Assembly (NCBI RefSeq): GCF_012849055.1
Contig: NZ_CP051677.1
Location: forward strand, 5,161,001 to 5,225,000
Origin: Spirosoma rhododendri
GTDB taxonomy: Bacteria; Bacteroidota; Bacteroidia; Cytophagales; Spirosomataceae
DNA length: 64,000 nt
Direction: 5' to 3'
Position 1 is the first letter of the stretch. Every line of letters starts with the position of its first letter. Both the position numbers and the translations under genes were made by a program. Of this stretch, positions 1-64,000 are shown piece after piece. The notes beneath the pieces are model-generated. The model did not search any database. It saw nothing but the letters and a program-made list of their open reading frames with translations, and was not told where the DNA came from.

Positions 1-990
1 CAATCCGGCCAGCCGAACCTTGCTCTCCCTGTCGGTACCACCCTCGACCGCTTTATTCTGCGTGAACAGAGTGCATTCCCCTTTGCTACGGGCGAACTCT
101 CGCAGTTGCTGCGCGACATTGCGCTGGCCAGCAAAATCATAAATCTGGAGATCAACCGAGCGGGGCTGATCGACGTGACGGGCGCGGCCGGTACCGATAA
201 TATTCAGGGCGAATCGCAGCAGAAACTCGATGTTATTGCCAACATCCGGTTCATCCGCGCCCTGAAAAACGGCGGAGAAGTCTGCGCGATTATCTCGGAA
301 GAGGACGACGAGATGATTCTGACGGGCAATCCCAACGGCAAGTATGTGGTCGCCATCGACCCGCTCGACGGTTCGTCCAATATCGACGTCAACGTATCGA
401 TTGGGACCATTTTCTCCATCTACCGACGGGTGTCGCCTATTGGTTCGGAGGCTACGATGGCCGATTTTCTGCAAGGGGGGCGAAAGCAGGCAGCGGCTGG
501 CTACGTGCTGTATGGCTCGTCGACGATTCTGGTTTTCACGACCGGGCAGGGCGTCAACGGCTTCACGCTCGATCAGTCGCTGGGTGAGTACATCCTGTCG
601 CACACCAACATGCGCCAGCCGCACACCGGCTCGATCTTTTCGTGCAACGACGGCAACGTAGCCGACTACCCGGACTATGTGCAGACGTACCTGACCAGTT
701 GTCGGCAGCACCGGATGACGGGCCGGTACATTGGTTCGCTCGTGGCTGATTTTCACCGTAATCTCATCAAAGGCGGCATCTACTTGTACCCGCCCACCCG
801 CCAGTCGCCGGGCGGCAAACTCCGGCTGCTGTACGAGTGCTTTCCGATGGCGTTCATCGCCGAACAGGCCGGTGGGCGCGCCACCGACGGGCGGCAGCTC
901 ACCCTCGACGTCGACCCGACAGAGCTACACCAGCGGTCAGTTCTGTTCGTCGGCTCACCCGACCTGATCGATAAGTTACTGATCTCCTAA
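1..990 (+). CDS. fbp: Class I fructose-1,6-bisphosphatase (5' end outside window)
   Basis: Hydrolyses fructose-1,6-bisphosphate to fructose-6-phosphate in gluconeogenesis, in the cytoplasm. The frame is open from base 1, reading through GTTLDRFI and [15 protein letters not shown], so the start codon lies upstream of the window and the first in-window start-like codon (TTG at 106) is internal. 329 residues are visible. Diagnostic class I motifs are SEEDDE (about 292-312) and the metal/phosphate motif [10 protein letters not shown] (about 358-390), then the substrate region GGIYLYPP and the C-terminal [15 protein letters not shown]. The stop is followed at once by a hairpin terminator. The last 13 codons and this terminator recur at 3103-3207. 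Confidence 0.97.
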
Positions 991-1058
991 GCCAACACAA
1001 CTCATCCCGAATGTGGCCTCCGTGAGTAAACGGGGCTCATTCGGGATGAGTTAGGTTT
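953..1058. repeat. Direct repeat copy 1: fbp 3' end plus terminator
   Basis: About 106 bp covering the last codons of fbp (ending [11 protein letters not shown]) and its terminator. It matches 3103-3207 with a few substitutions and one indel. The two copies bracket a 2.04 kb segment holding three genes. Confidence 0.9.
999..1052 (+). terminator. fbp terminator hairpin (degenerate copy)
   Basis: Fifteen-base arms 999-1013 and 1038-1052 (AACTCATCCCGAATG and its complement) lie 8 bases after the fbp stop. The stem is interrupted near its top, unlike the perfect 25 bp stem of the second copy at 3143-3207. Confidence 0.75.
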
Positions 1059-1099
1059 CTACGAGAGCGGGTTTACGAGATTGGAAAAGAAGTAGTGAG

Positions 1100-1672
1100 C
1101 TACTGGTGTCTGTCCTGTTTGGTAAGATCACCGCGTATCTTACTCAGCGCTTCCGGGGTAACGCCCAAATAGGAGGCTATCATTTTTTGGGGTACCCGCT
1201 GCGCGATAGCCGGGTAGGTGGCCAGGAAATCAAGGTAGCGCTCGCGCAGGCTTGCACTCATCAGGAGAATAATCCGCTTCTGGAGCACGTAGATTCGATT
1301 GGTCAACCGCTGAATGGCTTCCTCGCTGGGTTGATCTGTTGGGGAAATCAGACCGTCTTCCACTACTTCTACTTCCGAACTTTCAACGGCGTCGATATAC
1401 AGATCCGCTTCCTTACCCGGTACCTGCCAGCCAATATCACTGATAATCCAACCCTCTGGAGCAAACATAAAAATATGCTCCTTCCCATTGTCATCCAGGG
1501 TATAGCTACGTAGCAGGCCGGATTTTACAAAATAGTGCTTTCTCATTTTATCGCCTTTCCTAAGCAGGATTTCCCCTTTAGCCACCCGCCGGGTAATGAT
1601 CCGCGATGCCAACGCGTGATACGCTTCATCCGAAAGCTTGCCCTGGGGAATAAGATCTAAAAACGATTGCAT
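1100..1672 (-). CDS. Crp/Fnr family transcriptional regulator
   Basis: Cytoplasmic DNA-binding regulator of 190 residues. The N-terminal cyclic-nucleotide-binding-like beta roll (about residues 20-110, with ILLRKGDKMRKHYFVKSGLLR) is followed by a C-terminal winged helix (about 145-185, KMIASYLGVTPEALSKIRGDL). It lacks the cysteines of an iron-sulfur Fnr, so the effector is unknown. It is divergent from the DoxX gene, with an FNR-box-shaped palindrome between them at 1712-1727. It lies inside the segment bracketed by the duplicated fbp 3' end. Confidence 0.9.
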   Translation of the reverse strand: MQSFLDLIPQGKLSDEAYHALASRIITRRVAKGEILLRKGDKMRKHYFVKSGLLRSYTLDDNGKEHIFMFAPEGWIISDIGWQVPGKEADLYIDAVESSEVEVVEDGLISPTDQPSEEAIQRLTNRIYVLQKRIILLMSASLRERYLDFLATYPAIAQRVPQKMIASYLGVTPEALSKIRGDLTKQDRHQ

Positions 1673-1711
1673 AAGTCAGCAGCGTGAACCGCTAAGATAC
1701 AGGGAGTATTT

Positions 1712-1727
1712 CTTAATCTACATTAAG
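1712..1727. promoter_or_regulatory. FNR/CRP-like palindrome in divergent promoter region
   Basis: CTTAATCTACATTAAG is a perfect 6-4-6 inverted repeat. The FNR box TTGAT-N4-ATCAA has the same half-site spacing. It lies 40 bp upstream of the Crp-family start and 43 bp upstream of the DoxX start, so it is a good candidate operator for that regulator. A GACCTTTG -7-like box follows at 1749-1756. Confidence 0.6.
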
Positions 1728-1769
1728 GCGCGTCAGGGCACGCGTTGAGACCTTTGTATCAAAAAAAAC

Positions 1770-2192
1770 ATGGAAACACGCATCATGAGTAAGCAGGCAC
1801 CATCGAAGGGCTGGCACATAGCCCTCTGGGTTTTACAAGTAATACTGGCTTTGGCTTTTGGCATGGCTGGCTTTATGAAACTTACCGCACCGATTGCCGA
1901 ATTAGCCAAACAGATGCCCTGGACGACGGAGGTACCCGCAGGGTTAGTTCGATTTATTGGCGGGGCCGAACTGGCCGGGGCGCTGGGTTTGATCGTACCA
2001 ATGCTAACCCGTATCCGACCTTCACTGACTGGTTTAGCCGCCAGTGGATTAACCCTGGTGATGGTTCTGGCCGCTGGATTTCACCTGATACGGGGCGAAG
2101 TAACCATGATCGCTCCTAGCCTGGTACTAGGCGCGCTTGCCTGTCTGGTCGCCTGGGGCAGGGCCAAAAAAGCACCGGTCTATTTCAACTGA
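1770..2192 (+). CDS. DoxX family membrane protein
   Basis: Small integral membrane protein of 140 residues with four predicted hydrophobic segments (about 18-38, 58-78, 85-105 and 112-132). The first carries the DoxX-type pattern AFGMAGFMKLTAP. Members are linked to thiosulfate:quinone oxidoreductase or to redox stress in other phyla; the substrate here is not known. A second in-frame ATG at 1785 (MSKQAPSK) is equally plausible as start. The next gene starts 3 bases after the stop, so the two are probably co-transcribed. Confidence 0.88.
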   Translation: METRIMSKQAPSKGWHIALWVLQVILALAFGMAGFMKLTAPIAELAKQMPWTTEVPAGLVRFIGGAELAGALGLIVPMLTRIRPSLTGLAASGLTLVMVLAAGFHLIRGEVTMIAPSLVLGALACLVAWGRAKKAPVYFN

Positions 2193-2195
2193 TCA

Positions 2196-3098
2196 ATGGA
2201 TCGCAGGGAGTTTATAAATCAAACAGTAGCCTTGTCAGCAATGAGCTCACTAAGCACTTTTAAACAATTCACGGATACGCTTCCAACTCAGGCTAAGCGG
2301 ATGCCAGTGCTGTTTACCTCACACGGGAACCCGATGGATATTCCGCTTTCCAAAGAGGAAAAACCTTTCTGGAATTCCCTGTACGAATTGGGGAAAGGCC
2401 TTCAGCATCAATACGAGATAAAAGCGGCCCTGATCGTTTCGGCTCATTGGTGTACAAGCGGGACGTTCGTGAACATCGCTCCCAAACAAACTCAGCTCTA
2501 CGATTACTACGGGTTTCCACAGGAATACTACACGGTGAAATACCAGGCCAATGGGGCTCCGGACATCGCACGGGAGGTAAAGAAACTTGTTCCGTCTGCT
2601 GTAGAAACAACCGACTGGGGACTGGACCACGGTGCCTGGCCGATGCTTATGCACCTGTTCCCCGGCGCTGACATTCCCGTTTTTCAGATGAGCATTTATT
2701 ACGATGCCAAACCGGATTATCACTATGAATTAGGCAGGCAGCTAAAAGCGTTGCGCGAGAAAGGCGTACTGATCATTGGCAGCGGTTCGATCATCCACAA
2801 CATCCCGCTGGCCGGCCAAAAGTTCAGAAGTGGCGATATGACACCCTTCGGGTGGGAAGCTGATTATGATGCCTGGATTAAAACACAGATTGAGGACAGG
2901 AATATCAGCGCTATTATCAATTACGCAACCAGCCATAAGCTTGGCAAGCTGGCGGCTCCAACGCCCGACCACTTTGTGCCCATTCTCTACAGCCTGGGGT
3001 TAATGGGTCCAACCGATGAAGTAGACTACTTCTATGACAGCGCGGTATCGTTCCCTGCCTTCAGCGAACGAAGCTTTATGATCAGTGAAAAGGCATAA
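2196..3098 (+). CDS. Class III extradiol dioxygenase, YgiD/LigB family
   Basis: 300 residues, of the family of bacterial YgiD (4,5-DOPA extradiol dioxygenase). Features seen: FTSHGNPMD near residue 40 (metal His), IVSAHW near 88, WGLDHGAWPML near 148 with the second conserved His, and GSGSIIHN near 197. Iron-dependent ring cleavage of catechols is the family reaction; the true substrate cannot be read from sequence. The N-terminus MDRREFINQTVALSAMSSLSTF resembles an export signal, which is unusual for this normally cytoplasmic family. It lies directly downstream of the DoxX gene. Confidence 0.9.
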   Translation: MDRREFINQTVALSAMSSLSTFKQFTDTLPTQAKRMPVLFTSHGNPMDIPLSKEEKPFWNSLYELGKGLQHQYEIKAALIVSAHWCTSGTFVNIAPKQTQLYDYYGFPQEYYTVKYQANGAPDIAREVKKLVPSAVETTDWGLDHGAWPMLMHLFPGADIPVFQMSIYYDAKPDYHYELGRQLKALREKGVLIIGSGSIIHNIPLAGQKFRSGDMTPFGWEADYDAWIKTQIEDRNISAIINYATSHKLGKLAAPTPDHFVPILYSLGLMGPTDEVDYFYDSAVSFPAFSERSFMISEKA

Positions 3099-3102
3099 AA
3101 CA

Positions 3103-3207
3103 GCTCACCCGACCTGATCGACAAGTTGCTGACCTGCTAAGCAAACACAACTCATCCCGAATGAGCCTCCGTGAGTGAACGGGGCTCATTCGGGATGAGT
3201 TGTGTTT
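3103..3207. repeat. Direct repeat copy 2: orphan fbp tail plus terminator
   Basis: Matches 953-1058. It begins abruptly at GCTCACCC, 4 bases after the dioxygenase stop, and would encode only the last fbp residues ([11 protein letters not shown], stop) without the rest of the gene, so it is a 3' remnant. It includes the perfect version of the terminator. Confidence 0.9.
3143..3207. terminator. Perfect 25 bp hairpin terminator
   Basis: Arms 3143-3167 and 3183-3207 are perfectly complementary over 25 bases with a 15-base loop. The ends are A-rich and T-rich, so it can act in both directions. It separates the dioxygenase gene (plus) from the convergent reductase gene (minus, ends 3212). Confidence 0.85.
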
Positions 3208-3211
3208 ACTG

Positions 3212-3934
3212 TTACAGTTTGATACCCTGTGCGGCCATTTGCTTTTCCTGCGCAGCGTGGTTAGCCAGGAACTGCGCGTGTTGCGCATCCGTCCGCACCG
3301 TGCCCAGACTAGCCAATTGCTGCTGTAATTCGGCAGCGGGCATGTTGGCCAGGTAGCACGGCGTGCCGGGCTGCTGCCGCCACGACTCGTGCAGGTTGCC
3401 GCCATCCACTGTATCAAAGCCCAGCTCCTCAACCAGCGCCATTACCTGCTGCTTGGCAACAGCTTCGTCTCCGGCAACAGGCAGCGCAATGCGGCCGGGC
3501 GTACCGGCGGGCTTCCCCAATTTTTCGAGGTCATCGGCCAGAATGTTGTTGAACACCTTCACTACGGGCCGACCCAGGTGTGCCTGAACCCACTCGCTTT
3601 CGGTCAAGTCACCGCTCTCCAGTTCGGGTATCTGACCATCGCGTAGCATGGGATAGTAGTTGCTGGTGTCAATTACCGGCACGCCAGCAGATACGCCTTC
3701 GAACAAGTCTTTGGGCAACTCAGGAATGTTTTTCAGCGGAATGGTTACCACCGTAATTTCCCCATAACGAGCTGCTTCGTAAGCCGTGGCCGGGGTAGCG
3801 CCGGTTTTTTGGGCCACCTCTCCCAGCGTTTCAGGGCCGCGCGAGTTGGCAATTAATACTGAGTGGCCGAGACTGGTGAGCCTCACGGCAAGCGCACTGC
3901 CGATAAAGCCAGCCCCAATAATTCCTATTTTCAT
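3212..3934 (-). CDS. NADPH-dependent F420 reductase-like NAD(P)-binding protein
   Basis: 240 residues. An N-terminal Rossmann fold starts with MKIGIIGAGFIGSALA (GxGxxG) followed by LIANSRGPE, where the Arg suggests NADP(H) preference. The VTIPLKNIPELP and DTSNYYPM blocks are typical of the F420-dependent NADP reductase-like family. Bacteroidota generally lack F420, so the real electron carrier is unknown. It converges on the dioxygenase gene and shares the bidirectional hairpin. Confidence 0.85.
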   Translation of the reverse strand: MKIGIIGAGFIGSALAVRLTSLGHSVLIANSRGPETLGEVAQKTGATPATAYEAARYGEITVVTIPLKNIPELPKDLFEGVSAGVPVIDTSNYYPMLRDGQIPELESGDLTESEWVQAHLGRPVVKVFNNILADDLEKLGKPAGTPGRIALPVAGDEAVAKQQVMALVEELGFDTVDGGNLHESWRQQPGTPCYLANMPAAELQQQLASLGTVRTDAQHAQFLANHAAQEKQMAAQGIKL

Positions 3935-4078
3935 GATTGAGCGATTATGAACTACAAGCTGCCGCTTTGTGCAGCGTTACCGTTTAAGCCTCCCAGCCAG
4001 TAAATTGTTTTTAGCACGATGGCGCAGGATTCAGGATCGTCTACCTCTGCTGGCGCAGCCGCCGACGGTTAGCCCTTA

Positions 4079-4176
4079 AGAGGTTGTTTGGGGAACGATT
4101 TCAGGGTCCTAGAATCGCCTTTTTTGTCATCCCGACGCAGGAGGGATGACAAAAATTCCTTCCCCAAACAACCTCT
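4079..4176. repeat. Nested hairpin element
   Basis: Outer arms 4079-4095 and 4160-4176 (17 of 17 paired) enclose an inner hairpin with arms 4121-4133 and 4143-4155 (TTTTTGTCATCCC and complement). The outer right arm overlaps the fucosidase stop codon. The GTCATCCCGACG word recurs in the hairpin at 20422-20540. On the minus strand it can terminate the fucosidase transcript. Confidence 0.85.
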
Positions 4177-5833
4177 AAGTGATTTTCAGGCAGTGAGCGT
4201 AGTCAGTGGGTTTGCGATCGGGGAGCGTGACTTCAAGAGCCTCGCCCGTCGGGGTAAAGGACAGACCGCCCGATTGGCCGAGCAGTTCTACCTTGTTGAC
4301 GGTGTGTTTCAGGGCGGTGTTGCCCGAACGCAGCGTTTTGATCCGCACTTTTCCGTCTGTAGGCCAACCCATCACGATGGCGTAGAGCGCGTTGTCTTTC
4401 GTGGTGAAGCGAACATCTTCTGCCCCAAACGGTTTGCCCTTCCCTTCGTTGAACCCCTGCGCGTTCAGCGGAGCGGCTGACTCGATTGCTGGTCCTTCGC
4501 CGAATACGCTCCACGGCCGTGTGCCGAAGATGCTTTCTCTGTTCACTGCCATCCAGCTGGCAATGCCTTCCACAATGGCGGTTTCCTTCTCGTCGATGGA
4601 GCCGTCGCCCCGCACCGGCACGCTTAGCAGCAGGTTACCGTTTTTGCTCACCACGTCGGCTAGCGTGTGAATGACGGTTTTGGGCGTTTTGTACTCGTTT
4701 TTGTCGTAGATCTGCCGGTTGTAGTGCCAGCTCCCAATGCACGTATCGGTTTGCCAGACGTAAGGCTCGATCTGGTTCGACTGACCGCGTTCAATGTCCC
4801 ACACCATGCATTTCTGCTGCTCGGGCGTCAGGACTTTTCCGTTCAGTACCGCTTCCAGTTTCCCCCCGTGCCGCTTCATATTACTGTTGTACAGGTGGGC
4901 CGCGATCCGCAGACCAGCATCGCTGATGGGCCAGAGCGGTAACGCCGTATCGTCGAAATACACCAGATCCGGCCCGTATTTGTTAATCAGATCGACCGTG
5001 CGGTTGTAGAATTTCTCGCAGTATTCCTTCGACGGTACACTGGCGCCGTTGCCCCACTCCCACTGCTTATGAATACTCGATGTATTGGCGCTGCCTTCGC
5101 TCAGGGCGTGGTTCTGGGCATACAACTCCTGCGGATCGTAGCCTTCCCACCAGGTGCCTTTGCCGTCGGCTTTGGTTAGCTTCCCGTCGTACGGAACACC
5201 GGCGTAAGGGCCAGCTTTGTCGGAACGCTGCGCCGTTTCGTACCAGCTCCAGGCGTGCGCTGCGTGGATGCTGACGCCGAAGCGTAGACCGTGTTTTTTG
5301 GCCGCTTTGGCCCAGCCGCCAATCAGGTCTTTTTTCGGCCCCAGCCGGGTCGAATTCCAGGATTGGTACTTGCTGTCGTAGTTGTCGAAATTATCGTGGT
5401 GATTCGCCATGGCGACGAAGTATTCCGCCCCAGCCTTCTGGTACAGGTTCAGCAACTGATCGGGATTCCACTTATCGGCTTTCCATTCGTGAATCACATC
5501 CTTGAAGCCGAATTTGGACTGAAGACCGTATTTCTGTAGGTGGAATTTGTACTTTCCGCTACCCTCGTCATACATCTCGCGGGCATACCAGTCGCCGTCT
5601 TCGGGCTGGCACTGTGCCCCCCAGTGCGCCCAGATACCGAATTTGGCATCGCTGTACCAGTTGGGTACCTGGTACTGAGCCAGCGATTCCCAGGTGGGTT
5701 TGAATTTACCGGTAGCCATGGGTTCGCCAGCCACCAGCGGGGCCTTGGGGTGCGCCAGTCCTTCCAGTCTGGACAGATACCAGGCAGGTACAGCGCCCGC
5801 CATTCCTTTCAGCAGATGTCTTCTTGTCAGCAT
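4175..5833 (-). CDS. Alpha-L-fucosidase, glycoside hydrolase family 29
   Basis: 552 residues; releases alpha-linked L-fucose from glycans. The N-terminus has a twin-arginine-type signal (RRHLLK at residues 4-9, then a hydrophobic stretch), so export is probably by Tat. The catalytic barrel starts with WYSDAKFGIWAHWG (59-72); the HHD substrate block is at 145-147; the likely nucleophile is Asp294 in DLVYFDD. A C-terminal beta-sandwich follows from about 430. No SusCD pair or other glycosidase is adjacent, so it is not part of a recognisable polysaccharide utilisation locus here. Confidence 0.93.
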   Translation of the reverse strand: MLTRRHLLKGMAGAVPAWYLSRLEGLAHPKAPLVAGEPMATGKFKPTWESLAQYQVPNWYSDAKFGIWAHWGAQCQPEDGDWYAREMYDEGSGKYKFHLQKYGLQSKFGFKDVIHEWKADKWNPDQLLNLYQKAGAEYFVAMANHHDNFDNYDSKYQSWNSTRLGPKKDLIGGWAKAAKKHGLRFGVSIHAAHAWSWYETAQRSDKAGPYAGVPYDGKLTKADGKGTWWEGYDPQELYAQNHALSEGSANTSSIHKQWEWGNGASVPSKEYCEKFYNRTVDLINKYGPDLVYFDDTALPLWPISDAGLRIAAHLYNSNMKRHGGKLEAVLNGKVLTPEQQKCMVWDIERGQSNQIEPYVWQTDTCIGSWHYNRQIYDKNEYKTPKTVIHTLADVVSKNGNLLLSVPVRGDGSIDEKETAIVEGIASWMAVNRESIFGTRPWSVFGEGPAIESAAPLNAQGFNEGKGKPFGAEDVRFTTKDNALYAIVMGWPTDGKVRIKTLRSGNTALKHTVNKVELLGQSGGLSFTPTGEALEVTLPDRKPTDYAHCLKIT

Positions 5834-6022
5834 AATTCGTCGATTACTGACTTAAAGGCTGCGTCGACGCTCAACTACCCCACGCCCTCTGTGAGATTGT
5901 TTGGAGGCAAACTGCCGAGCGGCATCAGCAAATACCAATCATGACGACGTTGTACACGCTGTGTAAAGCCACCAACCGAGGGTGTAGCCCATCGGGAACG
6001 TACTCAGAAAAGCTGATAAAGG

Positions 6023-6943
6023 TCAGTTGAACGACCGCCGGAATTCAAGGGGCGACAGGTTAGTTTTCGTCTTGAAGAATTTGCTGAACGACTGCGAGTG
6101 CTCGAAACCCAGTGCAAACGACACCTCGCCCACCGACACGTTGGTAGTCGACAGCTGTTCTTTTGCCCGTTCGATCAGCTTGTTGTGAATGTACTGCTGG
6201 GCGTTCTGGCCGATCTGCGCCCGTAGCATATCGCTCAGGTAGCTAGGCGACAGGTTCACGTGCTCGGCCAGATACCCGACCGTTGGCAGGCCCTGACTCG
6301 CCGACGTGTTATCCGTAAAATACCGATCCAGCAGATCATCCAGTTTTTGCAGCAGCTCGTGACTGACCGCCTTGCGGGTAATGAACTGCCGATTGTAGAA
6401 CCGGTTGGCGTAGTTCATCAGCAACTCGATCTGGGAGATAACCACATCCTGGCTGAACTCGTCGATCCGGCTGGTCAGTTCCGTTTCGATCATCCCGAAG
6501 ACACCCATAATCGCGGTTTTTTCCGCGTCAGACAGGTGCAGCGTTTCGTTGGTAGCGTACGAAAAGAAACCGTACTGCCGGATGGTTTTCGCCAGCGGGT
6601 AGCCCAGCAGAAAATCGGGATGAATCAGCAGCGTGTATTCCGAACATACACTGGCGTCGTTGTCGTTGCTGCCGATGATCTGCCCCGGCGAAGCAAACAG
6701 CAAACCGCCCTCGTCGAAGTCGTAGTAACTCTGCCCGTACTTTAACCGGCCGCCGAGTCTTGGCTTGTACGATATTTTGTAGAAACCGAGCACATGCGCT
6801 TTGGGGAGTCTTCCCGGGTCGATCTGCGCGACGGTTCCGTTGAGCAGGCTGATCAGCGGATGAGCTGGTTTGGGCAATCCGAAGGCCCGGTGCACCTCGG
6901 TCAGGGAGTTCATTCTGAGCGGGCTGTCGTCGTCTTTTTTCAT
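6023..6943 (-). CDS. AraC family transcriptional regulator
   Basis: 306 residues. N-terminal cupin-like sensor region (FYKISYKPRLGG, YDFDEGGLLFASPGQ) and C-terminal double helix-turn-helix (about 215-304, VGYLAEHVNLSPSYLSDML and VGEVSFALGFEHSQSFSKFFK). It is a clear paralogue of the regulator at 20575-21507. It lies downstream of the SDR gene in the same direction, separated by a hairpin. The SDR promoter carries the 21 bp-phased half-sites expected for such a protein, so it is a candidate regulator of that gene. Confidence 0.93.
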   Translation of the reverse strand: MKKDDDSPLRMNSLTEVHRAFGLPKPAHPLISLLNGTVAQIDPGRLPKAHVLGFYKISYKPRLGGRLKYGQSYYDFDEGGLLFASPGQIIGSNDNDASVCSEYTLLIHPDFLLGYPLAKTIRQYGFFSYATNETLHLSDAEKTAIMGVFGMIETELTSRIDEFSQDVVISQIELLMNYANRFYNRQFITRKAVSHELLQKLDDLLDRYFTDNTSASQGLPTVGYLAEHVNLSPSYLSDMLRAQIGQNAQQYIHNKLIERAKEQLSTTNVSVGEVSFALGFEHSQSFSKFFKTKTNLSPLEFRRSFN

Positions 6944-6982
6944 GTGTTGCTTACTGGACTAACGTGAGTGATTGATAACGCC

Positions 6983-7087
6983 AGTTTTTGGAATAACCGG
7001 TTTGTCATGCTGAGGGACGAAGCATCTTCGGTATCTGAAGAACCAGTTACTATCAAAGATGCTTCGTCCCTCAGCATGCCAAAAACT
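6983..7087. repeat. Long hairpin between SDR and AraC genes
   Basis: Core arms 7006-7028 and 7056-7078 are perfect over 23 bases (CATGCTGAGGGACGAAGC type). Outer arms AGTTTTTGG (6983-6991) and its complement (7079-7087) pair as well. It fills most of the gap between the SDR stop and the AraC start. Confidence 0.85.
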
Positions 7088-7124
7088 AAATTAGTTCTGG
7101 TTCAGCCATGCGGCAGGTGAGGCT

Positions 7125-8000
7125 TTACTTTGCCCCACCCTGCGCAGCATTGGAAATAGCCTCCCACGCTTCCCAGGTTGCCATCCGCTCGGCATAGGCA
7201 GCACGCACCCAGGGTAAGTTGTGACTACCCAGAAAGAACCGCAGCGGTGGGTTTTCGGTGTCGACAACGCTGAATAAGGCCTCCGGTGTCGCGGCCGGGT
7301 CGCCCCGTTCCATGGTTCGTAGGCCCTGGAAAAACTGGTCTTTGAAACCCGCGTACAAATCAAGCGGCTGCGCGAACTTCAGCGATTCCTGACTGCCAAA
7401 CTCAGTCGCGTAGGCCCCCGGCTCGATAATCGTTACGTTGATCCCGAACGGTTTGACCTCGGCCGCCAAACTTTCGTGAATCGCTTCAAACGCCCATTTC
7501 GACGAACAGTAGTATCCGATCACCGGCAGCGTTACATGACCCAGATTGCTCGACGTACCCAGAATATGCCCGCCCCCCTGCGCCCGCAACAGTGGCAAAG
7601 CCGCCTGAATAACGGAAACCGGGCCGAGAACATTCGTTTCGTAGAGCGCGCGAATATCATCCGCGCTGGCTTCCTCGATGGTGCCTACCAGCGAATAGCC
7701 CGCGTTGTTGAACACGATATCCAGCCGCCCGAAATGCGCGTGCGCCTGCTCCACGGCAGTTTTTACCTGATCGGGCTGCGTGACATCGAGGGCGAGCGTC
7801 AGCACGTTGTCGCCGTAGGTTTCGGTCAGGTCGGCGATACTGTCGAGGCTGCGGGCGGTGGCAGCTACCTTGTCGCCACGCCGGAGAGCGGCTTCGGCCC
7901 AGACGCGGCCAAACCCGCGCGACGTACCAGTAATAAACCAAACTTTAGCCGCTGTATTCGTGATCGGCTGTGCATTAGTAGTGTCCTGTTGCTGTGTCAT
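7125..8000 (-). CDS. SDR family oxidoreductase
   Basis: 291 residues from the ATG at 8000 (MTQQQDTTNAQ). The frame is open further upstream, but that stretch overlaps the promoter motifs, so the shorter start is preferred. Classical short-chain dehydrogenase: cofactor motif TGTSRGFG, NNAG, then Ser in GTSSNLG and catalytic YYCSSK (YxxxK). NADP-linked carbonyl/alcohol interconversion is the family reaction; the substrate is unknown. Its promoter (8026-8081) matches those of two NmrA-like genes at 18.5 and 19.5 kb. Confidence 0.92.
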   Translation of the reverse strand: MTQQQDTTNAQPITNTAAKVWFITGTSRGFGRVWAEAALRRGDKVAATARSLDSIADLTETYGDNVLTLALDVTQPDQVKTAVEQAHAHFGRLDIVFNNAGYSLVGTIEEASADDIRALYETNVLGPVSVIQAALPLLRAQGGGHILGTSSNLGHVTLPVIGYYCSSKWAFEAIHESLAAEVKPFGINVTIIEPGAYATEFGSQESLKFAQPLDLYAGFKDQFFQGLRTMERGDPAATPEALFSVVDTENPPLRFFLGSHNLPWVRAAYAERMATWEAWEAISNAAQGGAK

Positions 8001-8025
8001 GATGAATGATTGATTAATGACACGA

Positions 8026-8081
8026 CAAAGGTCAGGGGCTGTGATTCCGGCGCTGTAGGCAAATTGCGGGGATTTGTAGCC
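8026..8081 (-). promoter_or_regulatory. AraC-type activator site and -7 box of the SDR gene
   Basis: Read on the minus strand: half-site GGCTAC (8076-8081), half-site GCCTAC (8055-8060, 21 bp later), then exactly 21 bp to GACCTTTG (8026-8033). No TTTG-like -33 box is present; half-site 2 covers its place. The same geometry recurs at 18453-18508 and 19433-19488. Confidence 0.65.
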
Positions 8082-8134
8082 GAAATGCGGAATAACAACC
8101 AGCCCCAACGCAACCAGACTCCGGGAACGAAAAA

Positions 8135-8220
8135 GCCCACAACGAATTGGCCGCTCAACAGCAATTCATCGGCACGGTGGGGCAAATGAATCACTATCGA
8201 GCGGCCAATTGGTTGTGGGC
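8135..8220. repeat. Hairpin downstream of MFS operon
   Basis: Arms 8135-8156 and 8199-8220 (22 bases, one mismatch; GCCCACAACGAATTGG type), with an inner ATTCAT/ATGAAT pair. It lies just past the MFS stop (minus strand) and upstream of the SDR promoter, so it can insulate the two. Confidence 0.8.
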
Positions 8221-8247
8221 GCTTACTACAGAAACATCAAAACGCTA

Positions 8248-9528
8248 TCAGACCGTCAGTTCGGTGGCGGGTTGGGGCTGGTCGGTTTCGTCGCGGAGTT
8301 GCTGGCTGGCGTCGATTTTGAACCAGAGCAGGCCGCCCAGAATCACGATACCGCCGATGAGCCGCACGGGGAGTTCGTAGCTGCCGGTGGCCTGGAGGAT
8401 GTAGCCAAAAGCCGTTGCCATAATGGCCGATCCCAGTTGCCCGGCCAGACCCATCGTGCCCGATACGGCCCCGGCATGCTGACCGCCGATGTCGGTTGCG
8501 GCCGACCACGCTACGGGCAGGGTGAAGTCTTTAAAGGCTAGTCCCAGCCCCAGAAAAATGATGGCTATGCTGGTGTCAGGGATCAGCGAACCGGCAATCA
8601 TACAGATACCCGCCATCACCAGCCCGAACATCCCGACGTAACGACGCCCGAAGGTTATACCCCGTTTTTTGACGAAATAATCGGACGCAAAGCCGCCGAT
8701 CAGGCATCCCGCCATGCCCAGCACAAACGGCAGCGACACCATCCAGCCGAGCTGCGACTTGGGAATACCGCGCCCGTTTTGCAGGTATTTGGGCATCCAC
8801 GACATATAAAAATACGCGCCGTAGAGCAGGCAGTGGTACATGCCCATCAAGGCCCAGATGCTGGAGTTGCCGAACACGGTTTTCCACGCCAGCAGTTTGT
8901 GCGATGTGTGCTTGATGCTCCGGCCGCTTTCGATCAGTTCTACCTCATCGGCCTGAATGCCTCTGATGTCGCGGGGTTCGTCGCGAAACCACCAGAACCA
9001 GTAAGCCGCCCACATCAGGCCCAGCCCGCCGAACAGGTAGAACACTCCGCGCCAGCCGAAGCTCTCGGCCAGTTGGATCGACATGATCGGTGCCATTGCG
9101 CCCCCCATCCGGCTACCCATCCAGACAATCGACTGAATTCGGCCCCGCTCAATTGATGGAAACCAGCGGGCAATGGCCACCGATACCGTTGGGAACGCCC
9201 CCGCTTCGCCCGCGCCGAATAGAAACCGGACGATCAGCAGAAAATAGAAGCCCGTTGCCAGGCCCGTCAGCAGGGTAAACACCGACCACCACAGCACGAT
9301 ACGGAACAGGGTTTTGCGCGGTCCCACCTTGTCGACGAGCAGACCGGTGGGAATTTCAAAGGCACCGTAGGCCAGCGAAAACGCCGACAGGATCAGGCCC
9401 CACTGCTGATCCGACAGCCCAAGTTCGCGGGTAATGTCGTCGCCAACGGAGGAAATCGAGTTGCGGTCGAGGTAGGTGATGATCGCAAAAACGACGAAGA
9501 CCAGAATAAGCTGATAACGTTTCTTCAT
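8248..9528 (-). CDS. MFS transporter, anion:cation symporter type
   Basis: 426 residues with about twelve hydrophobic segments. YLDRNSISS in helix 1 and GAGEAGAFPTVSVAIARWFP in helix 4 are typical of the ACS (hexuronate/tartrate/phthalate) group of organic-anion importers, so inner-membrane uptake of a carboxylate is likely. The start codon overlaps the stop of the upstream EamA gene (ATGA). It is the last gene of a run that includes TcuA-like and PrpF-like enzymes, which fits a tricarboxylate substrate. Confidence 0.9.
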   Translation of the reverse strand: MKKRYQLILVFVVFAIITYLDRNSISSVGDDITRELGLSDQQWGLILSAFSLAYGAFEIPTGLLVDKVGPRKTLFRIVLWWSVFTLLTGLATGFYFLLIVRFLFGAGEAGAFPTVSVAIARWFPSIERGRIQSIVWMGSRMGGAMAPIMSIQLAESFGWRGVFYLFGGLGLMWAAYWFWWFRDEPRDIRGIQADEVELIESGRSIKHTSHKLLAWKTVFGNSSIWALMGMYHCLLYGAYFYMSWMPKYLQNGRGIPKSQLGWMVSLPFVLGMAGCLIGGFASDYFVKKRGITFGRRYVGMFGLVMAGICMIAGSLIPDTSIAIIFLGLGLAFKDFTLPVAWSAATDIGGQHAGAVSGTMGLAGQLGSAIMATAFGYILQATGSYELPVRLIGGIVILGGLLWFKIDASQQLRDETDQPQPATELTV

Positions 9529-10430
9529 GAGGTAACAGGTTGAGGTTTAGTAGGGATAGTTTGTTTTTGCCGTCGGCGAAACGAGAGCAGCAGCCCCGTA
9601 AACACCAGGATGATACCCAGAATACTTTGCCGGGTGTAGCCCTCATCGAAAACGACGTAGCCGATGATGAGGGCGAAAATGACTTCCGAATAGCGGATAA
9701 TGGCCAGAAAACTAACCGCTTCGGTGGGGGCCTGAATGGCTTTGGTCATCAGGTTCTGCGCCCAGAAGCCCACCAGCCCGGTCAGCAGTAGCCACCCGGT
9801 ATCAGCCAACGTGGGCGTCTGCCAGTCGGGTAGCATGATGACCCCGCCCAGCCCGGCCGAAATGGCCATAAAGTAGTGCAGAATGACCAGCGGATGATCG
9901 TCGTCGCCGATGCGCCGGATGATGACGGCCAGCAACCCGCCCGACACCGCCGACAGCAGCCCGATGCCCATGTCGAAGAGGCTGATGCGCGGATCGAAGC
10001 CTTTCAGCAGCAACACCCCCACGAACGTGATGCCGTAGAACAGCCATTGCCGACGCGCCACCTTTTCGCCCAGCATCACCACCGCAAACCCCGCCGTGGC
10101 AATGGGCGACAGGTATTTGAACGCCACCGCCGACCCAAACGGAATGTGGGTGAGGATGTAGAAAAACGAAAACATCGACAGCGACCCCACCAACCCCCGT
10201 ACCACCAGCATGGTCTGGTTGCGGCCCCGCAGCGACACTCCCGCCCACAGCAGGCAGCCCACGCTCAGTCCCCAGCCAATCACCGACCGAAAAAAGATGT
10301 GCTGCGCGTAGCCGAACTGCGGCAGCAGCTTCACCAGCGACTGCATGGCCGTGAAGCAGAACGTGCTGAGGAGCATGTACTGCACGGCCCGGCTCACTCC
10401 GTATCGGTCGGCGCGGCTAGTAAAAGACAT
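9525..10430 (-). CDS. EamA/DMT family transporter
   Basis: 301 residues from the ATG at 10430 (MSFTSRADRYG); a longer frame to 10523 would run deep into the prpF-like gene, so this start is chosen. About ten hydrophobic helices in two EamA repeats. Family members export metabolites; the substrate is unknown. It overlaps the preceding gene end by 14 bases and the following MFS start by 4, suggesting translational coupling. Confidence 0.88.
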   Translation of the reverse strand: MSFTSRADRYGVSRAVQYMLLSTFCFTAMQSLVKLLPQFGYAQHIFFRSVIGWGLSVGCLLWAGVSLRGRNQTMLVVRGLVGSLSMFSFFYILTHIPFGSAVAFKYLSPIATAGFAVVMLGEKVARRQWLFYGITFVGVLLLKGFDPRISLFDMGIGLLSAVSGGLLAVIIRRIGDDDHPLVILHYFMAISAGLGGVIMLPDWQTPTLADTGWLLLTGLVGFWAQNLMTKAIQAPTEAVSFLAIIRYSEVIFALIIGYVVFDEGYTRQSILGIILVFTGLLLSFRRRQKQTIPTKPQPVTS

Positions 10431-11568
10431 ACCCCTGCATGAGCTTACGGGCCGTCCGCATGGTGCCAACTTTACGTACCTGAATCTGATCGCCCTGCCC
10501 GTCGAGTTCGATATTGATTTCAATCACGCCCGACGGGTGCTCGATCACGACCAGTTCGGTAGGTTTACCGTTTTCCCGGCCTACTTCACTCGCTACCGTA
10601 TTGCCAATTTTCAGAGCCGTGCCGATGCAGATAGCCCCCGTTACGGCGTGGCTGGGGTGCAGGGCGTGCGGAGTCAGGTAGCGCGACCGGATGTTATGGT
10701 CCGCCCCCTGCGCCTTCGACAGAATTCCGATCTTAGGCAGTACGCTGTTCGATACGTCGCCCAGTCCGGCCCGCTTACCCGCTTCCCGGCGAATGCGCTC
10801 CAGCCGTTCCATCAGGGCTTTGTTGTTCTTGAAAAAGGCTTCGTCTTCCCCCCCGGTCAGGCCCAAGGCATCGGCCCGGAGCAGCACCATCACCGTGCCC
10901 GCGTCCAGAATCGACACGTCCAGCCCATCGATTTTCTCTTTTCGCTGACCGGTTGGTAGGAGTTTCTTGGTTTTACCGCCGACCTGATCGAAGAGGTTCA
11001 TCAGCACGGGGGCGGCTGTACCGGGCACACCATCGATATGCGCGTTGCCGCTGTATTGCACCCGGCCGTTGGGCGTCTGTATCACCTCTTCAATCACGGA
11101 GTTGGTGTTGATGTTGTAGATCATCACCTTCGTTTCGGGGCTGGTCGCTTTCACCCAGCCTTTTTCAATGGCAAACGGCCCCACCCCCGCCATCATGTTG
11201 CCACAGGGCGGCAGCGTGTCGACCAGCGGATTTTCCAGATCGACCTGCGCGAACAGGTAATCGACGTCGATACCGGGGCGGGTCGAAGGTTGCGCCATCA
11301 CAACTTTGCTTGTCACAGTTTCGGCCCCGCCAAGCCCGTCGATCTGCCGCGCATCGGGCGACCCCATAATCCGCAGAATAATCGAGTCGCGCTGGGCGCG
11401 GTTGCGGGGCAGGTCGCGCAGGTCCAGAAACGGCCCCCGCGATGTGCCCCCGCGCATGAACACGCACGGGATGGCGTTGGCGGGTGCGGGAGAAGACTGC
11501 GCCAGCGAAGCCAGCGGACTGGTCAGCGCATAGGCCAACCCGATCAGAATCAGAGCGAAACGGTTCAT
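10417..11568 (-). CDS. PrpF-family aconitate/oxalomesaconate isomerase with signal peptide
   Basis: 383 residues. After a Sec-type signal (MNRFALILIGLAYALTSP, cleavage near SLA-QS) the protein follows the PrpF fold: PCVFMRGGTSRG, GLGGAETVTSKV, CGNMMAGVGPFAIE and HPSHAVTGAICIGTA. Known relatives isomerise 2-methylaconitate, trans-aconitate or 4-oxalomesaconate by proton transfer in the cytoplasm. A signal peptide is unexpected and suggests periplasmic action. Its ATG overlaps the tcuA-like stop (ATGA). The pairing with TcuA suggests an aconitate-like intermediate; this is inference. Confidence 0.88.
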   Translation of the reverse strand: MNRFALILIGLAYALTSPLASLAQSSPAPANAIPCVFMRGGTSRGPFLDLRDLPRNRAQRDSIILRIMGSPDARQIDGLGGAETVTSKVVMAQPSTRPGIDVDYLFAQVDLENPLVDTLPPCGNMMAGVGPFAIEKGWVKATSPETKVMIYNINTNSVIEEVIQTPNGRVQYSGNAHIDGVPGTAAPVLMNLFDQVGGKTKKLLPTGQRKEKIDGLDVSILDAGTVMVLLRADALGLTGGEDEAFFKNNKALMERLERIRREAGKRAGLGDVSNSVLPKIGILSKAQGADHNIRSRYLTPHALHPSHAVTGAICIGTALKIGNTVASEVGRENGKPTELVVIEHPSGVIEINIELDGQGDQIQVRKVGTMRTARKLMQGYVFY

Positions 11569-13109
11569 TGGTTCAATGTGGATGATTCGTGTACACTAAA
11601 CTGCGCTGCCGACTGCCCCGCGTGCCGCCCAAACACCGCCCCGGAAGTGAGACCCGAACCGCCGGGGTAGCCATGAAAGAAAACGCCCCCAACCATTTCG
11701 CCACAGGCAAACAGGCCGGGAATGGGTTCTTCGTCGGGCGTCAGCACTTCCCCGTTCTGATTAACGGCTAACCCGCCGTAGGTGAACGTAATGCCGCAGG
11801 TGACGGGATAAGCCCGAAACGGCGGGGTCGCGAGGGGGTTGGCCCAGTTGGTTTTTTCGGGCGAAAGTCCTTCGGTGCGTTTGCCGTCTTTGCGGGTAGG
11901 GTCAAACGGTACGTCGCGGCTGACTTCGGTAGCCTTGTTGTAGGCGTCGACGGTAGCCAAAGCGGTTGCCTGATCGATACCGTCGAGTTTGGCAATCAGG
12001 CCGGGCAGGGTATCGGCTTCGACCATGCTCGTAAATCGGAAGCGGTAGTCGGCATAGAGGTACGGCTCGGCACTGGCGTCGAACAGTTGCCAGGCCACGT
12101 TGCCGGGTTGTTCGATGATAGCTTTACCAAACTGGGCGTAAGTGTAGTTGCGCATATCAAGGCCCTCATCGACAAAGCGTTGCCCATCGGCGTTGAGCAT
12201 CAGGCCGTACAGGTACGAGATTTTCCGGTAGTGCTTGCGCTCGTTGTGGGGCAGGTCGGTGTTGCCGTAATCGGGCATGTGCTTGTCCATCGGTACAGCG
12301 TGGCAACCGCCGAAATTACCGCGCAGCCCGGCTCCCAGACGGGACGCCAGTTCCAGTCCTTTGCCCGTGTTGTGGCGGGTGCCGCGCACTTTAGCGTCGG
12401 CCCATTCTTCGCCCAGAAACTTCGTTCTGAGTTCTTTGCTGGCTTCAAACCCACCGCAGGCCAGCACCACGGCGCGGCACGGAATCCAGGTCGTAACCCC
12501 ATCCCGATTGCACAGCACGCCCTGAATCTCGCCATCCTGCACGTCGATTTCCTCAGCCGCGCAGTTGTACAGGATCGTGCCGCCCAGCCGCTCAAACTCG
12601 GCCCGTTCGGCCCGCACCAGCCCATCGCCTTCACCTTCCACATCGAGGGCCAGGCCGCCCCAGAACGTATGTCGCCCGTCTTTCAGAAAACTTTGCCGGG
12701 CGTAGCTGGGGTCGAACCGGACGTTATGACTCGCCAGCCACTGCATCACCGACAGGCTTTCGTCGACCAGAAACCGTTGGAGTTCGGTGGGTGGTTCGCC
12801 CAGATTGAAATGTTGCAGATCGGCCAGAAACTGGCTTTTCGGGTAACTGCCGAAATCGGTGATGGGTAGCCGTTCGTCGCTCTTGTCGCGGATGAGCGGG
12901 CGAATCTCGTCGGCCGAATCGAAGGCGAAGCGCATGGCCCCGGCGGTGTACCGGCTGTTGCCACCCCACTCCGCTTCATCGGCTTTCTCGACGATCAGCA
13001 CGCTGGCTCCGTTTTCGAGGGCTGATATGCCCGCACACAAAGCCGCACTGCCACTGCCGACAATCAGCACGTCGACACTAGAAAGGTTGTTCTGTTGGGT
13101 TGTATTCAT
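11565..13109 (-). CDS. tcuA: FAD-dependent tricarballylate dehydrogenase-like (TcuA family)
   Basis: 514 residues from ATG 13109 (MNTTQQNN). FAD-binding VDVLIVGSGSAALCAGISA and EKADEAEWGGNSRYTAGAMRF at the N-terminus; C-terminal GITFTYGGLAVNQNGEV and PGLFACGEMVGGVFFHGYPGGSGLTSG, typical of fumarate reductase/TcuA-like flavoproteins. TcuA of enterobacteria oxidises tricarballylate to cis-aconitate. The usual electron-transfer partner TcuB is not seen nearby. It is the first enzyme gene after the TonB receptor and overlaps prpF by 4 bases. Another FAD-dependent dicarboxylate/tricarboxylate oxidation cannot be excluded. Confidence 0.85.
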   Translation of the reverse strand: MNTTQQNNLSSVDVLIVGSGSAALCAGISALENGASVLIVEKADEAEWGGNSRYTAGAMRFAFDSADEIRPLIRDKSDERLPITDFGSYPKSQFLADLQHFNLGEPPTELQRFLVDESLSVMQWLASHNVRFDPSYARQSFLKDGRHTFWGGLALDVEGEGDGLVRAERAEFERLGGTILYNCAAEEIDVQDGEIQGVLCNRDGVTTWIPCRAVVLACGGFEASKELRTKFLGEEWADAKVRGTRHNTGKGLELASRLGAGLRGNFGGCHAVPMDKHMPDYGNTDLPHNERKHYRKISYLYGLMLNADGQRFVDEGLDMRNYTYAQFGKAIIEQPGNVAWQLFDASAEPYLYADYRFRFTSMVEADTLPGLIAKLDGIDQATALATVDAYNKATEVSRDVPFDPTRKDGKRTEGLSPEKTNWANPLATPPFRAYPVTCGITFTYGGLAVNQNGEVLTPDEEPIPGLFACGEMVGGVFFHGYPGGSGLTSGAVFGRHAGQSAAQFSVHESSTLNQ

Positions 13110-13159
13110 GAGTGGTTGAGTTCGAGTAGGAATCAAATAAGGTGTACTAAAAATTGTGT

Positions 13160-13366
13160 GGCGTTGATCTCCCGCTGGCGGCTGACCTCACCCCCGGCCC
13201 CTCTCCTAAAACAGGAGAGGGGAGGTTTTAAAGACTAACTGGTATTCGTTTTATGATGATGTCGATGGTCACACCTAGTTGATCGATAGAAACCGAAGGG
13301 GCTAGTCACCCCTCTCCTGTTTTAGTAGAGGGGCCGGGGGTGAGGTCATTGTCCGAGGTCAACGCC
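13160..13366. repeat. Long hairpin between TonB receptor and tcuA
   Basis: Arms 13183-13222 and 13309-13348 (40 bases, one mismatch), each holding a CCCCTCTCCTaaaacAGGAGAGGGG-like inner palindrome. Outer arms GGCGTTGA/TCAACGCC (13160-13167, 13359-13366) also pair. The inner word recurs at 41328-41352 and twice in 61444-61631. It lies between the receptor stop and the tcuA start in one transcription direction, so it may attenuate or process the transcript. Confidence 0.88.
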
Positions 13367-13372
13367 AACCCC

Positions 13373-16300
13373 TTAAAAAGCGTAGTTCACCGTCAAATTC
13401 AGGAAGCGGCCCTGCATACCGAACTGGTTGGTCCGGCGCGAGAAAACGACTTCACTATTCGTTTGGGGCACCTGAAGCAGATCGGGGTATACGTCGAAAA
13501 CGTTGTTGACCATGCCGATAACAGACAGCTTCCGAACGGGGCGGAACGTCACCGACGCGTCGAACAACGTTCTGGCGCTGAACACCTGATAGGTCGGCGC
13601 GCTGACATCGGTTGGTTTCACGGCCAGCGTAGCCAGCGGGTCCGATACCTGCCCGAAGCGCGAGCCGCGCACCATCAGGCCGAATTTGCCGTAGTCGTAG
13701 TTGACCGTACCGATAAATTTGTCTCGCGGCAGACCATCGGTGATGTACAGGGTCGCCACCTGATCGGCTACTTCGATGCCCGTCGCCGTTTTACGGTTGG
13801 CGCGCAGGCTCGTGTTCATCGACGAATACGCCAGGTTGATGCCGATTTTACTTTTCGTCGTCAATGGCCGGTTGTAGGTCGTGACCAGCTCGAAACCACG
13901 GGTGCGGGTGTCGATGGCGTTGACAAATACGTTAGCCGTTTGCGGGAAGCCAGCCGCCACGAACTGCGGAATCTTCGACACGTCGATGTTGCCCGACAGC
14001 ATGATGCGGTTATCGACATCGATCTGGTAGAGGTCGGCGGTCAACGTGAAATACTGCCCGATTTTCGAGGTGATCCCCGCCGAGTAGTCGCGCGAGATTT
14101 CCTGCTTCAGCCCGTCGATACCCAGCAGTTCAGCCAGTGCCGACTCAGCCGGGATAATGGGGTTGATGATCGAATTGCCCGCGTTGTCGAACGAGATGTT
14201 GACGTAGTTACTGTAGTAGGCCTGCGTGACCGACGGGGCGCGGAAGCCCCGGCTGAATGACGCCCGCACGGCAAACGGCTCGGCAATTTTGTAGCGCGAA
14301 TTGATTTTGTACGACATGTTGGAACCGAAGTCGCTGTAGTTCTCAAACCGGGCAGCCGCGCCCACCAGCAGCTTGGCGGTCAGGTCGCTTTCGCCTTCTA
14401 CGTACACCCCAACGTTGGTCCGGCCCCACTGCCCGGCAGCCCAGTTGCTGAACCCTTCCCGACCCAACGAACCGATGTCTTTCGTCAGGCGCAGCGGCCC
14501 CGCTTCGTAGGACGCCGGGTCGCCCGAGCGCAGGCGGTAGGTTTCATAGCGGATCTCGGTACCGGCCCCCAGGTTGAAATTCGGGTAGCTGCCCTGCCGG
14601 TAAGTGCGGGCCACATCGGCGTTGAAGAGCGACTGCGTGTTGCGGGTCTGCCCCACGTAAAACGAGGTCGGCGACTGAGCGCCCAGGCTCGGGTTCACCG
14701 TATTGCGCACGTACCAGTCAACCTGATTCATGCCCTGCGACACGCTGAAATCCGCGTTCCACTCACCGAGTTTTCCTTTCAGGCCGGCCGTCAGCGAGAC
14801 GTCCTGCAAATTCGCGGGGGCTTCGGGGTTGTAGCCGTTCGGAAAAATCGTCAGGTCCGACCGGCGCGTGTTCGTTGGGGCGCGGGTGAACACACCCGTT
14901 ACGACGTGTTTGTGGGTGTAGCCGCCGAAACCGTATAGCTGCCAGTTTTTGCCCACCGGCAGACCAGCGTTGATAAAAATGCCGTAAGTGGTATTGCGGG
15001 CCGACCCCAGCACGGCCCGGTTCAGGTCGATGTTGTTTTGTTTCACCAGTTGGGCGTCCTGCACGGGGTCTTTGACGTAATAACCCGCCGACGATTTGTA
15101 CGTACCCGACCGGTCGTAGCCATCGGTATGTGCGTAGGTTACGGTGGTGTTGACAAACCCTTTTTGTGCCAGCTTCAGGCCGAAATTGGCATTCAGGTTA
15201 TAGGTGGCTCCGTCGGTGATGAGCGTCGGTGGAATCTGCCCGGTTACGTCCAGGTTGGGCTTCGAGTAGCCGATACCGGTAAATACGTTGATGGCTCCGC
15301 CCTTTGCCGCGTCGTTAAGTTCAAGGTTGATAACCCCGGCAATGGCGTCGGAACCGTACTGAGCTGCGGCCCCATCGCGCAGGACTTCCACCCGCTTCAG
15401 CGACAGCGAGGGCACCACGTTGATGTCGGTACCGACCTGCCCTTTACCCACGCCGTCGTTGATACTGACGAACGATACCTTGTGCCGACGTTTGTTATTG
15501 ACCAATACCAGCACCTGATCGGGGCCGAGGCCGCGCAGCGTAGCCGGATCGACGAAGGGGGCGGCATCATTGATACCGAACTTAACGGCGTTGAACGACG
15601 GAGCCGCAAACGTAATCGTCTGCCCCAGATCGACCTGTCCCGACGATTGCAGTTCTTTGGCACTGATCACATCAATAGCTACGGGCCGGTCGACGTCGGT
15701 GCGGGGCTGGGCAAAGCGCGACCCCACGACGACCACTTCCGACAGGTTGGCTTCCGACTGTTTGAGCGATACCGTGAGGGGGTTGTTGTTTTCGATGGCA
15801 ACCTCCCGGCTGACGTAGCCGATGTACGAGAAAATCAGCGTTTCGCCGATGTTAGCGTCGATACTGAACGTGCCTTCGGGGCTGGTGGCGGTGCCGCGCT
15901 GGGTGCCTTTCACCACCACGCTAACGCCCGGCATCGCTTCGCCCCGCTCGTCGGTCACCTTTCCGGTCTGTTTTTCCATACCGGCGGGGCTGGGTACGTT
16001 TGGGCCTGCATCGGCCGAACGGTTCAGGATGATTTTGTTGCCGCTGATTTCGTAGGTCAGGCGCATGGGTTGCAGCAGCAGCTTCAGCACGTTGGAGAGC
16101 GTTTCCTGCCGGGCATTGAGTGTCACGAGCCGGTCGCTCTGAATCAGCCGGGAGCTAAAAATGAATTTTACCTGCGTGAGTGTTTCAAGCTGGGCCAGTA
16201 CCCGGTCGAGCTGCTGGTTCTGGCACTGGAAGGTTACGGGGCGGGCCAGCACTTCCTGCGCCCGGATTTCGGTAGCGTAGGTCAGCCCGGAAAAGAGGAT

Positions 16301-16375
16301 CACAAGGAGAAACTGGGCACAGCTCAATTTCATGAGTTTGAGCAGTAAGGGCTGCCTCGTAGAGAAAAAATACAT
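13373..16375 (-). CDS. TonB-dependent receptor with STN signalling domain
   Basis: 1000 residues from ATG 16375 (MYFFSTRQPLLLKL). Order: signal peptide (about 1-40), secretin/TonB short N-terminal domain (about 45-100, VTFQCQNQQLDRVLAQLE and FIFSSRLIQSDRLVTL), carboxypeptidase-D-like domain (about 135-215), plug (about 220-350, with ATLRGLGPDQVLVLVNNKRR), then a beta-barrel ending in aromatic NYAF. The STN domain is what FecA-type receptors use to signal through FecR to an ECF sigma factor, and both genes lie upstream. There is no SusD gene, so it is not a SusCD glycan importer. Confidence 0.93.
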   Translation of the reverse strand: MYFFSTRQPLLLKLMKLSCAQFLLVILFSGLTYATEIRAQEVLARPVTFQCQNQQLDRVLAQLETLTQVKFIFSSRLIQSDRLVTLNARQETLSNVLKLLLQPMRLTYEISGNKIILNRSADAGPNVPSPAGMEKQTGKVTDERGEAMPGVSVVVKGTQRGTATSPEGTFSIDANIGETLIFSYIGYVSREVAIENNNPLTVSLKQSEANLSEVVVVGSRFAQPRTDVDRPVAIDVISAKELQSSGQVDLGQTITFAAPSFNAVKFGINDAAPFVDPATLRGLGPDQVLVLVNNKRRHKVSFVSINDGVGKGQVGTDINVVPSLSLKRVEVLRDGAAAQYGSDAIAGVINLELNDAAKGGAINVFTGIGYSKPNLDVTGQIPPTLITDGATYNLNANFGLKLAQKGFVNTTVTYAHTDGYDRSGTYKSSAGYYVKDPVQDAQLVKQNNIDLNRAVLGSARNTTYGIFINAGLPVGKNWQLYGFGGYTHKHVVTGVFTRAPTNTRRSDLTIFPNGYNPEAPANLQDVSLTAGLKGKLGEWNADFSVSQGMNQVDWYVRNTVNPSLGAQSPTSFYVGQTRNTQSLFNADVARTYRQGSYPNFNLGAGTEIRYETYRLRSGDPASYEAGPLRLTKDIGSLGREGFSNWAAGQWGRTNVGVYVEGESDLTAKLLVGAAARFENYSDFGSNMSYKINSRYKIAEPFAVRASFSRGFRAPSVTQAYYSNYVNISFDNAGNSIINPIIPAESALAELLGIDGLKQEISRDYSAGITSKIGQYFTLTADLYQIDVDNRIMLSGNIDVSKIPQFVAAGFPQTANVFVNAIDTRTRGFELVTTYNRPLTTKSKIGINLAYSSMNTSLRANRKTATGIEVADQVATLYITDGLPRDKFIGTVNYDYGKFGLMVRGSRFGQVSDPLATLAVKPTDVSAPTYQVFSARTLFDASVTFRPVRKLSVIGMVNNVFDVYPDLLQVPQTNSEVVFSRRTNQFGMQGRFLNLTVNYAF

Positions 16376-16481
16376 AGATTTAACGGGTTTAAGTTGTGGC
16401 AACGAGAACCTGGCGTCCACTGAAAAGTGGGCAACATTCCCCCGCAACAGAGTTGGCGCTCGGTTCCGGGGCACTTACTTT

Positions 16482-16517
16482 CGGCAGTTCTGTTGGCGCA
16501 GAACTGCCGTTTTTTTT
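16482..16517 (+). terminator. Intrinsic terminator facing against the operon
   Basis: CGGCAGTTCT (16482-16491), 8-base loop, AGAACTGCCG (16500-16509), then eight T. It is a textbook terminator for plus-strand transcripts, yet all genes here are on the minus strand. It lies in the fecR-receptor gap. It may stop antisense transcription, or act on the minus-strand RNA as a stabilising hairpin in the receptor leader. Confidence 0.75.
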
Positions 16518-16529
16518 CACTGACTGCGT

Positions 16530-17642
16530 TTAGCGGCAACCTTTCCCGCTCACGATAATCTGCCCGTCGACGGCTTCGTACTGCGCTTCGATGGCCCGAC
16601 AGATCAGATCGAGTTTACCGTAAAGCGACTCGTCGGCCAGCGATGCCGTAACGGGGCAGTCGCGCATCAGGGCCGCATCGTACAGAATCGGGATACCGTA
16701 GGCCCGTTCGATCCGCTCGAAAACCGTAGCCGCCGGGGTATTCTGAAACGTGAAGTCGGCCGCAGTTTCGGGCTGAATCAAGAGCGGCTGGCTGACGATG
16801 TTTTTGGCGAAACTGTCGGCCTGCCGGTTGTAGATAAGTTGCTGATTGGGTGTGATGATAACGCCCTGTAATTTTTTGGCGAGGGCGGGGCGATTACTGT
16901 CTGTTTCGCGGTAAACCGATACTTTACCCGTCCTGACAACTACCTCCACCGCATCGCTGGCCGTACTCGTTTTGACCAGAAAGCTGGTGCCCAGCACCTT
17001 CGTGACTACCTCCCCGGCATGGACCAGAAAGGGCTGCTTGGGATTGCGGGTGATGTCGAAAAAGCCGTCGCCATCGAGATACACCTCCCGAACGGCCCCC
17101 GCAAACTGCGCCGGGTAACTCAGCCGACTGTTGCGGGCCAGCCGGACCGAACTCCCATCGGGCAGGTCGACGCGCATCGGTTCGTTGGCCGGGTTCACCC
17201 GTTCGATGAGGGCCTTCTGGCTGACCTGCCGATCATACAGCGACTCGGAGACTGCTGTGCGGCTGTAGGCCCAGATGCCTAAAATCAGCGCTACTGATGC
17301 CGCCAGCCCCAGCCCCCAGCGGCTCCAGTTGATGGACGTATGCAGCGGGCGAACAACCGGCTCGGGTTCTGCGGTCGTGGCTGAAACCAGCCGGTCCTGC
17401 ATCTGGAGAAATTGCTGCCGGATGTGCACTTCCGACCATTTCAGCGAAAGCCGGTCCAGAATGGCCACGGCCGCATCGACGGTGGGCTGCTGATCGGGGT
17501 GATCTTCCAGAAATTCGTCCCACTCCCAAACGTCGGCTTCGTTTTTCTGAAAGTAATAATTCAGAAAGCCTTCGTTGGTCAGCAGGTCGTCGGTAGCAAG
17601 CGGATAAATCGGTTTCACAGGATAACGTCGGTTGGTATTCAC
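16530..17642 (-). CDS. FecR family anti-sigma factor
   Basis: 370 residues. Cytoplasmic N-terminus (1-105), one membrane helix (about 108-126), then a periplasmic FecR domain (about 150-270, with VRLARNSRLSYP and DGDGFFDITRNPKQPFLVHAGEVVTKVLGTSF) and a C-terminal DUF4974-like STN-interacting part (about 290-368). It holds the ECF sigma factor inactive until the loaded receptor signals. It lies between the sigma and receptor genes, as is usual in Bacteroidota. Confidence 0.93.
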   Translation of the reverse strand: MNTNRRYPVKPIYPLATDDLLTNEGFLNYYFQKNEADVWEWDEFLEDHPDQQPTVDAAVAILDRLSLKWSEVHIRQQFLQMQDRLVSATTAEPEPVVRPLHTSINWSRWGLGLAASVALILGIWAYSRTAVSESLYDRQVSQKALIERVNPANEPMRVDLPDGSSVRLARNSRLSYPAQFAGAVREVYLDGDGFFDITRNPKQPFLVHAGEVVTKVLGTSFLVKTSTASDAVEVVVRTGKVSVYRETDSNRPALAKKLQGVIITPNQQLIYNRQADSFAKNIVSQPLLIQPETAADFTFQNTPAATVFERIERAYGIPILYDAALMRDCPVTASLADESLYGKLDLICRAIEAQYEAVDGQIIVSGKGCR

Positions 17643-17718
17643 TCATACAGAGGAACCCAACAGCCAGAATCTTCCCGGTTTTTTCAAAAAATTTTGCAGA
17701 AAATTTATACTTGCCCGA

Positions 17719-18279
17719 TCAGATGGGTTTCAGCACAGTTTTGAGCCGTTTCAGGGCTTCGTGCAGGGTCTTGTAGATACTGTCGATTTGCAGGCCGGTC
17801 TGCTCCGCAATTTCTTTGTACGACAGTTCTTCAAAGTATTTGAGGGTGACAATCTCTTTCTGCCGGGTGGTCAGTTCGTTCATGGCCTGCACCAGCCGGG
17901 TGCGCCGGGAATCGTCTTCCTCCTGCGCCACCAGAATATCTTCGTACGACGTAACCGGCAGGTAATCGTCGGTCAGGGGTTCGGTCGCTGTGCGTTGCCC
18001 CTGAGCAGCGGCCTTCGCCAGCCGCTTTTTCAGTGATCCTTTGAGGTAAGCCTCGAACGAGCTTACGTCGCCCAACGTCTGCCGGTACTGCCACAGGTCC
18101 TGAAAAACGCCCTGAATAGCTTCTTCGGTGAGGGCGCTGTCGTGCGACCATTTCACCCCGGCCCGGAATAGCGGATTGTAGTAGGTGGTAAACAAAAACT
18201 GCAATGCCTTCTCATCGTCCTGCCGAAGGGCCTGGAGCACCAGCGTGTCAACATAGCGGCCATTTTCTGCATTATTCAT
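17719..18279 (-). CDS. ECF-type RNA polymerase sigma factor
   Basis: 186 residues from ATG 18279 (MNNAENGRYV). Region 2 at about 18-85 (LFTTYYNPLFRAGVKW, IQGVFQDLWQYR) and region 4 at about 125-180 (LTTRQKEIVTLKYFEELSYKEIAEQTG). Regions 1 and 3 are absent, as in ECF factors. With FecR and the STN-containing receptor downstream it forms a cell-surface signalling unit. It should direct transcription of the receptor and perhaps of the catabolic genes. Confidence 0.93.
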   Translation of the reverse strand: MNNAENGRYVDTLVLQALRQDDEKALQFLFTTYYNPLFRAGVKWSHDSALTEEAIQGVFQDLWQYRQTLGDVSSFEAYLKGSLKKRLAKAAAQGQRTATEPLTDDYLPVTSYEDILVAQEEDDSRRTRLVQAMNELTTRQKEIVTLKYFEELSYKEIAEQTGLQIDSIYKTLHEALKRLKTVLKPI

Positions 18280-18452
18280 AGACGAAATTGAAGGATAACA
18301 CAAAAGTGCAGATTATCTCTGCGTTTTTCAAGCATGACAAACCAATAAACCTGTCCGGCTACCCCGCGCAAGCTAGCCTATCCGCTCGCAAACAGCCACC
18401 AGCAACCCAGAGTAAAATTACTTACCGATTTACTGGTCACGACCATTGATTC

Positions 18453-18508
18453 GGCTACAACAATCGTAAATCTGGCTACGGCGGGGGTGTGGGAAGGGCG
18501 GACCTTTG
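18453..18508 (+). promoter_or_regulatory. AraC-type activator site and -7 box of NmrA-like gene 1
   Basis: Half-sites TTCGGCTAC (GGCTAC at 18453-18458) and TCTGGCTAC (18474-18479) are 21 bp apart. Exactly 21 bp then separate the second from GACCTTTG (18501-18508). No -33 TTTG is present. Confidence 0.65.
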
Positions 18509-18531
18509 TACCAGCCAAACCAGCGAATACC

Positions 18532-19401
18532 ATGATACTAATAACGGGAGCCACCGGCCAACTGGGCGGGGCCGTCATCGACCACCTACTGAAACAAGTA
18601 CCTGCCAGCCAGCTTGCGGCCTTCGTGCGCGACGAGCAGAAAGCCGCTCCCCTGCGCGAACTGGGCGTAAGTCTGCGCGTGGGTACCTACGACGATACGG
18701 CCTCGCTCGACCGGGCGATGCAGGGCATCGACACGGTACTGCTGGTAGCGGGCACCGATGAAGAAAAGCGCGTGCAGCAGCACCAGAACGTGGTCAACGC
18801 GGCCAAACGGGCGGGTGTGCAGCGCATTGCCTACACAAGCCGTGCCCTCAAAGACCGCACGACGCTGGTGAATCGGCTGATGGACGGGCATTTCCAGACG
18901 GAAGATTACATCAAAGCCAGCGGCCTGACGTACACGCTGTTTCGAAACATCCTGTACATGGACGCCATTCCGCAGTTCATTGGGGGCAATGCCGTTTTCG
19001 AGCGCGGCATCGTTGTACCGGCGGGGCAGGGTCGGGTGTCGTTTGCCCTGCGGAGTGACATGGGCGAAGCGATGGCCAACGCTCTGGTCCGGCCACCCGA
19101 AGGTAGCGTAACCTACCAGCTTACCAACCGGGAAACGTATTCGTTCCACGACATCGCTGCGGCCCTCACCGACCTGTCGGGCAGGCCGGTTACCTACACC
19201 CCCGTTGAGCCAGCCGCTTTCGAAGCGCAACTCATCGGGCGCGGCCTGCCCGACGTCATGGCTCGGCGCATCACCGGCTTCATCACCGACATTGCCAACG
19301 GGCAGGAAGATATCGTAACCCCTGATCTGGAAACCCTGTTGGGCCGCAAACCGGCGTCGTTGAACGAGGGGCTTGCCCGGCTGTTTAGTCTGGTGCGGTG
19401 A
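18532..19401 (+). CDS. NmrA-like NAD(P)H-binding oxidoreductase 1
   Basis: 289 residues from ATG 18532 (MILITGATGQLGG); the frame continues upstream but only through promoter sequence. Atypical SDR of the NmrA/QorB type: TGATGQLGG cofactor motif, RDEQKAAPL, GTDEEKRVQQHQN and IAYTSRALK in place of the catalytic Tyr-Lys pair. It may be an NAD(P)H:quinone reductase or a redox sensor. Same length as, and clearly paralogous to, the gene at 21620-22489. Confidence 0.9.
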   Translation: MILITGATGQLGGAVIDHLLKQVPASQLAAFVRDEQKAAPLRELGVSLRVGTYDDTASLDRAMQGIDTVLLVAGTDEEKRVQQHQNVVNAAKRAGVQRIAYTSRALKDRTTLVNRLMDGHFQTEDYIKASGLTYTLFRNILYMDAIPQFIGGNAVFERGIVVPAGQGRVSFALRSDMGEAMANALVRPPEGSVTYQLTNRETYSFHDIAAALTDLSGRPVTYTPVEPAAFEAQLIGRGLPDVMARRITGFITDIANGQEDIVTPDLETLLGRKPASLNEGLARLFSLVR

Positions 19402-19432
19402 TTGATAATTAGACGGAGCAAACCCGTGATCC

Positions 19433-19488
19433 AGTTAGGACAACCGTAGATTCGGCTACGCCAGCCGGGCGCAGAAGGCAGACCTTTG
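19433..19488 (+). promoter_or_regulatory. AraC-type activator site and -7 box of NmrA-like gene 2
   Basis: ATTCGGCTAC (GGCTAC at 19454-19459) is followed after exactly 21 bp by GACCTTTG (19481-19488). A weaker half-site (ATCCAGTTAG, core 19433-19438) lies 21 bp upstream. No -33 TTTG. Confidence 0.6.
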
Positions 19489-19508
19489 CAAAAACAAAAA
19501 GCAACGCC

Positions 19509-20402
19509 ATGAACATCGTTATCACCGGTTCGCTGGGCCATATCAGCAAGCCCCTCACGCAACAGCTCGTGCAAAATGAGCATAGCGTCACGGTTATCAG
19601 CAGCAGTGCCGACCGGCAGACCGACATCGAAGCCATCGGTGCGGCAGCCGCCATCGGCTCGGTGCAAGACGCTGATTTTCTGACTAAAACCTTCGCCGGG
19701 GCCGACCTCGTGTACTGCATGACCCCGCCCGCGTACTTCCACGACCCAACCATTGAACCGCTGCCGTTTTACCGCAACACAGCCACGGCCTACGCGCAGG
19801 CGATCCGGCAGGCGGGCGTCAAACGGGCCATTTACCTGAGCAGCTTCGGTGCCGATCTCGACCATGGTACCGGCTTTATCGTCGGGTCGCACGACAGCGA
19901 AACCATACTGAACGAACTGACCGACGTCGCCATCACGCACATCCGCCCGACCTCGTTCTACTACAACCTGTTCGGCATCATCGGGCAGATCAAATACACC
20001 GGACGTATCGCGGCCAACTACGGAGCCGACGACCTGATCCCGATGGTTTCCCCGCTCGACATTGCAGCTGCTATCGCCGACGAAATTGAACAGCCCGCCG
20101 AACACCGGAAAATCCGGTACGTCGGCAGTGACGAAATAACGGGCAACGAAGCAGCCGCCAAACTGGGCGCGGCTATCGGCAGGCCGGACCTGCAATGGGT
20201 ACTCATCAGCGACGACGAAACGCTGGCAGGTCTGACGGCCGCCGGTCTGCCCGCGAATCTCGCCGAGGGCATGGTCGAGCTGTACGGCAGTCTCCACAGT
20301 GGTCGGTTGCAGGCCGATTACAACCGCAACAAACCCACGTTTGGGCGCGTTACGTTTGACGATTTTGCCGCCGACTTCGCAGCCGCTTACAACCGGTCGT
20401 AG
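19509..20402 (+). CDS. NmrA-like NAD(P)-binding protein 2
   Basis: 297 residues. Starts MNIVITGSLGHISKPL (GxxGxxS variant of the cofactor loop), with ADLVYCMTPPAYF, AIYLSSFGADLDHG and ITHIRPTSFYYNLFG, as in NmrA-family proteins. It differs from the other two NmrA-like proteins in the cofactor motif. It has its own promoter of the shared 21 bp architecture rather than being simply co-transcribed with the gene upstream. Enzymatic role unknown. Confidence 0.88.
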   Translation: MNIVITGSLGHISKPLTQQLVQNEHSVTVISSSADRQTDIEAIGAAAAIGSVQDADFLTKTFAGADLVYCMTPPAYFHDPTIEPLPFYRNTATAYAQAIRQAGVKRAIYLSSFGADLDHGTGFIVGSHDSETILNELTDVAITHIRPTSFYYNLFGIIGQIKYTGRIAANYGADDLIPMVSPLDIAAAIADEIEQPAEHRKIRYVGSDEITGNEAAAKLGAAIGRPDLQWVLISDDETLAGLTAAGLPANLAEGMVELYGSLHSGRLQADYNRNKPTFGRVTFDDFAADFAAAYNRS

Positions 20403-20421
20403 TGCTTATTATTTCATTTTT

Positions 20422-20540
20422 TTGTCATCCCGACGTTAGGACCGGGCCGCCGGAGCGGGGATCTCCGCTGACAGGTAGTTTCATTTGTTCTTACCGAAGA
20501 TCCCCGCTCCGGCGGCCCGGTCCTAACGTCGGGATGACAA
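20422..20540. repeat. Hairpin with perfect 43 bp arms
   Basis: Arms 20422-20464 and 20498-20540 are perfectly complementary over 43 bases, with a 33-base loop. The outer word TTGTCATCCCGACG is shared with the nested hairpin at 4079-4176. It fills the gap between NmrA-like gene 2 and the AraC gene, both plus strand. Confidence 0.92.
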
Positions 20541-20574
20541 GCAATAGCATCACAAAAAATAGCGCCTAACTACC

Positions 20575-21507
20575 ATGCAGCCGCGTCGTATCAGCACCAT
20601 CAGTGAGTACCATCAGGTTCGGGAACTGCCCCGGCCGGAACACCCGCTCATTAGCGTGATCAATCTCGATCAGCTCGACAAATCGTATGACTGTGAGCCG
20701 GTTAGTCTGGTGCTCGATTTCTATTCCATTGCCCTGAAACGGAACCCGCACAGCAAGATGAAATATGGGCAGCAGACCTACGATTTCGACGAAGGTGTAC
20801 TGTTTTTTATCGCACCGGGGCAGGTATTCAGCATTGAACCGGCACCGGCGTCGGATCGACCGGCGGGGGCTAACCCCGTAAAATCGTCGGGCTGGATTAT
20901 GCTCATTCACCCGGATTTTTTGTGGAACACGCCCCTCGCCCGGACCATCCGGCACTATGACTACTTCGACTACGCAGTGCATGAAGCGCTGTTTCTGTCT
21001 GACAAGGAAGAAGAAACGATGGTGGGCATCATTCGCAGTATTCAACAGGAGTACCAGTCGGCTATCGACACGCTGAGCCGCGACATTATCGTGGCGCAAC
21101 TGGAAGTGCTGCTCAAGTACGCCGAGCGATTCTACAAACGGCAGTTTATCACCCGCAGCCTGACGAACAACAAGCTACTCGACCGGCTTGAAAGCACGTT
21201 AGATGCTTATTTTGCCCGCGAATTGCTCATCGAAACCGGCCTGCCGACGGTGCAGTACGTGGCGGATGCGCTCAACGTGTCGCCCAACTACCTGAGCGGC
21301 CTGCTCAAAACCCTGACCGGCCAAAGCACGCAGCAGCACATTCACAACAAACTCATCGAGCGGGCTAAAGCGCAGTTATCGACCACCGATCTGTCGGTCA
21401 ACGAGATTGCGTACGCGCTGGGTTTCGAGCACCCGCAGTCGTTCAGTAAGCTGTTTAAAAGCAAAACCAGTCAGTCGCCCGTCGAATTTCGGCAGTCGTT
21501 TAATTAA
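20575..21507 (+). CDS. AraC family transcriptional regulator (paralogue)
   Basis: 310 residues, paralogous to the protein at 6023-6943 throughout: EHPLISVINLDQL, KMKYGQQTYDFDEGVLFFIAPGQ, IERAKAQLSTTDLSVNEIAYALGFEHPQ and a C-terminus near FRQSFN. Sensor domain at about 20-200, two HTH motifs at about 220-308. It lies downstream of two NmrA-like genes whose promoters carry AraC-type direct repeats, so it or its paralogue is the likely activator. Confidence 0.93.
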   Translation: MQPRRISTISEYHQVRELPRPEHPLISVINLDQLDKSYDCEPVSLVLDFYSIALKRNPHSKMKYGQQTYDFDEGVLFFIAPGQVFSIEPAPASDRPAGANPVKSSGWIMLIHPDFLWNTPLARTIRHYDYFDYAVHEALFLSDKEEETMVGIIRSIQQEYQSAIDTLSRDIIVAQLEVLLKYAERFYKRQFITRSLTNNKLLDRLESTLDAYFARELLIETGLPTVQYVADALNVSPNYLSGLLKTLTGQSTQQHIHNKLIERAKAQLSTTDLSVNEIAYALGFEHPQSFSKLFKSKTSQSPVEFRQSFN

Positions 21508-21552
21508 GCTTGCCGGTATTCAGCTGAACGGGGTAAATTCAGGTAACCACAA

Positions 21553-21592
21553 ATCGGCCCCGCCGTTCATCGATCTGAACAGCGGGGCCGAT
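21553..21592. terminator. Hairpin between convergent genes
   Basis: ATCGGCCCCGC-C-GTTCA pairs with TGAAC-A-GCGGGGCCGAT around a 6-base loop. It lies between the AraC stop (plus) and the NmrA-like stop (minus). No T tract follows, so termination is likely but not certain. Confidence 0.7.
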
Positions 21593-21619
21593 ACACAACC
21601 CGGTTGGGTGCGCTACCCG

Positions 21620-22489
21620 TTACTTACCACCGAAATACGTGGTTTGCAGGTAGTCGCGCAGTGACGCCGGTTTCCGGCCGAGCAGTTGCGTCAGTGTATC
21701 GCCGGGCAGGTCGAAATCGTTCTTACCAATGGCATTGGCAAAACCGATTGTGAACCCGATCGCACCTTCCGGTACGCCTGCGTTCGTCAGGACATTGGTA
21801 TACACGTCGTTTGGCGCGTCGGTGTAGGTGATGCTTTTACCAGCCAGTTCCGACAGGATGGCAGCCGCATCGTCCATCGACCAGCTTTCCGTGTTGACAA
21901 GCTCGTAGGTCTGGTTGTCGTGTCCGTCGCCGGCAAGCACGTTGGCGGCTGCTTCGGCCATGTTTTCGCGGGTAGCATACGGCACGCGCCCCTGCCCTGC
22001 TGGCAGGAAAATACCCGTTTCCAGCACACCGGGACCGAAGAACATCGGCAGTACATCGGCATACAGGCTGTTGCGCAGGAAGGTGTACGTCAGGCCCGAT
22101 TTCTTCAGGTTTTCTTCGGTTTCAAAGTGCTCACCCATGAAGTCTTTCAACGGCGACTGGTCGATGTTCTGCATCGTTACGCCCGTGTAGACTACCCGCG
22201 TTACGCCCGCTTCCTTCGCGGCATTGATTACGTTGAGGTGTTGCCCAACCCGGTCGTCCAGATCGCTGGTCGAGACAAGCAACAACGTATCGACGCCCTG
22301 AAACGCCTGCACCATCGACGCTTTGTCGTGGTAATTGCCGACACGGACACTAACCCCTTTTTCGGCCAGGTCAGCGGCTTTGGCAGCATCCCGTACCAGT
22401 ACGGCTACCTGATCGGCAGCTACTTTTTTAAGCAGAAAATCAACAACGGCACCGCCCAGATGGCCGGTAGCTCCGGTTACAAGAATCAT
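21620..22489 (-). CDS. NmrA-like NAD(P)H-binding oxidoreductase 3
   Basis: 289 residues from ATG 22489 (MILVTGATGHLGG). Atypical SDR like gene 1: RDAAKAADL, STSDLDDRVGQHLN, RVVYTGVTMQN, EENLKKSGLTYTFLRNS. Probably an NAD(P)H:quinone reductase-type or redox-sensing protein. It is divergent from an HxlR regulator with paired operator-like repeats between them, the arrangement seen for HxlR-controlled quinone reductase genes. Confidence 0.9.
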   Translation of the reverse strand: MILVTGATGHLGGAVVDFLLKKVAADQVAVLVRDAAKAADLAEKGVSVRVGNYHDKASMVQAFQGVDTLLLVSTSDLDDRVGQHLNVINAAKEAGVTRVVYTGVTMQNIDQSPLKDFMGEHFETEENLKKSGLTYTFLRNSLYADVLPMFFGPGVLETGIFLPAGQGRVPYATRENMAEAAANVLAGDGHDNQTYELVNTESWSMDDAAAILSELAGKSITYTDAPNDVYTNVLTNAGVPEGAIGFTIGFANAIGKNDFDLPGDTLTQLLGRKPASLRDYLQTTYFGGK

Positions 22490-22571
22490 GGTTCTATTCG
22501 TTTTAATACCTACAATCAAGTTGTGCGCTCTGTCATCAATCAACGGCCGCACATTGCTAGTACAAATGACC

Positions 22572-22632
22572 TACCTTTGATTTACTTTTGAAAGTAGTTT
22601 CCAAAACGAAAGTAGTTTCCCCTGAGAAAGTA
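22572..22632. promoter_or_regulatory. HxlR promoter with tandem operator-like boxes
   Basis: A -7 box TACCTTTG (22572-22579) is followed by GAAAGTAGTTTCC at 22590-22602 and again at 22608-22620 (18 bp apart), then a partial GAAAGTACCC. TACTTTTGAAAGTA (22583-22596) is itself palindromic. These are likely operators for the adjacent HxlR protein, covering its own start and the divergent NmrA-like promoter. Confidence 0.6.
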
Positions 22633-22640
22633 CCCTGCCC

Positions 22641-23057
22641 ATGAACCAGAAAAAGACCGACGAGTTTCGATTTACGCCCCACTGCCACGAGCAACTTCGT
22701 GCTATCTACGACACGCTTGATCTGGTCAGCGGCAAATGGCGCATTGCCGTCATCAGCTCACTAAATTTTCTGGGCGAATGCCGCTTCGGCGAGTTGCAGC
22801 GCATTGTCGATGGCATCGGTGCCAAAATGCTCTCGCAGGTGTTGAAGGAGCTGGAAGACAACGAACTGGTAATCCGGACGGTACACGACACCAAGCCCGT
22901 AACGGTATCGTACAGGCTGACCGACTACGGCCGGACGCTGGAAAAAATCATCGAAGAAATGGCCAGCTGGGGGATTAATCATCGTCGGCGGATTCTGCAC
23001 GACAATACGGCTCCTGCGCCCATCAGCGAACCGGAGCCAGTCACTGCTGATTGGTAG
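22641..23057 (+). CDS. HxlR family winged-helix regulator
   Basis: 138 residues. HxlR signature: CHEQLRAIYDTLDLVSGKWRIAVISSL, FGELQRIVDGIGAKMLSQVLKELEDNELV, TVSYRLTDYGRTL. It binds DNA as a dimer. Many members respond to quinones, aldehydes or diamide through a cysteine; a Cys at the start of the domain (HCHEQ, residue 18) is present. It probably controls the divergent NmrA-like gene. Confidence 0.93.
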   Translation: MNQKKTDEFRFTPHCHEQLRAIYDTLDLVSGKWRIAVISSLNFLGECRFGELQRIVDGIGAKMLSQVLKELEDNELVIRTVHDTKPVTVSYRLTDYGRTLEKIIEEMASWGINHRRRILHDNTAPAPISEPEPVTADW

Positions 23058-23090
23058 GATTCGACCGGAACGTTTACGTTTCTGACCAAT

Positions 23091-23138
23091 GCAAAGTCCC
23101 GATTCCGGCCGTTGTCAACGTCGGAATCGGGACTTTGC
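23091..23138. terminator. Hairpin terminator between convergent genes
   Basis: Perfect 17-base arms 23091-23107 and 23122-23138 (GCAAAGTCCCGATTCCG type) around a 14-base loop, between the HxlR stop and the methyltransferase stop. Confidence 0.8.
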
Positions 23139-23155
23139 GGCCAAATAGCGTCGGG

Positions 23156-23974
23156 TCAGCGCGTTACTGTCACCCGCAGAAAGGCAGCGGGTATCGTGGT
23201 ATGGTTTGGGTCAGTACTCTGGTTTTGACGGGCGAAGAGATCGGTTAATTCCTGCTGTAGTTCGTCTACCCGGCCGTTCTTTTCGGCCGCGTCGAACGCG
23301 TTCATGCTGGGGCCGTAGTAGTTTCTAAACCGGTAAATGAAATCGGACGGTGGCATCGGTGCGTCGAAGATGAACGTGTCTTTCTCGCAACGGATATTCC
23401 CGCTGGGTATACCTGCCTGCCCGAATCGCTCAACAACATTGGCTTCCGAACCCCATAGCATCGGGCTGATAAATCCGTCCGGTGGCGGTGGTGAGTAGGC
23501 CGCACTAATTTTCAGCATCTGCGCCACCAGCGTTGGGTCGCCGGGTATCCAGTTACCCATCACGATGCGGCCACCCGGTTTGGTTACCCGCACCATTTCC
23601 CGCGCAACGTCGACTGGTTTGGGGGCAAACATGGCTCCGAACATACTGACCACCAGGTCAAACGAGGCATCGGCCAGCGCGTGCAGGTCGGTGGCGTCGC
23701 CCTCCTGAAAGGTGCAGTTGGTCAGCCCCTCCGCTTTCACGCGTTCGTTACCCGCAGCGACCAGATTCCGGGCAATGTCGACACCCAGCACCGTGGCACC
23801 AAGCCGGGCTTCGGGCAGGGCCGTTGTTCCGTCGCCACAGCCGAGGTCAAGCACGTGCATCGTTGGCGTAATGCCCAGGGTCGCCACGAACGTTTCCCCG
23901 CTTTTTCGCATCAGTTCAGCGAGTTTGGTAAAATCACCTTTTTCCCACAAGGCTTTGTTTGGGTTAGTTTCCAT
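23156..23974 (-). CDS. Class I SAM-dependent methyltransferase
   Basis: 272 residues. Motif I MHVLDLGCGDGTTALPEA (about 38-55), VLGVDIARNLV, then DLVVSMFGAMFAP (motif IV) and VTKPGGRIVMGNWIPGD (motif VI). This is the UbiE-like fold that methylates small molecules; the substrate is unknown. It is monocistronic and convergent with the HxlR gene. Confidence 0.9.
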   Translation of the reverse strand: METNPNKALWEKGDFTKLAELMRKSGETFVATLGITPTMHVLDLGCGDGTTALPEARLGATVLGVDIARNLVAAGNERVKAEGLTNCTFQEGDATDLHALADASFDLVVSMFGAMFAPKPVDVAREMVRVTKPGGRIVMGNWIPGDPTLVAQMLKISAAYSPPPPDGFISPMLWGSEANVVERFGQAGIPSGNIRCEKDTFIFDAPMPPSDFIYRFRNYYGPSMNAFDAAEKNGRVDELQQELTDLFARQNQSTDPNHTTIPAAFLRVTVTR

Positions 23975-24232
23975 CTGAGAATGACCGGTTAGTGCTATTT
24001 GTTGAGCAACGTTAAAAGCCTTAACCGCTTGCTAATCAACAAATTGATCGAACGGTTGTATGATTTATCCTGGCGTACCGATTAGCAAACAGACTGGTGG
24101 TTCGCTTCGGTCGAGAAACCGTTTTTTGATGGGCATAGCCCGTTCGGGACCGGCGCCACGGAGGGAAACAGACGAACACTTCGTGGAAAAACGGGGTTGA
24201 TAATTTGTTTATACACAATTACCCAACCACGT

Positions 24233-25276
24233 ATGATTGCCGCAAAAGGCTATGCCGCACAGGACCCCAAAACGCCACTGGGTCCCTTTAATTTTGACCG
24301 GCGCGAACCCGGCCCGCACGATGTACAATTCGATATCCTCTACTGTGGCGTGTGCCACTCCGACCTCCACCAGGTTCGCGACGAATGGGGCGGATCAATT
24401 TTCCCGATGGTACCCGGCCACGAAATTGTGGGTCGCGTAACAGCCGTCGGCAGCGAAGTCAGTAAGTTCAAAGTGGGCGATCTGGCGGGTGTCGGCTGTC
24501 TGGTCGATTCGTGCCGCCACTGCGAAAACTGTTCCGACGGACTGGAGCAGTACTGCCTCAACGGCCATTCGCAAACGTACAACGGTACCGAGCAGGACCA
24601 CAAAACACCGACTTACGGCGGGTACTCTAACTTTATCGTCGTCGATGAAGCGTTCGTCCTGCACGTCGATGAGCGGCTCGATCTGGCGGCTGTTGCCCCG
24701 CTGCTCTGCGCCGGTATCACGACCTACTCGCCACTACGCCACTGGAAAGTAGGCGAAGGCCACAAAGTAGCCGTGCTGGGTCTGGGCGGGCTGGGCCACA
24801 TGGCCGTGAAATTTGCCGCGTCGTTTGGTGCCGAAGTAACGGTACTCAGCACGTCGCCGGGCAAGGAAGATGACGCCAAACGGCTGGGTGCGCACAAGTT
24901 CGTGGTGACCAAAGACCCGGAGCAACTCAAAGGTGTGCAGGGCTATTTCGATTTCATCATCGACTCGGTATCGGCCTCGCACGACTACAACATGTACCTG
25001 GGTATGCTGAAAACCGACGGCGTACACATCTGCGTGGGTGCACCACCAACTCCGTCGCAGATCGTTGCGTTCAGCCTGATTCCGGGCCGCAAGAGTCTGG
25101 CGGGTTCGATGATCGGCGGCCTGCCCGAAACGCAGGAAATGCTCGACTACTGCGCCGAGCACAACATCACATCGGACATCGAACTGATCGACATGAAAGA
25201 CATCGAAACGGCTTACGAACGGATGCTGAAAGGCGACGTACGGTACCGCTTCGTGATCGATATGAAGACGTTGTAG
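24233..25276 (+). CDS. Zinc-dependent NADP alcohol dehydrogenase, YahK/CAD type
   Basis: 347 residues from ATG 24233 (MIAAKGYAAQ), the usual length for this family. Catalytic zinc ligands in CGVCHSD and GHEIVG, four structural-zinc cysteines in CRHCENCSDGLEQYC, cofactor loop GLGGLGHMAV. It reduces a broad range of aldehydes with NADPH. A paralogue at 28222-29324 has a frameshift, so this is the intact copy. An aldo/keto reductase follows after a large hairpin, giving an aldehyde-reducing neighbourhood. Confidence 0.94.
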   Translation: MIAAKGYAAQDPKTPLGPFNFDRREPGPHDVQFDILYCGVCHSDLHQVRDEWGGSIFPMVPGHEIVGRVTAVGSEVSKFKVGDLAGVGCLVDSCRHCENCSDGLEQYCLNGHSQTYNGTEQDHKTPTYGGYSNFIVVDEAFVLHVDERLDLAAVAPLLCAGITTYSPLRHWKVGEGHKVAVLGLGGLGHMAVKFAASFGAEVTVLSTSPGKEDDAKRLGAHKFVVTKDPEQLKGVQGYFDFIIDSVSASHDYNMYLGMLKTDGVHICVGAPPTPSQIVAFSLIPGRKSLAGSMIGGLPETQEMLDYCAEHNITSDIELIDMKDIETAYERMLKGDVRYRFVIDMKTL

Positions 25277-25321
25277 GGACCCCCACTCCAACCGACTCAT
25301 CGGAGTAGCTTTTGATTATCC

Positions 25322-25508
25322 CTAAATCCCCTCCAAGGAAGGGCTGTTAAGCTTTTAAACTGGTCTTGACAATAGCCAAATCTCCTTCGGTCCGTTTACC
25401 CCCCAGCCCCCTGAAGGGGGAGCATTCCGCGAATGAACTTCTCCCCCTTCAGGGGGCTGGGGGGTAAACGGACCAGCACTTAACAGCCCTGCCCTTCCGG
25501 GGATTTAG
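25322..25508. repeat. Two-tier long hairpin
   Basis: Inner arms 25389-25422 and 25441-25474 pair perfectly over 34 bases (GTTTACCCCCCAGCCCCC type). Outer arms 25322-25351 and 25479-25508 pair imperfectly (CTAAATCCCC and GGGCTGTTAAG blocks). It occupies most of the gap between the alcohol dehydrogenase and the aldo/keto reductase. Confidence 0.9.
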
Positions 25509-25554
25509 AGGTAGACAGATTCTTTTTGAAGCCATACAAACTAACTCACTCGTT

Positions 25555-26406
25555 ATGAATACATCCATCCCCACGTACACGCTCAGCAATGGCGTTACGA
25601 TTCCCCAAATTGGTTTCGGCACCTGGCAAACACCCGATGGCGATACCGCAATCAGTTCTGTGAAAGCCGCGCTCGAAGCGGGGTACCGCCATATCGACAC
25701 GGCGGCTGCTTATGGCAATGAAGCCAGTATCGGGCAGGCCATCGCCGATAGCGGCATCGACCGGTCGGAGCTGTTTATCACGACCAAACTCTGGAACACG
25801 CAGCGCGGCTACGACACGACTCTGAAGGCGTTCGATGAGTCGATGGGCAAACTCGGACTCGACTACCTCGACCTGTACCTGATTCACTGGCCCTCCAACG
25901 GAAAGCAGTTCAGCGACTGGCAGACGATCAACGCCGAGACGTGGCGGGCATTCGAAAAACTGTACAACGACGGGCGTATCAAGGCCATTGGTGTCAGTAA
26001 TTTCCTGCCCCATCACCTCGACGCGCTGGCCAAAACGGCGACCGTTACGCCGATGGTCAATCAGATTGAATATCACCCCGGATTCATGCAAACTGAAACG
26101 GTTGATTACTGCAACGACCACAATATCCTGGTGCAGGCATGGTCGCCATTGGGAACGGGTAAGATGCTGACGGATGAAACACTGACCGGTATTGCGGCCA
26201 ACTACGGCAAATCGGTGGCGCAGGTGTGTATCCGGTGGTGTCTGCAAACCGGTACGCTCCCACTACCCAAATCAGTAACGCCCCACCGCATCCGCGAAAA
26301 TCTGGACGTACTGGACTTTACGCTGACCGACGCTGATGTGCAGACAATTAATCAGTTGCCGTACATCGGTGGCTCAGGCCTTAACCCAGACACGGTTAGT
26401 TTCTAG
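25555..26406 (+). CDS. Aldo/keto reductase
   Basis: 283 residues, an (alpha/beta)8 barrel enzyme using NADPH. Catalytic set: Asp and Tyr in HIDTAAAYGNE (about 47-57), Lys in FITTKLWN (about 75-82), His in DLYLIHWPS (about 104-112); cofactor region LPKSVTPHRIREN near 240. Closest to the 2,5-diketo-D-gluconate reductase-like subgroup, but the physiological substrate is uncertain. Confidence 0.94.
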   Translation: MNTSIPTYTLSNGVTIPQIGFGTWQTPDGDTAISSVKAALEAGYRHIDTAAAYGNEASIGQAIADSGIDRSELFITTKLWNTQRGYDTTLKAFDESMGKLGLDYLDLYLIHWPSNGKQFSDWQTINAETWRAFEKLYNDGRIKAIGVSNFLPHHLDALAKTATVTPMVNQIEYHPGFMQTETVDYCNDHNILVQAWSPLGTGKMLTDETLTGIAANYGKSVAQVCIRWCLQTGTLPLPKSVTPHRIRENLDVLDFTLTDADVQTINQLPYIGGSGLNPDTVSF

Positions 26407-26443
26407 CTCGGTTGCGCCAACTGGTGCATTGCGTGATTACGTT

Positions 26444-26538
26444 GTCCCCGACAGCTTCCAGCTGTCGGAGCCGCAGGCTAAATGCGATTGCTTGATTAGC
26501 CGCTTACGCGACTCCGACAGCTGGAAGCTGCCGGGGAC
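26444..26538. repeat. Hairpin after aldo/keto reductase
   Basis: Arms 26444-26470 and 26512-26538 (27 bases, one mismatch). Each arm contains its own near-palindrome around CAGCTTCCAGCTG. It lies between two plus-strand genes. Confidence 0.85.
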
Positions 26539-26688
26539 GACTATTTCACGTTTACGACAACTATTATTCGGTTGACGTAAAATTCTTAGGCCTGTGTCTA
26601 CACAGACCCGGGAGGTAGATACCGTTTTTTAACTCGTCTACGACAGTCGGCTGGCGGAACCGACGACGGTGTCCCCGGCTATTTGGCG

Positions 26689-26696
26689 TACTTTTG
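26689..26696 (+). promoter_or_regulatory. TAnnTTTG -7 box directly before helicase ATG
   Basis: TACTTTTG ends 4 bases before the ATG at 26701. If it is used, the mRNA would be leaderless or nearly so. It also argues against the in-frame ATG at 26683. Confidence 0.4.
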
Positions 26697-26700
26697 GGGC

Positions 26701-28026
26701 ATGAGTGCGACACAACAACACGACCGGCTATTGACCAGTCTGGGTATTACGGCCCTGAACCCCATGCAGGAAGCCGCTCTGACTGCCATTCCGGGCAAAA
26801 CCGATACATTTCTGGTGGCACCGACCGGCTCGGGTAAAACCGTAGCGTTTCTGCTGCCGCTGCTTCAGTTGCTTACCCCCGACAGCCCGACCGTGCAGTG
26901 CCTGATTCTGGTACCGTCGCGCGAGCTGGCGATTCAAATTGAGCAGGTCTGGAAAAAGATGGCGACGGGCTACAAGGTCAACGTCTGCTACGGCGGGCAT
27001 CCGGTCGATACCGAAATTCGTAACCTGAGCAACCCACCAGCCGTACTGATCGGTACGCCCGGCCGCATCGCCGACCACATTACCCGCCGGTCGTTTGCGC
27101 TCGACGGTATACATACGCTGATTCTGGACGAGTTCGATAAGTCGCTGACGCTGGGTTTTCAGGATGAGATGGCCTTTATCATCGACGGGCTGCGTAACCT
27201 CCGCCGACGGGTGCTGGTATCGGCCACGGCGGGCATCAGCATTCCCGGTTTTGTGCGGCTTCAGTCGCCCACGACGCTTACGTTTACCGCCGACGAGACA
27301 GCCACGCGCGCGCTGACGATGGAAGTGGTTTATACGCCGGACAAAGACAAAATCGACGCCCTGACCAGTTTGCTTTGTACGCTCGATTCTGAACCCGCCC
27401 TGATCTTCTGCAACCACCGCGAAACCGCCGACCGGACCTGTACCCTGCTGGGCGACCGGGGCATTTATGCCCGCGCTTACCACGGCGGCATGGAGCAGGA
27501 CGACCGCGAACGCGCCCTGATTCTGTTTCGGAATGGCAGTGTGCGCTATCTGATTACGACCGATCTGGCCGCGCGTGGACTGGATATCCCCGAAATGAAG
27601 TTCGTGATTCATTATCATCTGCCGCCCAACGAGCCGGAGTTTGTTCACCGGAACGGCCGCACCGCCCGGATGCACGCGTCGGGAACGGTATACCTGCTAT
27701 TGCATTCCGACGAACCTTACCCCGCTTACCTACCCGACAACCTGCCTGAGTTCCGGCTATCCGACGGTAAACTTGCGCTACCTGCCCCGCCCGAGTTTCA
27801 GACGCTGTACATCAGTGGCGGTCGGAAAAACAAACTCAACAAAGTCGATATCGTCGGCTTTTTCACCCAGAAGGGAGCCCTCGAAAAAGGCGAGCTAGGG
27901 CGTATCGACGTGCAGGATTTCATGTCGTTTGCCGCCGTCAAGACCACGAAGGTATCGGCACTGCTGACCCGAATCAGTCAGGAAAAAATGAAGGGAAAGA
28001 AGTACAAAATCGAAGTAGCGCGGTAA
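26701..28026 (+). CDS. DEAD-box-type ATP-dependent RNA helicase (DEFD variant)
   Basis: 441 residues from ATG 26701 (MSATQQHDRLL). Q motif GITALNPMQEAAL, Walker A APTGSGKT, motif Ib GTPGRI, then motif II reads DEFD instead of DEAD and motif III VSATAG. The helicase C domain has IFCNHRETADR, YHGGMEQDDRERAL, TDLAARGLDIP and HRNGRTARM. A short C-terminal extension (about 370-441) is probably RNA-binding. Likely role in ribosome assembly or RNA turnover. Confidence 0.92.
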   Translation: MSATQQHDRLLTSLGITALNPMQEAALTAIPGKTDTFLVAPTGSGKTVAFLLPLLQLLTPDSPTVQCLILVPSRELAIQIEQVWKKMATGYKVNVCYGGHPVDTEIRNLSNPPAVLIGTPGRIADHITRRSFALDGIHTLILDEFDKSLTLGFQDEMAFIIDGLRNLRRRVLVSATAGISIPGFVRLQSPTTLTFTADETATRALTMEVVYTPDKDKIDALTSLLCTLDSEPALIFCNHRETADRTCTLLGDRGIYARAYHGGMEQDDRERALILFRNGSVRYLITTDLAARGLDIPEMKFVIHYHLPPNEPEFVHRNGRTARMHASGTVYLLLHSDEPYPAYLPDNLPEFRLSDGKLALPAPPEFQTLYISGGRKNKLNKVDIVGFFTQKGALEKGELGRIDVQDFMSFAAVKTTKVSALLTRISQEKMKGKKYKIEVAR

Positions 28027-28167
28027 GTCCATCGTGCCAAAACAGGTTGGTTCGTTACCGCCTGACCACCAGTTGAACAGCAGCACCGACACTGTTGCAA
28101 TTAGCCAATTCCCGATAGATTGGTTTCCTTAAAAATGTAGCTGACCTCACAAACCCGGTCACTTAAT

Positions 28168-28217
28168 TCGAGTTAATACATGAAATTGTACCCAATCAAT
28201 TCTACAAATTAACTCGA
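28168..28217. promoter_or_regulatory. Inverted repeat in leader of second alcohol dehydrogenase
   Basis: TCGAGTTAAT (28168-28177) and ATTAACTCGA (28208-28217) are perfect complements 30 bases apart, ending 4 bases before the ATG at 28222. It could be an operator pair or an RNA hairpin near the start codon. Confidence 0.4.
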
Positions 28218-28221
28218 CGTC

Positions 28222-29324
28222 ATGGTTGCTACGGAAACACAACAGGGCATTAAAACAAAGGGCTACGGTGCCTCAGGCGCACTGATCGGCGGTAAAACGC
28301 TGAAAGAAATGGAATTCGATCGTCATCCCCCAAAGCCGACGAAGTATTGATCGATGTGCTGTACTGTGGTGTATGCCACTCCGACGTGCATCAGGTCGCC
28401 AACGACTGGGGCAACACGCTGTACCCCTGCGTACCGGGCCACGAGGTAGTGGGTAAGGTGGTACAAACGGGTGTCGACGTTACGAAATTCAAAGTCGGCG
28501 ATATCGTTGGTGTGGGCTGTATGGTCGATTCGTGCCAGCACTGCAACCCCTGCAAGGAAGGCGAAGAGCAGTTTTGTGAAGGGCCGGTGGGCTGGACGGC
28601 GACGTACAACGGCTACTGGAAACCCGACGGGTCGGACTTCAACACCTACGGCGGCTATTCGACCAATATCGTTGTCAAAGAGAAGTTTGTCCTCAGCATT
28701 CCCGACAATATCGACCCATCAGTGGCCGCCCCAATCCTCTGCGCGGGCATTACCACCTACTCGCCATTGAAGCACTGGGGCGTTAAACCGGGCGACCGTG
28801 TGGGCGTCATCGGCATCGGTGGGCTGGGCCACATGGCCGTGCAGATTGCGAAAGCGATGGGCGCGACGGTAACGGCGATCACGACGAAAGAAGATAAGCG
28901 GGAAGCCGCCCTGGCCCTCGGCGCGTCGGATGTGCTGATTTCGACCGATAAAGACGCAATGACCGAGCACGAAAACACCTACGAGTTTCTGCTCTGCACC
29001 ATCCCCGACGAGTTCGATATCAACCCATACATCCCGCTGCTGAAGCGTCGGGGTTCTATCGTTACGGTTGGTTTGCTGGCTCCTTACGCGAAAGCTACCA
29101 ACAACATGAATGTCGCTAAGAGGTCGCTGAGCGTAGGCGCATCGCTGATTGGCGGGGTAGCCGAAACACAGGAAATTCTTGATTTCTGCGCCCAACACGA
29201 CATTCGTCCGGAAGTACAGATGATTCAGATGCAGGATATCAACGATGCGTATGATAAAATCAAGTCTGAGGATGTTCGCTTCCGGTACATCATCGACATG
29301 CAGTCGCTGAAGAACGAAGAGTAG
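28222..29324 (+). pseudogene. Zinc alcohol dehydrogenase (AdhC/YahK type), one-base frameshift
   Basis: Starts at ATG 28222 and reads MVATETQQGIKTKGYGASGAL up to FDRHPPK, then hits a stop at 28348. The family sequence continues one frame back as ADEVLIDVLYCGVCHSD. Restoring one C in the C5 run 28327-28331 gives a 367-residue protein with CGVCHSD, GHEVVG, CQHCNPCKEGEEQFC and GIGGLGHMAV. The body of the gene shows no other damage. The break site CCCAAAG also fits the pattern of a -1 slippery heptamer, but a base-calling deletion is more likely. Paralogue of the gene at 24233. Confidence 0.88.
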
Positions 29325-29333
29325 TCATAGTTT

Positions 29334-29407
29334 TTCAACACAGAGGCACAGAGAACACAGAGTTTTATACTTTCTGTGCGCTCTGTGCCTCTGTGTTGAA
29401 GAGCTTT
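29334..29407 (+). terminator. Hairpin terminator with repeated CACAGAG words
   Basis: Perfect 20-base arms 29334-29353 and 29381-29400 (TTCAACACAGAGGCACAGAG and complement) followed by GAGCTTTTTT. It lies 10 bases after the dehydrogenase stop. Confidence 0.8.
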
Positions 29408-29447
29408 TTTAACAGCCTGTCAGAGCTTGTGCGGCTAGTGCTGAAAC

Positions 29448-29702
29448 CTAATCTGTTTCGATGTCGACGCCGTGTTGTTTTGCCGCTTTCCTGATGCGGG
29501 CCTTGATTTGTTCCACTTCGCCGGGCTGGTACTTATCAGCGTTCTTTTCGTGGTTTATATATGACCATGCCGCCCGGACATGCTCCGGCGTATCGATCGG
29601 GTACTTTTTGTTAGTCGGGTCAGCAAACTGGACGTCGCCGTATTTATGCTCGCCCTCGGTCGGGCTAACGTCGTCGCGTTCGTGAATTTTTTGAGTTGCC
29701 AT
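29448..29702 (-). CDS. Small DUF6582-like protein
   Basis: 84 residues, hydrophilic, no signal peptide. The central KYPIDTPEHVRAAWSYINHEKNA is typical of a small conserved family often found in phage and stress contexts (DUF6582, from memory); the C-terminus (VEQIKARIRKAAKQHGVDIE) looks helical. No function can be assigned. It is monocistronic, between two dehydrogenase genes. Confidence 0.8.
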   Translation of the reverse strand: MATQKIHERDDVSPTEGEHKYGDVQFADPTNKKYPIDTPEHVRAAWSYINHEKNADKYQPGEVEQIKARIRKAAKQHGVDIETD

Positions 29703-29787
29703 TGCTGTATTGGGTTTAGTTGACGTTGCGTACCGGGCATCCCGGCTTAGCCAACTTAACCAGTAGAATACCCAAAGGTTTGCCCGT

Positions 29788-30804
29788 CTACGACAGACTG
29801 ACCATTGCCTTGATCACCCCGGCCGAAGGGTCGAGCCAGCCGGTAAACGTGGCGGCTACTTCATCAAAATCGACGCGGTGGGTGATAAACGCGTCGGCAT
29901 CGACGGCCCCCGTTTTCAGCGCATTCATTACCTGTTCAAAATCAGCGCGGGTGGCGTTGCGGCTACTCATCAGGGTGGCTTCGCGCTTATGAAACTCCGG
30001 GTGGCTAATGCTGATCGTACCTTTCTGCAACCCCACCAGCACATACCGACCGCCATGCGCCAGGTACGAAAACCCCTGTTCGATAGCCCGTAGGCTCCCC
30101 GTCGCGTCGATCACAACGGTGGGCATGTCGCCCCCGGTGATCGCCCGAATCTGTTCCATTGTATCGTCGGCGCGGGCGTTTACCGTGTGGGGAATGCCCA
30201 GCCGGTCCCGGCAGAAAGCCAGCCGGTTGTCGGCCAGATCGAGGGCCGTCACGGTGGCCCCGGCCAGTTTGGCAAAGGTCATCACCCCCAGCCCGATCGG
30301 CCCCGCTCCCATCACCAGCACGTGTTCGCCGGGTTGGATGTCCGCCCGCCGAATGCCGTGCGCGCCAATCGCCAGCGGCTCCACCAGCGCCAGCTGATCG
30401 AGACTTAGCCCGTTGCCGGGCAGCAGCGCATAGGTCGGTACGGTGAGGTACTCGGTCATGCCCCCGTCGATATGCACCCCCGCCACCTGTAGCCGTTCGC
30501 AGCAGTTGGTTTTCCCCGCCCGGCAAGCCACGCAGTAGCCGCAGTGAAAGTATGGCATGATCGTCACCGTTTCGCCCACCCGGCAATCCGTATCCCCATC
30601 GACCGATATCAGTTCACCCGCCAGTTCATGACCCAGCACGCGGGGATAGCTGAAATACGGCTGCGATCCGTCGAAGGCGTGCAAATCGGTGCCGCAGATG
30701 CCGATGCGCCGAATGCGAACGAGCGCGTGGCCAGGCTGTGGGGCGGGCATAACATCGGTGCGGTAGTCGAGCTGACCGGGGGTTGTACAGACAAGGGTTT
30801 TCAT
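29788..30804 (-). CDS. Zinc-binding medium-chain alcohol/sugar dehydrogenase
   Basis: 338 residues. Catalytic zinc region GICGTDLHAFDG and GHELAGE; structural zinc cysteines in CGYCVACRAGKTNCC; cofactor loop GAGPIGLGVM; acidic residue after the second strand (ALDLADNR), suggesting NAD preference. Most like sorbitol/L-idonate/threonine dehydrogenase-type polyol dehydrogenases. The substrate is unknown. It is not closely related to the two YahK-type enzymes nearby. Confidence 0.92.
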   Translation of the reverse strand: MKTLVCTTPGQLDYRTDVMPAPQPGHALVRIRRIGICGTDLHAFDGSQPYFSYPRVLGHELAGELISVDGDTDCRVGETVTIMPYFHCGYCVACRAGKTNCCERLQVAGVHIDGGMTEYLTVPTYALLPGNGLSLDQLALVEPLAIGAHGIRRADIQPGEHVLVMGAGPIGLGVMTFAKLAGATVTALDLADNRLAFCRDRLGIPHTVNARADDTMEQIRAITGGDMPTVVIDATGSLRAIEQGFSYLAHGGRYVLVGLQKGTISISHPEFHKREATLMSSRNATRADFEQVMNALKTGAVDADAFITHRVDFDEVAATFTGWLDPSAGVIKAMVSLS

Positions 30805-30864
30805 GCGGCAATACTAAGTGATAACAGGCAAGGAAGCGATTTTACGACACAAACTACCCAACAG

Positions 30865-30893
30865 CAAAAAAGCCCCGTACTGGGGCTCCTTCG
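30865..30893 (-). terminator. Terminator of the grpE-dnaJ operon
   Basis: On the minus strand AGCCCC-AGTAC-GGGGCT followed by TTTTTT (arms 30871-30876 and 30882-30887). It lies 28 bases past the dnaJ stop and before the dehydrogenase start. Confidence 0.88.
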
Positions 30894-30920
30894 CATTTAC
30901 TGGCTTATCAGGTTCTTGAT

Positions 30921-32086
30921 TCAACCGTGAAAAAAGTCTTTCATCTTGTCGAAGAAGCCCTTTTCGTTCTTGTTCGGCTTGGGCTGGAAATTCGGCGAGT
31001 TGCGCAGTTTTTCCAGCATCGTCCGCTCGTCCGACGACAGCTGTTTGGGTGTCCAGACGTTGACGTGTACCAGCTCGTCGCCCCGGCCGTAGCCGTTCAG
31101 CTCTTTGATACCCTTTCCTTTCAGCCGCAAAATCTTGCCGCTCTGCGTACCGGGTTCGAGCGTAATCCGGGCCTTACCGTCGATAGTTGGCACTTCAACG
31201 CTGGTACCAATGGCGGCATCCACGAAGTTGACGTACAAATCAAACACGACGTTGTTGCCATCGCGCTTGAGGTCGGCATCCTCCTCTTCCTCCACAACGA
31301 TCAGCAGATCACCGGCAACACCACCACGGGGCGGCACGTTGCCTTTACCACCCACCGATAGCTGAATGCCTTCGGCAACACCCGCCGGAATTTTGAGCGG
31401 AATAACATCTTCCTGCAACACGCGACCTTCGCCGAAGCAAACGTCGCAACGGTCGGTGACGAGCTTGCCTTCGCCGTTACAGGTCGGGCAAGTGCTGGTC
31501 GACACCATCTGACCGAGCATCGTGTTAACAACCTTACGGGTCTGTCCGGTACCGCTACAGGTCGAGCAGGTTTGCACGGCGGTGCCGTTTTTGGAACCGT
31601 TGCCGCCACAGGTCGTACAGGTGACGTGCCGCTTTACCTTGATCTTTTTCTCGACGCCGTTGGCAACCTCCTGCAAGTTCAGTTTCAGCTTGATACGCAG
31701 GTCAGACCCGCGCCGGACGCGCTGCCGCTGCCCACCGCCCCCTGACCGCCCCGGAAGAAGCTGCCGAACGGAGAATCGTCGCCGAACACATCGCCAAACT
31801 GGCTGAAAATATCGTCCATCGATGGCCCACCGGCACCGTAGCCACCGCTGGCCGCACCGCCCATACCGGCGTGCCCAAACTGGTCGTAACGCGCTTTTTT
31901 CTGCGGATCGTTCAGAACGTCGTAGGCTTCGGCAGCCTCTTTAAACTTTTCCTCGGCCGACGGATCGTCCGGGTTTTTATCCGGGTGAAACTGGATCGCC
32001 ATCTTGCGGTACGCCTTTTTCAGGTCGTCTGCCGAGACGTTCTTATCGACCCCCAGAACTTCGTAATAGTCGCGCTTCGTTGCCAT
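30921..32086 (-). pseudogene. dnaJ: Chaperone DnaJ, one-base frameshift in the G/F linker
   Basis: Start at 32086 ([12 protein letters not shown]). The J domain (1-70) has [14 protein letters not shown] with HPD. The Gly/Phe-rich linker follows, and the frame breaks at the C5 run 31738-31742. Restoring one base yields [19 protein letters not shown], then the four zinc-finger repeats (CTTCGGNG, CSTCSGTG, CPTCNGEG, CDVCFGEG) and C-terminal substrate domains, in all about 388 residues, the normal length. DnaJ stimulates DnaK ATPase. Both halves are well conserved, so a sequencing error is more likely than true loss. Confidence 0.93.
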
Positions 32087-32095
32087 AATATTATA

Positions 32096-32170
32096 AAGAG
32101 TGAAAGAATGAAAGAGCGAAAGAGCGATTGCCGACATAGACAGCTTTCGCTCTTTCACTCTTTCACTCTT
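32096..32170. repeat. Intra-operon hairpin of GAAAGAG words
   Basis: Arms 32096-32122 and 32144-32170 (27 bases, one mismatch), made of near-repeats of GTGAAAGA and GCGAAAGA. It sits between grpE and dnaJ in one transcription unit, so it may set their expression ratio. Confidence 0.85.
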
Positions 32171-32176
32171 TCGCCA

Positions 32177-32755
32177 TTAATTACCCACAATCACCTTGGC
32201 GAAGCGGAGAACCCGGTCGCCGAGATAGTACCCTTTTTCTACTTCGTCGATGACCTTACCCTTCAGATCGGGGCTGGGGGCCGGAAACTGCGTGATCGAT
32301 TCGTGCAGATCGGCGTCGAAGGGTTCGCCTTTCACCGTCATCGGTTTCAGGCCCTTACTTTCCAGTGTTTTGGTCAGTTTGGTATAAATCAGGTCGACAC
32401 CCTGCTTCACGGCGGTACCATCGTCGGTGGCGTTCATCGATTGCATGGCCCGTTCGAAATCGTCGATGACGGGCAGGAGCGACTTCATCAGCCCTTCGTT
32501 GGCGCTGTTAATCATATCCAGCTTTTCGCGGGCTGTCCGGCGACGGAAGTTCTCAAAGTCGGCGTAGAGCCGCAGGTATTTGTCTTTCAGTTCAGCCATT
32601 TCGGCCGACGTTTTGTCAGACGCGCCAGTGGTTTCAGCGGCTTCGCCACCGTTGACGGTTACGGCTTCGTCGCTGCTTAGCTCGTCGTTGGTCAGGTTGT
32701 CAGGCTGCTGTGTATTGGGGATGGACTGCTCGTCCGTTTGTTCGGGATTGGTCAT
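32177..32755 (-). CDS. grpE: Nucleotide exchange factor GrpE
   Basis: 192 residues from ATG 32755 ([10 protein letters not shown]). Acidic disordered N-terminus (1-55), long coiled coil (about 60-115, [28 protein letters not shown]), then the C-terminal beta domain with [20 protein letters not shown] and [18 protein letters not shown]. It releases ADP from DnaK. Upstream of dnaJ in the same direction; no CIRCE element is seen in front of it. Confidence 0.95.
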
Positions 32756-32923
32756 GGTTGAGTATCTGTTTCGCTTCCAGAAATTCATGGAGACCAGTGT
32801 ACAAAAGATCGGCCAAAATCGATACATCTGCCAATATGTCGGTACGCCGGTCAGGCGGTCAGCGCGGGGTCTCGAATTTTTGGCTGCCGGTTGGTGTTAT
32901 GCCGAAAGTTCGTCCTATCGATT

Positions 32924-33875
32924 ATGCATTCGTCCGTACAACGCCATACACAGCTGATCAAGGTCAAGGCAATCGAGCTTGGCTTCGACTTCTGTGGCGT
33001 CGCGAAGGCCGACTTTCTGGAAGAGGAAGCCCCCGGCTCGAAAGCTGGCTGAAGAACGGCATGCACGGACAGATGAACTACATGGCCAATCATTTCGACA
33101 AACGGCTCGATCCGCGTCTGCTTGTCGACGGGGCCAAGTCGGTAGTAACGGTGCTGCTCAACTACTACCCCGCCGAACCCCTTCCCCAGCAACCCGACGA
33201 CTACAAGCTATCGAAGTACGCCTACGGCACCGACTACCACTTTGTGCTTAAAGACAAGCTGAAAGAGCTGATGACGTATATCGGTGACGTTATCGGCGAA
33301 GTCGGCGGACGCGCTTTTGTTGATTCGGCACCGGTCATGGACAAAGCCTGGGCGCAACGATCGGGAACGGGCTGGGTTGGCAAACACAGCAACCTGATAA
33401 ACAGGCAGATCGGCTCGTTCTTTTTTATCGGCGAACTGATTCTGGACCTTGAACTGGAACCCGACGGCCCCATCACCGACTACTGCGGTACCTGCACCCG
33501 CTGCCTGGACGCCTGCCCCACCAACGCTATCGTCGGGCCCTACGTGGTCGACGGCAGCAAATGCATATCCTATTTCACGATCGAGCTGAAAGACGCTATC
33601 CCGACGGAGGTGCAGGGGCAGTTCGATAACTGGATTTTTGGCTGCGACATCTGCCAGGATGTATGCCCCTGGAACCGCTTTTCCCGCCCCACAAGACGCC
33701 CGCTTTCGATCCGCACCCTGATCTGGCGCAGTTCAGCCGCACCGATTGGGAAGAGATTACGGAGGACGTATTCCGCGAAATTTTCCGGCGATCGGCAGTT
33801 AAACGAACCAAGCTGGACGGGTTGAAGCGCAATGTGCGTTTTAGCCAGCCCGACATTACTCAAGCGCCACAATAA
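32924..33875 (+). pseudogene. queG: Epoxyqueuosine reductase QueG, two one-base frameshifts
   Basis: Start at ATG 32924 ([20 protein letters not shown]). Frame 1 runs to EEEAP and breaks in the C5 run 33030-33034; the next frame gives [20 protein letters not shown] through [16 protein letters not shown] and [17 protein letters not shown] (two 4Fe-4S clusters). It then breaks near the C4 run 33687-33690, after which the last frame reads [16 protein letters not shown] to the stop at 33875. The corrected length is about 317 residues. It catalyses the last step of queuosine synthesis in tRNA using cobalamin. Everything else is conserved, so base-calling errors are suspected. Confidence 0.93.
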
Positions 33876-33906
33876 GTAATTATACTTACCTGCTGCCTAA
33901 ATTTAA

Positions 33907-33937
33907 TTTGCCATACGAGCTTGCTATACCAACTTTG
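33907..33937 (+). promoter_or_regulatory. Bacteroidota-type promoter of the TetR gene
   Basis: TTTG (33907-33910), 19-base spacer, CAACTTTG (33930-33937). This matches the -33 TTTG / -7 TAnnTTTG pattern with one mismatch. It lies 41 bases upstream of the start codon. Confidence 0.5.
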
Positions 33938-33977
33938 TGCCTATTAAGTATATGAACGTAACTTCATTGACCTATCT

Positions 33978-34625
33978 ATGCAACGTGATCGTACTAGAAC
34001 GGAGCAGCGTCTACTCGACGCTGTCGAGCAGATTATTACCGAAGATGGCCTCGATCAGGTGGGTGTCAACCGAGTTTCCCGGCAATCGGGCATCACCAAA
34101 ATTCTGATATACCGTTATTTCGGCGGTATGGAGGGGTTGCTCCAGGCGTATTATCTACGCAAAACAACGCCCCGGCCCCACTTCTCCTACGACGTCGAGG
34201 CCCTGAAACGTATGTCGATTGCCGAGATCATGGATACGGTCTGTGAACATACGCTGCGGGAATACCGGACTCTGCGAAATGACGGCTACATGCTGGAGTT
34301 TCTGCGGGCTGATCTGATGGGCAACGAGCTGGCAAAAAACCCGCTGACGAATGAGCGAAACGGTATGCTCCGGCAGGCTATCGATCAGATTGCGGCTGTC
34401 CTGAACGCAAAGAGCGCTCAGAATGCCCGGCCATTCACCGCCATCATCACGTGTGCCATGTCATTTCTGGTGTTTATGAGTCAGCAAAAGCGCAGTATTC
34501 TCGACATCGATTTAAGTACTGAAGAGGGCTGGAGTCAGATAGAGAACTCCATGCGCCGGATTTACAAAGGAGTCGGGATGCTGGTCGAAGCGGAATTAGC
34601 TGACCGGGCTGAAAAACCGCTTTAG
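33978..34625 (+). CDS. TetR/AcrR family transcriptional regulator
   Basis: 215 residues. N-terminal HTH (TEQRLLDAVEQIITEDGLDQVGVNRVSRQSGITKILIYRYFGGMEGLLQAYY, about 8-60), helical ligand domain after it. The Tyr-Arg-Tyr-Phe recognition helix end is typical. Its 3' end overlaps the convergent kynU end by 30 bases. The target gene is not evident. Confidence 0.93.
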   Translation: MQRDRTRTEQRLLDAVEQIITEDGLDQVGVNRVSRQSGITKILIYRYFGGMEGLLQAYYLRKTTPRPHFSYDVEALKRMSIAEIMDTVCEHTLREYRTLRNDGYMLEFLRADLMGNELAKNPLTNERNGMLRQAIDQIAAVLNAKSAQNARPFTAIITCAMSFLVFMSQQKRSILDIDLSTEEGWSQIENSMRRIYKGVGMLVEAELADRAEKPL

Positions 34626-35881
34626 GGACTGCCCCACCCGCCAGACGTCTTCGAACGAATTGTAGAGCGGAGTCGGGGCAAGCCGGATACAATCGGGTTC
34701 GCGCCAGTCGCCGATGATTCCGTCGTGGGTGAGGTGATCGAACAAGGCTTTCCCCTGCTTTCGCACGAGCAACGACAATTGGCACCCACGCTGACTAAAT
34801 TCATCGGGCGTCAGTTGCTGAATAGCGTCGTACTGCGAAATGATGTAGGCTAGAAAGCCCGTCAGATGCTCGCTCTTCTGCCGCATGGCCGTCAGCCCCG
34901 CTTCGGCCGTAACACTGAGCGCAGCCCGGTGCAGCGCCAGCGCCGGGATAGGTGGCGTACTGACTTGCCAGCCGTCGGCACCGGGGGCCGGAACGAATCC
35001 GGGCGTCATCCTGAAGCGTTCGTCTTCGCGGTAGCCCCACCACCCTGCCAGCCGGGGCAGGTTTTGATCGTGGTGCTTTTCGTGAACAAACACCCCCGAA
35101 ATTCCCCCGGACCGCTGTTGAGGTATTTGTACGAGCACCAGGTGGCGAAGTCGACGCCCCAGTCGTGCAGGCGCACCGGCACATTGCCAATAGCGTGAGC
35201 CAGGTCAAGCCCGATCGGAATGCAGTGCTGCTGCGCCGTTGCCGCCAGGGCAGCCATGTTATAAACCTGCCCGGTGTAGTAATTCAGGCCACTGAGCCAG
35301 ATCACCGCCAGTTCGTCGGCATGCTCCGCAATAGCCCGCTGAATATCGGTCGTGTGAATCAACTGGTCATCCTGCGGAGCCACTTCAATGATTGCGTCGG
35401 CGGGCGAAAAACCCCGGTGCTTCACGTGCGTTTCAAGCGCGTACTGATCCGACGGAAAATCGCCTTTGATGGTCAGGATCTTGTATTTTGTCGCCGTAGG
35501 CTGGTAGAACGACGCCAGCAGCAGATGGATGTTCACTGTCAGCGCATTCATGGGGCATACCTCGGCGGCAGTTGCACCAACGATCTCGGCCAGTGCCTGT
35601 TTGCAGCTCTCGTGGTAGTTCAGCCAGGGTCGCCCCGCTCCTTCCCGCTCGCGTTCGTCGGCCTGTTCAAACCAGCCTTCTACGCCGAGGTTCTGCCACG
35701 TATCGAGTTCATGATTCAGCGCCTGCCGGGCGGCTTTCGGTTGCAGACCGAGCGAGTTACCACACAGGTAGATCAGGTCGCGCCCGTCGCGCTGGGGAAT
35801 AAAAAAACGATCCCGGAACGGAGCCAGCGCGTCGGTCTGATCGAGGTGCCGGGCGAAGGCAAGGGTATTTTCGTACGTCAT
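34596..35881 (-). pseudogene. kynU: Kynureninase, one-base frameshift
   Basis: Start at 35881 (MTYENTLAFARHLDQ). PLP enzyme that cleaves kynurenine or 3-hydroxykynurenine to anthranilates. The first part runs from IYLCGNSLGLQPKAAR to GLDLAHAIGNVPVRLHDWGVDFATWCSYKYLNSGPG (PLP Lys in SYKYLN) and then breaks at the C5 run 35104-35108. The other frame continues GGISGVFVHEKHH, LAGWWGY, RLAPTPLYNSF. The corrected length is about 428 residues, normal for KynU. Convergent and overlapping with the TetR gene. No other kynurenine-pathway gene is near. Confidence 0.93.
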
Positions 35882-35989
35882 AAGGTAGCCGCAAGCTATG
35901 CATAACATGACCGTTTCCAACTGATTTTGTTTGGAACGATGTAGGTTTGCAACTCCCGGCCGTTCCACGTTTCAGTCGTTTTTCTGCCC

Positions 35990-36916
35990 ATGACCCACCC
36001 GCTATCACGCCTTGCTTTACTGCTGCTGCCTGCCCTATCGGTCGCCTGTTCATCGGCTACGCTCCGAATCAATCAGACGGGAGCGACGAGTACCTACTGC
36101 GATCCGCCGTTGGCGTACACGTACGATGCGTCGACCCGCCCGATCGCCAATCTCGACTCCGTTCTGGCCGTCAGTCCGGCGCTCACGCAGCAGTTCTCCC
36201 GCCACGATCTGCTGATCGCTAATGCCGTTGCGATCATTCCACTGCTCCGGCAACTAACCACGCAGGTGACAACGCAGGAAGCCGACCGGCTCCGGCAGCA
36301 AATACAAACCCGGTTGCTGCTGGCCCAGACACAGGTATCCAGCGTGGCCGCTGAGCTTGATTGCGAAGGCGAACGCGCCGATCAGCTGGCTACGTACCTC
36401 GATCAGGCAGATACCAAGCGTGTTCGTCGCCTGACGATCGGCTCGGTTGTGGTCGGTGCCATTACAACCGTTGCAACGGCACTCATCGCGGGCGACAATG
36501 CCAACAAAGCGGTTGCTATCAGTGGTGGTCTGGTCAGCGCCGGGCTTGGCGGTGTGGCCGCTTTTTCGTCGGACCGGCGCATACCGTTTCAGCACGCCCG
36601 TAACCTGCTGACCGACATCTGGCTGGCAAAAGATCAGTCGACCGCTTATCCGCCGGTGGTATGGTATGTGCTTCACGAGAAAGCCTTCAGTAACAGCAGT
36701 CAGCACGTCATCGCTTACAATGTGCGGCAGCGGTGGCTCGATTATGTGTTGCCCGGCACGTCGGCCAGCGACCAGGCGTTGTACTTTGGAACGGGCGGAG
36801 CCTACCGGGCCGACGACCTCCACACGCGGGCCAATATGCTCAACCAATTGCAATCGTCGGTACGGTCAATTAACCAGGATTTGCAAAGCCTGCTGCTGAA
36901 CCTGTCGAAAAGATAG
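35990..36916 (+). CDS. Putative lipoprotein of unknown function
   Basis: 308 residues, not recognised. N-terminal lipoprotein-type signal (LLLLPALSVACSS, lipobox Cys near residue 20). A helical, Gln-rich segment follows (about 80-145), then a hydrophobic stretch with glycines (about 150-190, IGSVVVGAITTVATALIAG and SGGLVSAGLGGVAAFSS), resembling a membrane hairpin, and a hydrophilic C-terminal half. A TAGGTTTG -7-like box lies at 35942-35949. Divergent from kynU. Confidence 0.75.
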   Translation: MTHPLSRLALLLLPALSVACSSATLRINQTGATSTYCDPPLAYTYDASTRPIANLDSVLAVSPALTQQFSRHDLLIANAVAIIPLLRQLTTQVTTQEADRLRQQIQTRLLLAQTQVSSVAAELDCEGERADQLATYLDQADTKRVRRLTIGSVVVGAITTVATALIAGDNANKAVAISGGLVSAGLGGVAAFSSDRRIPFQHARNLLTDIWLAKDQSTAYPPVVWYVLHEKAFSNSSQHVIAYNVRQRWLDYVLPGTSASDQALYFGTGGAYRADDLHTRANMLNQLQSSVRSINQDLQSLLLNLSKR

Positions 36917-37091
36917 CCGTGCGTTCGCGCGAATTTCAGGTTGCGGTCGGCGCTATGAACCTATTTCAGGATCCCGAAGAAAAAGCCGGAGTCAGACGAT
37001 TATCAGCCCCAAATCGAACGTTATATAGGCTGATAGAGGTTAAGAGCGTATACTATTCATCAGATGGCCTTTGGAGCCGTTATTCACCCCC

Positions 37092-37541
37092 ATGAAAAAA
37101 TTTGTTCTGGCCAGCCTCGTCCTGCTGGCAACCGTGTCGGCGAAGGCGCAGATTATTAACCCGGTTCACTGGAGTTATGCCGCCAAAAAGACGAGCCCAA
37201 CCGAAGCCGTTGTCTTTTTGAAAGCTACGATGGACAAAGGCTGGCACATCTATTCGCAGAACGTAAAGGAAGGCGGGCCGATCAAAACGTCGTTCACCTT
37301 CGATTCGTCACCAGCTTACGCGCTGGTCAGCAAAACGCAGGAGCCGAAACCGATCACCAAACTGGAGAAGACCTTCGATATGGAGGTGAGCTATTTCGAG
37401 AATTCGGTGATTTTCCAGCAAAAGGTCAAGCTGAAAGGCAACGGACCCGTTACGGTAAAGGGCAAACTGGAATACATGAGTTGTAACGACCACAAGTGTT
37501 TGCCGCCCGATGAAGTTGCGTTCAGTATCCCCGTAAAATAA
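37092..37541 (+). CDS. Periplasmic DsbD alpha-domain-like protein
   Basis: 149 residues from ATG 37092 with a Sec signal (MKKFVLASLVLLATVSAKA). It matches the disulfide-corrector/DsbD N-terminal domain: INPVHWSYAAKK, GWHIYSQ, and the redox pair in YMSCNDHKCLPP. In E. coli this domain is fused to DsbD; here it is a separate gene 12 bases ahead of dsbD, whose own N-terminus lacks it. It should pass electrons from DsbD to periplasmic targets. Confidence 0.88.
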   Translation: MKKFVLASLVLLATVSAKAQIINPVHWSYAAKKTSPTEAVVFLKATMDKGWHIYSQNVKEGGPIKTSFTFDSSPAYALVSKTQEPKPITKLEKTFDMEVSYFENSVIFQQKVKLKGNGPVTVKGKLEYMSCNDHKCLPPDEVAFSIPVK

Positions 37542-37553
37542 GTCATTACCACT

Positions 37554-39251
37554 ATGCATTACCCTCGGATACTAGCCGGGAGCCGGGCGTGGCTGGCGCT
37601 TCTCTGGCTGGTTATCAGCCTGTTTGCCGCAGTGCCACTTCTGGCGCAGGATACCGTTTCGACGGCCGATATCGAGTTTACGCCCGTTGAGCAGACGCCC
37701 GCCGTTGCACCCACCAGCAGTACCGTCGTTACTCCGCAGGCTGCAACCATCGACACGGCAGCGAGTACCGTTGCTCCCGCCGACGTGCCAACCGTCGGGG
37801 CAACGCCTGAACCGGTGAAAGATTCGCTGTGGGTAACGTTTCTAGCCGGGCTAGTCGGTGGCTTCGCGGCTATTTTCATGCCCTGTATTTTTCCGCTGTT
37901 GCCCATGACCATTAGCTTCTTCACCAAGCAGTCGGGCACACGGGCGAAGGGCATTCGCAACGCGCTGCTGTACGGCGCGTCGATCATTGTCATTTACGTG
38001 GCGCTGGGCCTGTTGATTACGGTAATTTTCGGTGCCGATGCGCTGAACGACCTGTCGACCAACGGTATTTTCAACTTTGCCTTTTTCCTGCTGCTGGTCG
38101 TCTTTGCCGCGTCGTTTTTCGGCGCGTTTGAACTCATGCTCCCGACAAGCTGGGCCAACAAAATGGACGCTAAAGCCGATCAGGGCGGTCTGATAGGCAT
38201 TTTCTTCATGGCCGCCACGCTGGCGCTGGTGAGTTTCTCCTGTACCGGCCCAATCATCGGTACGCTGCTCGTTCAGGCGGCTTCGATGGGCGAACTACTC
38301 GGTCCGGCAATTGGCATGTTTGGCTTCGCGCTGGCCCTGGCGCTGCCGTTCACGCTGTTTTCGCTGTTCCCCTCCTGGATGACGTCACTGCCGAAGTCGG
38401 GTAGCTGGCTCAACTCGGTGAAAGTGGTACTGGGCTTTCTGGAGCTGGCACTGGCCCTGAAATTCCTCTCCAACGTCGACCTGGCCTACCACTGGGAATG
38501 GTTCGACCGGGAGGTGTTCATCGTGCTTTGGGTCATTATCTTCGGCATGCTGGGCTTTTACCTGCTGGGTAAACTGCGCTTCTCGCACGATAGTGAGCTG
38601 ACCAGTATTTCGGTGCCCCGGCTGTTTCTATCAATCGTTTCGCTGGCCTTTGCGCTCTACCTGATTCCGGGTCTCTGGGGCGCTCCACTGCAATCGGTTT
38701 CGGCCTTTCTACCCCCCCAGCAAACGCAGGATTTTGATCTATACACCCGGTCGCTGCTCGCTGCGCCGGTCGCTGAAACGGGCACTACGCCAGCCAAGAA
38801 GTATGGTGATCTGTTTGAAGCTCCGCTGGGCCTGAACGCTTTTTTCGATTACGACGAAGGGATGGCTTACGCCAAGAAAATGAACAAGCCGGTTATGATC
38901 GACTTTACGGGTCATGCCTGCGTCAACTGCCGGAAGATGGAAATGGCCGTATGGCCCAAGCCAGACGTGCTGAAACGCCTGCGCGATGACTACGTATTGA
39001 TTCAGCTGTATGTCGACGACAAAACTGAACTGCCCGCCACTGAGCAGCGTGTGTCGAGCTACAGTGGCAAAACGATCAAAACGATTGGCAATCAGTGGAG
39101 CGATCTACAGGCCAGCCGATTCAACACCAATTCGCAGCCTTACTACGTGCTGCTTGGCAACGACGGCAAGGAACTGGTGCAGCCGCAAGGGGCCGATTAC
39201 GAGCCGGATGACTTCATCAAATTCCTCGACAACGGCCTGAAAGCGTATTAG
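37554..39251 (+). CDS. dsbD: Thiol:disulfide interchange protein DsbD (beta and gamma domains)
   Basis: 565 residues. Signal peptide, Pro/Thr/Val-rich linker (about 40-90), then eight membrane helices with the two redox cysteines of the CcdA-type core in FMPCIFPLLP and SFSCTGPIIG. The C-terminal periplasmic thioredoxin domain (about 440-563) has CxxC in GHACVNCRKME. It moves electrons from cytoplasmic thioredoxin to the periplasm. Co-transcribed with the alpha-domain gene. It precedes the copper cluster, where thiol maintenance of metal-binding cysteines would help. Confidence 0.93.
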   Translation: MHYPRILAGSRAWLALLWLVISLFAAVPLLAQDTVSTADIEFTPVEQTPAVAPTSSTVVTPQAATIDTAASTVAPADVPTVGATPEPVKDSLWVTFLAGLVGGFAAIFMPCIFPLLPMTISFFTKQSGTRAKGIRNALLYGASIIVIYVALGLLITVIFGADALNDLSTNGIFNFAFFLLLVVFAASFFGAFELMLPTSWANKMDAKADQGGLIGIFFMAATLALVSFSCTGPIIGTLLVQAASMGELLGPAIGMFGFALALALPFTLFSLFPSWMTSLPKSGSWLNSVKVVLGFLELALALKFLSNVDLAYHWEWFDREVFIVLWVIIFGMLGFYLLGKLRFSHDSELTSISVPRLFLSIVSLAFALYLIPGLWGAPLQSVSAFLPPQQTQDFDLYTRSLLAAPVAETGTTPAKKYGDLFEAPLGLNAFFDYDEGMAYAKKMNKPVMIDFTGHACVNCRKMEMAVWPKPDVLKRLRDDYVLIQLYVDDKTELPATEQRVSSYSGKTIKTIGNQWSDLQASRFNTNSQPYYVLLGNDGKELVQPQGADYEPDDFIKFLDNGLKAY

Positions 39252-39280
39252 CATTTCCCAGACCTGACATCACACGCGCT

Positions 39281-39330
39281 ACAAATAAGAAAGCGGCTGG
39301 TTCGGAAGAACCAGCCGCTTTCTTATTTGT
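39281..39330. terminator. Bidirectional hairpin terminator
   Basis: Perfect 23-base arms 39281-39303 and 39308-39330 with a GGAA loop. The stem ends in A- and T-rich sequence on each side. It lies between dsbD (plus) and the HMA gene (minus). Confidence 0.9.
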
Positions 39331-39341
39331 GCTGTACAACT

Positions 39342-39701
39342 TTATTGATGGCTCATTTCGCTGTCTTTTTTGCAGCAGCTGGGTAGTTTGTTGTAGCCTG
39401 CTTCATCAGCCACTACGTCCTCGGCATCGTACCCCGTTTTGCTGATGTTAGCCTTTAGTTTGGCTACGTCGGTTTTCGCGGGGTTGTATTTGATCGTGAC
39501 GACTTTCGATTTCACATCGAGACTCGCTTCTTTGACGCCTTTCTCAAACGCCAGATTCCGCTCGATACGCGCTTTGCACATACCGCATACGGCCGACGTT
39601 TTGATCTTTACTTCTTTGTCTTTGTCGTCGCGGGGGCCGGCAAACGTGATGCTGAACAACATCAGCGATGTAAGAACGGTCAGAAACAGGTTACGAATCA
39701 T
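39342..39701 (-). CDS. Exported heavy-metal-associated (HMA) domain protein
   Basis: 119 residues. Signal peptide (1-21), then an HMA/CopZ-like fold (about 30-95) with CxxC in AVCGMCKARIE. The C-terminal tail ends SCCKKDSEMSH, offering further thiol, Met and His ligands. Likely periplasmic Cu(I) or similar soft-metal carrier. First of a run of minus-strand genes with metal-binding signatures. Confidence 0.88.
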   Translation of the reverse strand: MIRNLFLTVLTSLMLFSITFAGPRDDKDKEVKIKTSAVCGMCKARIERNLAFEKGVKEASLDVKSKVVTIKYNPAKTDVAKLKANISKTGYDAEDVVADEAGYNKLPSCCKKDSEMSHQ

Positions 39702-39796
39702 TGGACAGTAAGTTTAACGGTTAAAGTTCAATGTTTAACATTCATATTGATGGCAGGCCAAGCCTTGCCTGATATACGTTAAACGCAATTTTTATA

Positions 39797-41295
39797 TCAA
39801 TGGTGCATTCCATTCATGGAGCGGCCGTTCATTTTGTGCATGCCCCGCATCGACGCCATCGTCATCAGGCTCGGCGATAGACGCAGGTAAATTTCGCCGG
39901 AAACGGGCATTTTTCCGTATACCGACTGCAACAATTGATCCGGCATACTCAGCGTCGTCTGCGCCCCCAACACCAGGTCGGTATTTTTGTATTGCACGAT
40001 GCGGTAGTTCATACCCAGCGTCAGGCTGTTGATGGTTAGCACAGGATTGCTGCGGAAAGCATCGGGCGTCGGCGAATTGCCAACTCCTAGCAGCACCAGC
40101 TCTTCCGCCGATTTACCGACGTTTTCATAGCGGCCAAAGAAATTGACTTTATTCAGTTGCAGGCTGCTTTCCGCCAGAAACGAGTTCTCCGGCCGACCGG
40201 ATGTGTGGGCTTCGCCGGGGTGTCCGTTCAGCCCGAAAACGAAGGCTGAGGTGATATAGCTCTGCGGACCCAGCCCTTTGCTGTGCAGCACAGACGCCGT
40301 CGTACGGAACACGTCTTCATCGCCGTGCAATACTTCCGGGCTTTTGATGAATCCCTGCGAAAACTGAAACGCCAGCGACGGCGACGGATTAACCGACAGG
40401 CGGTACGAGTAACTATCGAAGCGGGGCCGATCGAAATTGTAGCGGTTCTCATCGGGTTCACGCCCCTTGAACGTCGACGCTTCGAGCTTCGCCCATTTGT
40501 AACGGAAACCTACCGTCGCGACGCCGAATGTGATGTGCGTGGCATCCTGCCAGTGGTGGCTCAGCGGAGCGTCGGATATGCCGAAAGCTGAAATGCGGTG
40601 CATAAATACGGGCGGGCCAATGGTGGGTTCGCCGGGGTAGCCCAGGTAGCCGTACAGGTCCATATCGCGGTTAAACGAATGACTGTAGCTAACCGACAGT
40701 TCCGATACGATATCGTGTGGGTGCTGCTTATCAATCAGGGGCCGCCCTTCGTAGCTTTCCCCGGTTTGAAACAACAGCGGATACCCCCGTTCCCGACCGT
40801 CAGCGCGTCGAACGAGAACATAGCCCGCGCCTGAAACAAGCCCTTCCGACCCACTTTGCGCTGCGCCATCCCCATAAACCAGTTGGGTGCGCCGAACTGC
40901 TTCGCCCGTCCACGACCATCGGGGTTGTTGCTGTTCTGCCCCGTGTAGCGTAGGTAGATCGCGTAGTGCATCATATACGACCAGCCTTTCGGTGTGGTTG
41001 GCGTCATATAGGCATACATCGGTGTGTTGTCGGGGTGCCACGACGTTCCCGACCCGTTGCGGTTCATCGGCAGATTCCGGGACAGCGAATGGGTCATGCC
41101 CGGCATGGATTTGCCCATCGTCGTGTCCATCGTCAGGCCGTGGTTAGCACCATGCATATTCATGCCCGGCATGGATTCGCCTGGCATAGTGGTGTCTTTA
41201 GCCATGCTCATGTTCATCCCGGCATGGTGGTCGTGCTGGGCCTGAGCGAACGGGGCTACGGCTAGTAAGAGGAGAATTGAGAAAACGTTTTTCAT
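39797..41295 (-). pseudogene. Met/His-rich outer-membrane protein of copper cluster, one-base frameshift
   Basis: Start at 41295 (MKNVFSILLLLAVAP signal). The mature N-terminus is very Met/His-rich (HDHHAGMNMSMAKD, MPGMNMHG repeats, about 22-75), as is the C-terminus (MHKMNGRSMNGMHH). In between is a beta-barrel-like sequence without a plug. The frame breaks at the C5 run 40784-40788: ALTVGNGG continues as YPLLFQTGESYEGRP in the other frame. The corrected length is about 499 residues. Similar proteins sit in Bacteroidota copper operons; transport or copper sequestration is inferred. Probably a base-calling error. Confidence 0.82.
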
Positions 41296-41327
41296 AGGTT
41301 GTATTTGTAAATTACCCTCACCCCCCA

Positions 41328-41352
41328 CCCCTCTCCCAAAACGGGAGAGGGG
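41328..41352. repeat. CCCCTCTCCC palindrome copy
   Basis: CCCCTCTCCC-AAAAC-GGGAGAGGGG. The same unit occurs in the long hairpins at 13160-13366 and 61444-61631. It lies between the DUF326 gene and the outer-membrane protein gene. Confidence 0.75.
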
Positions 41353-41441
41353 CTTCTCTCAGATGGAAAGTGAGGACGGATGCGGGACGGGTGATCGGAG
41401 ATTCCACCTAACCACCGAAAACTGTAAACCGTAAACCTGTT

Positions 41442-41792
41442 TTATGCTGCCATCGCGCGGCACTCTTCGGCACACTTGCGACAGGCTTCGGCGCAGGCTT
41501 TGCAGTGGGCCACGTGATCGGCGTGTTTTTCGCACTCGGCCGCGCACGCTTCACAAGCTTCGGCGCAGACGGTCATATACGACTTCATAAACTGCGAACC
41601 ACGGGCTTCCAGTCGGCCACAGAGCGTGCAGATGTCAGCACAGTCGCGGCAGAGTTTGATGCAGGCGGTCAGGTCGTGGCCTTTGCTGTCTTCCTCGCCC
41701 ATTTCGAGCAGAGCTGTCACGCAGCGCTCGCAGGTTTCAGCGCAATCAAAGCAAGTGTCGGTGTGGGTGTGTTCGTGTTGCATAGCTTCCAT
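41442..41792 (-). CDS. Four-helix-bundle copper-binding protein (DUF326)
   Basis: 116 residues (a start at 41783, MQHEH, is also possible). His/Asp-rich start, then regularly spaced cysteines on helices: CFDCAETCERC, CIKLCRDCADICTLC, CAEACEACAAECEKH, CKACAEACRKCAEEC. This is the pattern of the Csp1-type copper storage/DUF326 family, which binds many Cu(I) ions inside a helical bundle. No signal peptide, so cytosolic (Csp3-like) storage is likely. Confidence 0.9.
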   Translation of the reverse strand: MEAMQHEHTHTDTCFDCAETCERCVTALLEMGEEDSKGHDLTACIKLCRDCADICTLCGRLEARGSQFMKSYMTVCAEACEACAAECEKHADHVAHCKACAEACRKCAEECRAMAA

Positions 41793-41891
41793 GCTGTCAG
41801 GTAGTTTTAATGACCAACGTTGATCTGTTAAAATAACCCGCTACAACGAATTCCGTTTTTACAGAATTCCGGGACGTTATCAACTGGACCA

Positions 41892-42116
41892 TGTAGCTTG
41901 GACCGGCCAACGCGTGGGTCTAGGTCTGGTGGACGCTCCAAGGCAACCATTCAGGGCGGTGGCATTTTGGCTACTTCGCGACCGTCCACACCTAGAAGGC
42001 GCAGACGACAAACTGTAGCTTGGACGTCCACGTCCGAGTGGGCGCGATAGCGACCAAGCAGCTGCCGCCTGCGTAGTTGCCCTGACGGGCACCCGGACGT
42101 GGACGTCCAGGCTACA
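41892..42116. repeat. Tandem hairpin units starting TGTAGCTTGGAC
   Basis: This fills the 330-base gap between the DUF326 gene and the AraC-type gene. TGTAGCTTGGAC occurs at 41892-41903 and 42014-42025. The second unit forms a stem with arms 42014-42036 and 42094-42116 (23 bases, one mismatch); the first forms a weaker stem (about 41920-41935 with 41982-41994). No coding potential is seen. Confidence 0.75.
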
Positions 42117-42125
42117 TTTACTGGG

Positions 42126-42695
42126 CTACAGCGTATCGAGGCTGCGTCGGTTGACCTGCGCGGCTTTGCGGAATTGGCCCGGCGTTTGGCCGACGACCTG
42201 CCGGAACTGGTTCGACAGGTGCTGCACGCTGCTGTAGCCTAACCGCCATGCCATTTCGCTCAGCGTCAGTTCGCCGTACCGCAGCCATTCCTTTACTTTC
42301 TCGATCTTCAGCGCGATCACGTATTTCTCGACGTTCTGCCCTTCGCTGGCGGAGAACAGACTGCTCAGGTACGAGTATTCGTAGCCCAGCTTACGCTCCA
42401 GAAAGGTCGAGATGTTTTCGGTCGGCAGGCGTTCGCCTTTGAGATGCTGAATTTCGTTGATGAGCAAGACTTTCGTATGCTCCACCAGCGACTGCCGCCG
42501 GTCGTCGACAAGGTCGAATTCATTATCCTGCAATACACGCCGGATATCGTCCATCGTTACAGACGGGGGCAGTTCGCCGATCTCGACTTCGCCCAGTTCG
42601 ACCCGGCCCACTGTCAGGCCCATCGCTTCAAGTTCGTCGCGTACGACCCGTTTGCAGCGGTTGCACACCATGTTTCGGATTGTCAGCGTGGTCAT
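42126..42695 (-). CDS. HMA-like domain fused to AraC-type DNA-binding domain
   Basis: 189 residues from ATG 42695 (MTTLTIRNMVCNRCK). Residues 1-70 look like a metal-binding HMA fold with CxxC (CNRC at 11-14). Residues about 95-180 are an AraC double HTH (LSSLFSASEGQNVEKYV, LSEMAWRLGYSSVQHLSNQFRQVVGQTPGQFRK). It is probably a metal-sensing regulator of the surrounding copper genes. Its ATG overlaps the TGA of the TonB receptor gene, so the two are coupled. Confidence 0.85.
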   Translation of the reverse strand: MTTLTIRNMVCNRCKRVVRDELEAMGLTVGRVELGEVEIGELPPSVTMDDIRRVLQDNEFDLVDDRRQSLVEHTKVLLINEIQHLKGERLPTENISTFLERKLGYEYSYLSSLFSASEGQNVEKYVIALKIEKVKEWLRYGELTLSEMAWRLGYSSVQHLSNQFRQVVGQTPGQFRKAAQVNRRSLDTL

Positions 42696-44977
42696 CAGCG
42701 TTGGGGTTTGAAGCGGAAGCCGACGTACACCATAGCCCCCGTGATGGGTCCCCACACGCGCGAACCAGCATCGAAACTGGTGCTGAACGGGTCGTTGGGG
42801 CTTATTATTGGGTCGGTTTGCCGGAAGCCGGTTAGGTTTTCACCGCCCAGATACAGCTCAAACCCGCTACGAAACGCCCGGCTGACCTGCGCGTACAACG
42901 TCGCGAAACCGGGCGAATAGGCCGTAGGCATATTTTCGTAGCTGGTGTGGACATAACCTTCGCGTAGGTACGGAATCCGGCGGGGACCGTTCCATTGCAG
43001 CGTCGCGTCGAACTTCCATTTGTCGAACGGCAGTGCATAGCCGGCATTCAGCAGCACCCGGTCGCGCGATACCATCATCTTGGGCAGCAGCCGCGACTCG
43101 CCGAACGGTCCGCCCATCGTCTGCTGCACGTCGAACAACCGGTACGCCAACTTGACATCGAACCGGCGGGCGGGCTGTATGTTTAGTTCGGCCTGAAAAC
43201 TGTTGGCGTATGACTGCCCACCCCGCCCCTGACTACTCAGGTTGTAGAAGTAAATTTCGCGGGGATGATCGACATCAACGATCAGCTGATTCTCAAACGT
43301 CGTGCGGTGAAAGTCGGCCACGAACGATGATTTCATACCCAGCAGCTGAAAATCCTGACTCAGGCTCAGGCCGTAGTTCCACGAGATTTCGGGTTGCAGC
43401 GTCGCGTCGTTGATGATGGCGCGCGAACTGACGAAGTAGCCGAAGTTCTCGATCAGCAGGTTCGGCACTCGAAAGCCCCTTCCCCCCGACGCCCGCAACG
43501 TCAGGTGGTCGTTGAGGTTGTATTTGAGGTGGGCGCGGGGTGTTAGCTGCGCGCCGAACAGGTTGTGGTAATCGAATCGGCCGCCCAGCACCAGCGTCAG
43601 CTTATCCGAGTCGGTGTAGGTGTATTCGGCAAACACGCCCGGCACCGACTCAGTCCGGCTCATCTGAATCGGGGCCAGCGACTCGCGGTAATCATCGAGC
43701 AGGTAACTCAGCCCCGCTTTGTAGGTGTGGTTGGTGTTGCCAATGATGTTCTGGTAAATCAGGTTGGCGTAGAACGTGCGCTGCTGCCCCGAATATGGCC
43801 GGAAACCGAAGTTAGCCGTTTGGTCGTGGGTCAGTCCGTTTAGAATCAGGCCCAGCCCTTTGTACGGCTTGTCGGGGAACAGAATGGCCGTTTTTGAGAA
43901 GAATTCGAGCCGTTTGGTCGTGTTGCCGAAGTCGTAACGCGTCGGGCCGTACCGCGATAGCTGGCCCCCATCGCGGTCGTCGTACAGGGCTTTCACGCCA
44001 AACTGCGCCATAAACCGGTCGCTACTATACTTGTAGCGGTTGATCGCGTTGAGCTGGGTGTAAAGCGGCAGATCGCGGAAGCCGTCCCCGTTCTGATCGA
44101 GTTCCGCCCGCTGCGTGCTGGCGTGGCCCAGCACCCCGACACTCCACTTCTTGTTAATCGGCTGCGACCAGTTAACGTTTCCTTCAAAGCGCCCGAAGCT
44201 GTTGGCGTAACCGTTGAGAAACAGGCGATCGGGCGAGTCGGGCTTTTGCAGTTCGATGTTCATCTGCCCGCTCATGCTCTCGTAGCCGTTTACCACCGAC
44301 CCCGCCCCCTTACCAACGTCGATGCTCGTGATCCAGGTGCCGGGAATGTAGTTCAGCCCAAAGGTCGTCGCCAGTCCGCGAATGGTCGGAATATTCTCGA
44401 CGTTGGTTTGCACATACTGCCCGCCCAGCCCCAGAAACTGAATCTGCTTGGCCCCCGTCACGGCATCGGCAAACGACACGCTCACCGACGCATTCGTCTC
44501 GAAACTCTCCGACAGGTTGCAGCAGGCGGCTTTGGCGAGGGTTCGCTGCGTAATAAGCTCGGTCTGAATGGGGTTGATCCGGTCGACCTGCCCCGGCGAC
44601 CCCGAAACGGTTACGGCTGCCAGTGTCCGTTCCGCCCGCAGCGTTGCCGTTATGGGCCTTGTTGGGTCGGCAATCGTTAATGTATCGGCTTGGTAACCAA
44701 CGTAGCTGATAGCCAGCCGCCGAACCGAATCGACCACCGGCAGGGCAAACCGCCCCAGCGAGTCCGTCGCTGCCCCAACCGTCGTGCCGAGCCAGTAGAC
44801 GTTAGCCCCGACGAGCGGTACGCGTTTAGTATCGACCGTTTCGCCAACTGTGCCGCGTAGCATCACGACCGTTCGCAGCGTGTCGGTGTGTTGATTTGAT
44901 TGATTGGAAAGTGTATCGGACTGCGCCAGAACCGGCAGGGACACCGCCAGCATCAGCCCCAGAAAAAGATAGTGCAT
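42695..44977 (-). CDS. TonB-dependent receptor of the metal cluster
   Basis: 760 residues. Signal peptide (1-18), carboxypeptidase-D-like domain (about 38-110, LRGTVGETVDTKRVPLVGANVYWLG), plug (about 115-240, with KAACCNLSESFETNASVSV and TIRGLATTFGLNY), then a barrel ending in VYVGFRFKPQR. There is no STN domain, unlike the receptor at 13373. The CC in the plug and the neighbours suggest a metal or metal-chelate substrate. Overlaps the HMA-AraC gene by one base pair set (ATGA). Confidence 0.9.
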   Translation of the reverse strand: MHYLFLGLMLAVSLPVLAQSDTLSNQSNQHTDTLRTVVMLRGTVGETVDTKRVPLVGANVYWLGTTVGAATDSLGRFALPVVDSVRRLAISYVGYQADTLTIADPTRPITATLRAERTLAAVTVSGSPGQVDRINPIQTELITQRTLAKAACCNLSESFETNASVSVSFADAVTGAKQIQFLGLGGQYVQTNVENIPTIRGLATTFGLNYIPGTWITSIDVGKGAGSVVNGYESMSGQMNIELQKPDSPDRLFLNGYANSFGRFEGNVNWSQPINKKWSVGVLGHASTQRAELDQNGDGFRDLPLYTQLNAINRYKYSSDRFMAQFGVKALYDDRDGGQLSRYGPTRYDFGNTTKRLEFFSKTAILFPDKPYKGLGLILNGLTHDQTANFGFRPYSGQQRTFYANLIYQNIIGNTNHTYKAGLSYLLDDYRESLAPIQMSRTESVPGVFAEYTYTDSDKLTLVLGGRFDYHNLFGAQLTPRAHLKYNLNDHLTLRASGGRGFRVPNLLIENFGYFVSSRAIINDATLQPEISWNYGLSLSQDFQLLGMKSSFVADFHRTTFENQLIVDVDHPREIYFYNLSSQGRGGQSYANSFQAELNIQPARRFDVKLAYRLFDVQQTMGGPFGESRLLPKMMVSRDRVLLNAGYALPFDKWKFDATLQWNGPRRIPYLREGYVHTSYENMPTAYSPGFATLYAQVSRAFRSGFELYLGGENLTGFRQTDPIISPNDPFSTSFDAGSRVWGPITGAMVYVGFRFKPQR

Positions 44978-45055
44978 GAAGAATCAAATTGGTAAACGAA
45001 ACAGAAGAGCGGCTGCATCGCGGGAATACAGGCCGGACTTGACGAATCGAACCAA

Positions 45056-45508
45056 TCAGATCAGCAGGGTCTGCACGAACGTGAGGATATCACGCCCGGA
45101 GAGGGCAACCGGTGGGGAATGAAACGCACTGGCGAGGGCGCTTTGCTGGTCGAAAAGCCAGCCCAGCAGGTGCCTGACGAGCGCAACGGCACCCGTCACA
45201 ACCGCTTCGGCAACGACCTTAACGAAGTGCGCGATCAGCTGACTCAGCGACGATGACGTTTCGACGTTGTCATACGACAAGTCATCGTCGCAGCAGTCGG
45301 TTTTTTTGACCATCGTCTGGCCGGTCGGTGCAGCCTGGGCATCGCTGGCGCAGGCTTTTGCGGGTGTCTGTGCGCTGAACGCAACGACGACCGTCTTTTT
45401 CTTGCCGCGCATCTGACACGTATGCTCAACCAGGCCAAAGCCGGTACTGCTCAGCAGCACGACGCAGGCCATCAGGACGTTGAACAATTGAAAAAGAGCG
45501 CGTTTCAT
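45056..45508 (-). CDS. HYC_CC_PP family protein
   Basis: 150 residues from ATG 45508 (MKRALFQLFNV). Signal or membrane anchor (1-24), then the three family marks: HTC (variant of HYC, near residue 29), CC in KKTDCCDDD (near 74) and PP in FHSPPVAL (near 132). This small Bacteroidota family commonly lies beside metal TonB receptors; function unknown. Upstream of the receptor in the same direction, separated by a short leader. Confidence 0.8.
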   Translation of the reverse strand: MKRALFQLFNVLMACVVLLSSTGFGLVEHTCQMRGKKKTVVVAFSAQTPAKACASDAQAAPTGQTMVKKTDCCDDDLSYDNVETSSSLSQLIAHFVKVVAEAVVTGAVALVRHLLGWLFDQQSALASAFHSPPVALSGRDILTFVQTLLI

Positions 45509-45516
45509 AGACAGAT

Positions 45517-45547
45517 CAAAAGTAGAATTACCTGTCAAGATTTGCAA
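45517..45547 (-). promoter_or_regulatory. Promoter of the metal-cluster operon
   Basis: On the minus strand TTG (45545-45547), 20-base spacer, then TACTTTTG (45517-45524), a full TAnnTTTG box 8 bases before the ATG at 45508. The leader would be very short. Confidence 0.55.
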
Positions 45548-45626
45548 CTAGTACGCATAAAAGCTCGAAATCCTGTACGACAAAACCGGTATCGTGTTAG
45601 TTTTCCCGACCAAACCCGTCACCGTT

Positions 45627-46223
45627 ATGTATACGCTTGCTCAGGCCACCGTTCAGCTTCGTCAACAGATCAGTCAGTTTACTACGCTGTCCGACGAAGA
45701 ATGGAATCGGCTGGTGCCGCACCTGACGCTCGTGACCCTGAAAAAGCAGCAACCATTCGCCCAACAGGGCATCGTAGCCGACCGGATCGGGATGGTACTC
45801 GACGGGGCACTACGGCAATTCTACACAAAAGACGGCGAGGAGCGAACGACGTATTTCTTCTTTGAACACCAGCTTACCGGGGCCTACATGAGCTGCGTAA
45901 CGGGCCATCCTTCGCCGGTCACCATCGAAGCCCTCACCCCTACCACCTGCATCAGCTTTCCCTACGCCGTGCTGCATAGTCTATTCGACACGTGCAGCGG
46001 CTGGCAACGATTCGGGCGGTTGTTGGCCGAGTACCTGATGGTCGCGCTGGAAGAACGGATGGCGGGCCTGCTGTTGCTCAGCCCCGAAGAGCGGTACCTG
46101 GCCCTGCTGGAAGGGCCACACAGAGAACTGCTTCGGCGCGTGCCACAACACTACATCGCCAACTACCTGGGTATTACGCCGGTCAGCATGAGCCGTATCC
46201 GCAACCGCATCCGGCCGCGGTAA
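45627..46223 (+). CDS. Crp/Fnr family transcriptional regulator
   Basis: 198 residues from ATG 45627 (MYTLAQATVQLR). N-terminal cNMP-binding fold (about 25-115, FAQQGIVADRIGMVLDGALRQFYT, EERTTYFFFEHQLTG), C-terminal HTH (VPQHYIANYLGITPVSMSRIRNRI). Most like Bacteroidota Crp-type regulators without Fe-S ligands. Divergent from the metal operon, and next to an NAD(P)-binding gene. Confidence 0.92.
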   Translation: MYTLAQATVQLRQQISQFTTLSDEEWNRLVPHLTLVTLKKQQPFAQQGIVADRIGMVLDGALRQFYTKDGEERTTYFFFEHQLTGAYMSCVTGHPSPVTIEALTPTTCISFPYAVLHSLFDTCSGWQRFGRLLAEYLMVALEERMAGLLLLSPEERYLALLEGPHRELLRRVPQHYIANYLGITPVSMSRIRNRIRPR

Positions 46224-46309
46224 GCGCATTCCTTATCTTTTGTTATCGTTTCGGCACCCGGCCCGGCGGCACCTTTGTCACATCAATCACAAGCCAAACC
46301 GATACCGTC

Positions 46310-47272
46310 ATGCATACGATCTTAGGAGCCGGTGGACACGCATCCGGCGCACTGACCCGCGAATTAATCAACGCCAAACTACCCGTTCGGCTCATCAGCC
46401 GCCGACCCATTACCACCGACGCGCCCAACGTAAGCTGGCAACCCGCCGACCTGCTCAACTACGACGAACTAGCACGGGCCACGAAGGGCGCTACCGTGCT
46501 GTACCTCTGCCCCGGCCTGCCCTACGACAGCAATGTCTGGCGGCAGCAGTGGCCAACCATCGTTCGCAACGCCATCGATGTCGCCAAAGCCAATCAGGCC
46601 CGGCTGATTTTTCTGGACAATGTGTACATGTACGGACTGGTCGACGGGCCGATGACCGAAACGACGCCCTACAATCCGATGAGTCCCAAAGGCGAGGTGC
46701 AGGCCCAGACAGCGACGACGCTAATGGACGAGGTCAGGGCCGGAAACCTGCGGGCTAGCATTGCGCGCTGCCCGGACTTTTACGGCAGCGGTGCCAGCAG
46801 TTTCTACGACTCCACCGTTCTCGACAAGTTTGCCAACGGGCAGCGGGCGCAGTGGCTCGGCCGGGTCGATAAGCGGCACAGCTATCTCTACCTGCCCGAC
46901 ATCGGCAAAGCGATGTATTTGCTGGGGCAGCAGCCGGACAGCGACAACCAGATCTGGCACCTGCCCACCGCCCCCGCGCTGACCGGACGCGAGTACATCA
47001 GCCTGGCCGCCGACGTGTTTGGCGTACCCGACCGCTACCTGACCGTGTCCAAAACCGTGACGCAGCTACTGGGTCTGTTTATGCCATTCATGAAAAACGT
47101 AGCGGAGGTATTTTACCAGTACGACCGCGATTACGTATTCAACTCCGACAAATTTGAGCGGGCGTTCGGTATGCAGCCAACCAGCTACCGCGAAGGAGTT
47201 ACGGCCATTGCCAACCGCTTGCGTCAACCGGCGACAGTTCCCGACAAATCCTTGTCGCTGGTAGCCAGCTAG
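46310..47272 (+). CDS. NAD-dependent epimerase/dehydratase-like protein
   Basis: 320 residues from ATG 46310 (MHTILGAGGHASGALTREL); the longer open frame upstream overlaps the crp gene. Atypical SDR: GxGGxxG start, RLIFLDNVYMYGLVDGPMTE (YG without clear YxxxK), SIARCPDFYGSG. A CACCTTTG box lies 40 bases upstream. Reaction unknown; sugar-nucleotide or small-carbonyl reduction is possible. Confidence 0.87.
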   Translation: MHTILGAGGHASGALTRELINAKLPVRLISRRPITTDAPNVSWQPADLLNYDELARATKGATVLYLCPGLPYDSNVWRQQWPTIVRNAIDVAKANQARLIFLDNVYMYGLVDGPMTETTPYNPMSPKGEVQAQTATTLMDEVRAGNLRASIARCPDFYGSGASSFYDSTVLDKFANGQRAQWLGRVDKRHSYLYLPDIGKAMYLLGQQPDSDNQIWHLPTAPALTGREYISLAADVFGVPDRYLTVSKTVTQLLGLFMPFMKNVAEVFYQYDRDYVFNSDKFERAFGMQPTSYREGVTAIANRLRQPATVPDKSLSLVAS

Positions 47273-47350
47273 CACCCGTCTAACCTTCAACCAACACAAG
47301 CCGTTTGTAGCAGCACGACCCCGATCCGACAACGGGCGGGGCCGCGCTGC

Positions 47351-48820
47351 ATGAAGAAAACAATCATCTACTGGTTTCGCAACGACCTGCGCCTGCACGA
47401 CAACGAAGGGCTGTACCGCGCCTACGAAGACGCCGACATCGTTCTGCCCGTTTTCGTATTCGACCCCAAATCCGTTGCCCCGCTTCCCGACATCGACGTA
47501 CCCAAAGCCGGTCCACACCGCGTCCGGTTTCTGCTCGAATCGCTGCATGATCTGCGCGAATCGCTCCGCAAACGGGGTAGCGACTTGCTGATTCGGATCG
47601 GCGATCCGGTCGAAGAGATTGCGAAACTGGCGCAGGAGCAGCAGGCAACGGCCGTCTACGCCGGTCAGGAAGCCACCACCGAAGAAATCGACCTGGAGCA
47701 GCAACTCGACAAGCGGCTCAAATCGGACGGCGTCGACCTGCGGCTGTTCTGGATGTTGTCGCTGTATCACATCGATGATCTGCCGTTCGACGTTTCCGAA
47801 CTACCCGACGCCTACCGTGACTTTCGGAAAGGCTGTGAAAAAGAAGCCCACGTCCGGCAGGCGTTACCCGAACCAACCATCAGCCCCCTGCCGACAGATG
47901 TGACGGTGGGAAAGCTACCGACCTTTGCCAGTCTGGGCATGACAAAACCCAGCATCGACAAGCGGGCGGCTATCCAGTTTACCGGTGGCGAAACGGAAGC
48001 ACTGGCGCGGCTGAACGACTATTTCTGGACCCGCGATCAGTTGCGCAATTACAAGTACACCCGCAATCAGTTACTGGGCGAAGATTATTCAAGCAAGTTT
48101 TCAGCCTGGCTGGCCAACGGCTGTCTGTCGCCCCGGCACGTGTACTGGGAAGTGAAACGCTACGAGCAGGAACGCAAAAAGAACGTGTCGACCTATTGGC
48201 TCGTGTTCGAGCTGATCTGGCGGGATTACTTCCGGTTTCAGGCAGCTAAGCAGGGTGCGCTACTATTCCAAGCAAAAGGTCCGCGCAAGGTATCTACGGA
48301 AGGCTGGGTAAAAGATAAGGACCTGTTTGCAAAATGGGCCGCCGGGCAAACGGGCATCCCCTTCGTGGACGCGGCCATGCGCGAACTCAACGCGACAGGC
48401 TACCTATCCAACCGCGCCCGACAGAACGTCGCCAGCCTGCTCATCACCCGCGACGGCAAACCCGACCTGAGCGTGTGGTGGCCGTGGGGGGCCGCGTACA
48501 TGGAAAGCCGGCTCATCGACTATGACCCGGCTAGCAACTGGGGCAACTGGAATCTGGTCGCCAAAGTGGGGGCTGACCCGCGCAACGACCGGTATTTCAA
48601 CATCTACACCCAGGCGACGAAGTACGACGCGAAGGGCGAGTACGTCAGGCTGTGGTGCCCCGAGCTGGCGGCTGTCCCAGCCGATAAACTGCAACTCCTT
48701 TCGCTCAACAATCCCGACGAACTGGCGGAATGGGGCGTTACGCTGGGCCGGAACTACCCCGAACCGCTGGTCGATCCGCAAAAATGGACGCGTCGGAAGG
48801 CGAAAACTGCCAAGCAATGA
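47351..48820 (+). CDS. Cryptochrome/photolyase, DASH type
   Basis: 489 residues. N-terminal photolyase alpha/beta domain (IIYWFRNDLRLHDNEGL, VFVFDPKS) and C-terminal FAD domain (YKYTRNQLLGEDYSSKFSAWLANGCLSPR, WRDYFRFQ, GIPFVDAAMRELNATGYLSNRARQNVAS, SNWGNWNLVAKVGADPRNDRYFN). The DASH subgroup repairs cyclobutane dimers in single-stranded DNA with blue light. Carries FAD and probably an antenna cofactor. Confidence 0.94.
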   Translation: MKKTIIYWFRNDLRLHDNEGLYRAYEDADIVLPVFVFDPKSVAPLPDIDVPKAGPHRVRFLLESLHDLRESLRKRGSDLLIRIGDPVEEIAKLAQEQQATAVYAGQEATTEEIDLEQQLDKRLKSDGVDLRLFWMLSLYHIDDLPFDVSELPDAYRDFRKGCEKEAHVRQALPEPTISPLPTDVTVGKLPTFASLGMTKPSIDKRAAIQFTGGETEALARLNDYFWTRDQLRNYKYTRNQLLGEDYSSKFSAWLANGCLSPRHVYWEVKRYEQERKKNVSTYWLVFELIWRDYFRFQAAKQGALLFQAKGPRKVSTEGWVKDKDLFAKWAAGQTGIPFVDAAMRELNATGYLSNRARQNVASLLITRDGKPDLSVWWPWGAAYMESRLIDYDPASNWGNWNLVAKVGADPRNDRYFNIYTQATKYDAKGEYVRLWCPELAAVPADKLQLLSLNNPDELAEWGVTLGRNYPEPLVDPQKWTRRKAKTAKQ

Positions 48821-48991
48821 CAGCCCATCCCGCAGTCTGAAACGACATAGATGACAAGAGAACTTATACGCGTGCGGCTCAGTTACTAATTAGGAAATCA
48901 CCCCCCAGCTTCTTTCGTATCCGGCACCTGTTTCAGGCAAACAGGCTTGTTCCGATTTGCTACCGATTGATTTCAGTCCGGCTCAGTAGTG

Positions 48992-49022
48992 TTGATTCAC
49001 GCATACGGTTTGCCTGCCTTTG
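48992..49022 (+). promoter_or_regulatory. Promoter of cold-shock-domain gene
   Basis: TTG (48992-48994), 20-base spacer, TGCCTTTG (49015-49022). It leaves a leader of about 70 bases before ATG 49098, in keeping with cold-shock mRNAs. Confidence 0.5.
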
Positions 49023-49097
49023 TACAGGATCAGATTGCGTATGGTGGTACTACACTGGCCGGGACTATTCATTTTACACACTAGTAACCAACTAACT

Positions 49098-49592
49098 ATG
49101 GGCGCATCAAGCGAGACCTTCAGTAAACGAGAAAAAGAAAAACAACGGCAGAAGAAAAAGCAGGATAAACAGGAAAAGCGCGAAGACCGGAAGGCGAATG
49201 CCAGCAAAGGGCAGGGTCTCGATCAGATGATGGCGTATGTTGACGAGTATGGCAACATCACCAACACCCCACCGAACCCACAGCGTCGCAGTACGGTAGC
49301 GCAGGAAGATATCGCTATCAGTGTAGCCCGGCGGGGAGCCGAGCCACCGGAAGATCTTACGCGCCGGGGAACGGTAACTCGCTTCGACTCATCGAAGGGC
49401 TACGGCTTCATTCAGGACGGCCAGAGCCAGCAAAGCGTGTTTGTGCACCAGAACGAGCTGATTGATTCAATCCAGCAAAACGACAAGGTCACGTTTGAGA
49501 TCAAGATGACACCTAAAGGGGCCAGTGCGACCAACGTACGGAGATGGGTCAACGAGCCGGTGGCGGCTCCCGCACCACCCGAAGCAGCGTAA
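49098..49592 (+). CDS. Cold-shock-domain protein with charged N-terminal extension
   Basis: 164 residues from ATG 49098 (MGASSETFSKREKEKQRQKK). A Lys/Glu/Arg-rich helical extension (about 8-40), a linker, then a cold-shock domain (about 90-150): GTVTRFDSSKGYGFIQD and QSVFVHQNEL are the RNP1 and RNP2 motifs. Binds single-stranded nucleic acid. It is twice the length of a simple CspA. The tail is PA-rich. Confidence 0.9.
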   Translation: MGASSETFSKREKEKQRQKKKQDKQEKREDRKANASKGQGLDQMMAYVDEYGNITNTPPNPQRRSTVAQEDIAISVARRGAEPPEDLTRRGTVTRFDSSKGYGFIQDGQSQQSVFVHQNELIDSIQQNDKVTFEIKMTPKGASATNVRRWVNEPVAAPAPPEAA

Positions 49593-49614
49593 CGCAGCAG
49601 GCAGCTATATGATG

Positions 49615-49657
49615 GCCTGGTCTCAGTGGCTTAAACAGCCACCGGGCCAGGCTTTTT
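49615..49657 (+). terminator. Intrinsic terminator of cold-shock gene
   Basis: GCCTGG...GTGGCT-TAAAC-AGCCAC...CCAGGC followed by TTTTT (49653-49657), 22 bases after the stop. Confidence 0.88.
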
Positions 49658-49812
49658 GCTGTTCAGCAAATTCAGTAAGACCGCACCTTCGGCCCTCCCA
49701 ATCGTTATGATTTATCTTTGCTGAAGCGTATTTTTGTCAGCTACGATCTGTTAGAAATACCCGTTCTGGCTGCGTTCATCACGATTTATCAGTAACCTGA
49801 CTCTTCGTTTCT

Positions 49813-52800
49813 GTGAAACCCACTGCCCTGCTCGTTCTGCTTACCCTCCTGCTGACCAGTTGCGACAAACCGCTGTTTACGCAGCTTCCCGCCGAAGACA
49901 CCGGTATTACGTTTGCCAATCGCATCGTGGACAACGACACGATGAACATCATCGACTTCGAGTACATTTACAACGGGGGCGGCACGGCCATTGGCGACTT
50001 CAACAACGACGGGCTGGCCGATATTTTCTTTACCGGCAATCAGGTCGAAAACCGGCTGTACCTGAACAAGGGCGAGTTTAAATTCGACGACATCACCAAA
50101 ACGGCGGGCGTCGGCGGGGGTGGCAAATGGTGTTCGGGCGTCGCGCTGGTCGACATCAACAACGACGGCTGGCTCGACATCTACGTCGGTGCGACGGTGA
50201 GTAAGGTAGCTGCCCGGCGGGAGAACATGCTGTTTGTCAATCAGGGGGCGAAAAACGGGCAGCCGCCAGTGTTCCGCGAGATGGCGAAAGAATACGGTAT
50301 TGCCGACGACGGCCACACAACCAACGCGGCTTTCTTCGACTACGACAACGACGGCGACCTCGACCTCTACGTGTTGACCAACACCATCGAGGAGTACCCC
50401 AACGCCTACCGCGCCCGCCTGACCGACGGCTCATCCATCACCACCGACCGGCTCTACCGCAACGACCCGAACCCTACGCTGGGCCACCCAGTCTTTACCA
50501 ATGTCTCGAAACCGGCTGGTATTCAGATCGAAGGCTATGGACTCGGCATCAACATTTCCGACATCAATCGCGACGGCTGGAAAGACGTCTACGTGACGAA
50601 CGACTACCTCAGCGACGACCTGCTCTGGATCAACAACAAGAACGGGACGTTTACCGATCGCGCTCCCGAATACGTGAAGCACACGAGCGGCTCGGCTATG
50701 GGCAACGATATTGCCGACATCAACAACGACGGGCTGGTCGATATTATGGCGGTGGATATGCTGCCGCGCGACAACTACCGCAAGAAAATGCTTGTCGGGC
50801 CGAACAACTACCAGACCTATCTCAACAATGATCAGTACAAGCACACGTACCAGTTCGTTCGTAACACGCTGCAACTGAATCAGGGTATGGCCCGCACCGA
50901 TTCGGGCGGCACGCACCCGGTGTTCAGCGAGGTGAGCCTGTTCAGCGATGTCGCCGAAACCGACTGGAGCTGGACCCCCAGCCTACTCGATTTCGACAAC
51001 GACGGCCACCGCGACCTGCTGATTACCAACGGCTTTCCGAAAGACGTTACCGACCGCGACTTTACCTCGTTCCGGGCGCAGAGTTCGTCGGTTGCGCCGA
51101 AAGATTTTCTGCTGGCGCAGATTCCGGTCATCAAAATCAGCAATTACGCCTTCCGCAACCGGGGCGAGTCGGGCGTGCCGACGTTTGAGGACGTGACCGA
51201 GAAGTGGGGGCTGAAAACGCCGTCGTTCTCCAACGGCGCGGCCTACGGCGACCTCGACAACGATGGCGATGTCGATTACGTGGTCAATAACATCAACGAC
51301 TCGGCCTTCGTCTACCGCAACAATCTGGTCGAGAGTAAGCGCGAAAAAGCCAATTACCTGCGGATGAAGTTCGTCGGTGAGGGACAAAACCGCATGGGTC
51401 TGGGCGCGATTGTCGAACTGCACTACGGCAAAAACAAGGCGCAACAGGTCTACGAACACAGTCCGTACCGGGGCTACCTGTCGACGGTCGAAGCGGTGGC
51501 GCACTTCGGGCTGGGCGACGTGAAAACGGTCGATGAAGTACGGATTATCTGGCCGGGGCTGAACGGCGCTCCGCAGCATCAGCAGGTACTACGCAACGTG
51601 CCGGTTAATCAGGTGCTGACCGTCGATGTCCGCAACGCCCGCGATCCCTACGTGCCGACCGCCCAACCCGCCAGCCTGTTCACCGACGTTACCGACTCGC
51701 TGAACATCGCGTACCGACACAACGAACCCGACTATATCGACTTCAACACGCAGAAACTGCTGCCCCACAAACTCTCGCAGTTCGGGCCAGCCGTGTCGGT
51801 GGGCGACGTCAATGGCGACGGGCTGGACGATATTTTTATCGGTGGCTCGCGGCTCAACAAAGGACATTTTCTGGTGCAAACCCTTCGCAATGGCAAGCCG
51901 ACGTTTGCCGAGCAGGATTTGCTACCCGAACCCGCCATTGCCGGGACGATGTACGGCGGATCAGGCAACGCCAAAGACAAGGCGCAGGAAGACATGGGTA
52001 CGCTGCTGTTCGATGCCGACGGCGACGGCGACACCGACCTATACATTGCCAGCGGCAGCGTGGAAGGGCAGCCCAACTCGGCTACTTTTCAGGATCGGCT
52101 GTATCTCAACGACGGCAAAGGCAAGTTCAGCCTGACGGTGAATGCGCTACCGACGAACACCGTCAGCAAGTCGTGCGTGAAAGCCGTTGACTTCGACCGC
52201 GACGGTGATCTTGATCTGTTCGTTGGCGGGCGTATTGAACCCGATCATTACCCGAAACCGGTGTCGAGCTGTCTGCTGCGCAACGATTCCAAACCCGGTC
52301 AGCCCCGCTTTACCGACGTAACCAAAGCCGTTGCCCCCGCGCTGGTCAATGCCGGGCTGGTCTGCGACGCGCTCTGGACCGACGCCGACAACGACGGCTG
52401 GCCCGATCTGATGCTGGCCGGGGAGTTTATGCCGCTGACCATCCTGAAAAACCAGACCGGTAAAAAGCTGGAAGCCCTGAAAACCGATCTCACCGGGCAA
52501 ACGGGCTGGTGGAACAGTCTGGTCGCGGGTGATTTCGACCGCGATGGCGACATCGATTACGTGGCGGGGAACCTGGGCCTGAACGCGCGGATGCGGGCGT
52601 CGGAGCGCGAACCGGTGCGGATGTACGCGGGCGACTTCGACAACAACGGTTTCTACGACGCTATCCCGACGCTGTTTATTCCCGACGAAAACGGCGTCAG
52701 CCGGGAGTTTACGCTGCACGGTCGCGACGATCTCATCAAGCAGATGATCGTGATGCGGAAGCGGTTTCCGCTGTACAAAGACTTTACGCAGGCCAGTATC

Positions 52801-53424
52801 GACAAGCTGCTGACGCCCGAAGAACGCGAAAAAGCGACGGTGCTCGAAGCCAATTACCTGAAGTCGGCCTACGTCGAAAACAAGGGCAACGGCACCTTTA
52901 CCATCCACCCCCTCCCCGACCTCGCCCAGCTTGGCCCGATCTTCGGCATGGTGGCGCAGGACGTCGATCGCGACGGGAATCTGGATCTGATGCTGGTTGG
53001 TAACGATTACGGTGGCGAAGTACTGGTTGGCCGGTACGATGCCCTGAACGGCCTATGGCTCCGGGGCGACGGTGCCGGTGGCTTTGCACCCCAATCCATC
53101 GCCAAAAGCGGCTTCTACGTCCCCGGCGACGCCAAGGGGCTGGCGCAACTCACCGACGCGCGGGGCCGTCAGCTATTGGTCGCGTCGCAGAACCGGGGTC
53201 GGCTGTGCGTATTCCAGAACAGCAAACCCGCCCCCACCGTCCGGCTCAAACCAACTGATGCATCGGCCCTGCTGACCTACGCCGACGGCAAAAAACAAAA
53301 GGTCGAACTCAGCTACGGCAACTCGTTTCTGTCGCAGTCGGGCCGGTCGCTGCCGATTAGTCCGCAGGTCAAAACGGTCGATGTTATCGATTCGAGGGGC
53401 GTGAAGCGACGCGCTGCACTGTAA
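49813..53424 (+). CDS. Large VCBS/FG-GAP repeat lipoprotein with ASPIC/UnbV-type domains
   Basis: 1203 residues. GTG start; lipoprotein signal (LLVLLTLLLTSCDK, Cys near 17). Many calcium-loop repeats of FG-GAP/VCBS type: DFNNDGLAD, DINNDGWLD, DYDNDGDLD, DINRDGWKD, DFDNDGHRD and more in the second half. An ASPIC/UnbV-like block lies at about 530-590 (MGLGAIVELHYG, GDVKTVDEVRIIWPG). Two similar halves suggest a duplicated beta-propeller at the cell surface. Such proteins are common singly or near SusCD pairs; the ligand is unknown. A TATCTTTG box is at 49713-49720. Confidence 0.9.
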   Translation: MKPTALLVLLTLLLTSCDKPLFTQLPAEDTGITFANRIVDNDTMNIIDFEYIYNGGGTAIGDFNNDGLADIFFTGNQVENRLYLNKGEFKFDDITKTAGVGGGGKWCSGVALVDINNDGWLDIYVGATVSKVAARRENMLFVNQGAKNGQPPVFREMAKEYGIADDGHTTNAAFFDYDNDGDLDLYVLTNTIEEYPNAYRARLTDGSSITTDRLYRNDPNPTLGHPVFTNVSKPAGIQIEGYGLGINISDINRDGWKDVYVTNDYLSDDLLWINNKNGTFTDRAPEYVKHTSGSAMGNDIADINNDGLVDIMAVDMLPRDNYRKKMLVGPNNYQTYLNNDQYKHTYQFVRNTLQLNQGMARTDSGGTHPVFSEVSLFSDVAETDWSWTPSLLDFDNDGHRDLLITNGFPKDVTDRDFTSFRAQSSSVAPKDFLLAQIPVIKISNYAFRNRGESGVPTFEDVTEKWGLKTPSFSNGAAYGDLDNDGDVDYVVNNINDSAFVYRNNLVESKREKANYLRMKFVGEGQNRMGLGAIVELHYGKNKAQQVYEHSPYRGYLSTVEAVAHFGLGDVKTVDEVRIIWPGLNGAPQHQQVLRNVPVNQVLTVDVRNARDPYVPTAQPASLFTDVTDSLNIAYRHNEPDYIDFNTQKLLPHKLSQFGPAVSVGDVNGDGLDDIFIGGSRLNKGHFLVQTLRNGKPTFAEQDLLPEPAIAGTMYGGSGNAKDKAQEDMGTLLFDADGDGDTDLYIASGSVEGQPNSATFQDRLYLNDGKGKFSLTVNALPTNTVSKSCVKAVDFDRDGDLDLFVGGRIEPDHYPKPVSSCLLRNDSKPGQPRFTDVTKAVAPALVNAGLVCDALWTDADNDGWPDLMLAGEFMPLTILKNQTGKKLEALKTDLTGQTGWWNSLVAGDFDRDGDIDYVAGNLGLNARMRASEREPVRMYAGDFDNNGFYDAIPTLFIPDENGVSREFTLHGRDDLIKQMIVMRKRFPLYKDFTQASIDKLLTPEEREKATVLEANYLKSAYVENKGNGTFTIHPLPDLAQLGPIFGMVAQDVDRDGNLDLMLVGNDYGGEVLVGRYDALNGLWLRGDGAGGFAPQSIAKSGFYVPGDAKGLAQLTDARGRQLLVASQNRGRLCVFQNSKPAPTVRLKPTDASALLTYADGKKQKVELSYGNSFLSQSGRSLPISPQVKTVDVIDSRGVKRRAAL

Positions 53425-53446
53425 GCAGAATCAGAAAAGTCAGGTG

Positions 53447-53486
53447 AAACGGGTAGTCCAATAGTAGTTTGCCTACCCGTTTTTTT
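53447..53486 (+). terminator. Intrinsic terminator of VCBS gene
   Basis: AAACGGGTAG (53447-53456) pairs with CTACCCGTTT (53473-53482), within a run of seven T. Confidence 0.88.
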
Positions 53487-53618
53487 ATGCCCATGCCAAC
53501 GTAATCAGCGTGTTACGTATAGTGGTACAGTTATTGGCCGAACCCCGCTGTTCCCGGTTGTAACGAAAAGCCAAACATTGGATGATATGACGGGTTTTTA
53601 TAAGAAACTCAATAACCA

Positions 53619-54701
53619 ATGACACAAGCGCCCGCTAATTTCAAGCCCTTACGCTACGACCCTTCGTATGAGCAACCTGCGCCCGACGAGGCCGAAACCA
53701 TCCAGGAGATTATCGACACGATGGCCGAAATCCAGCAGAAAACGTATCAATCGCAGGGGCACGCCATTCGCAGTGTACACGCCAAAAGCCACGCGTTGCT
53801 GAAGGGTAAACTGGAGGTGTTCGACAACCTGCCCGATTACCTGGCGCAGGGCTTTTTCGCCAAACCGGGCACGTACTCGATTGTAGCGCGCATTTCGACC
53901 CAGCCGGGCGACGTACTGCCCGACAGCGTATCGACACCCCGTGGTATTTCCATCAAAGTAGCGGGCGTAGAAGGTGAGCATCTGCCCGGTGCCGACGAGT
54001 CGACAACCCAGGACTTTATTCTGGTAAATAGCCCGATCTTCCCGCAAAAACTGAAAGATTTTCTGAGCGGCCTCAAGCGGTTCGACGCCCTGACCAACAA
54101 GGCGGAAGGGTTTAAGGAAGGTTTTTCTAAAGTGCTGCGTACCATCGGCGAAGCCGTCGGCTCCGACACCGGTGTGATGGCTGGTATGGGCGGACAACTG
54201 GCCACCCACCCAATGGGCGACACGTATTACTCGCAGGGGGCTTTCCTCTACGGTGAGTATATGGCCAAGTTTTCGCTGACGCCGGTCACCCCCAACCTGA
54301 CGGCCCTCAAAGACCAGCCCATCGATATCGACCACGACGACGACGCTCTGCGCCATCTTTTGCAGGACTTTTTCGCCACCAACGGTGGCGAGTGGGAACT
54401 AGGGGTACAGCTATCGACCGATATCGAAAAAATGCCGGTGGAAGATGCGTCGGTGGAATGGCCGGAAGAAGAAAGCCCTTACCTCACGGTTGGTAAGCTG
54501 ACGATTGCTCCGCAGGAAGGATGGACCGACGAAAAGGCGGCTGTGGTAGACGACAAAATGTATTTCAGCCCCTGGCACGGGCTGGCAGCCCACCGTCCGC
54601 TGGGTTCCATTCAGCGGGCGCGCAAGGCACCCTACAAAGCATCGGCGGAGTTCCGCCGGAACATGTACGGCAAGTCGGACAGTCCGGACGACGTAAAGTA
54701 A
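53619..54701 (+). CDS. Catalase-family heme protein
   Basis: 360 residues, shorter than a true monofunctional catalase (about 480 or more). IRSVHAKSHALLKGKLEV carries the conserved distal His; RISTQPGDVLPD, TPRGISIKVAGVEGE and TQDFILVNSPIF follow the catalase core. The C-terminus holds PWHGLAAHRPLGSIQRARKAPYK. The canonical proximal RxxxY near the end is not obvious, so peroxidase or fatty-acid peroxide chemistry is as likely as catalase activity. Confidence 0.87.
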   Translation: MTQAPANFKPLRYDPSYEQPAPDEAETIQEIIDTMAEIQQKTYQSQGHAIRSVHAKSHALLKGKLEVFDNLPDYLAQGFFAKPGTYSIVARISTQPGDVLPDSVSTPRGISIKVAGVEGEHLPGADESTTQDFILVNSPIFPQKLKDFLSGLKRFDALTNKAEGFKEGFSKVLRTIGEAVGSDTGVMAGMGGQLATHPMGDTYYSQGAFLYGEYMAKFSLTPVTPNLTALKDQPIDIDHDDDALRHLLQDFFATNGGEWELGVQLSTDIEKMPVEDASVEWPEEESPYLTVGKLTIAPQEGWTDEKAAVVDDKMYFSPWHGLAAHRPLGSIQRARKAPYKASAEFRRNMYGKSDSPDDVK

Positions 54702-54735
54702 GCGTCACTCGTTTGTAGGCTGTCTAATGACAACA

Positions 54736-54767
54736 AAAGAGGTCGGGCTTGGAAGTCCGACCTCTTT
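54736..54767. terminator. Bidirectional hairpin terminator
   Basis: AAAGAGGTCGG (54736-54746) and CCGACCTCTTT (54757-54767) form an A/T-ended stem between the catalase-like gene (plus) and DUF4494 gene (minus). Confidence 0.85.
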
Positions 54768-54797
54768 GATAGAATCCTATAATTCTGTGTAAAGAAA

Positions 54798-55307
54798 CTA
54801 CTCCTGTTCGCTGACGACTTCGGCGAGCGGGCGCAGGTTACGCTGCTCTTCTTCGTTATACGGGAAGATGTCCAGAATCTTGGTGATATTGACGTCGGTG
54901 ATCTCAAACGGGTCGAGCGACGATTTCAAACTGACTTCCACGCGCTCGTAAGCTTGCTTCGGCGTTTCGGCATTGACCAGCATCACGCTCGGCGTTTTCT
55001 TCTGCTTGCCGGTTTTTTCGTCGTCCATGATGAACAGGGCCTTCACCTTGAACCACGTCTCCCCGCCGTCTTCGATCATCAGAACGTCGGCCAGTTTCAT
55101 GCGCGAGATGTTGGTAATCTCAAACTCCGGCGTGTTGGCAGCGATCTCCTGATAAAGCCGACCTTCGGCGTCGGTATAACTAACGGCGTCGACCAGATAC
55201 GCTTCCGTGACGTTCTTTTGCTTGATAAACTCTTCGTTGCGCGTCCCGACGGTCGCGTCGTCGATAGGCTGCTGATAACGGATTTTTCCGAGAAACCAGT
55301 TGGGCAT
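54798..55307 (-). CDS. DUF4494 domain protein
   Basis: 169 residues from ATG 55307 (MPNWFLGKIRYQQ). No signal peptide. Conserved features seen: EAYLVDAVSYTDAEGRLYQE, FEITNISRMKLADV, WFKVKALFIMDDEKTGKQKK and VEVSLKSSLDPFEITDVN. This Bacteroidota-specific family has no known function. Divergent from the rhodanese-thioredoxin gene. Confidence 0.88.
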   Translation of the reverse strand: MPNWFLGKIRYQQPIDDATVGTRNEEFIKQKNVTEAYLVDAVSYTDAEGRLYQEIAANTPEFEITNISRMKLADVLMIEDGGETWFKVKALFIMDDEKTGKQKKTPSVMLVNAETPKQAYERVEVSLKSSLDPFEITDVNITKILDIFPYNEEEQRNLRPLAEVVSEQE

Positions 55308-55462
55308 TTGTAGGTGATTTAGTCTGTAAATAAAACAAAAACCGGGGGGCAAAAGTGCTTATTTTTGGTAAACCGTTCAAGGTTTATTGACCAATGTCAA
55401 CGGTCATAAACCGGTACGTTTCAACGGTACATTCTGACTACCAACAGCCAATTACTTCCTCT

Positions 55463-56149
55463 ATGCGCTACATTCATCTGCTGATTCTGTCCTGCATTGC
55501 CTGCTTCAGTCAGGCACAAACCGTTTCCGTCGACACCTTCGCCACGCAGTTGACGCAGAGCCCACAGGCACAATTAATCGATGTACGGACACCCGCTGAG
55601 TTTGCGGACGGGCATTTGCCCGACGCGGTCAACATCAACTCGCAGCGCCCCGACTTTACGCAGGCACTCAGCCAGCTCGACAAGACAAAACCCGTGTTCG
55701 TCTACTGCCTGTCGGGCGGGCGCAGCAAAGGGGCCGTCGAAAAGCTGCGCCAACTGGGGTATACGGATGTGCACGAACTGCGTGGCGGTTACCTGAAATG
55801 GTCATCGAAAATGATGCCGGTAGCTGGTGTAGCCCGCTCGACAGCGCAGGCGGAGTGGCCCACCGCCCGTTTCGACAGCCTGATTCGGAAGCAACCGCTC
55901 GTGATGGTCGACGTTTACGCGCCCTGGTGCGGCCCGTGCAAGAAAATGGCCCCAACCGTCGAGAAGCTGCAACAGGAATTGACCGGCCAAGCGACAATCA
56001 TTAAAGTCAACGCCGACACCGAAAAGGCATTTATGACGGCTTATCAGGTCGATGAACTACCCACGCTGCTGCTTTTCCGTAACGGCAAACTCGTTGACCG
56101 GCAAATCGGCTTCCGCGATGAAACGGCCCTGCGCGCGCTGCTGAGGTAG
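55463..56149 (+). CDS. Exported rhodanese-thioredoxin fusion
   Basis: 228 residues from ATG 55463 with a Sec signal (MRYIHLLILSCIACFSQA). Rhodanese domain (about 22-115, LIDVRTPAEFADGHLPDAVNIN, active-site Cys in VFVYCLSGGRSKGA), then thioredoxin domain (about 125-226, VDVYAPWCGPCKKMAP with classic WCGPC, and DELPTLLLFRNG). Periplasmic. The fusion could move persulfide sulfur from the rhodanese Cys to the thioredoxin dithiol, releasing sulfide; this is inferred. Confidence 0.92.
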   Translation: MRYIHLLILSCIACFSQAQTVSVDTFATQLTQSPQAQLIDVRTPAEFADGHLPDAVNINSQRPDFTQALSQLDKTKPVFVYCLSGGRSKGAVEKLRQLGYTDVHELRGGYLKWSSKMMPVAGVARSTAQAEWPTARFDSLIRKQPLVMVDVYAPWCGPCKKMAPTVEKLQQELTGQATIIKVNADTEKAFMTAYQVDELPTLLLFRNGKLVDRQIGFRDETALRALLR

Positions 56150-56226
56150 CAAAAGCGCCTATTTCTCGGCCATGTTCACGTACTGAAAACTTTATACAGC
56201 GCTTCTGAACCATTCGCCCATATTAC

Positions 56227-56238
56227 ATGTATATACAT
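56227..56238. promoter_or_regulatory. AT-rich palindrome upstream of yceI
   Basis: ATGTATATACAT is a perfect 12 bp palindrome 36 bp before the YceI start. Possible operator. Confidence 0.35.
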
Positions 56239-56274
56239 TAAATATACCTGTAGTCATTTAACCAATACAACGCC

Positions 56275-56817
56275 ATGGAAGCACAAGCAGCCACCAAATG
56301 GGTCATCGACCCCCTGCATTCAGAAGTTCAGTTTAAAGTAAAACACCTGATGGTGTCGACCGTCACGGGATCGTTCAGCCAGTACGAAGGCACGGTTGAA
56401 ATGGCCGGTGACGATTTTGAAGACGCCCAGATTCAGTTCTCGGCCGACATCAACAGCATCAGCACGGGCAACGAACAGCGCGACGGCCACCTGAAATCGG
56501 GTGAGTTCTTCGACGCGGAGCAGTTCCCAAAGCTATCGTTTGAATCGACCGGCATGACCAAAACCGGCGACGACACGTACGATCTGCGCGGCAACCTGAC
56601 CCTGCACGGCGTTACGAAACCCGTCACTTTGAAAGCTGAATACGGCGGTCAGATGGGCGATTTCTACGGGCAGACCAAAGCAGGTTTTGAGGTAACCGGC
56701 ACCATCAAACGGAAAGAATTTGACCTGACCTGGGATGGCATTACCGAAGCTGGTGGCGTTGTTCTCAGTGACGATGTTCGTCTGGTAATGAACATTCAGC
56801 TGACGAAGCAGGGATAA
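56275..56817 (+). CDS. YceI family lipid-binding protein
   Basis: 180 residues. WVIDPLHSEVQFKVKHLMVSTVTGSF at the start and GDDTYDLRGNLTLHGVTKPVTLKAEYGG in the centre are YceI marks. This lipocalin-like barrel binds polyisoprenoids. No signal peptide, so cytoplasmic, unlike E. coli YceI. Its stop codon overlaps the left arm of the hairpin at 56816. Confidence 0.93.
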   Translation: MEAQAATKWVIDPLHSEVQFKVKHLMVSTVTGSFSQYEGTVEMAGDDFEDAQIQFSADINSISTGNEQRDGHLKSGEFFDAEQFPKLSFESTGMTKTGDDTYDLRGNLTLHGVTKPVTLKAEYGGQMGDFYGQTKAGFEVTGTIKRKEFDLTWDGITEAGGVVLSDDVRLVMNIQLTKQG

Positions 56818-56901
56818 TAAGTTTAAGGGTTAATGTTCAATGTTTAAAGTTGGCTACTGCTCTAGAACTTTAAACATTGAACATTAACCCTTAAACTTAT
56901 T
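56816..56901. repeat. Perfect 36 bp-arm hairpin filling the gap between two stops
   Basis: Arms 56816-56851 and 56866-56901 are perfectly complementary over 36 bases with a 14-base loop. The arms are built from AT-rich words (TTTAAGGGTT, AATGTTC, AATGTTTAAAG). The element runs from inside the YceI stop codon to the first base of the DUF5916 stop, so it is the entire intergenic region. Confidence 0.95.
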
Positions 56902-59117
56902 CATAGCTGCCGCAGGTAACTCAACTTAGCAATGGCGTGGTCTTCGATCCGGTTCAGGCTGGGCAAGGTCGTGGCCGTATTGCGATGGTTGAGCACCAGA
57001 TACAAAAACGACAGCGGCTGGTACTCCCACGACAGCCGGATGTTATAATTGCTGGAGCTGCTTTCCGAATTTTTCTGGTAGAAGCCGATCAGTTGCAGCC
57101 GGGGGTTGAGCGCCAGCCGCCCCTCCAGCGCGTACAGATTCACCGTCGCACTAACGTTGGCATCGCCCACCTCCCGGAATCGGTTTACGTTGATCCGGCT
57201 CATAAACGATAGGTGCGGGATGGGGGCAAACTGAAGCTGCCCCGTAAACGATTGCAGCGACCCATCGAAATACGTCCCCCACTCGCCCTGCGCAAACGCA
57301 TTGATCTTCTTCGACGGATCGGTTTGTAGAAACAGCAGGTGCCGGGTGTAGCGGTATTCCCCCGCCGGAATGGTGATACCCAGCGGCTCGAACGCGTCCG
57401 TCAGCCGTTGCAGCGTCGGGCTGAAGCCGTAGCCAATAAAGCCTCCATTTTGCAGATTCAGCCAGAACGGAAACAGGGTAAACTGACGCTCGATCAGTTG
57501 ACCGGTCGATGCCTGATGGTAAATTTCGGGCAGGAAACCCGGTTCAAACGCCCGAATCCAGCGCCGGAATGGTAATTTATTACCTCGGTAGTACCAGTTT
57601 ACGCCGGGCGTCGTCCCGACAACGTCGTTGCGTGATACAAACCCGACTTCCGGGTTGAATGTCGCCGTGACAACCGACTCCGTCCACCAGATTTTAAACT
57701 GATTACTGGTGTACTGATACTGGGCAAAGCCCGCGAACCCCTGCTGCCCGGTTGACGTCGTAGCCGAGTGAATGGCCATCGTGTTGACCGAATGCGCTTC
57801 GCCCAGCCGGAAAAACCCATCGACGGCACTGACAATATTTGTGCCGTCGGGTCGGTTGCGGACGGTCATCAGGGCACCGAAGCGGTTCTGTCTGCCGAAA
57901 TTCTGCGAGTAGCGGCCAACGAAAAAATTGGTTGCGGGTGTATCATCGACACCACGCTGACGAATCAGCATAGCCCCGTAGTTACGACGTAGCGAACGGT
58001 ACACAAACCGCCCACCGGTGTCAATCGGGATCGGGTTTCCGGAATCGTCCAGCCCAATCCGGCGACTGAAAAACGGCTGAATCCGCATGCTTCCACCTGA
58101 TCCGTCGTCGCCCGGCCGGGCTCCCACGCCAAACAACGACGCATTTTCGAGAAAAAACTGCCGCCGTTCGGGGAAGAAAACCGAGAAGCGCGTGACGTTA
58201 TTCACCTCCCGATCGGCATCGGCCTGCGCGAAGTCGGTATTCGTTGTCAGGTCAAGAACAGCGTTGGGGCTGATGGCCCATTTCAGCTCACCACCCACTT
58301 TCACACGTGCCGCTTCAGGCCGTATGCCGGGGTCGAAATTCTGGTAGCGGTCATACGACGCCAGTAGGTAGGGCTGAATGCGGATATTGGGCCGGGGCGG
58401 GGGCGGTTGCAGTTTCTTCAGTAGCCCGGCATACTCCATCCGCAATGAACTAAACGAACGCGGATACGGCGAAAGCGCGGTAATCTCATTGGTCAGTCGG
58501 CGATTGCGATACAGGTTAAACCCCCAGTTCTGTAGGGTGTCAGTGGTGCCGGGGTAGCGCAGGGTCTGCCACGGAATGGCGATTTCGGCCACCCAGCCCG
58601 AATCGGTCCGCGCCGTTCGCACCCGCCATAGTCCATCCCAGTCGACATCATAATAAAGGTCGTCGAAGGCCAGCAGGTCACGCTGCACGCCGTACGGGTT
58701 CGTCAGCAACGCCATCGCGTTACGCCGGTCGTTGAAGCCATCAAACGACAGCCCCACCTGATCGTGGGATTCCGTATCGAAGTCCCGCCGAAAGTCGGTG
58801 GCCCGGATTGCCCGTCGCCCCAGCGAATCGTGGGCAACGATACCGAAGTACAGGTACTGCCGGTTATATAGCACCCGAACGTCGGTCCGGTTATTGGGCT
58901 TTGCCCCCTGAAACGGCTCGATCTGCGTGAAGCGGGGCGACGGTTTAGCCAGCTGCCAGTCGGCTTCGTTGAGCCGCCCATCGACGCGCAGCGTACCGTT
59001 GATCCGCGTCGCTTCGATAGCCGTACGCACCGAGTCGGGCTTAAACAGCGATGCGTCCTGCGCCTGAGCAGTTAGTGAAAAAAGTAGCAGTAGAAGGACA
59101 AGGAAACGTTGACTCAT
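56901..59117 (-). CDS. DUF5916 protein: CBM9-like domain plus outer-membrane barrel
   Basis: 738 residues. Signal peptide (1-19). Carbohydrate-binding family 9-like beta-sandwich (about 35-235, INGTLRVDGRLNEADWQLAKP, GWVAEIAIPWQTLRYP). The DUF5916 region from about 240 has FFPERRQFFLENASLFGVG and many beta-strand-like segments, ending in an aromatic-rich strand. Family members are usually in the outer membrane of Bacteroidota; the ligand is unknown. Confidence 0.9.
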   Translation of the reverse strand: MSQRFLVLLLLLFSLTAQAQDASLFKPDSVRTAIEATRINGTLRVDGRLNEADWQLAKPSPRFTQIEPFQGAKPNNRTDVRVLYNRQYLYFGIVAHDSLGRRAIRATDFRRDFDTESHDQVGLSFDGFNDRRNAMALLTNPYGVQRDLLAFDDLYYDVDWDGLWRVRTARTDSGWVAEIAIPWQTLRYPGTTDTLQNWGFNLYRNRRLTNEITALSPYPRSFSSLRMEYAGLLKKLQPPPPRPNIRIQPYLLASYDRYQNFDPGIRPEAARVKVGGELKWAISPNAVLDLTTNTDFAQADADREVNNVTRFSVFFPERRQFFLENASLFGVGARPGDDGSGGSMRIQPFFSRRIGLDDSGNPIPIDTGGRFVYRSLRRNYGAMLIRQRGVDDTPATNFFVGRYSQNFGRQNRFGALMTVRNRPDGTNIVSAVDGFFRLGEAHSVNTMAIHSATTSTGQQGFAGFAQYQYTSNQFKIWWTESVVTATFNPEVGFVSRNDVVGTTPGVNWYYRGNKLPFRRWIRAFEPGFLPEIYHQASTGQLIERQFTLFPFWLNLQNGGFIGYGFSPTLQRLTDAFEPLGITIPAGEYRYTRHLLFLQTDPSKKINAFAQGEWGTYFDGSLQSFTGQLQFAPIPHLSFMSRINVNRFREVGDANVSATVNLYALEGRLALNPRLQLIGFYQKNSESSSSNYNIRLSWEYQPLSFLYLVLNHRNTATTLPSLNRIEDHAIAKLSYLRQL

Positions 59118-59149
59118 AGGCGTTGAGAAAGTGTGATCTATTTTACAGC

Positions 59150-59179
59150 AAACGAGGTGCCTTTTCAGGCACCTCGTTT
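59150..59179. terminator. Hairpin terminator after M3 peptidase gene
   Basis: AAACGAGGTGCC (59150-59161) and GGCACCTCGTTT (59168-59179) with a 6-base loop, between the peptidase stop and DUF5916 start (both minus). Confidence 0.85.
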
Positions 59180-59198
59180 GGGTTACGCGAAGCGGATG

Positions 59199-61355
59199 TT
59201 ACAGAATCAATCCGCTCCGGCGAAGCATGGCTTTGGGCGACGGTTCGCGACCCCGGAACTTCTTGTAGAGTTCCATCGGGCGTTCGCTGCCGCCTTTTTC
59301 CAGTACGTTTTTGCGGAAGCTGTCGGCAGCGGCTTTGTTGTCCAGCCCACCTTTCTCCTTGAAAAACTCGAAGGCGTCGGCGTCGAGTACTTCGCTCCAT
59401 TTGTAGCTGTAGTAACCCGCCGAATAACCGCCCGCGAAGATGTGCGAGAAGGCCGGGCTGAACGCTACGCCATCGACGCGTGGGAACAGATTCGCGACTG
59501 AATCGACCCGGCTTTCGACGTCCGTGATGCTTTCGCCGGTCGGCTTCTGCCCGTGGTAATACATGTCCACCAGACCAAACCGCAGTTGCCGCATATTCGC
59601 CAGACCCGCCAGAAAGTTCTGGCTGGCGCGGATCTTCTCGATCAGCTCGTTCGGAATCACTTCATCGGTCTGGTAATGTTTGGCGAACAGTTTCAGCGCT
59701 TCGGGGTCATAGCACCAGTTTTCCATCACCTGCGAAGGCAACTCAACAAAGTCGCGGGGTACGTTAGTACCGCTCAGGCTTTCGTACGTACCGTTAGCCA
59801 GCATCCCGTGCAGCCCGTGGCCGAACTCGTGAAACAGCGTCGTTACTTCGCTGAACGTCAGTAGCGAGGGCTTACTCTCGGTTGGCTTCGTGAAGTTGCA
59901 GACGTTGACGATCTGCGGGCGGATGTTCTGGTTGTTCTCGATTTTCTGCCCCTGAATGTCGTTCATCCAGGCACCGCTGCGCTTCCCGGTGCGGGGGAAA
60001 TAATCGCCGTAGAACACCGACACAAACTTACCGTCTTTGTCGAACACGTCGAAGGTGCGGACTTCGGGATTATAAACCGGGATGTCTTTGCGCTCCTTGA
60101 ACGTGATACCGTATAGCTTATTGGCGACCATAAACGCACCGTCGAGCACGTTGTCGAGTTTGAAATACGGCTTCAGCGTTTCGTCGTCGAGGTCGTATTT
60201 TTCCTTCTTCAGCTTCTCGGCATAGTAGCTGTTGTCCCACGCCTGTAGCTTGTCTTCCGCGAAGCCGTGGGCTTTGGCGTAAGTCGTTAGTTCGGCAAGC
60301 TGCTTCTCGGCGGCCGGGCGCGCGTAGCCAACCAGTTCATCGAGGAAGCTCTGCACCTTGGCCCGCGAACCAGCCATGCTTTCTTCCAGCACAAAGTCGG
60401 CGTGGGTCTGATAACCAAGCAGATTGGCCCGTTCGTAGCGCAGGTCAACTATCTTTTTGATGATGTCCTGGTTGTCGTTTTTGTCGCCGTGGAAACCGCG
60501 CCCGTTAAACGCCATGTACAGCTTTTTACGCAGTTCCCGCTTGTCGACGTACTGCATAAACGGCCCGTAGCTGGGAGCCTGTAGGGTGAAAACGTAGCCC
60601 GGCGTGGATTCGCCTTCTTTACCCTGCTGTTTCGCCGTCGCTTTGGCCGCTTCGAGCGCGTAGTCGGGCAGGCCCGCCAGTTCGCTCGGATCGGTAACGA
60701 CCATCGAGAACTCGTTGGTTTCGTTCAGCACGTTTTCGCCGAACTGAAGCGACAGTTGTGACAGTTCCTTATCGATTGTCCGCAGCCGCTCTTTGCCTTT
60801 ATCGTCCAGATTGGCCCCGTTGCGGGCAAAGCGTTTGTACGCCTTTTCGAGCAGCATACTGCTTTCCGGATCGAGTTTCAGACTGGCCCGCTGGTCATAT
60901 ACTGACTTGATACGGGCGAACAGCTTCTGATTCAACGTCACGTCATTACCGTATTCGGTCAATAACGGCGACGCTTCTTTCACGATTTTTTGCAGATCGG
61001 GCGTGGTTTCGGCACTGTTGAGGTTGAACAGCACCGACGTCACTTTACCCAGCAGGTCGCCGGAACGTTCGAGCGCCAGAATGGTATTCTCGAACGTGGG
61101 TTCGGCCTTATTCTTCGTAATGGCGTCGACTTCTTTGCGAGCCTGCTTCAGCCCTTCTTTCAGGGCTGGCATGTAATCGTCGGTGGTAATTTTGTCAAAG
61201 GGAGCCGTCTGATGGGGTGTCGTGTACGGCTGCAAAAAGGGATTCTGATGCATAGAAACGCGGGTCATTTTAGACGGGGCTGGCTGTGCAACGACCGAGA
61301 CAGCCGCCACGCCCAGCCACAGTCCCGTTAAGGCAAGTTGTTGATGACGTAACAT
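59199..61355 (-). CDS. M3 family oligopeptidase / peptidyl-dipeptidase (Dcp-like)
   Basis: 718 residues from ATG 61355 (MLRHQQLALTGLWLGVAAV, signal peptide). Zinc motif HEFGHGLH near residue 508, then the downstream Glu in the GTNVPRDFVELPSQ block. N-terminal helical half with NPFLQPYTTPHQTAPFDKI. Cleaves dipeptides or short peptides; periplasmic by the signal. A longer frame upstream adds no family sequence. Confidence 0.93.
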   Translation of the reverse strand: MLRHQQLALTGLWLGVAAVSVVAQPAPSKMTRVSMHQNPFLQPYTTPHQTAPFDKITTDDYMPALKEGLKQARKEVDAITKNKAEPTFENTILALERSGDLLGKVTSVLFNLNSAETTPDLQKIVKEASPLLTEYGNDVTLNQKLFARIKSVYDQRASLKLDPESSMLLEKAYKRFARNGANLDDKGKERLRTIDKELSQLSLQFGENVLNETNEFSMVVTDPSELAGLPDYALEAAKATAKQQGKEGESTPGYVFTLQAPSYGPFMQYVDKRELRKKLYMAFNGRGFHGDKNDNQDIIKKIVDLRYERANLLGYQTHADFVLEESMAGSRAKVQSFLDELVGYARPAAEKQLAELTTYAKAHGFAEDKLQAWDNSYYAEKLKKEKYDLDDETLKPYFKLDNVLDGAFMVANKLYGITFKERKDIPVYNPEVRTFDVFDKDGKFVSVFYGDYFPRTGKRSGAWMNDIQGQKIENNQNIRPQIVNVCNFTKPTESKPSLLTFSEVTTLFHEFGHGLHGMLANGTYESLSGTNVPRDFVELPSQVMENWCYDPEALKLFAKHYQTDEVIPNELIEKIRASQNFLAGLANMRQLRFGLVDMYYHGQKPTGESITDVESRVDSVANLFPRVDGVAFSPAFSHIFAGGYSAGYYSYKWSEVLDADAFEFFKEKGGLDNKAAADSFRKNVLEKGGSERPMELYKKFRGREPSPKAMLRRSGLIL

Positions 61356-61443
61356 AAGGCGGGTTAGAATGAGTTTCCCCGCAAAATACGACAAAAACAG
61401 GCAGGGCTTGCGGGACATATGATGAGCGGCATGTGGCTGGATA

Positions 61444-61631
61444 CCCTCACGGCAGCGGCCGACCGTCCCAACCCCTCTCCCAAAACGGGAGAGGGGCTTT
61501 TTTCTATACGCAGCTTGTGTATTGATTCAAATCCTACTCTACTATCAACACCCAGCCATGACTCGGAGTAAGCAGAAGCCCCTCTCCCGTTTTGGGAGAG
61601 GGGTTGGGACGGTCGGCCGCTGCCGTGAGGG
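61444..61631. repeat. Hairpin with perfect 56 bp arms
   Basis: Arms 61444-61499 and 61576-61631 are complementary over all 56 bases, with a 76-base loop. Each arm contains a CCCCTCTCCC-AAAAC-GGGAGAGGGG sub-palindrome, giving a nested cruciform. It fills most of the gap between the thioesterase stop and the M3 peptidase start (both minus). Confidence 0.95.
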
Positions 61632-61646
61632 AAAACCCCAACCCCT

Positions 61647-62174
61647 CTACACCACCACGCCACTCAACACCTGCTGCTTGATGGCTTTGATGCGGTCGTT
61701 GAAAGCGATATGCGGGTAATCGACGTTGGGTAGCTCCGTAGCTTTCAGGAAATCCTGAATGACCGGCTCATGGGGTACGCGTTTGCCCGTTTCGACGCTG
61801 ACATATTTCGAGACGGTCCAGAGCACGTTTTTGAGGTGCGTCCGGGCGTCGTCGGTCATGTAAAACTCCGTAACGGTGGTATCGTCGTTATGGTAAATCA
61901 GCCGCGACGATATCCGAATCCACTCACTGACCAGCGCGGGCCGGATGTACGCGATCTGATGCTGATACACGACCCAGCTCGTCCGCAATTCGTGGAACAT
62001 CTGACCGGGATTGAAATCGTAGAGTTTGGCTACCTGATCTTCGCGGGCGTTGAAATAGTAATCGAAGTACTTGGCGTTGTTGAGGTGTTGCAGGGGGTCG
62101 CAATCCTGAAAACGGATGATAACCCGCGATTCGGTTTCGGTCGGGTAATGGCGGCCTGGATCAAGTCGAAACAT
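61647..62174 (-). CDS. Acyl-CoA thioesterase, 4HBT hotdog fold
   Basis: 175 residues from ATG 62174 (MFRLDPGRHYPTE). Hotdog core with RFQDCDPLQHLNNAKYFDYYFNARED (catalytic Asp region), then LRTSWVVYQHQIAYIRPALVSEWIRI. Cytoplasmic hydrolysis of acyl-CoA; chain length unknown. A longer frame upstream covers the imperfect hairpin at 62184-62263 and is rejected. Confidence 0.88.
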   Translation of the reverse strand: MFRLDPGRHYPTETESRVIIRFQDCDPLQHLNNAKYFDYYFNAREDQVAKLYDFNPGQMFHELRTSWVVYQHQIAYIRPALVSEWIRISSRLIYHNDDTTVTEFYMTDDARTHLKNVLWTVSKYVSVETGKRVPHEPVIQDFLKATELPNVDYPHIAFNDRIKAIKQQVLSGVVV

Positions 62175-62183
62175 AACTTCGCT

Positions 62184-62263
62184 GGTTTTCGGTATACGGT
62201 TTTCAGTTTTCGGTTTCAGAACACGATTTTCGGCGGACCACCGTAAACTGTATACTGAAAACC
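62184..62263. repeat. Imperfect hairpin of GGTTTTC words
   Basis: GGTTTTCGGTATACGGTTTTCA (62184-62205) pairs 19 of 22 with 62242-62263. It lies in the leader of the thioesterase gene. Confidence 0.7.
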
Positions 62264-62356
62264 GGAAACTATGAAGTACGAACCGCAAAATTTCCGGCTA
62301 GATTCCGCGTCCGTGTAATCACAGGCTACATATTTGCGTTTAGTACAAAAAAACCA

Positions 62357-62830
62357 ATGTTTATTTCTATGAACGGACGACGCTTCATCCTGCCCTTCGT
62401 TGCACTCGCTTTCCTGCTCACATCGCTGACCAGCTTCGCTCCCAAAGCCGATAACCCCGACGCCGTGTTGGGCACCTGGCTTAACGGCACCAAGAAAGGT
62501 CACGTCGAAATCTACAAGAAAGGCGGCACCTATTTTGGCAAACTGGTCTGGCTGGGACAACCCAACGATCCGACTACCGGTAAGCCCCGCACCGACGAGA
62601 AAAACACCGATCCCTCGAAACGGTCGCGGCCAATGATGAACATGCCGCTGATGTACAATTTCAAATACGACGGCGACAACGTCTGGAGCGACGGTAAGAT
62701 TTACAACCCCGAAGACGGTAAGGAATACAACTGCAAAATGACACTCACCGACCCCAACACCCTCAACGTGCGCGGCTACGTCGGTATCTCCCTGCTCGGC
62801 AAAACCCAGGTCTGGACGCGGGTAAAATAA
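62357..62830 (+). CDS. DUF2147 family exported protein
   Basis: 157 residues; a start at the internal MNGRRFIL is also possible. Signal peptide ending near TSLTSFAPKA, then AVLGTWLNGTKKGHVEIYKKGGTYFGKLVWL and YGYVGISLLGKTQVWTR-like ending, the DUF2147 pattern (lipocalin-like). Periplasmic, function unknown. Divergent from the thioesterase gene. Confidence 0.9.
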   Translation: MFISMNGRRFILPFVALAFLLTSLTSFAPKADNPDAVLGTWLNGTKKGHVEIYKKGGTYFGKLVWLGQPNDPTTGKPRTDEKNTDPSKRSRPMMNMPLMYNFKYDGDNVWSDGKIYNPEDGKEYNCKMTLTDPNTLNVRGYVGISLLGKTQVWTRVK

Positions 62831-62945
62831 AGTTTTAAAGTTGTATAGTTATAGAGTTGTATAGTTGCAGGCGCATACTGGCTAATGCCGGATGGGCTGA
62901 CGCGGTAGCAACTTTATAACTATCCAACTCTATAACTTTAAAACT
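62831..62945. repeat. Quasi-periodic hairpin (8-base words)
   Basis: Arms 62831-62868 and 62908-62945 pair at about 30 of 38 positions. Each arm is a run of TATAGTTG/TATAGTTA/TAGAGTTG-like 8-base words ending in AGTTTTAAAG. It lies between the DUF2147 stop and the monooxygenase start. Confidence 0.8.
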
Positions 62946-62953
62946 CTATAAAA

Positions 62954-64000
62954 ATGCACACCCTCATCATCGGAGCGGGACCGGCGGGGCTGGCGGTGGC
63001 GGGAGAACTGGCCCACCGGAATCTGCCGTTCACGATTATTGAAGCCAGTGAGTACGTGGGCTACAGCTGGCGGCAGCATTACGACCGGCTACAGTTGCAC
63101 ACGGTTAAAGAATACTCCGCCCTCCCCCATTTCCCGTTCCCGGCCAGCTACCCCACGTATCCGTCGCGCCTACAGGTGGTCGAATATCTGGAGCAGTACG
63201 CGGCTCATTTCAAGATACAGCCGCAGTTCAATCAGCGGGTCGTCAGTATCCGGCAGGCCACGGCGGGCTGGATCGTGCAGACGCAGACCGATACGTTTAC
63301 CGCCGAACGTGTCGTAGTGGCAGCGGGCTACAACCGCGTACCCAACATTCCCGACCTGCCCGGTCAGCGCAACTTCCGGGGTATTGTATGGCACAGTTAC
63401 GAGTACCGCAACGGCGCACCCTTCCGCGACGAAAACGTGCTCGTTGTCGGTATGGGCAATACGGGTGCTGAACTCGCGCTCGACCTGCTCGACTACGGTG
63501 CCCGGCCGGTTATCTCGGTGCGCGGCCCAGTAAACGTCGCCCAGCGGGATTCATTTGGGCGACCCACCCAGCCGACAGCTATTTTCATGAGTCGCTTCCC
63601 CAACTGGTTCTACGATCTGGTGTCGGGTGTGTCGCAGCGACTGACAATCGGCGACCTGTCGCCCTACGGCCTCGGCAAGCCGACGCATCCTGCTTCGTAC
63701 GACATACGCCGGGGCAAAATTCCGGTTATCGACGTCGGCACTATCGATAAAATCAAGTCGGGCGAGATCAGGGTTGTGCCCGCGATTGAGCAGGTCAACG
63801 CCCGCACCGTCACGTTCGCCGACGGGCAGGAGCTCCCCTTCGATGCTATCGTGCTGGCTACGGGCTACCGGCCCGGTCTTGGCGACTTGCTCGGGGCTGA
63901 CCTGTCCCGGCGGATACTCAACGAACGGGGCTATCCCAAACGCCTTTGGTTTGCCGAGCCCGATCTGCGGGGGCTGTACTTCGTCGGTTACACCACCTCA
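62954..64000 (+). CDS. Flavin-containing monooxygenase (3' end outside window)
   Basis: 349 residues visible, open to the window end. FAD loop LIIGAGPAGLAVAGEL at the start, NADPH loop VVGMGNTGAELALDLL in the middle, the FMO fingerprint FRGIVWHSYEY (FxGxxxHxxxY) and ATGYRPG. Close to plant-YUCCA-like bacterial FMOs. It oxygenates N, S or carbonyl groups with NADPH and O2; the substrate is unknown. Confidence 0.93.
   Translation, partial: MHTLIIGAGPAGLAVAGELAHRNLPFTIIEASEYVGYSWRQHYDRLQLHTVKEYSALPHFPFPASYPTYPSRLQVVEYLEQYAAHFKIQPQFNQRVVSIRQATAGWIVQTQTDTFTAERVVVAAGYNRVPNIPDLPGQRNFRGIVWHSYEYRNGAPFRDENVLVVGMGNTGAELALDLLDYGARPVISVRGPVNVAQRDSFGRPTQPTAIFMSRFPNWFYDLVSGVSQRLTIGDLSPYGLGKPTHPASYDIRRGKIPVIDVGTIDKIKSGEIRVVPAIEQVNARTVTFADGQELPFDAIVLATGYRPGLGDLLGADLSRRILNERGYPKRLWFAEPDLRGLYFVGYTTS

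Follow-up and report, generated by a model that had tools for sequence, protein, structure and literature searches.

A predicted AraC-type operator-promoter layout with 21 + 21 bp spacing in front of reductase genes of Spirosoma rhododendri and related bacteria

Introduction

In Escherichia coli, AraC at araI1-I2 and other activators of the AraC/XylS family recognize direct-repeat operators with a half-site period of 21 bp, and the promoter-proximal half-site araI2 is located at the upstream core element. AraC operators of 21-bp period are already known, those of Bacteroides included. The AraC-type rhamnose regulators of Bacteroides serve sugar catabolism and have unique motif sequences, unlike the reductase layout described here; neither the sequence of the −7 box nor its spacing from the operator is stated in the available portion of that report (PMC3870299). 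Reductase targets are known for E. coli YqhC, which carries an AraC-N type N-terminus and, according to the accessible part of PMC8262776, activates yqhD (NADPH-dependent aldehyde reductase) and dkgA (methylglyoxal reductase); modulation of its own expression by YqhC was suggested by the same authors. The likeness to the present system is that of an AraC-type regulator with reductase targets; the AraC clade treated below comes from another phylum and has other target genes. The core promoter of Bacteroidota is given as −33 TTTG and −7 TAnnTTTG in the available text of PMC10620806, and the same −7 box appears in that of PMC10309648 and PMC5682007.

A search of open-access papers turned up no published operator or regulon of this AraC clade, although such an absence is weak evidence. 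What is new, as predicted from sequence, is the regulon with its motif, the constant spacing up to the −7 box and the changed form of that box.

Results

Promoter layout in the window

The DNA analysed, hereafter the window, is a stretch of 64,000 nucleotides from Spirosoma rhododendri. The following features were identified.

6023..6943, minus strand: araC1, AraC-family regulator gene, 181 bp past the SDR gene and on the same strand
7125..8000, minus strand: SDR oxidoreductase gene behind P1 (PF00106; NCBIfam NF006114 above cut-off)
8026..8081, minus strand: P1, predicted operator-promoter; GGCTAC 8081-8076, GCCTAC 8060-8055, −7-like box GACCTTTG 8033-8026; profile score 42.6
18453..18508, plus strand: P2, predicted operator-promoter; GGCTAC 18453-18458, GGCTAC 18474-18479, GACCTTTG 18501-18508; profile score 42.5
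18532..19401, plus strand: NmrA-like NAD(P)-binding oxidoreductase gene behind P2 (PF05368)
19433..19488, plus strand: P3, predicted operator-promoter; degenerate far half-site AGTTAG 19433-19438, GGCTAC 19454-19459, GACCTTTG 19481-19488; profile score 26.1
19509..20402, plus strand: second NmrA-like gene, behind P3
20575..21507, plus strand: araC2, AraC-family regulator gene, 172 bp past the second NmrA-like gene and on the same strand as both NmrA-like genes

Each promoter consists of a half-site, a 21-bp period to the second half-site, 21 bp and then GACCTTTG, and both distances are exact in P1, P2 and P3, as claimed in a preliminary description of a shared 21 + 21 bp phasing before three oxidoreductase genes. 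Two half-sites in direct orientation at the 21-bp period of AraC-type operators were found, in part only in P3; the repeat had been described as clear in two promoters and degenerate in the third, and this agrees with the far half-site of P3. P3 thus carries a single clear half-site.

Sequence identity was compared for the pairs P1/P2, P1/P3 and P2/P3 in this order. The box was identical throughout (8, 8, 8 of 8); the identities were 8, 8, 9 of 11 in the near half-site, 10, 5, 6 of 11 in the far half-site, 8, 4, 9 of 20 in the spacer before the box and 2, 3, 8 of 9 in the stretch between the half-sites. The earlier statement that the intervening bases differ therefore holds for the 21-bp spacer and fails between the half-sites of P2 and P3, where 8 of 9 bases are identical; the stretch between the half-sites belongs to the conserved profile in relatives. 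A copied repeat element was rejected on account of the unlike 21-bp spacers of the promoters.

Chance similarity among three promoters in 64 kb might be suspected because the pattern was picked after viewing them and P3 is partial, but it is extremely improbable. With a layout profile trained on 67 sites from loci of araC2 relatives in other genomes, the top scores in the window were those of P1 (42.6), P2 (42.5) and P3 (26.1), the next best being −2.3, and the maximum in 100 first-order Markov windows was 7.9; chance was rejected by this comparison. At no other of the 528 pairs of spacings (10-32 by 10-32) did the score in the window rise above 24.2.

Recurrence and fixed spacing in relatives

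The layout was detected in 75 of 80 relatives of araC2, the training set of which 67 sites built the profile, and in 18 of 72 AraC loci from a separate sample (one of the 18 being a duplicate of a training locus) as against none on the reverse strand. Among the 54 sampled loci without it, 42 were below 43% identity and 12 were not. A period common to AraC proteins in general is a possibility, lag 21 being also the highest of the lags listed for AraCs under 43% identity, but with just two clear repeats behind it.

Between the end of the near half-site and the predicted −7 box lie 21 bp. The 21/21 spacing was the best in 18 of the 19 sampled loci scoring at least 20, the remaining locus being best at 21/22; in the spacing matrix of the sampled loci, only 21/20 and 21/22 (7 each) exceed 2 besides 21/21. 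These counts, together with the recurrence in relatives, support the earlier proposal that the spacing is under selection. Random placement of the motif relative to starts had been named as evidence against the preliminary description; instead, the distance from the end of the box to the called start codon is 18-26 bp for 99 of 118 boxes (a few sites counted twice).

Alternatively, a single ancestral promoter could have been copied with its gene pair, leaving the layout as a relic under no functional demand for spacing, since many relatives represent the same NmrA-araC pair and spacer divergence tracks regulator divergence. In Mantel tests against divergence of the HTH, r was 0.53 for the inter-half-site stretch, 0.43 for the 21-bp spacer, 0.32 for the far and 0.17 for the near half-site, 0.11 for the upstream segment and 0.02 for the box. 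Because the correlation is no weaker for the spacers than for the half-sites, this test cannot separate operator co-evolution from descent. The letters of the 21-bp spacer, however, have diverged (mean distance 0.61) far beyond the half-sites (0.20 and 0.28) and the box (0.22), with the length yet fixed; one of the 19 sampled loci scoring at least 20 fits best elsewhere, at 21/22; and the layout is common to targets as dissimilar as SDR, NmrA-like, MDR and aldo/keto reductase genes. A relic of this kind is thus very unlikely.

Altered −7 box and missing −33 element

The exact GACCTTTG was rejected as the conserved box, for it is the local form of a box that is mostly [G/C]ANNTTTG across genomes. 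Compared with the Bacteroidota core promoter, promoters with the layout share the ANNTTTG of the −7 box, although its retention follows from the search pattern, of which it was part, and nearly all carry G or C for the first T. This T was present in 1 of 60 boxes with the layout, G or C standing instead, versus 91 of 174 other boxes. The canonical −7 sequence TANNTTTG was absent from the three promoters of the window, the first T being missing in all three boxes.

The canonical −33 TTTG is likewise missing from these promoters, and a half-site lies in its place. Within 18-24 bp before the box, a range picked after the counts were seen, TTG was found in none of the 60 promoters with the layout versus 22 occurrences among the 174 others; at 15-17 bp the numbers were 7 and 12, respectively. 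The earlier suggestion that the near half-site replaces the −33 element is supported by the 18-24 bp count.

Some AraC-family proteins repress. With the near half-site lying over the −33 region, AraC bound there might block RNA polymerase until released by ligand. A repressible promoter is expected to have good core elements, whereas here TTG is lacking at 18-24 bp and the box is off consensus; we therefore regard a repressor site as quite unlikely.

Linkage to AraC regulators and the nature of targets

The products of araC1 and araC2 are 49% identical. Both carry the C-terminal double-HTH DNA-binding domain of the AraC/XylS family and, at the N-terminus, a cupin-like regulatory domain of the kind present in AraC and RhaR; for araC2, an AraC/RhaR-like regulatory domain and an AraC DNA-binding domain were predicted. 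A conserved thiol switch was rejected, as cysteine is shared by at most 8 of 113 members in any alignment column. A large palindrome precedes araC2.

Pattern scanning gave 14 matches in the phylum sample (5 with the reversed control) and 8 in the class sample (8 with the reversed control), and the short near-half-site pattern with at most one mismatch was found 39 times in the host genome, more rarely than its reversed control (75). True sites are set apart from raw pattern matches only by their position beside AraC. Matches preceding an AraC relative on its own strand numbered 11 of 14 in the phylum sample and 6 of 8 in the class sample, or 12 of 17 different matches when pooled. This linkage favours the previous assignment of the adjacent AraC paralogs as likely regulators.

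The half-sites may instead be operators for a different regulator, such as a distant AraC or the HxlR-type protein, with the adjacent AraC genes as bystanders. The host carries eight araC paralogs of the clade, three of them (L130, L131 and L134) without a site, and the HxlR gene, at 22641, lies nearby. We consider this unlikely, because 12 of 17 different matches across genomes precede genes of this AraC clade, a direct repeat of 21 bp is an operator form of the AraC type, and the NmrA-like gene adjoining the HxlR gene is without a layout site at a score of at least 20.

Discussion

Related bacteria have this layout next to one and the same AraC family, so it is very probably the binding site of that family. 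We consider it highly probable, as judged from sequence comparison, that the layout represents the operator-promoter of a Bacteroidota clade of AraC-family activators switching on NAD(P)-dependent reductases, the half-sites likely being the operator at which the clade acts in class II fashion. An AraC dimer would bind the two direct-orientation half-sites (consensus TTTYGRCTACAACAA and ATTYGGCTACATCTG), two helical turns apart, and the near half-site would occupy the spot where sigma seeks the −33 TTTG. From this position, at a constant 21 bp ahead of the −7 box, the bound activator may stand in for that contact. G or C for the first T of the box should reduce basal transcription and so make the promoter activator-dependent. 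The layout, its conservation and linkage, the box change, the target classes and the predicted fold are seen in the sequences; binding, activation, feedback, the ligand, the pairing of paralogs with promoters and the transcription start are inferred.

The regulator gene often follows its target directly and would then probably be co-transcribed, giving positive feedback; in the window, co-transcription of araC1 and araC2 with their targets is doubtful because of the 172-181 bp gaps and the large palindrome. Induction is probably by a small ligand that binds in the cupin-like domain at the N-terminus, such as a carbonyl, a quinone or some other electrophile on which the reductases act.

The system resembles E. 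coli AraC in its 21-bp direct repeat, in the near half-site located at the predicted place of the upstream core element, and in the predicted fold of the regulatory and DNA-binding domains. It differs in the half-site sequence, the Bacteroidota core promoter, the fixed 21 bp to the −7 box, the reductase targets, and the regulator gene usually placed in tandem downstream of the target.

We lean slightly towards a wider reading, a class-wide, so far undescribed Bacteroidota reductase regulon whose promoters would rely on one AraC clade in place of the −33 contact made by the primary sigma factor. With the −33 element lost and the −7 box ([G/C]ANNTTTG) selectively weakened, the activator would have become part of the core promoter, and the exact 21 + 21 geometry would be kept though the half-site letters change with the regulator.

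The layout may serve as a code for predicting the targets of these regulators from sequence, and offers a clean system in which to study an activator that takes the place of −33 recognition by the unusual sigma factor of Bacteroidota. The −7 boxes have systematically lost their first T, a specific clue to the construction of tight, activator-dependent promoters in Bacteroidota.

Most of the targets are NAD(P)-binding reductases whose genes usually lie directly upstream of araC, and the commonest in relatives are proteins beginning like the product of the second NmrA-like gene. Further copies of the layout in the host genome precede a quinone-oxidoreductase-araC pair and an SDR-araC pair. Among 109 targets, there were single matches to other families, one to Cupin_2 and one to ThiJ_like.

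Layout of the three promoters

The predicted operator-promoters and AraC-family genes of the window are:
8026..8081, minus strand: promoter P1
18453..18508, plus strand: promoter P2
19433..19488, plus strand: promoter P3
6023..6943, minus strand: AraC-family gene araC1
20575..21507, plus strand: AraC-family gene araC2

The layout claimed in the preliminary description, a half-site, a 21-bp period, a second half-site and then 21 bp to GACCTTTG (hereafter 21/21), was found to be exact to the base in P1, P2 and P3, with an ATG located 20 to 25 bp past the box in each. In P3 the near half-site alone is clear, the far half-site being AGTTAG. The targets behind these promoters encode an SDR and two NAD(P)-binding proteins of the NmrA-like type; just past these targets, on the same strands, follow araC1 and araC2, which are 49% identical to each other. 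The intervening bases, described as different, indeed differ in the 21-bp spacers, where any two of the three promoters agree at 4 to 9 of 20 positions, but not throughout the stretch between half-sites, of which P2 and P3 share 8 of 9 positions; that of P1 is unlike both.

The 21-bp direct repeat is a known form of AraC operator, and what is new here is therefore limited to the motif, the regulon, the fixed distance to the Bacteroidota −7 box and the systematic change of this box. A 21-bp direct repeat, as in the window layout, has been inferred for the Bacteroides rhamnose regulators in excerpts of one report (PMC3870299).

Three neighboring features were also observed. An inverted repeat, TTGGCCGCTC ... 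GAGCGGCCAA, was noted by eye immediately upstream of P1 (about 8140-8217), between the SDR promoter and the adjoining MFS-like gene. Past the second NmrA-like gene and ahead of araC2 (about 20425-20540) stands a long, almost perfect palindrome with ten matches in the host genome, its own both-strand matches counted in; it is thus a dispersed palindromic repeat, and may end or modulate transcription into araC2. At 21620-23057, a third NmrA-like gene is divergent from an HxlR-type regulator gene and carries no 21/21 site at score 20 (see below); the two are predicted to form a second reductase-regulator pair, differently regulated.

Profile and core promoter

In one scan of public genomes, the best 80 loci among the araC2-relative matches listed contained GGCTAC 34 times at the design distance from ANNTTTG and 33 times one period beyond, versus 0 to 3 times at any other distance from 10 to 49. 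The GGCTAC-GGCTAC repeat occurred 15 times at 21 bp and 0 to 2 times at other lags. A profile built from 67 sites reads, in order, TTTYGRCTACAACAA, AGTAG, ATTYGGCTACATCTG, a T-rich spacer ending in TGCTGCG, and [G/C]ANNTTTG with an A-rich leader. Matches to it scored 20 or more in 75 of these best 80 listed loci; among the other five, four had their best site (17.8-19.4) in the expected region and L052 reached 12.9.

The NANNTTTG boxes that precede ATG codons in these 80 loci were compared, 60 of the design and 174 others, intermediate half-site scores being excluded from both. One of the 60 design boxes began with T, versus 91 of the 174 others (p = 1.8e-14), the remaining design boxes having G (37), C (21) or A (1). 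TTG occurred 18-24 bp ahead of the box 0 times in the 60 and 22 times in the 174 (p = 0.0015 if each occurrence is counted as one box, for a range picked after seeing the counts), and 15-17 bp ahead 7 and 12 times, respectively. Set against the Bacteroides consensus given in PMC10620806, −33 TTTG and −7 TAnnTTTG, these counts indicate that the design departs from the Bacteroides core promoter. It thus lacks one core element and is off consensus at the other, as expected of an activator-dependent promoter, its weakness being inferred.

Linkage of the layout to AraC genes

Among 247 genomes sampled across the phylum, the layout was found 14 times in 12 genomes (reversed control, 5). By manual tally, the host's class, represented by 61 genomes, accounted for 13 of the 14, and the remaining one lay inside a coding frame. 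An AraC relative followed on the same strand in 11, one of them merely 36% identical; besides the match in the coding frame, one was 788 bp from a contig end and one had no AraC gene within 1.5 kb. In 198 genomes of the class, the layout was as frequent as its reversed control (8 each), and an AraC relative was located 0.9-2.1 kb beyond it in six; of the other two, one fell within a coding frame and its genome gave no AraC match, and one had no open frame behind. With five matches common to both samples, 12 of 17 different matches are AraC-linked.

A strong 21/21 site (score 40.5) was also seen at about 1440-1640 of locus L129, on a contig shared with L169. This 3-kb locus contains no long open frame past the site and no AraC match, and the site is possibly an orphan or relic promoter.

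Constraint on the spacing

A separate sample of AraC relatives, taken with an E cut-off of 1e-45 and at most 11 candidates scored per genome, gave at least 75 in 198 genomes of the class. Surroundings were examined for 72, the other three being araC1, araC2 and the araC gene of host locus L113. The 21/21 site passed on the coding strand in 18 of 72 loci at each cut-off from 18 to 22, and in none on the reverse strand; at cut-off 16, 19 passed on the coding strand and 1 on the reverse. When 11 by 11 spacings were compared at cut-off 18, 21/20 and 21/22 gave 7 each and the other cells 0 to 2. Twenty loci reached 18, and within half-site lags of 20-22 the best spacing was 21/21 in 18, 21/22 in L202 and 20/19 in L146. 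One of the 18 is a duplicate of a training locus. AraC identity was about 43% or more in all 18, and 12 further loci of the 72 above this level were without the site.

Half-site letters were shifted to GCATAC or GGATAC in several passing loci at unchanged spacing. Such movement of letters at fixed spacing is the best sign of a constraint on the geometry itself. In L149 and L154, GCATAC half-sites precede aldo/keto reductase genes, and the AraC relatives share changes relative to the GGCTAC group in both HTH regions (KVLTG to RVHTG; FSKLFK to FSALFK or FSTLFK), a lead of two cases for decoding specificity.

Sites in the host genome

The exact near half-site and box occurred at four places in the 6.05-Mb host genome: P1, P2, P3 and position 4425757, the last within a 689-aa open frame and probably a chance match. 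Allowing one mismatch gave 39 places, fewer than in the reversed control (75). These include a site 23 bp ahead of a quinone-oxidoreductase gene, which overlaps at its end with an araC paralog; both half-sites of this site are GGCTAA and the 21/21 spacing is kept. In the host stretches examined with the profile, six sites scored 20 or more, namely P1, P2, P3 and the following:
L113: quinone-oxidoreductase promoter, score 34.9
L132: SDR promoter adjoining a further araC gene, score 33.4
L133: weak site directly ahead of an araC paralog, box GACCTTCG, score 23.2

Three other host araC paralogs (L130, L131 and L134) had no site at this score. The L133 paralog (4110-4474 of the locus) has a reading frame apparently split across two frames, and is possibly an autoregulated relic.
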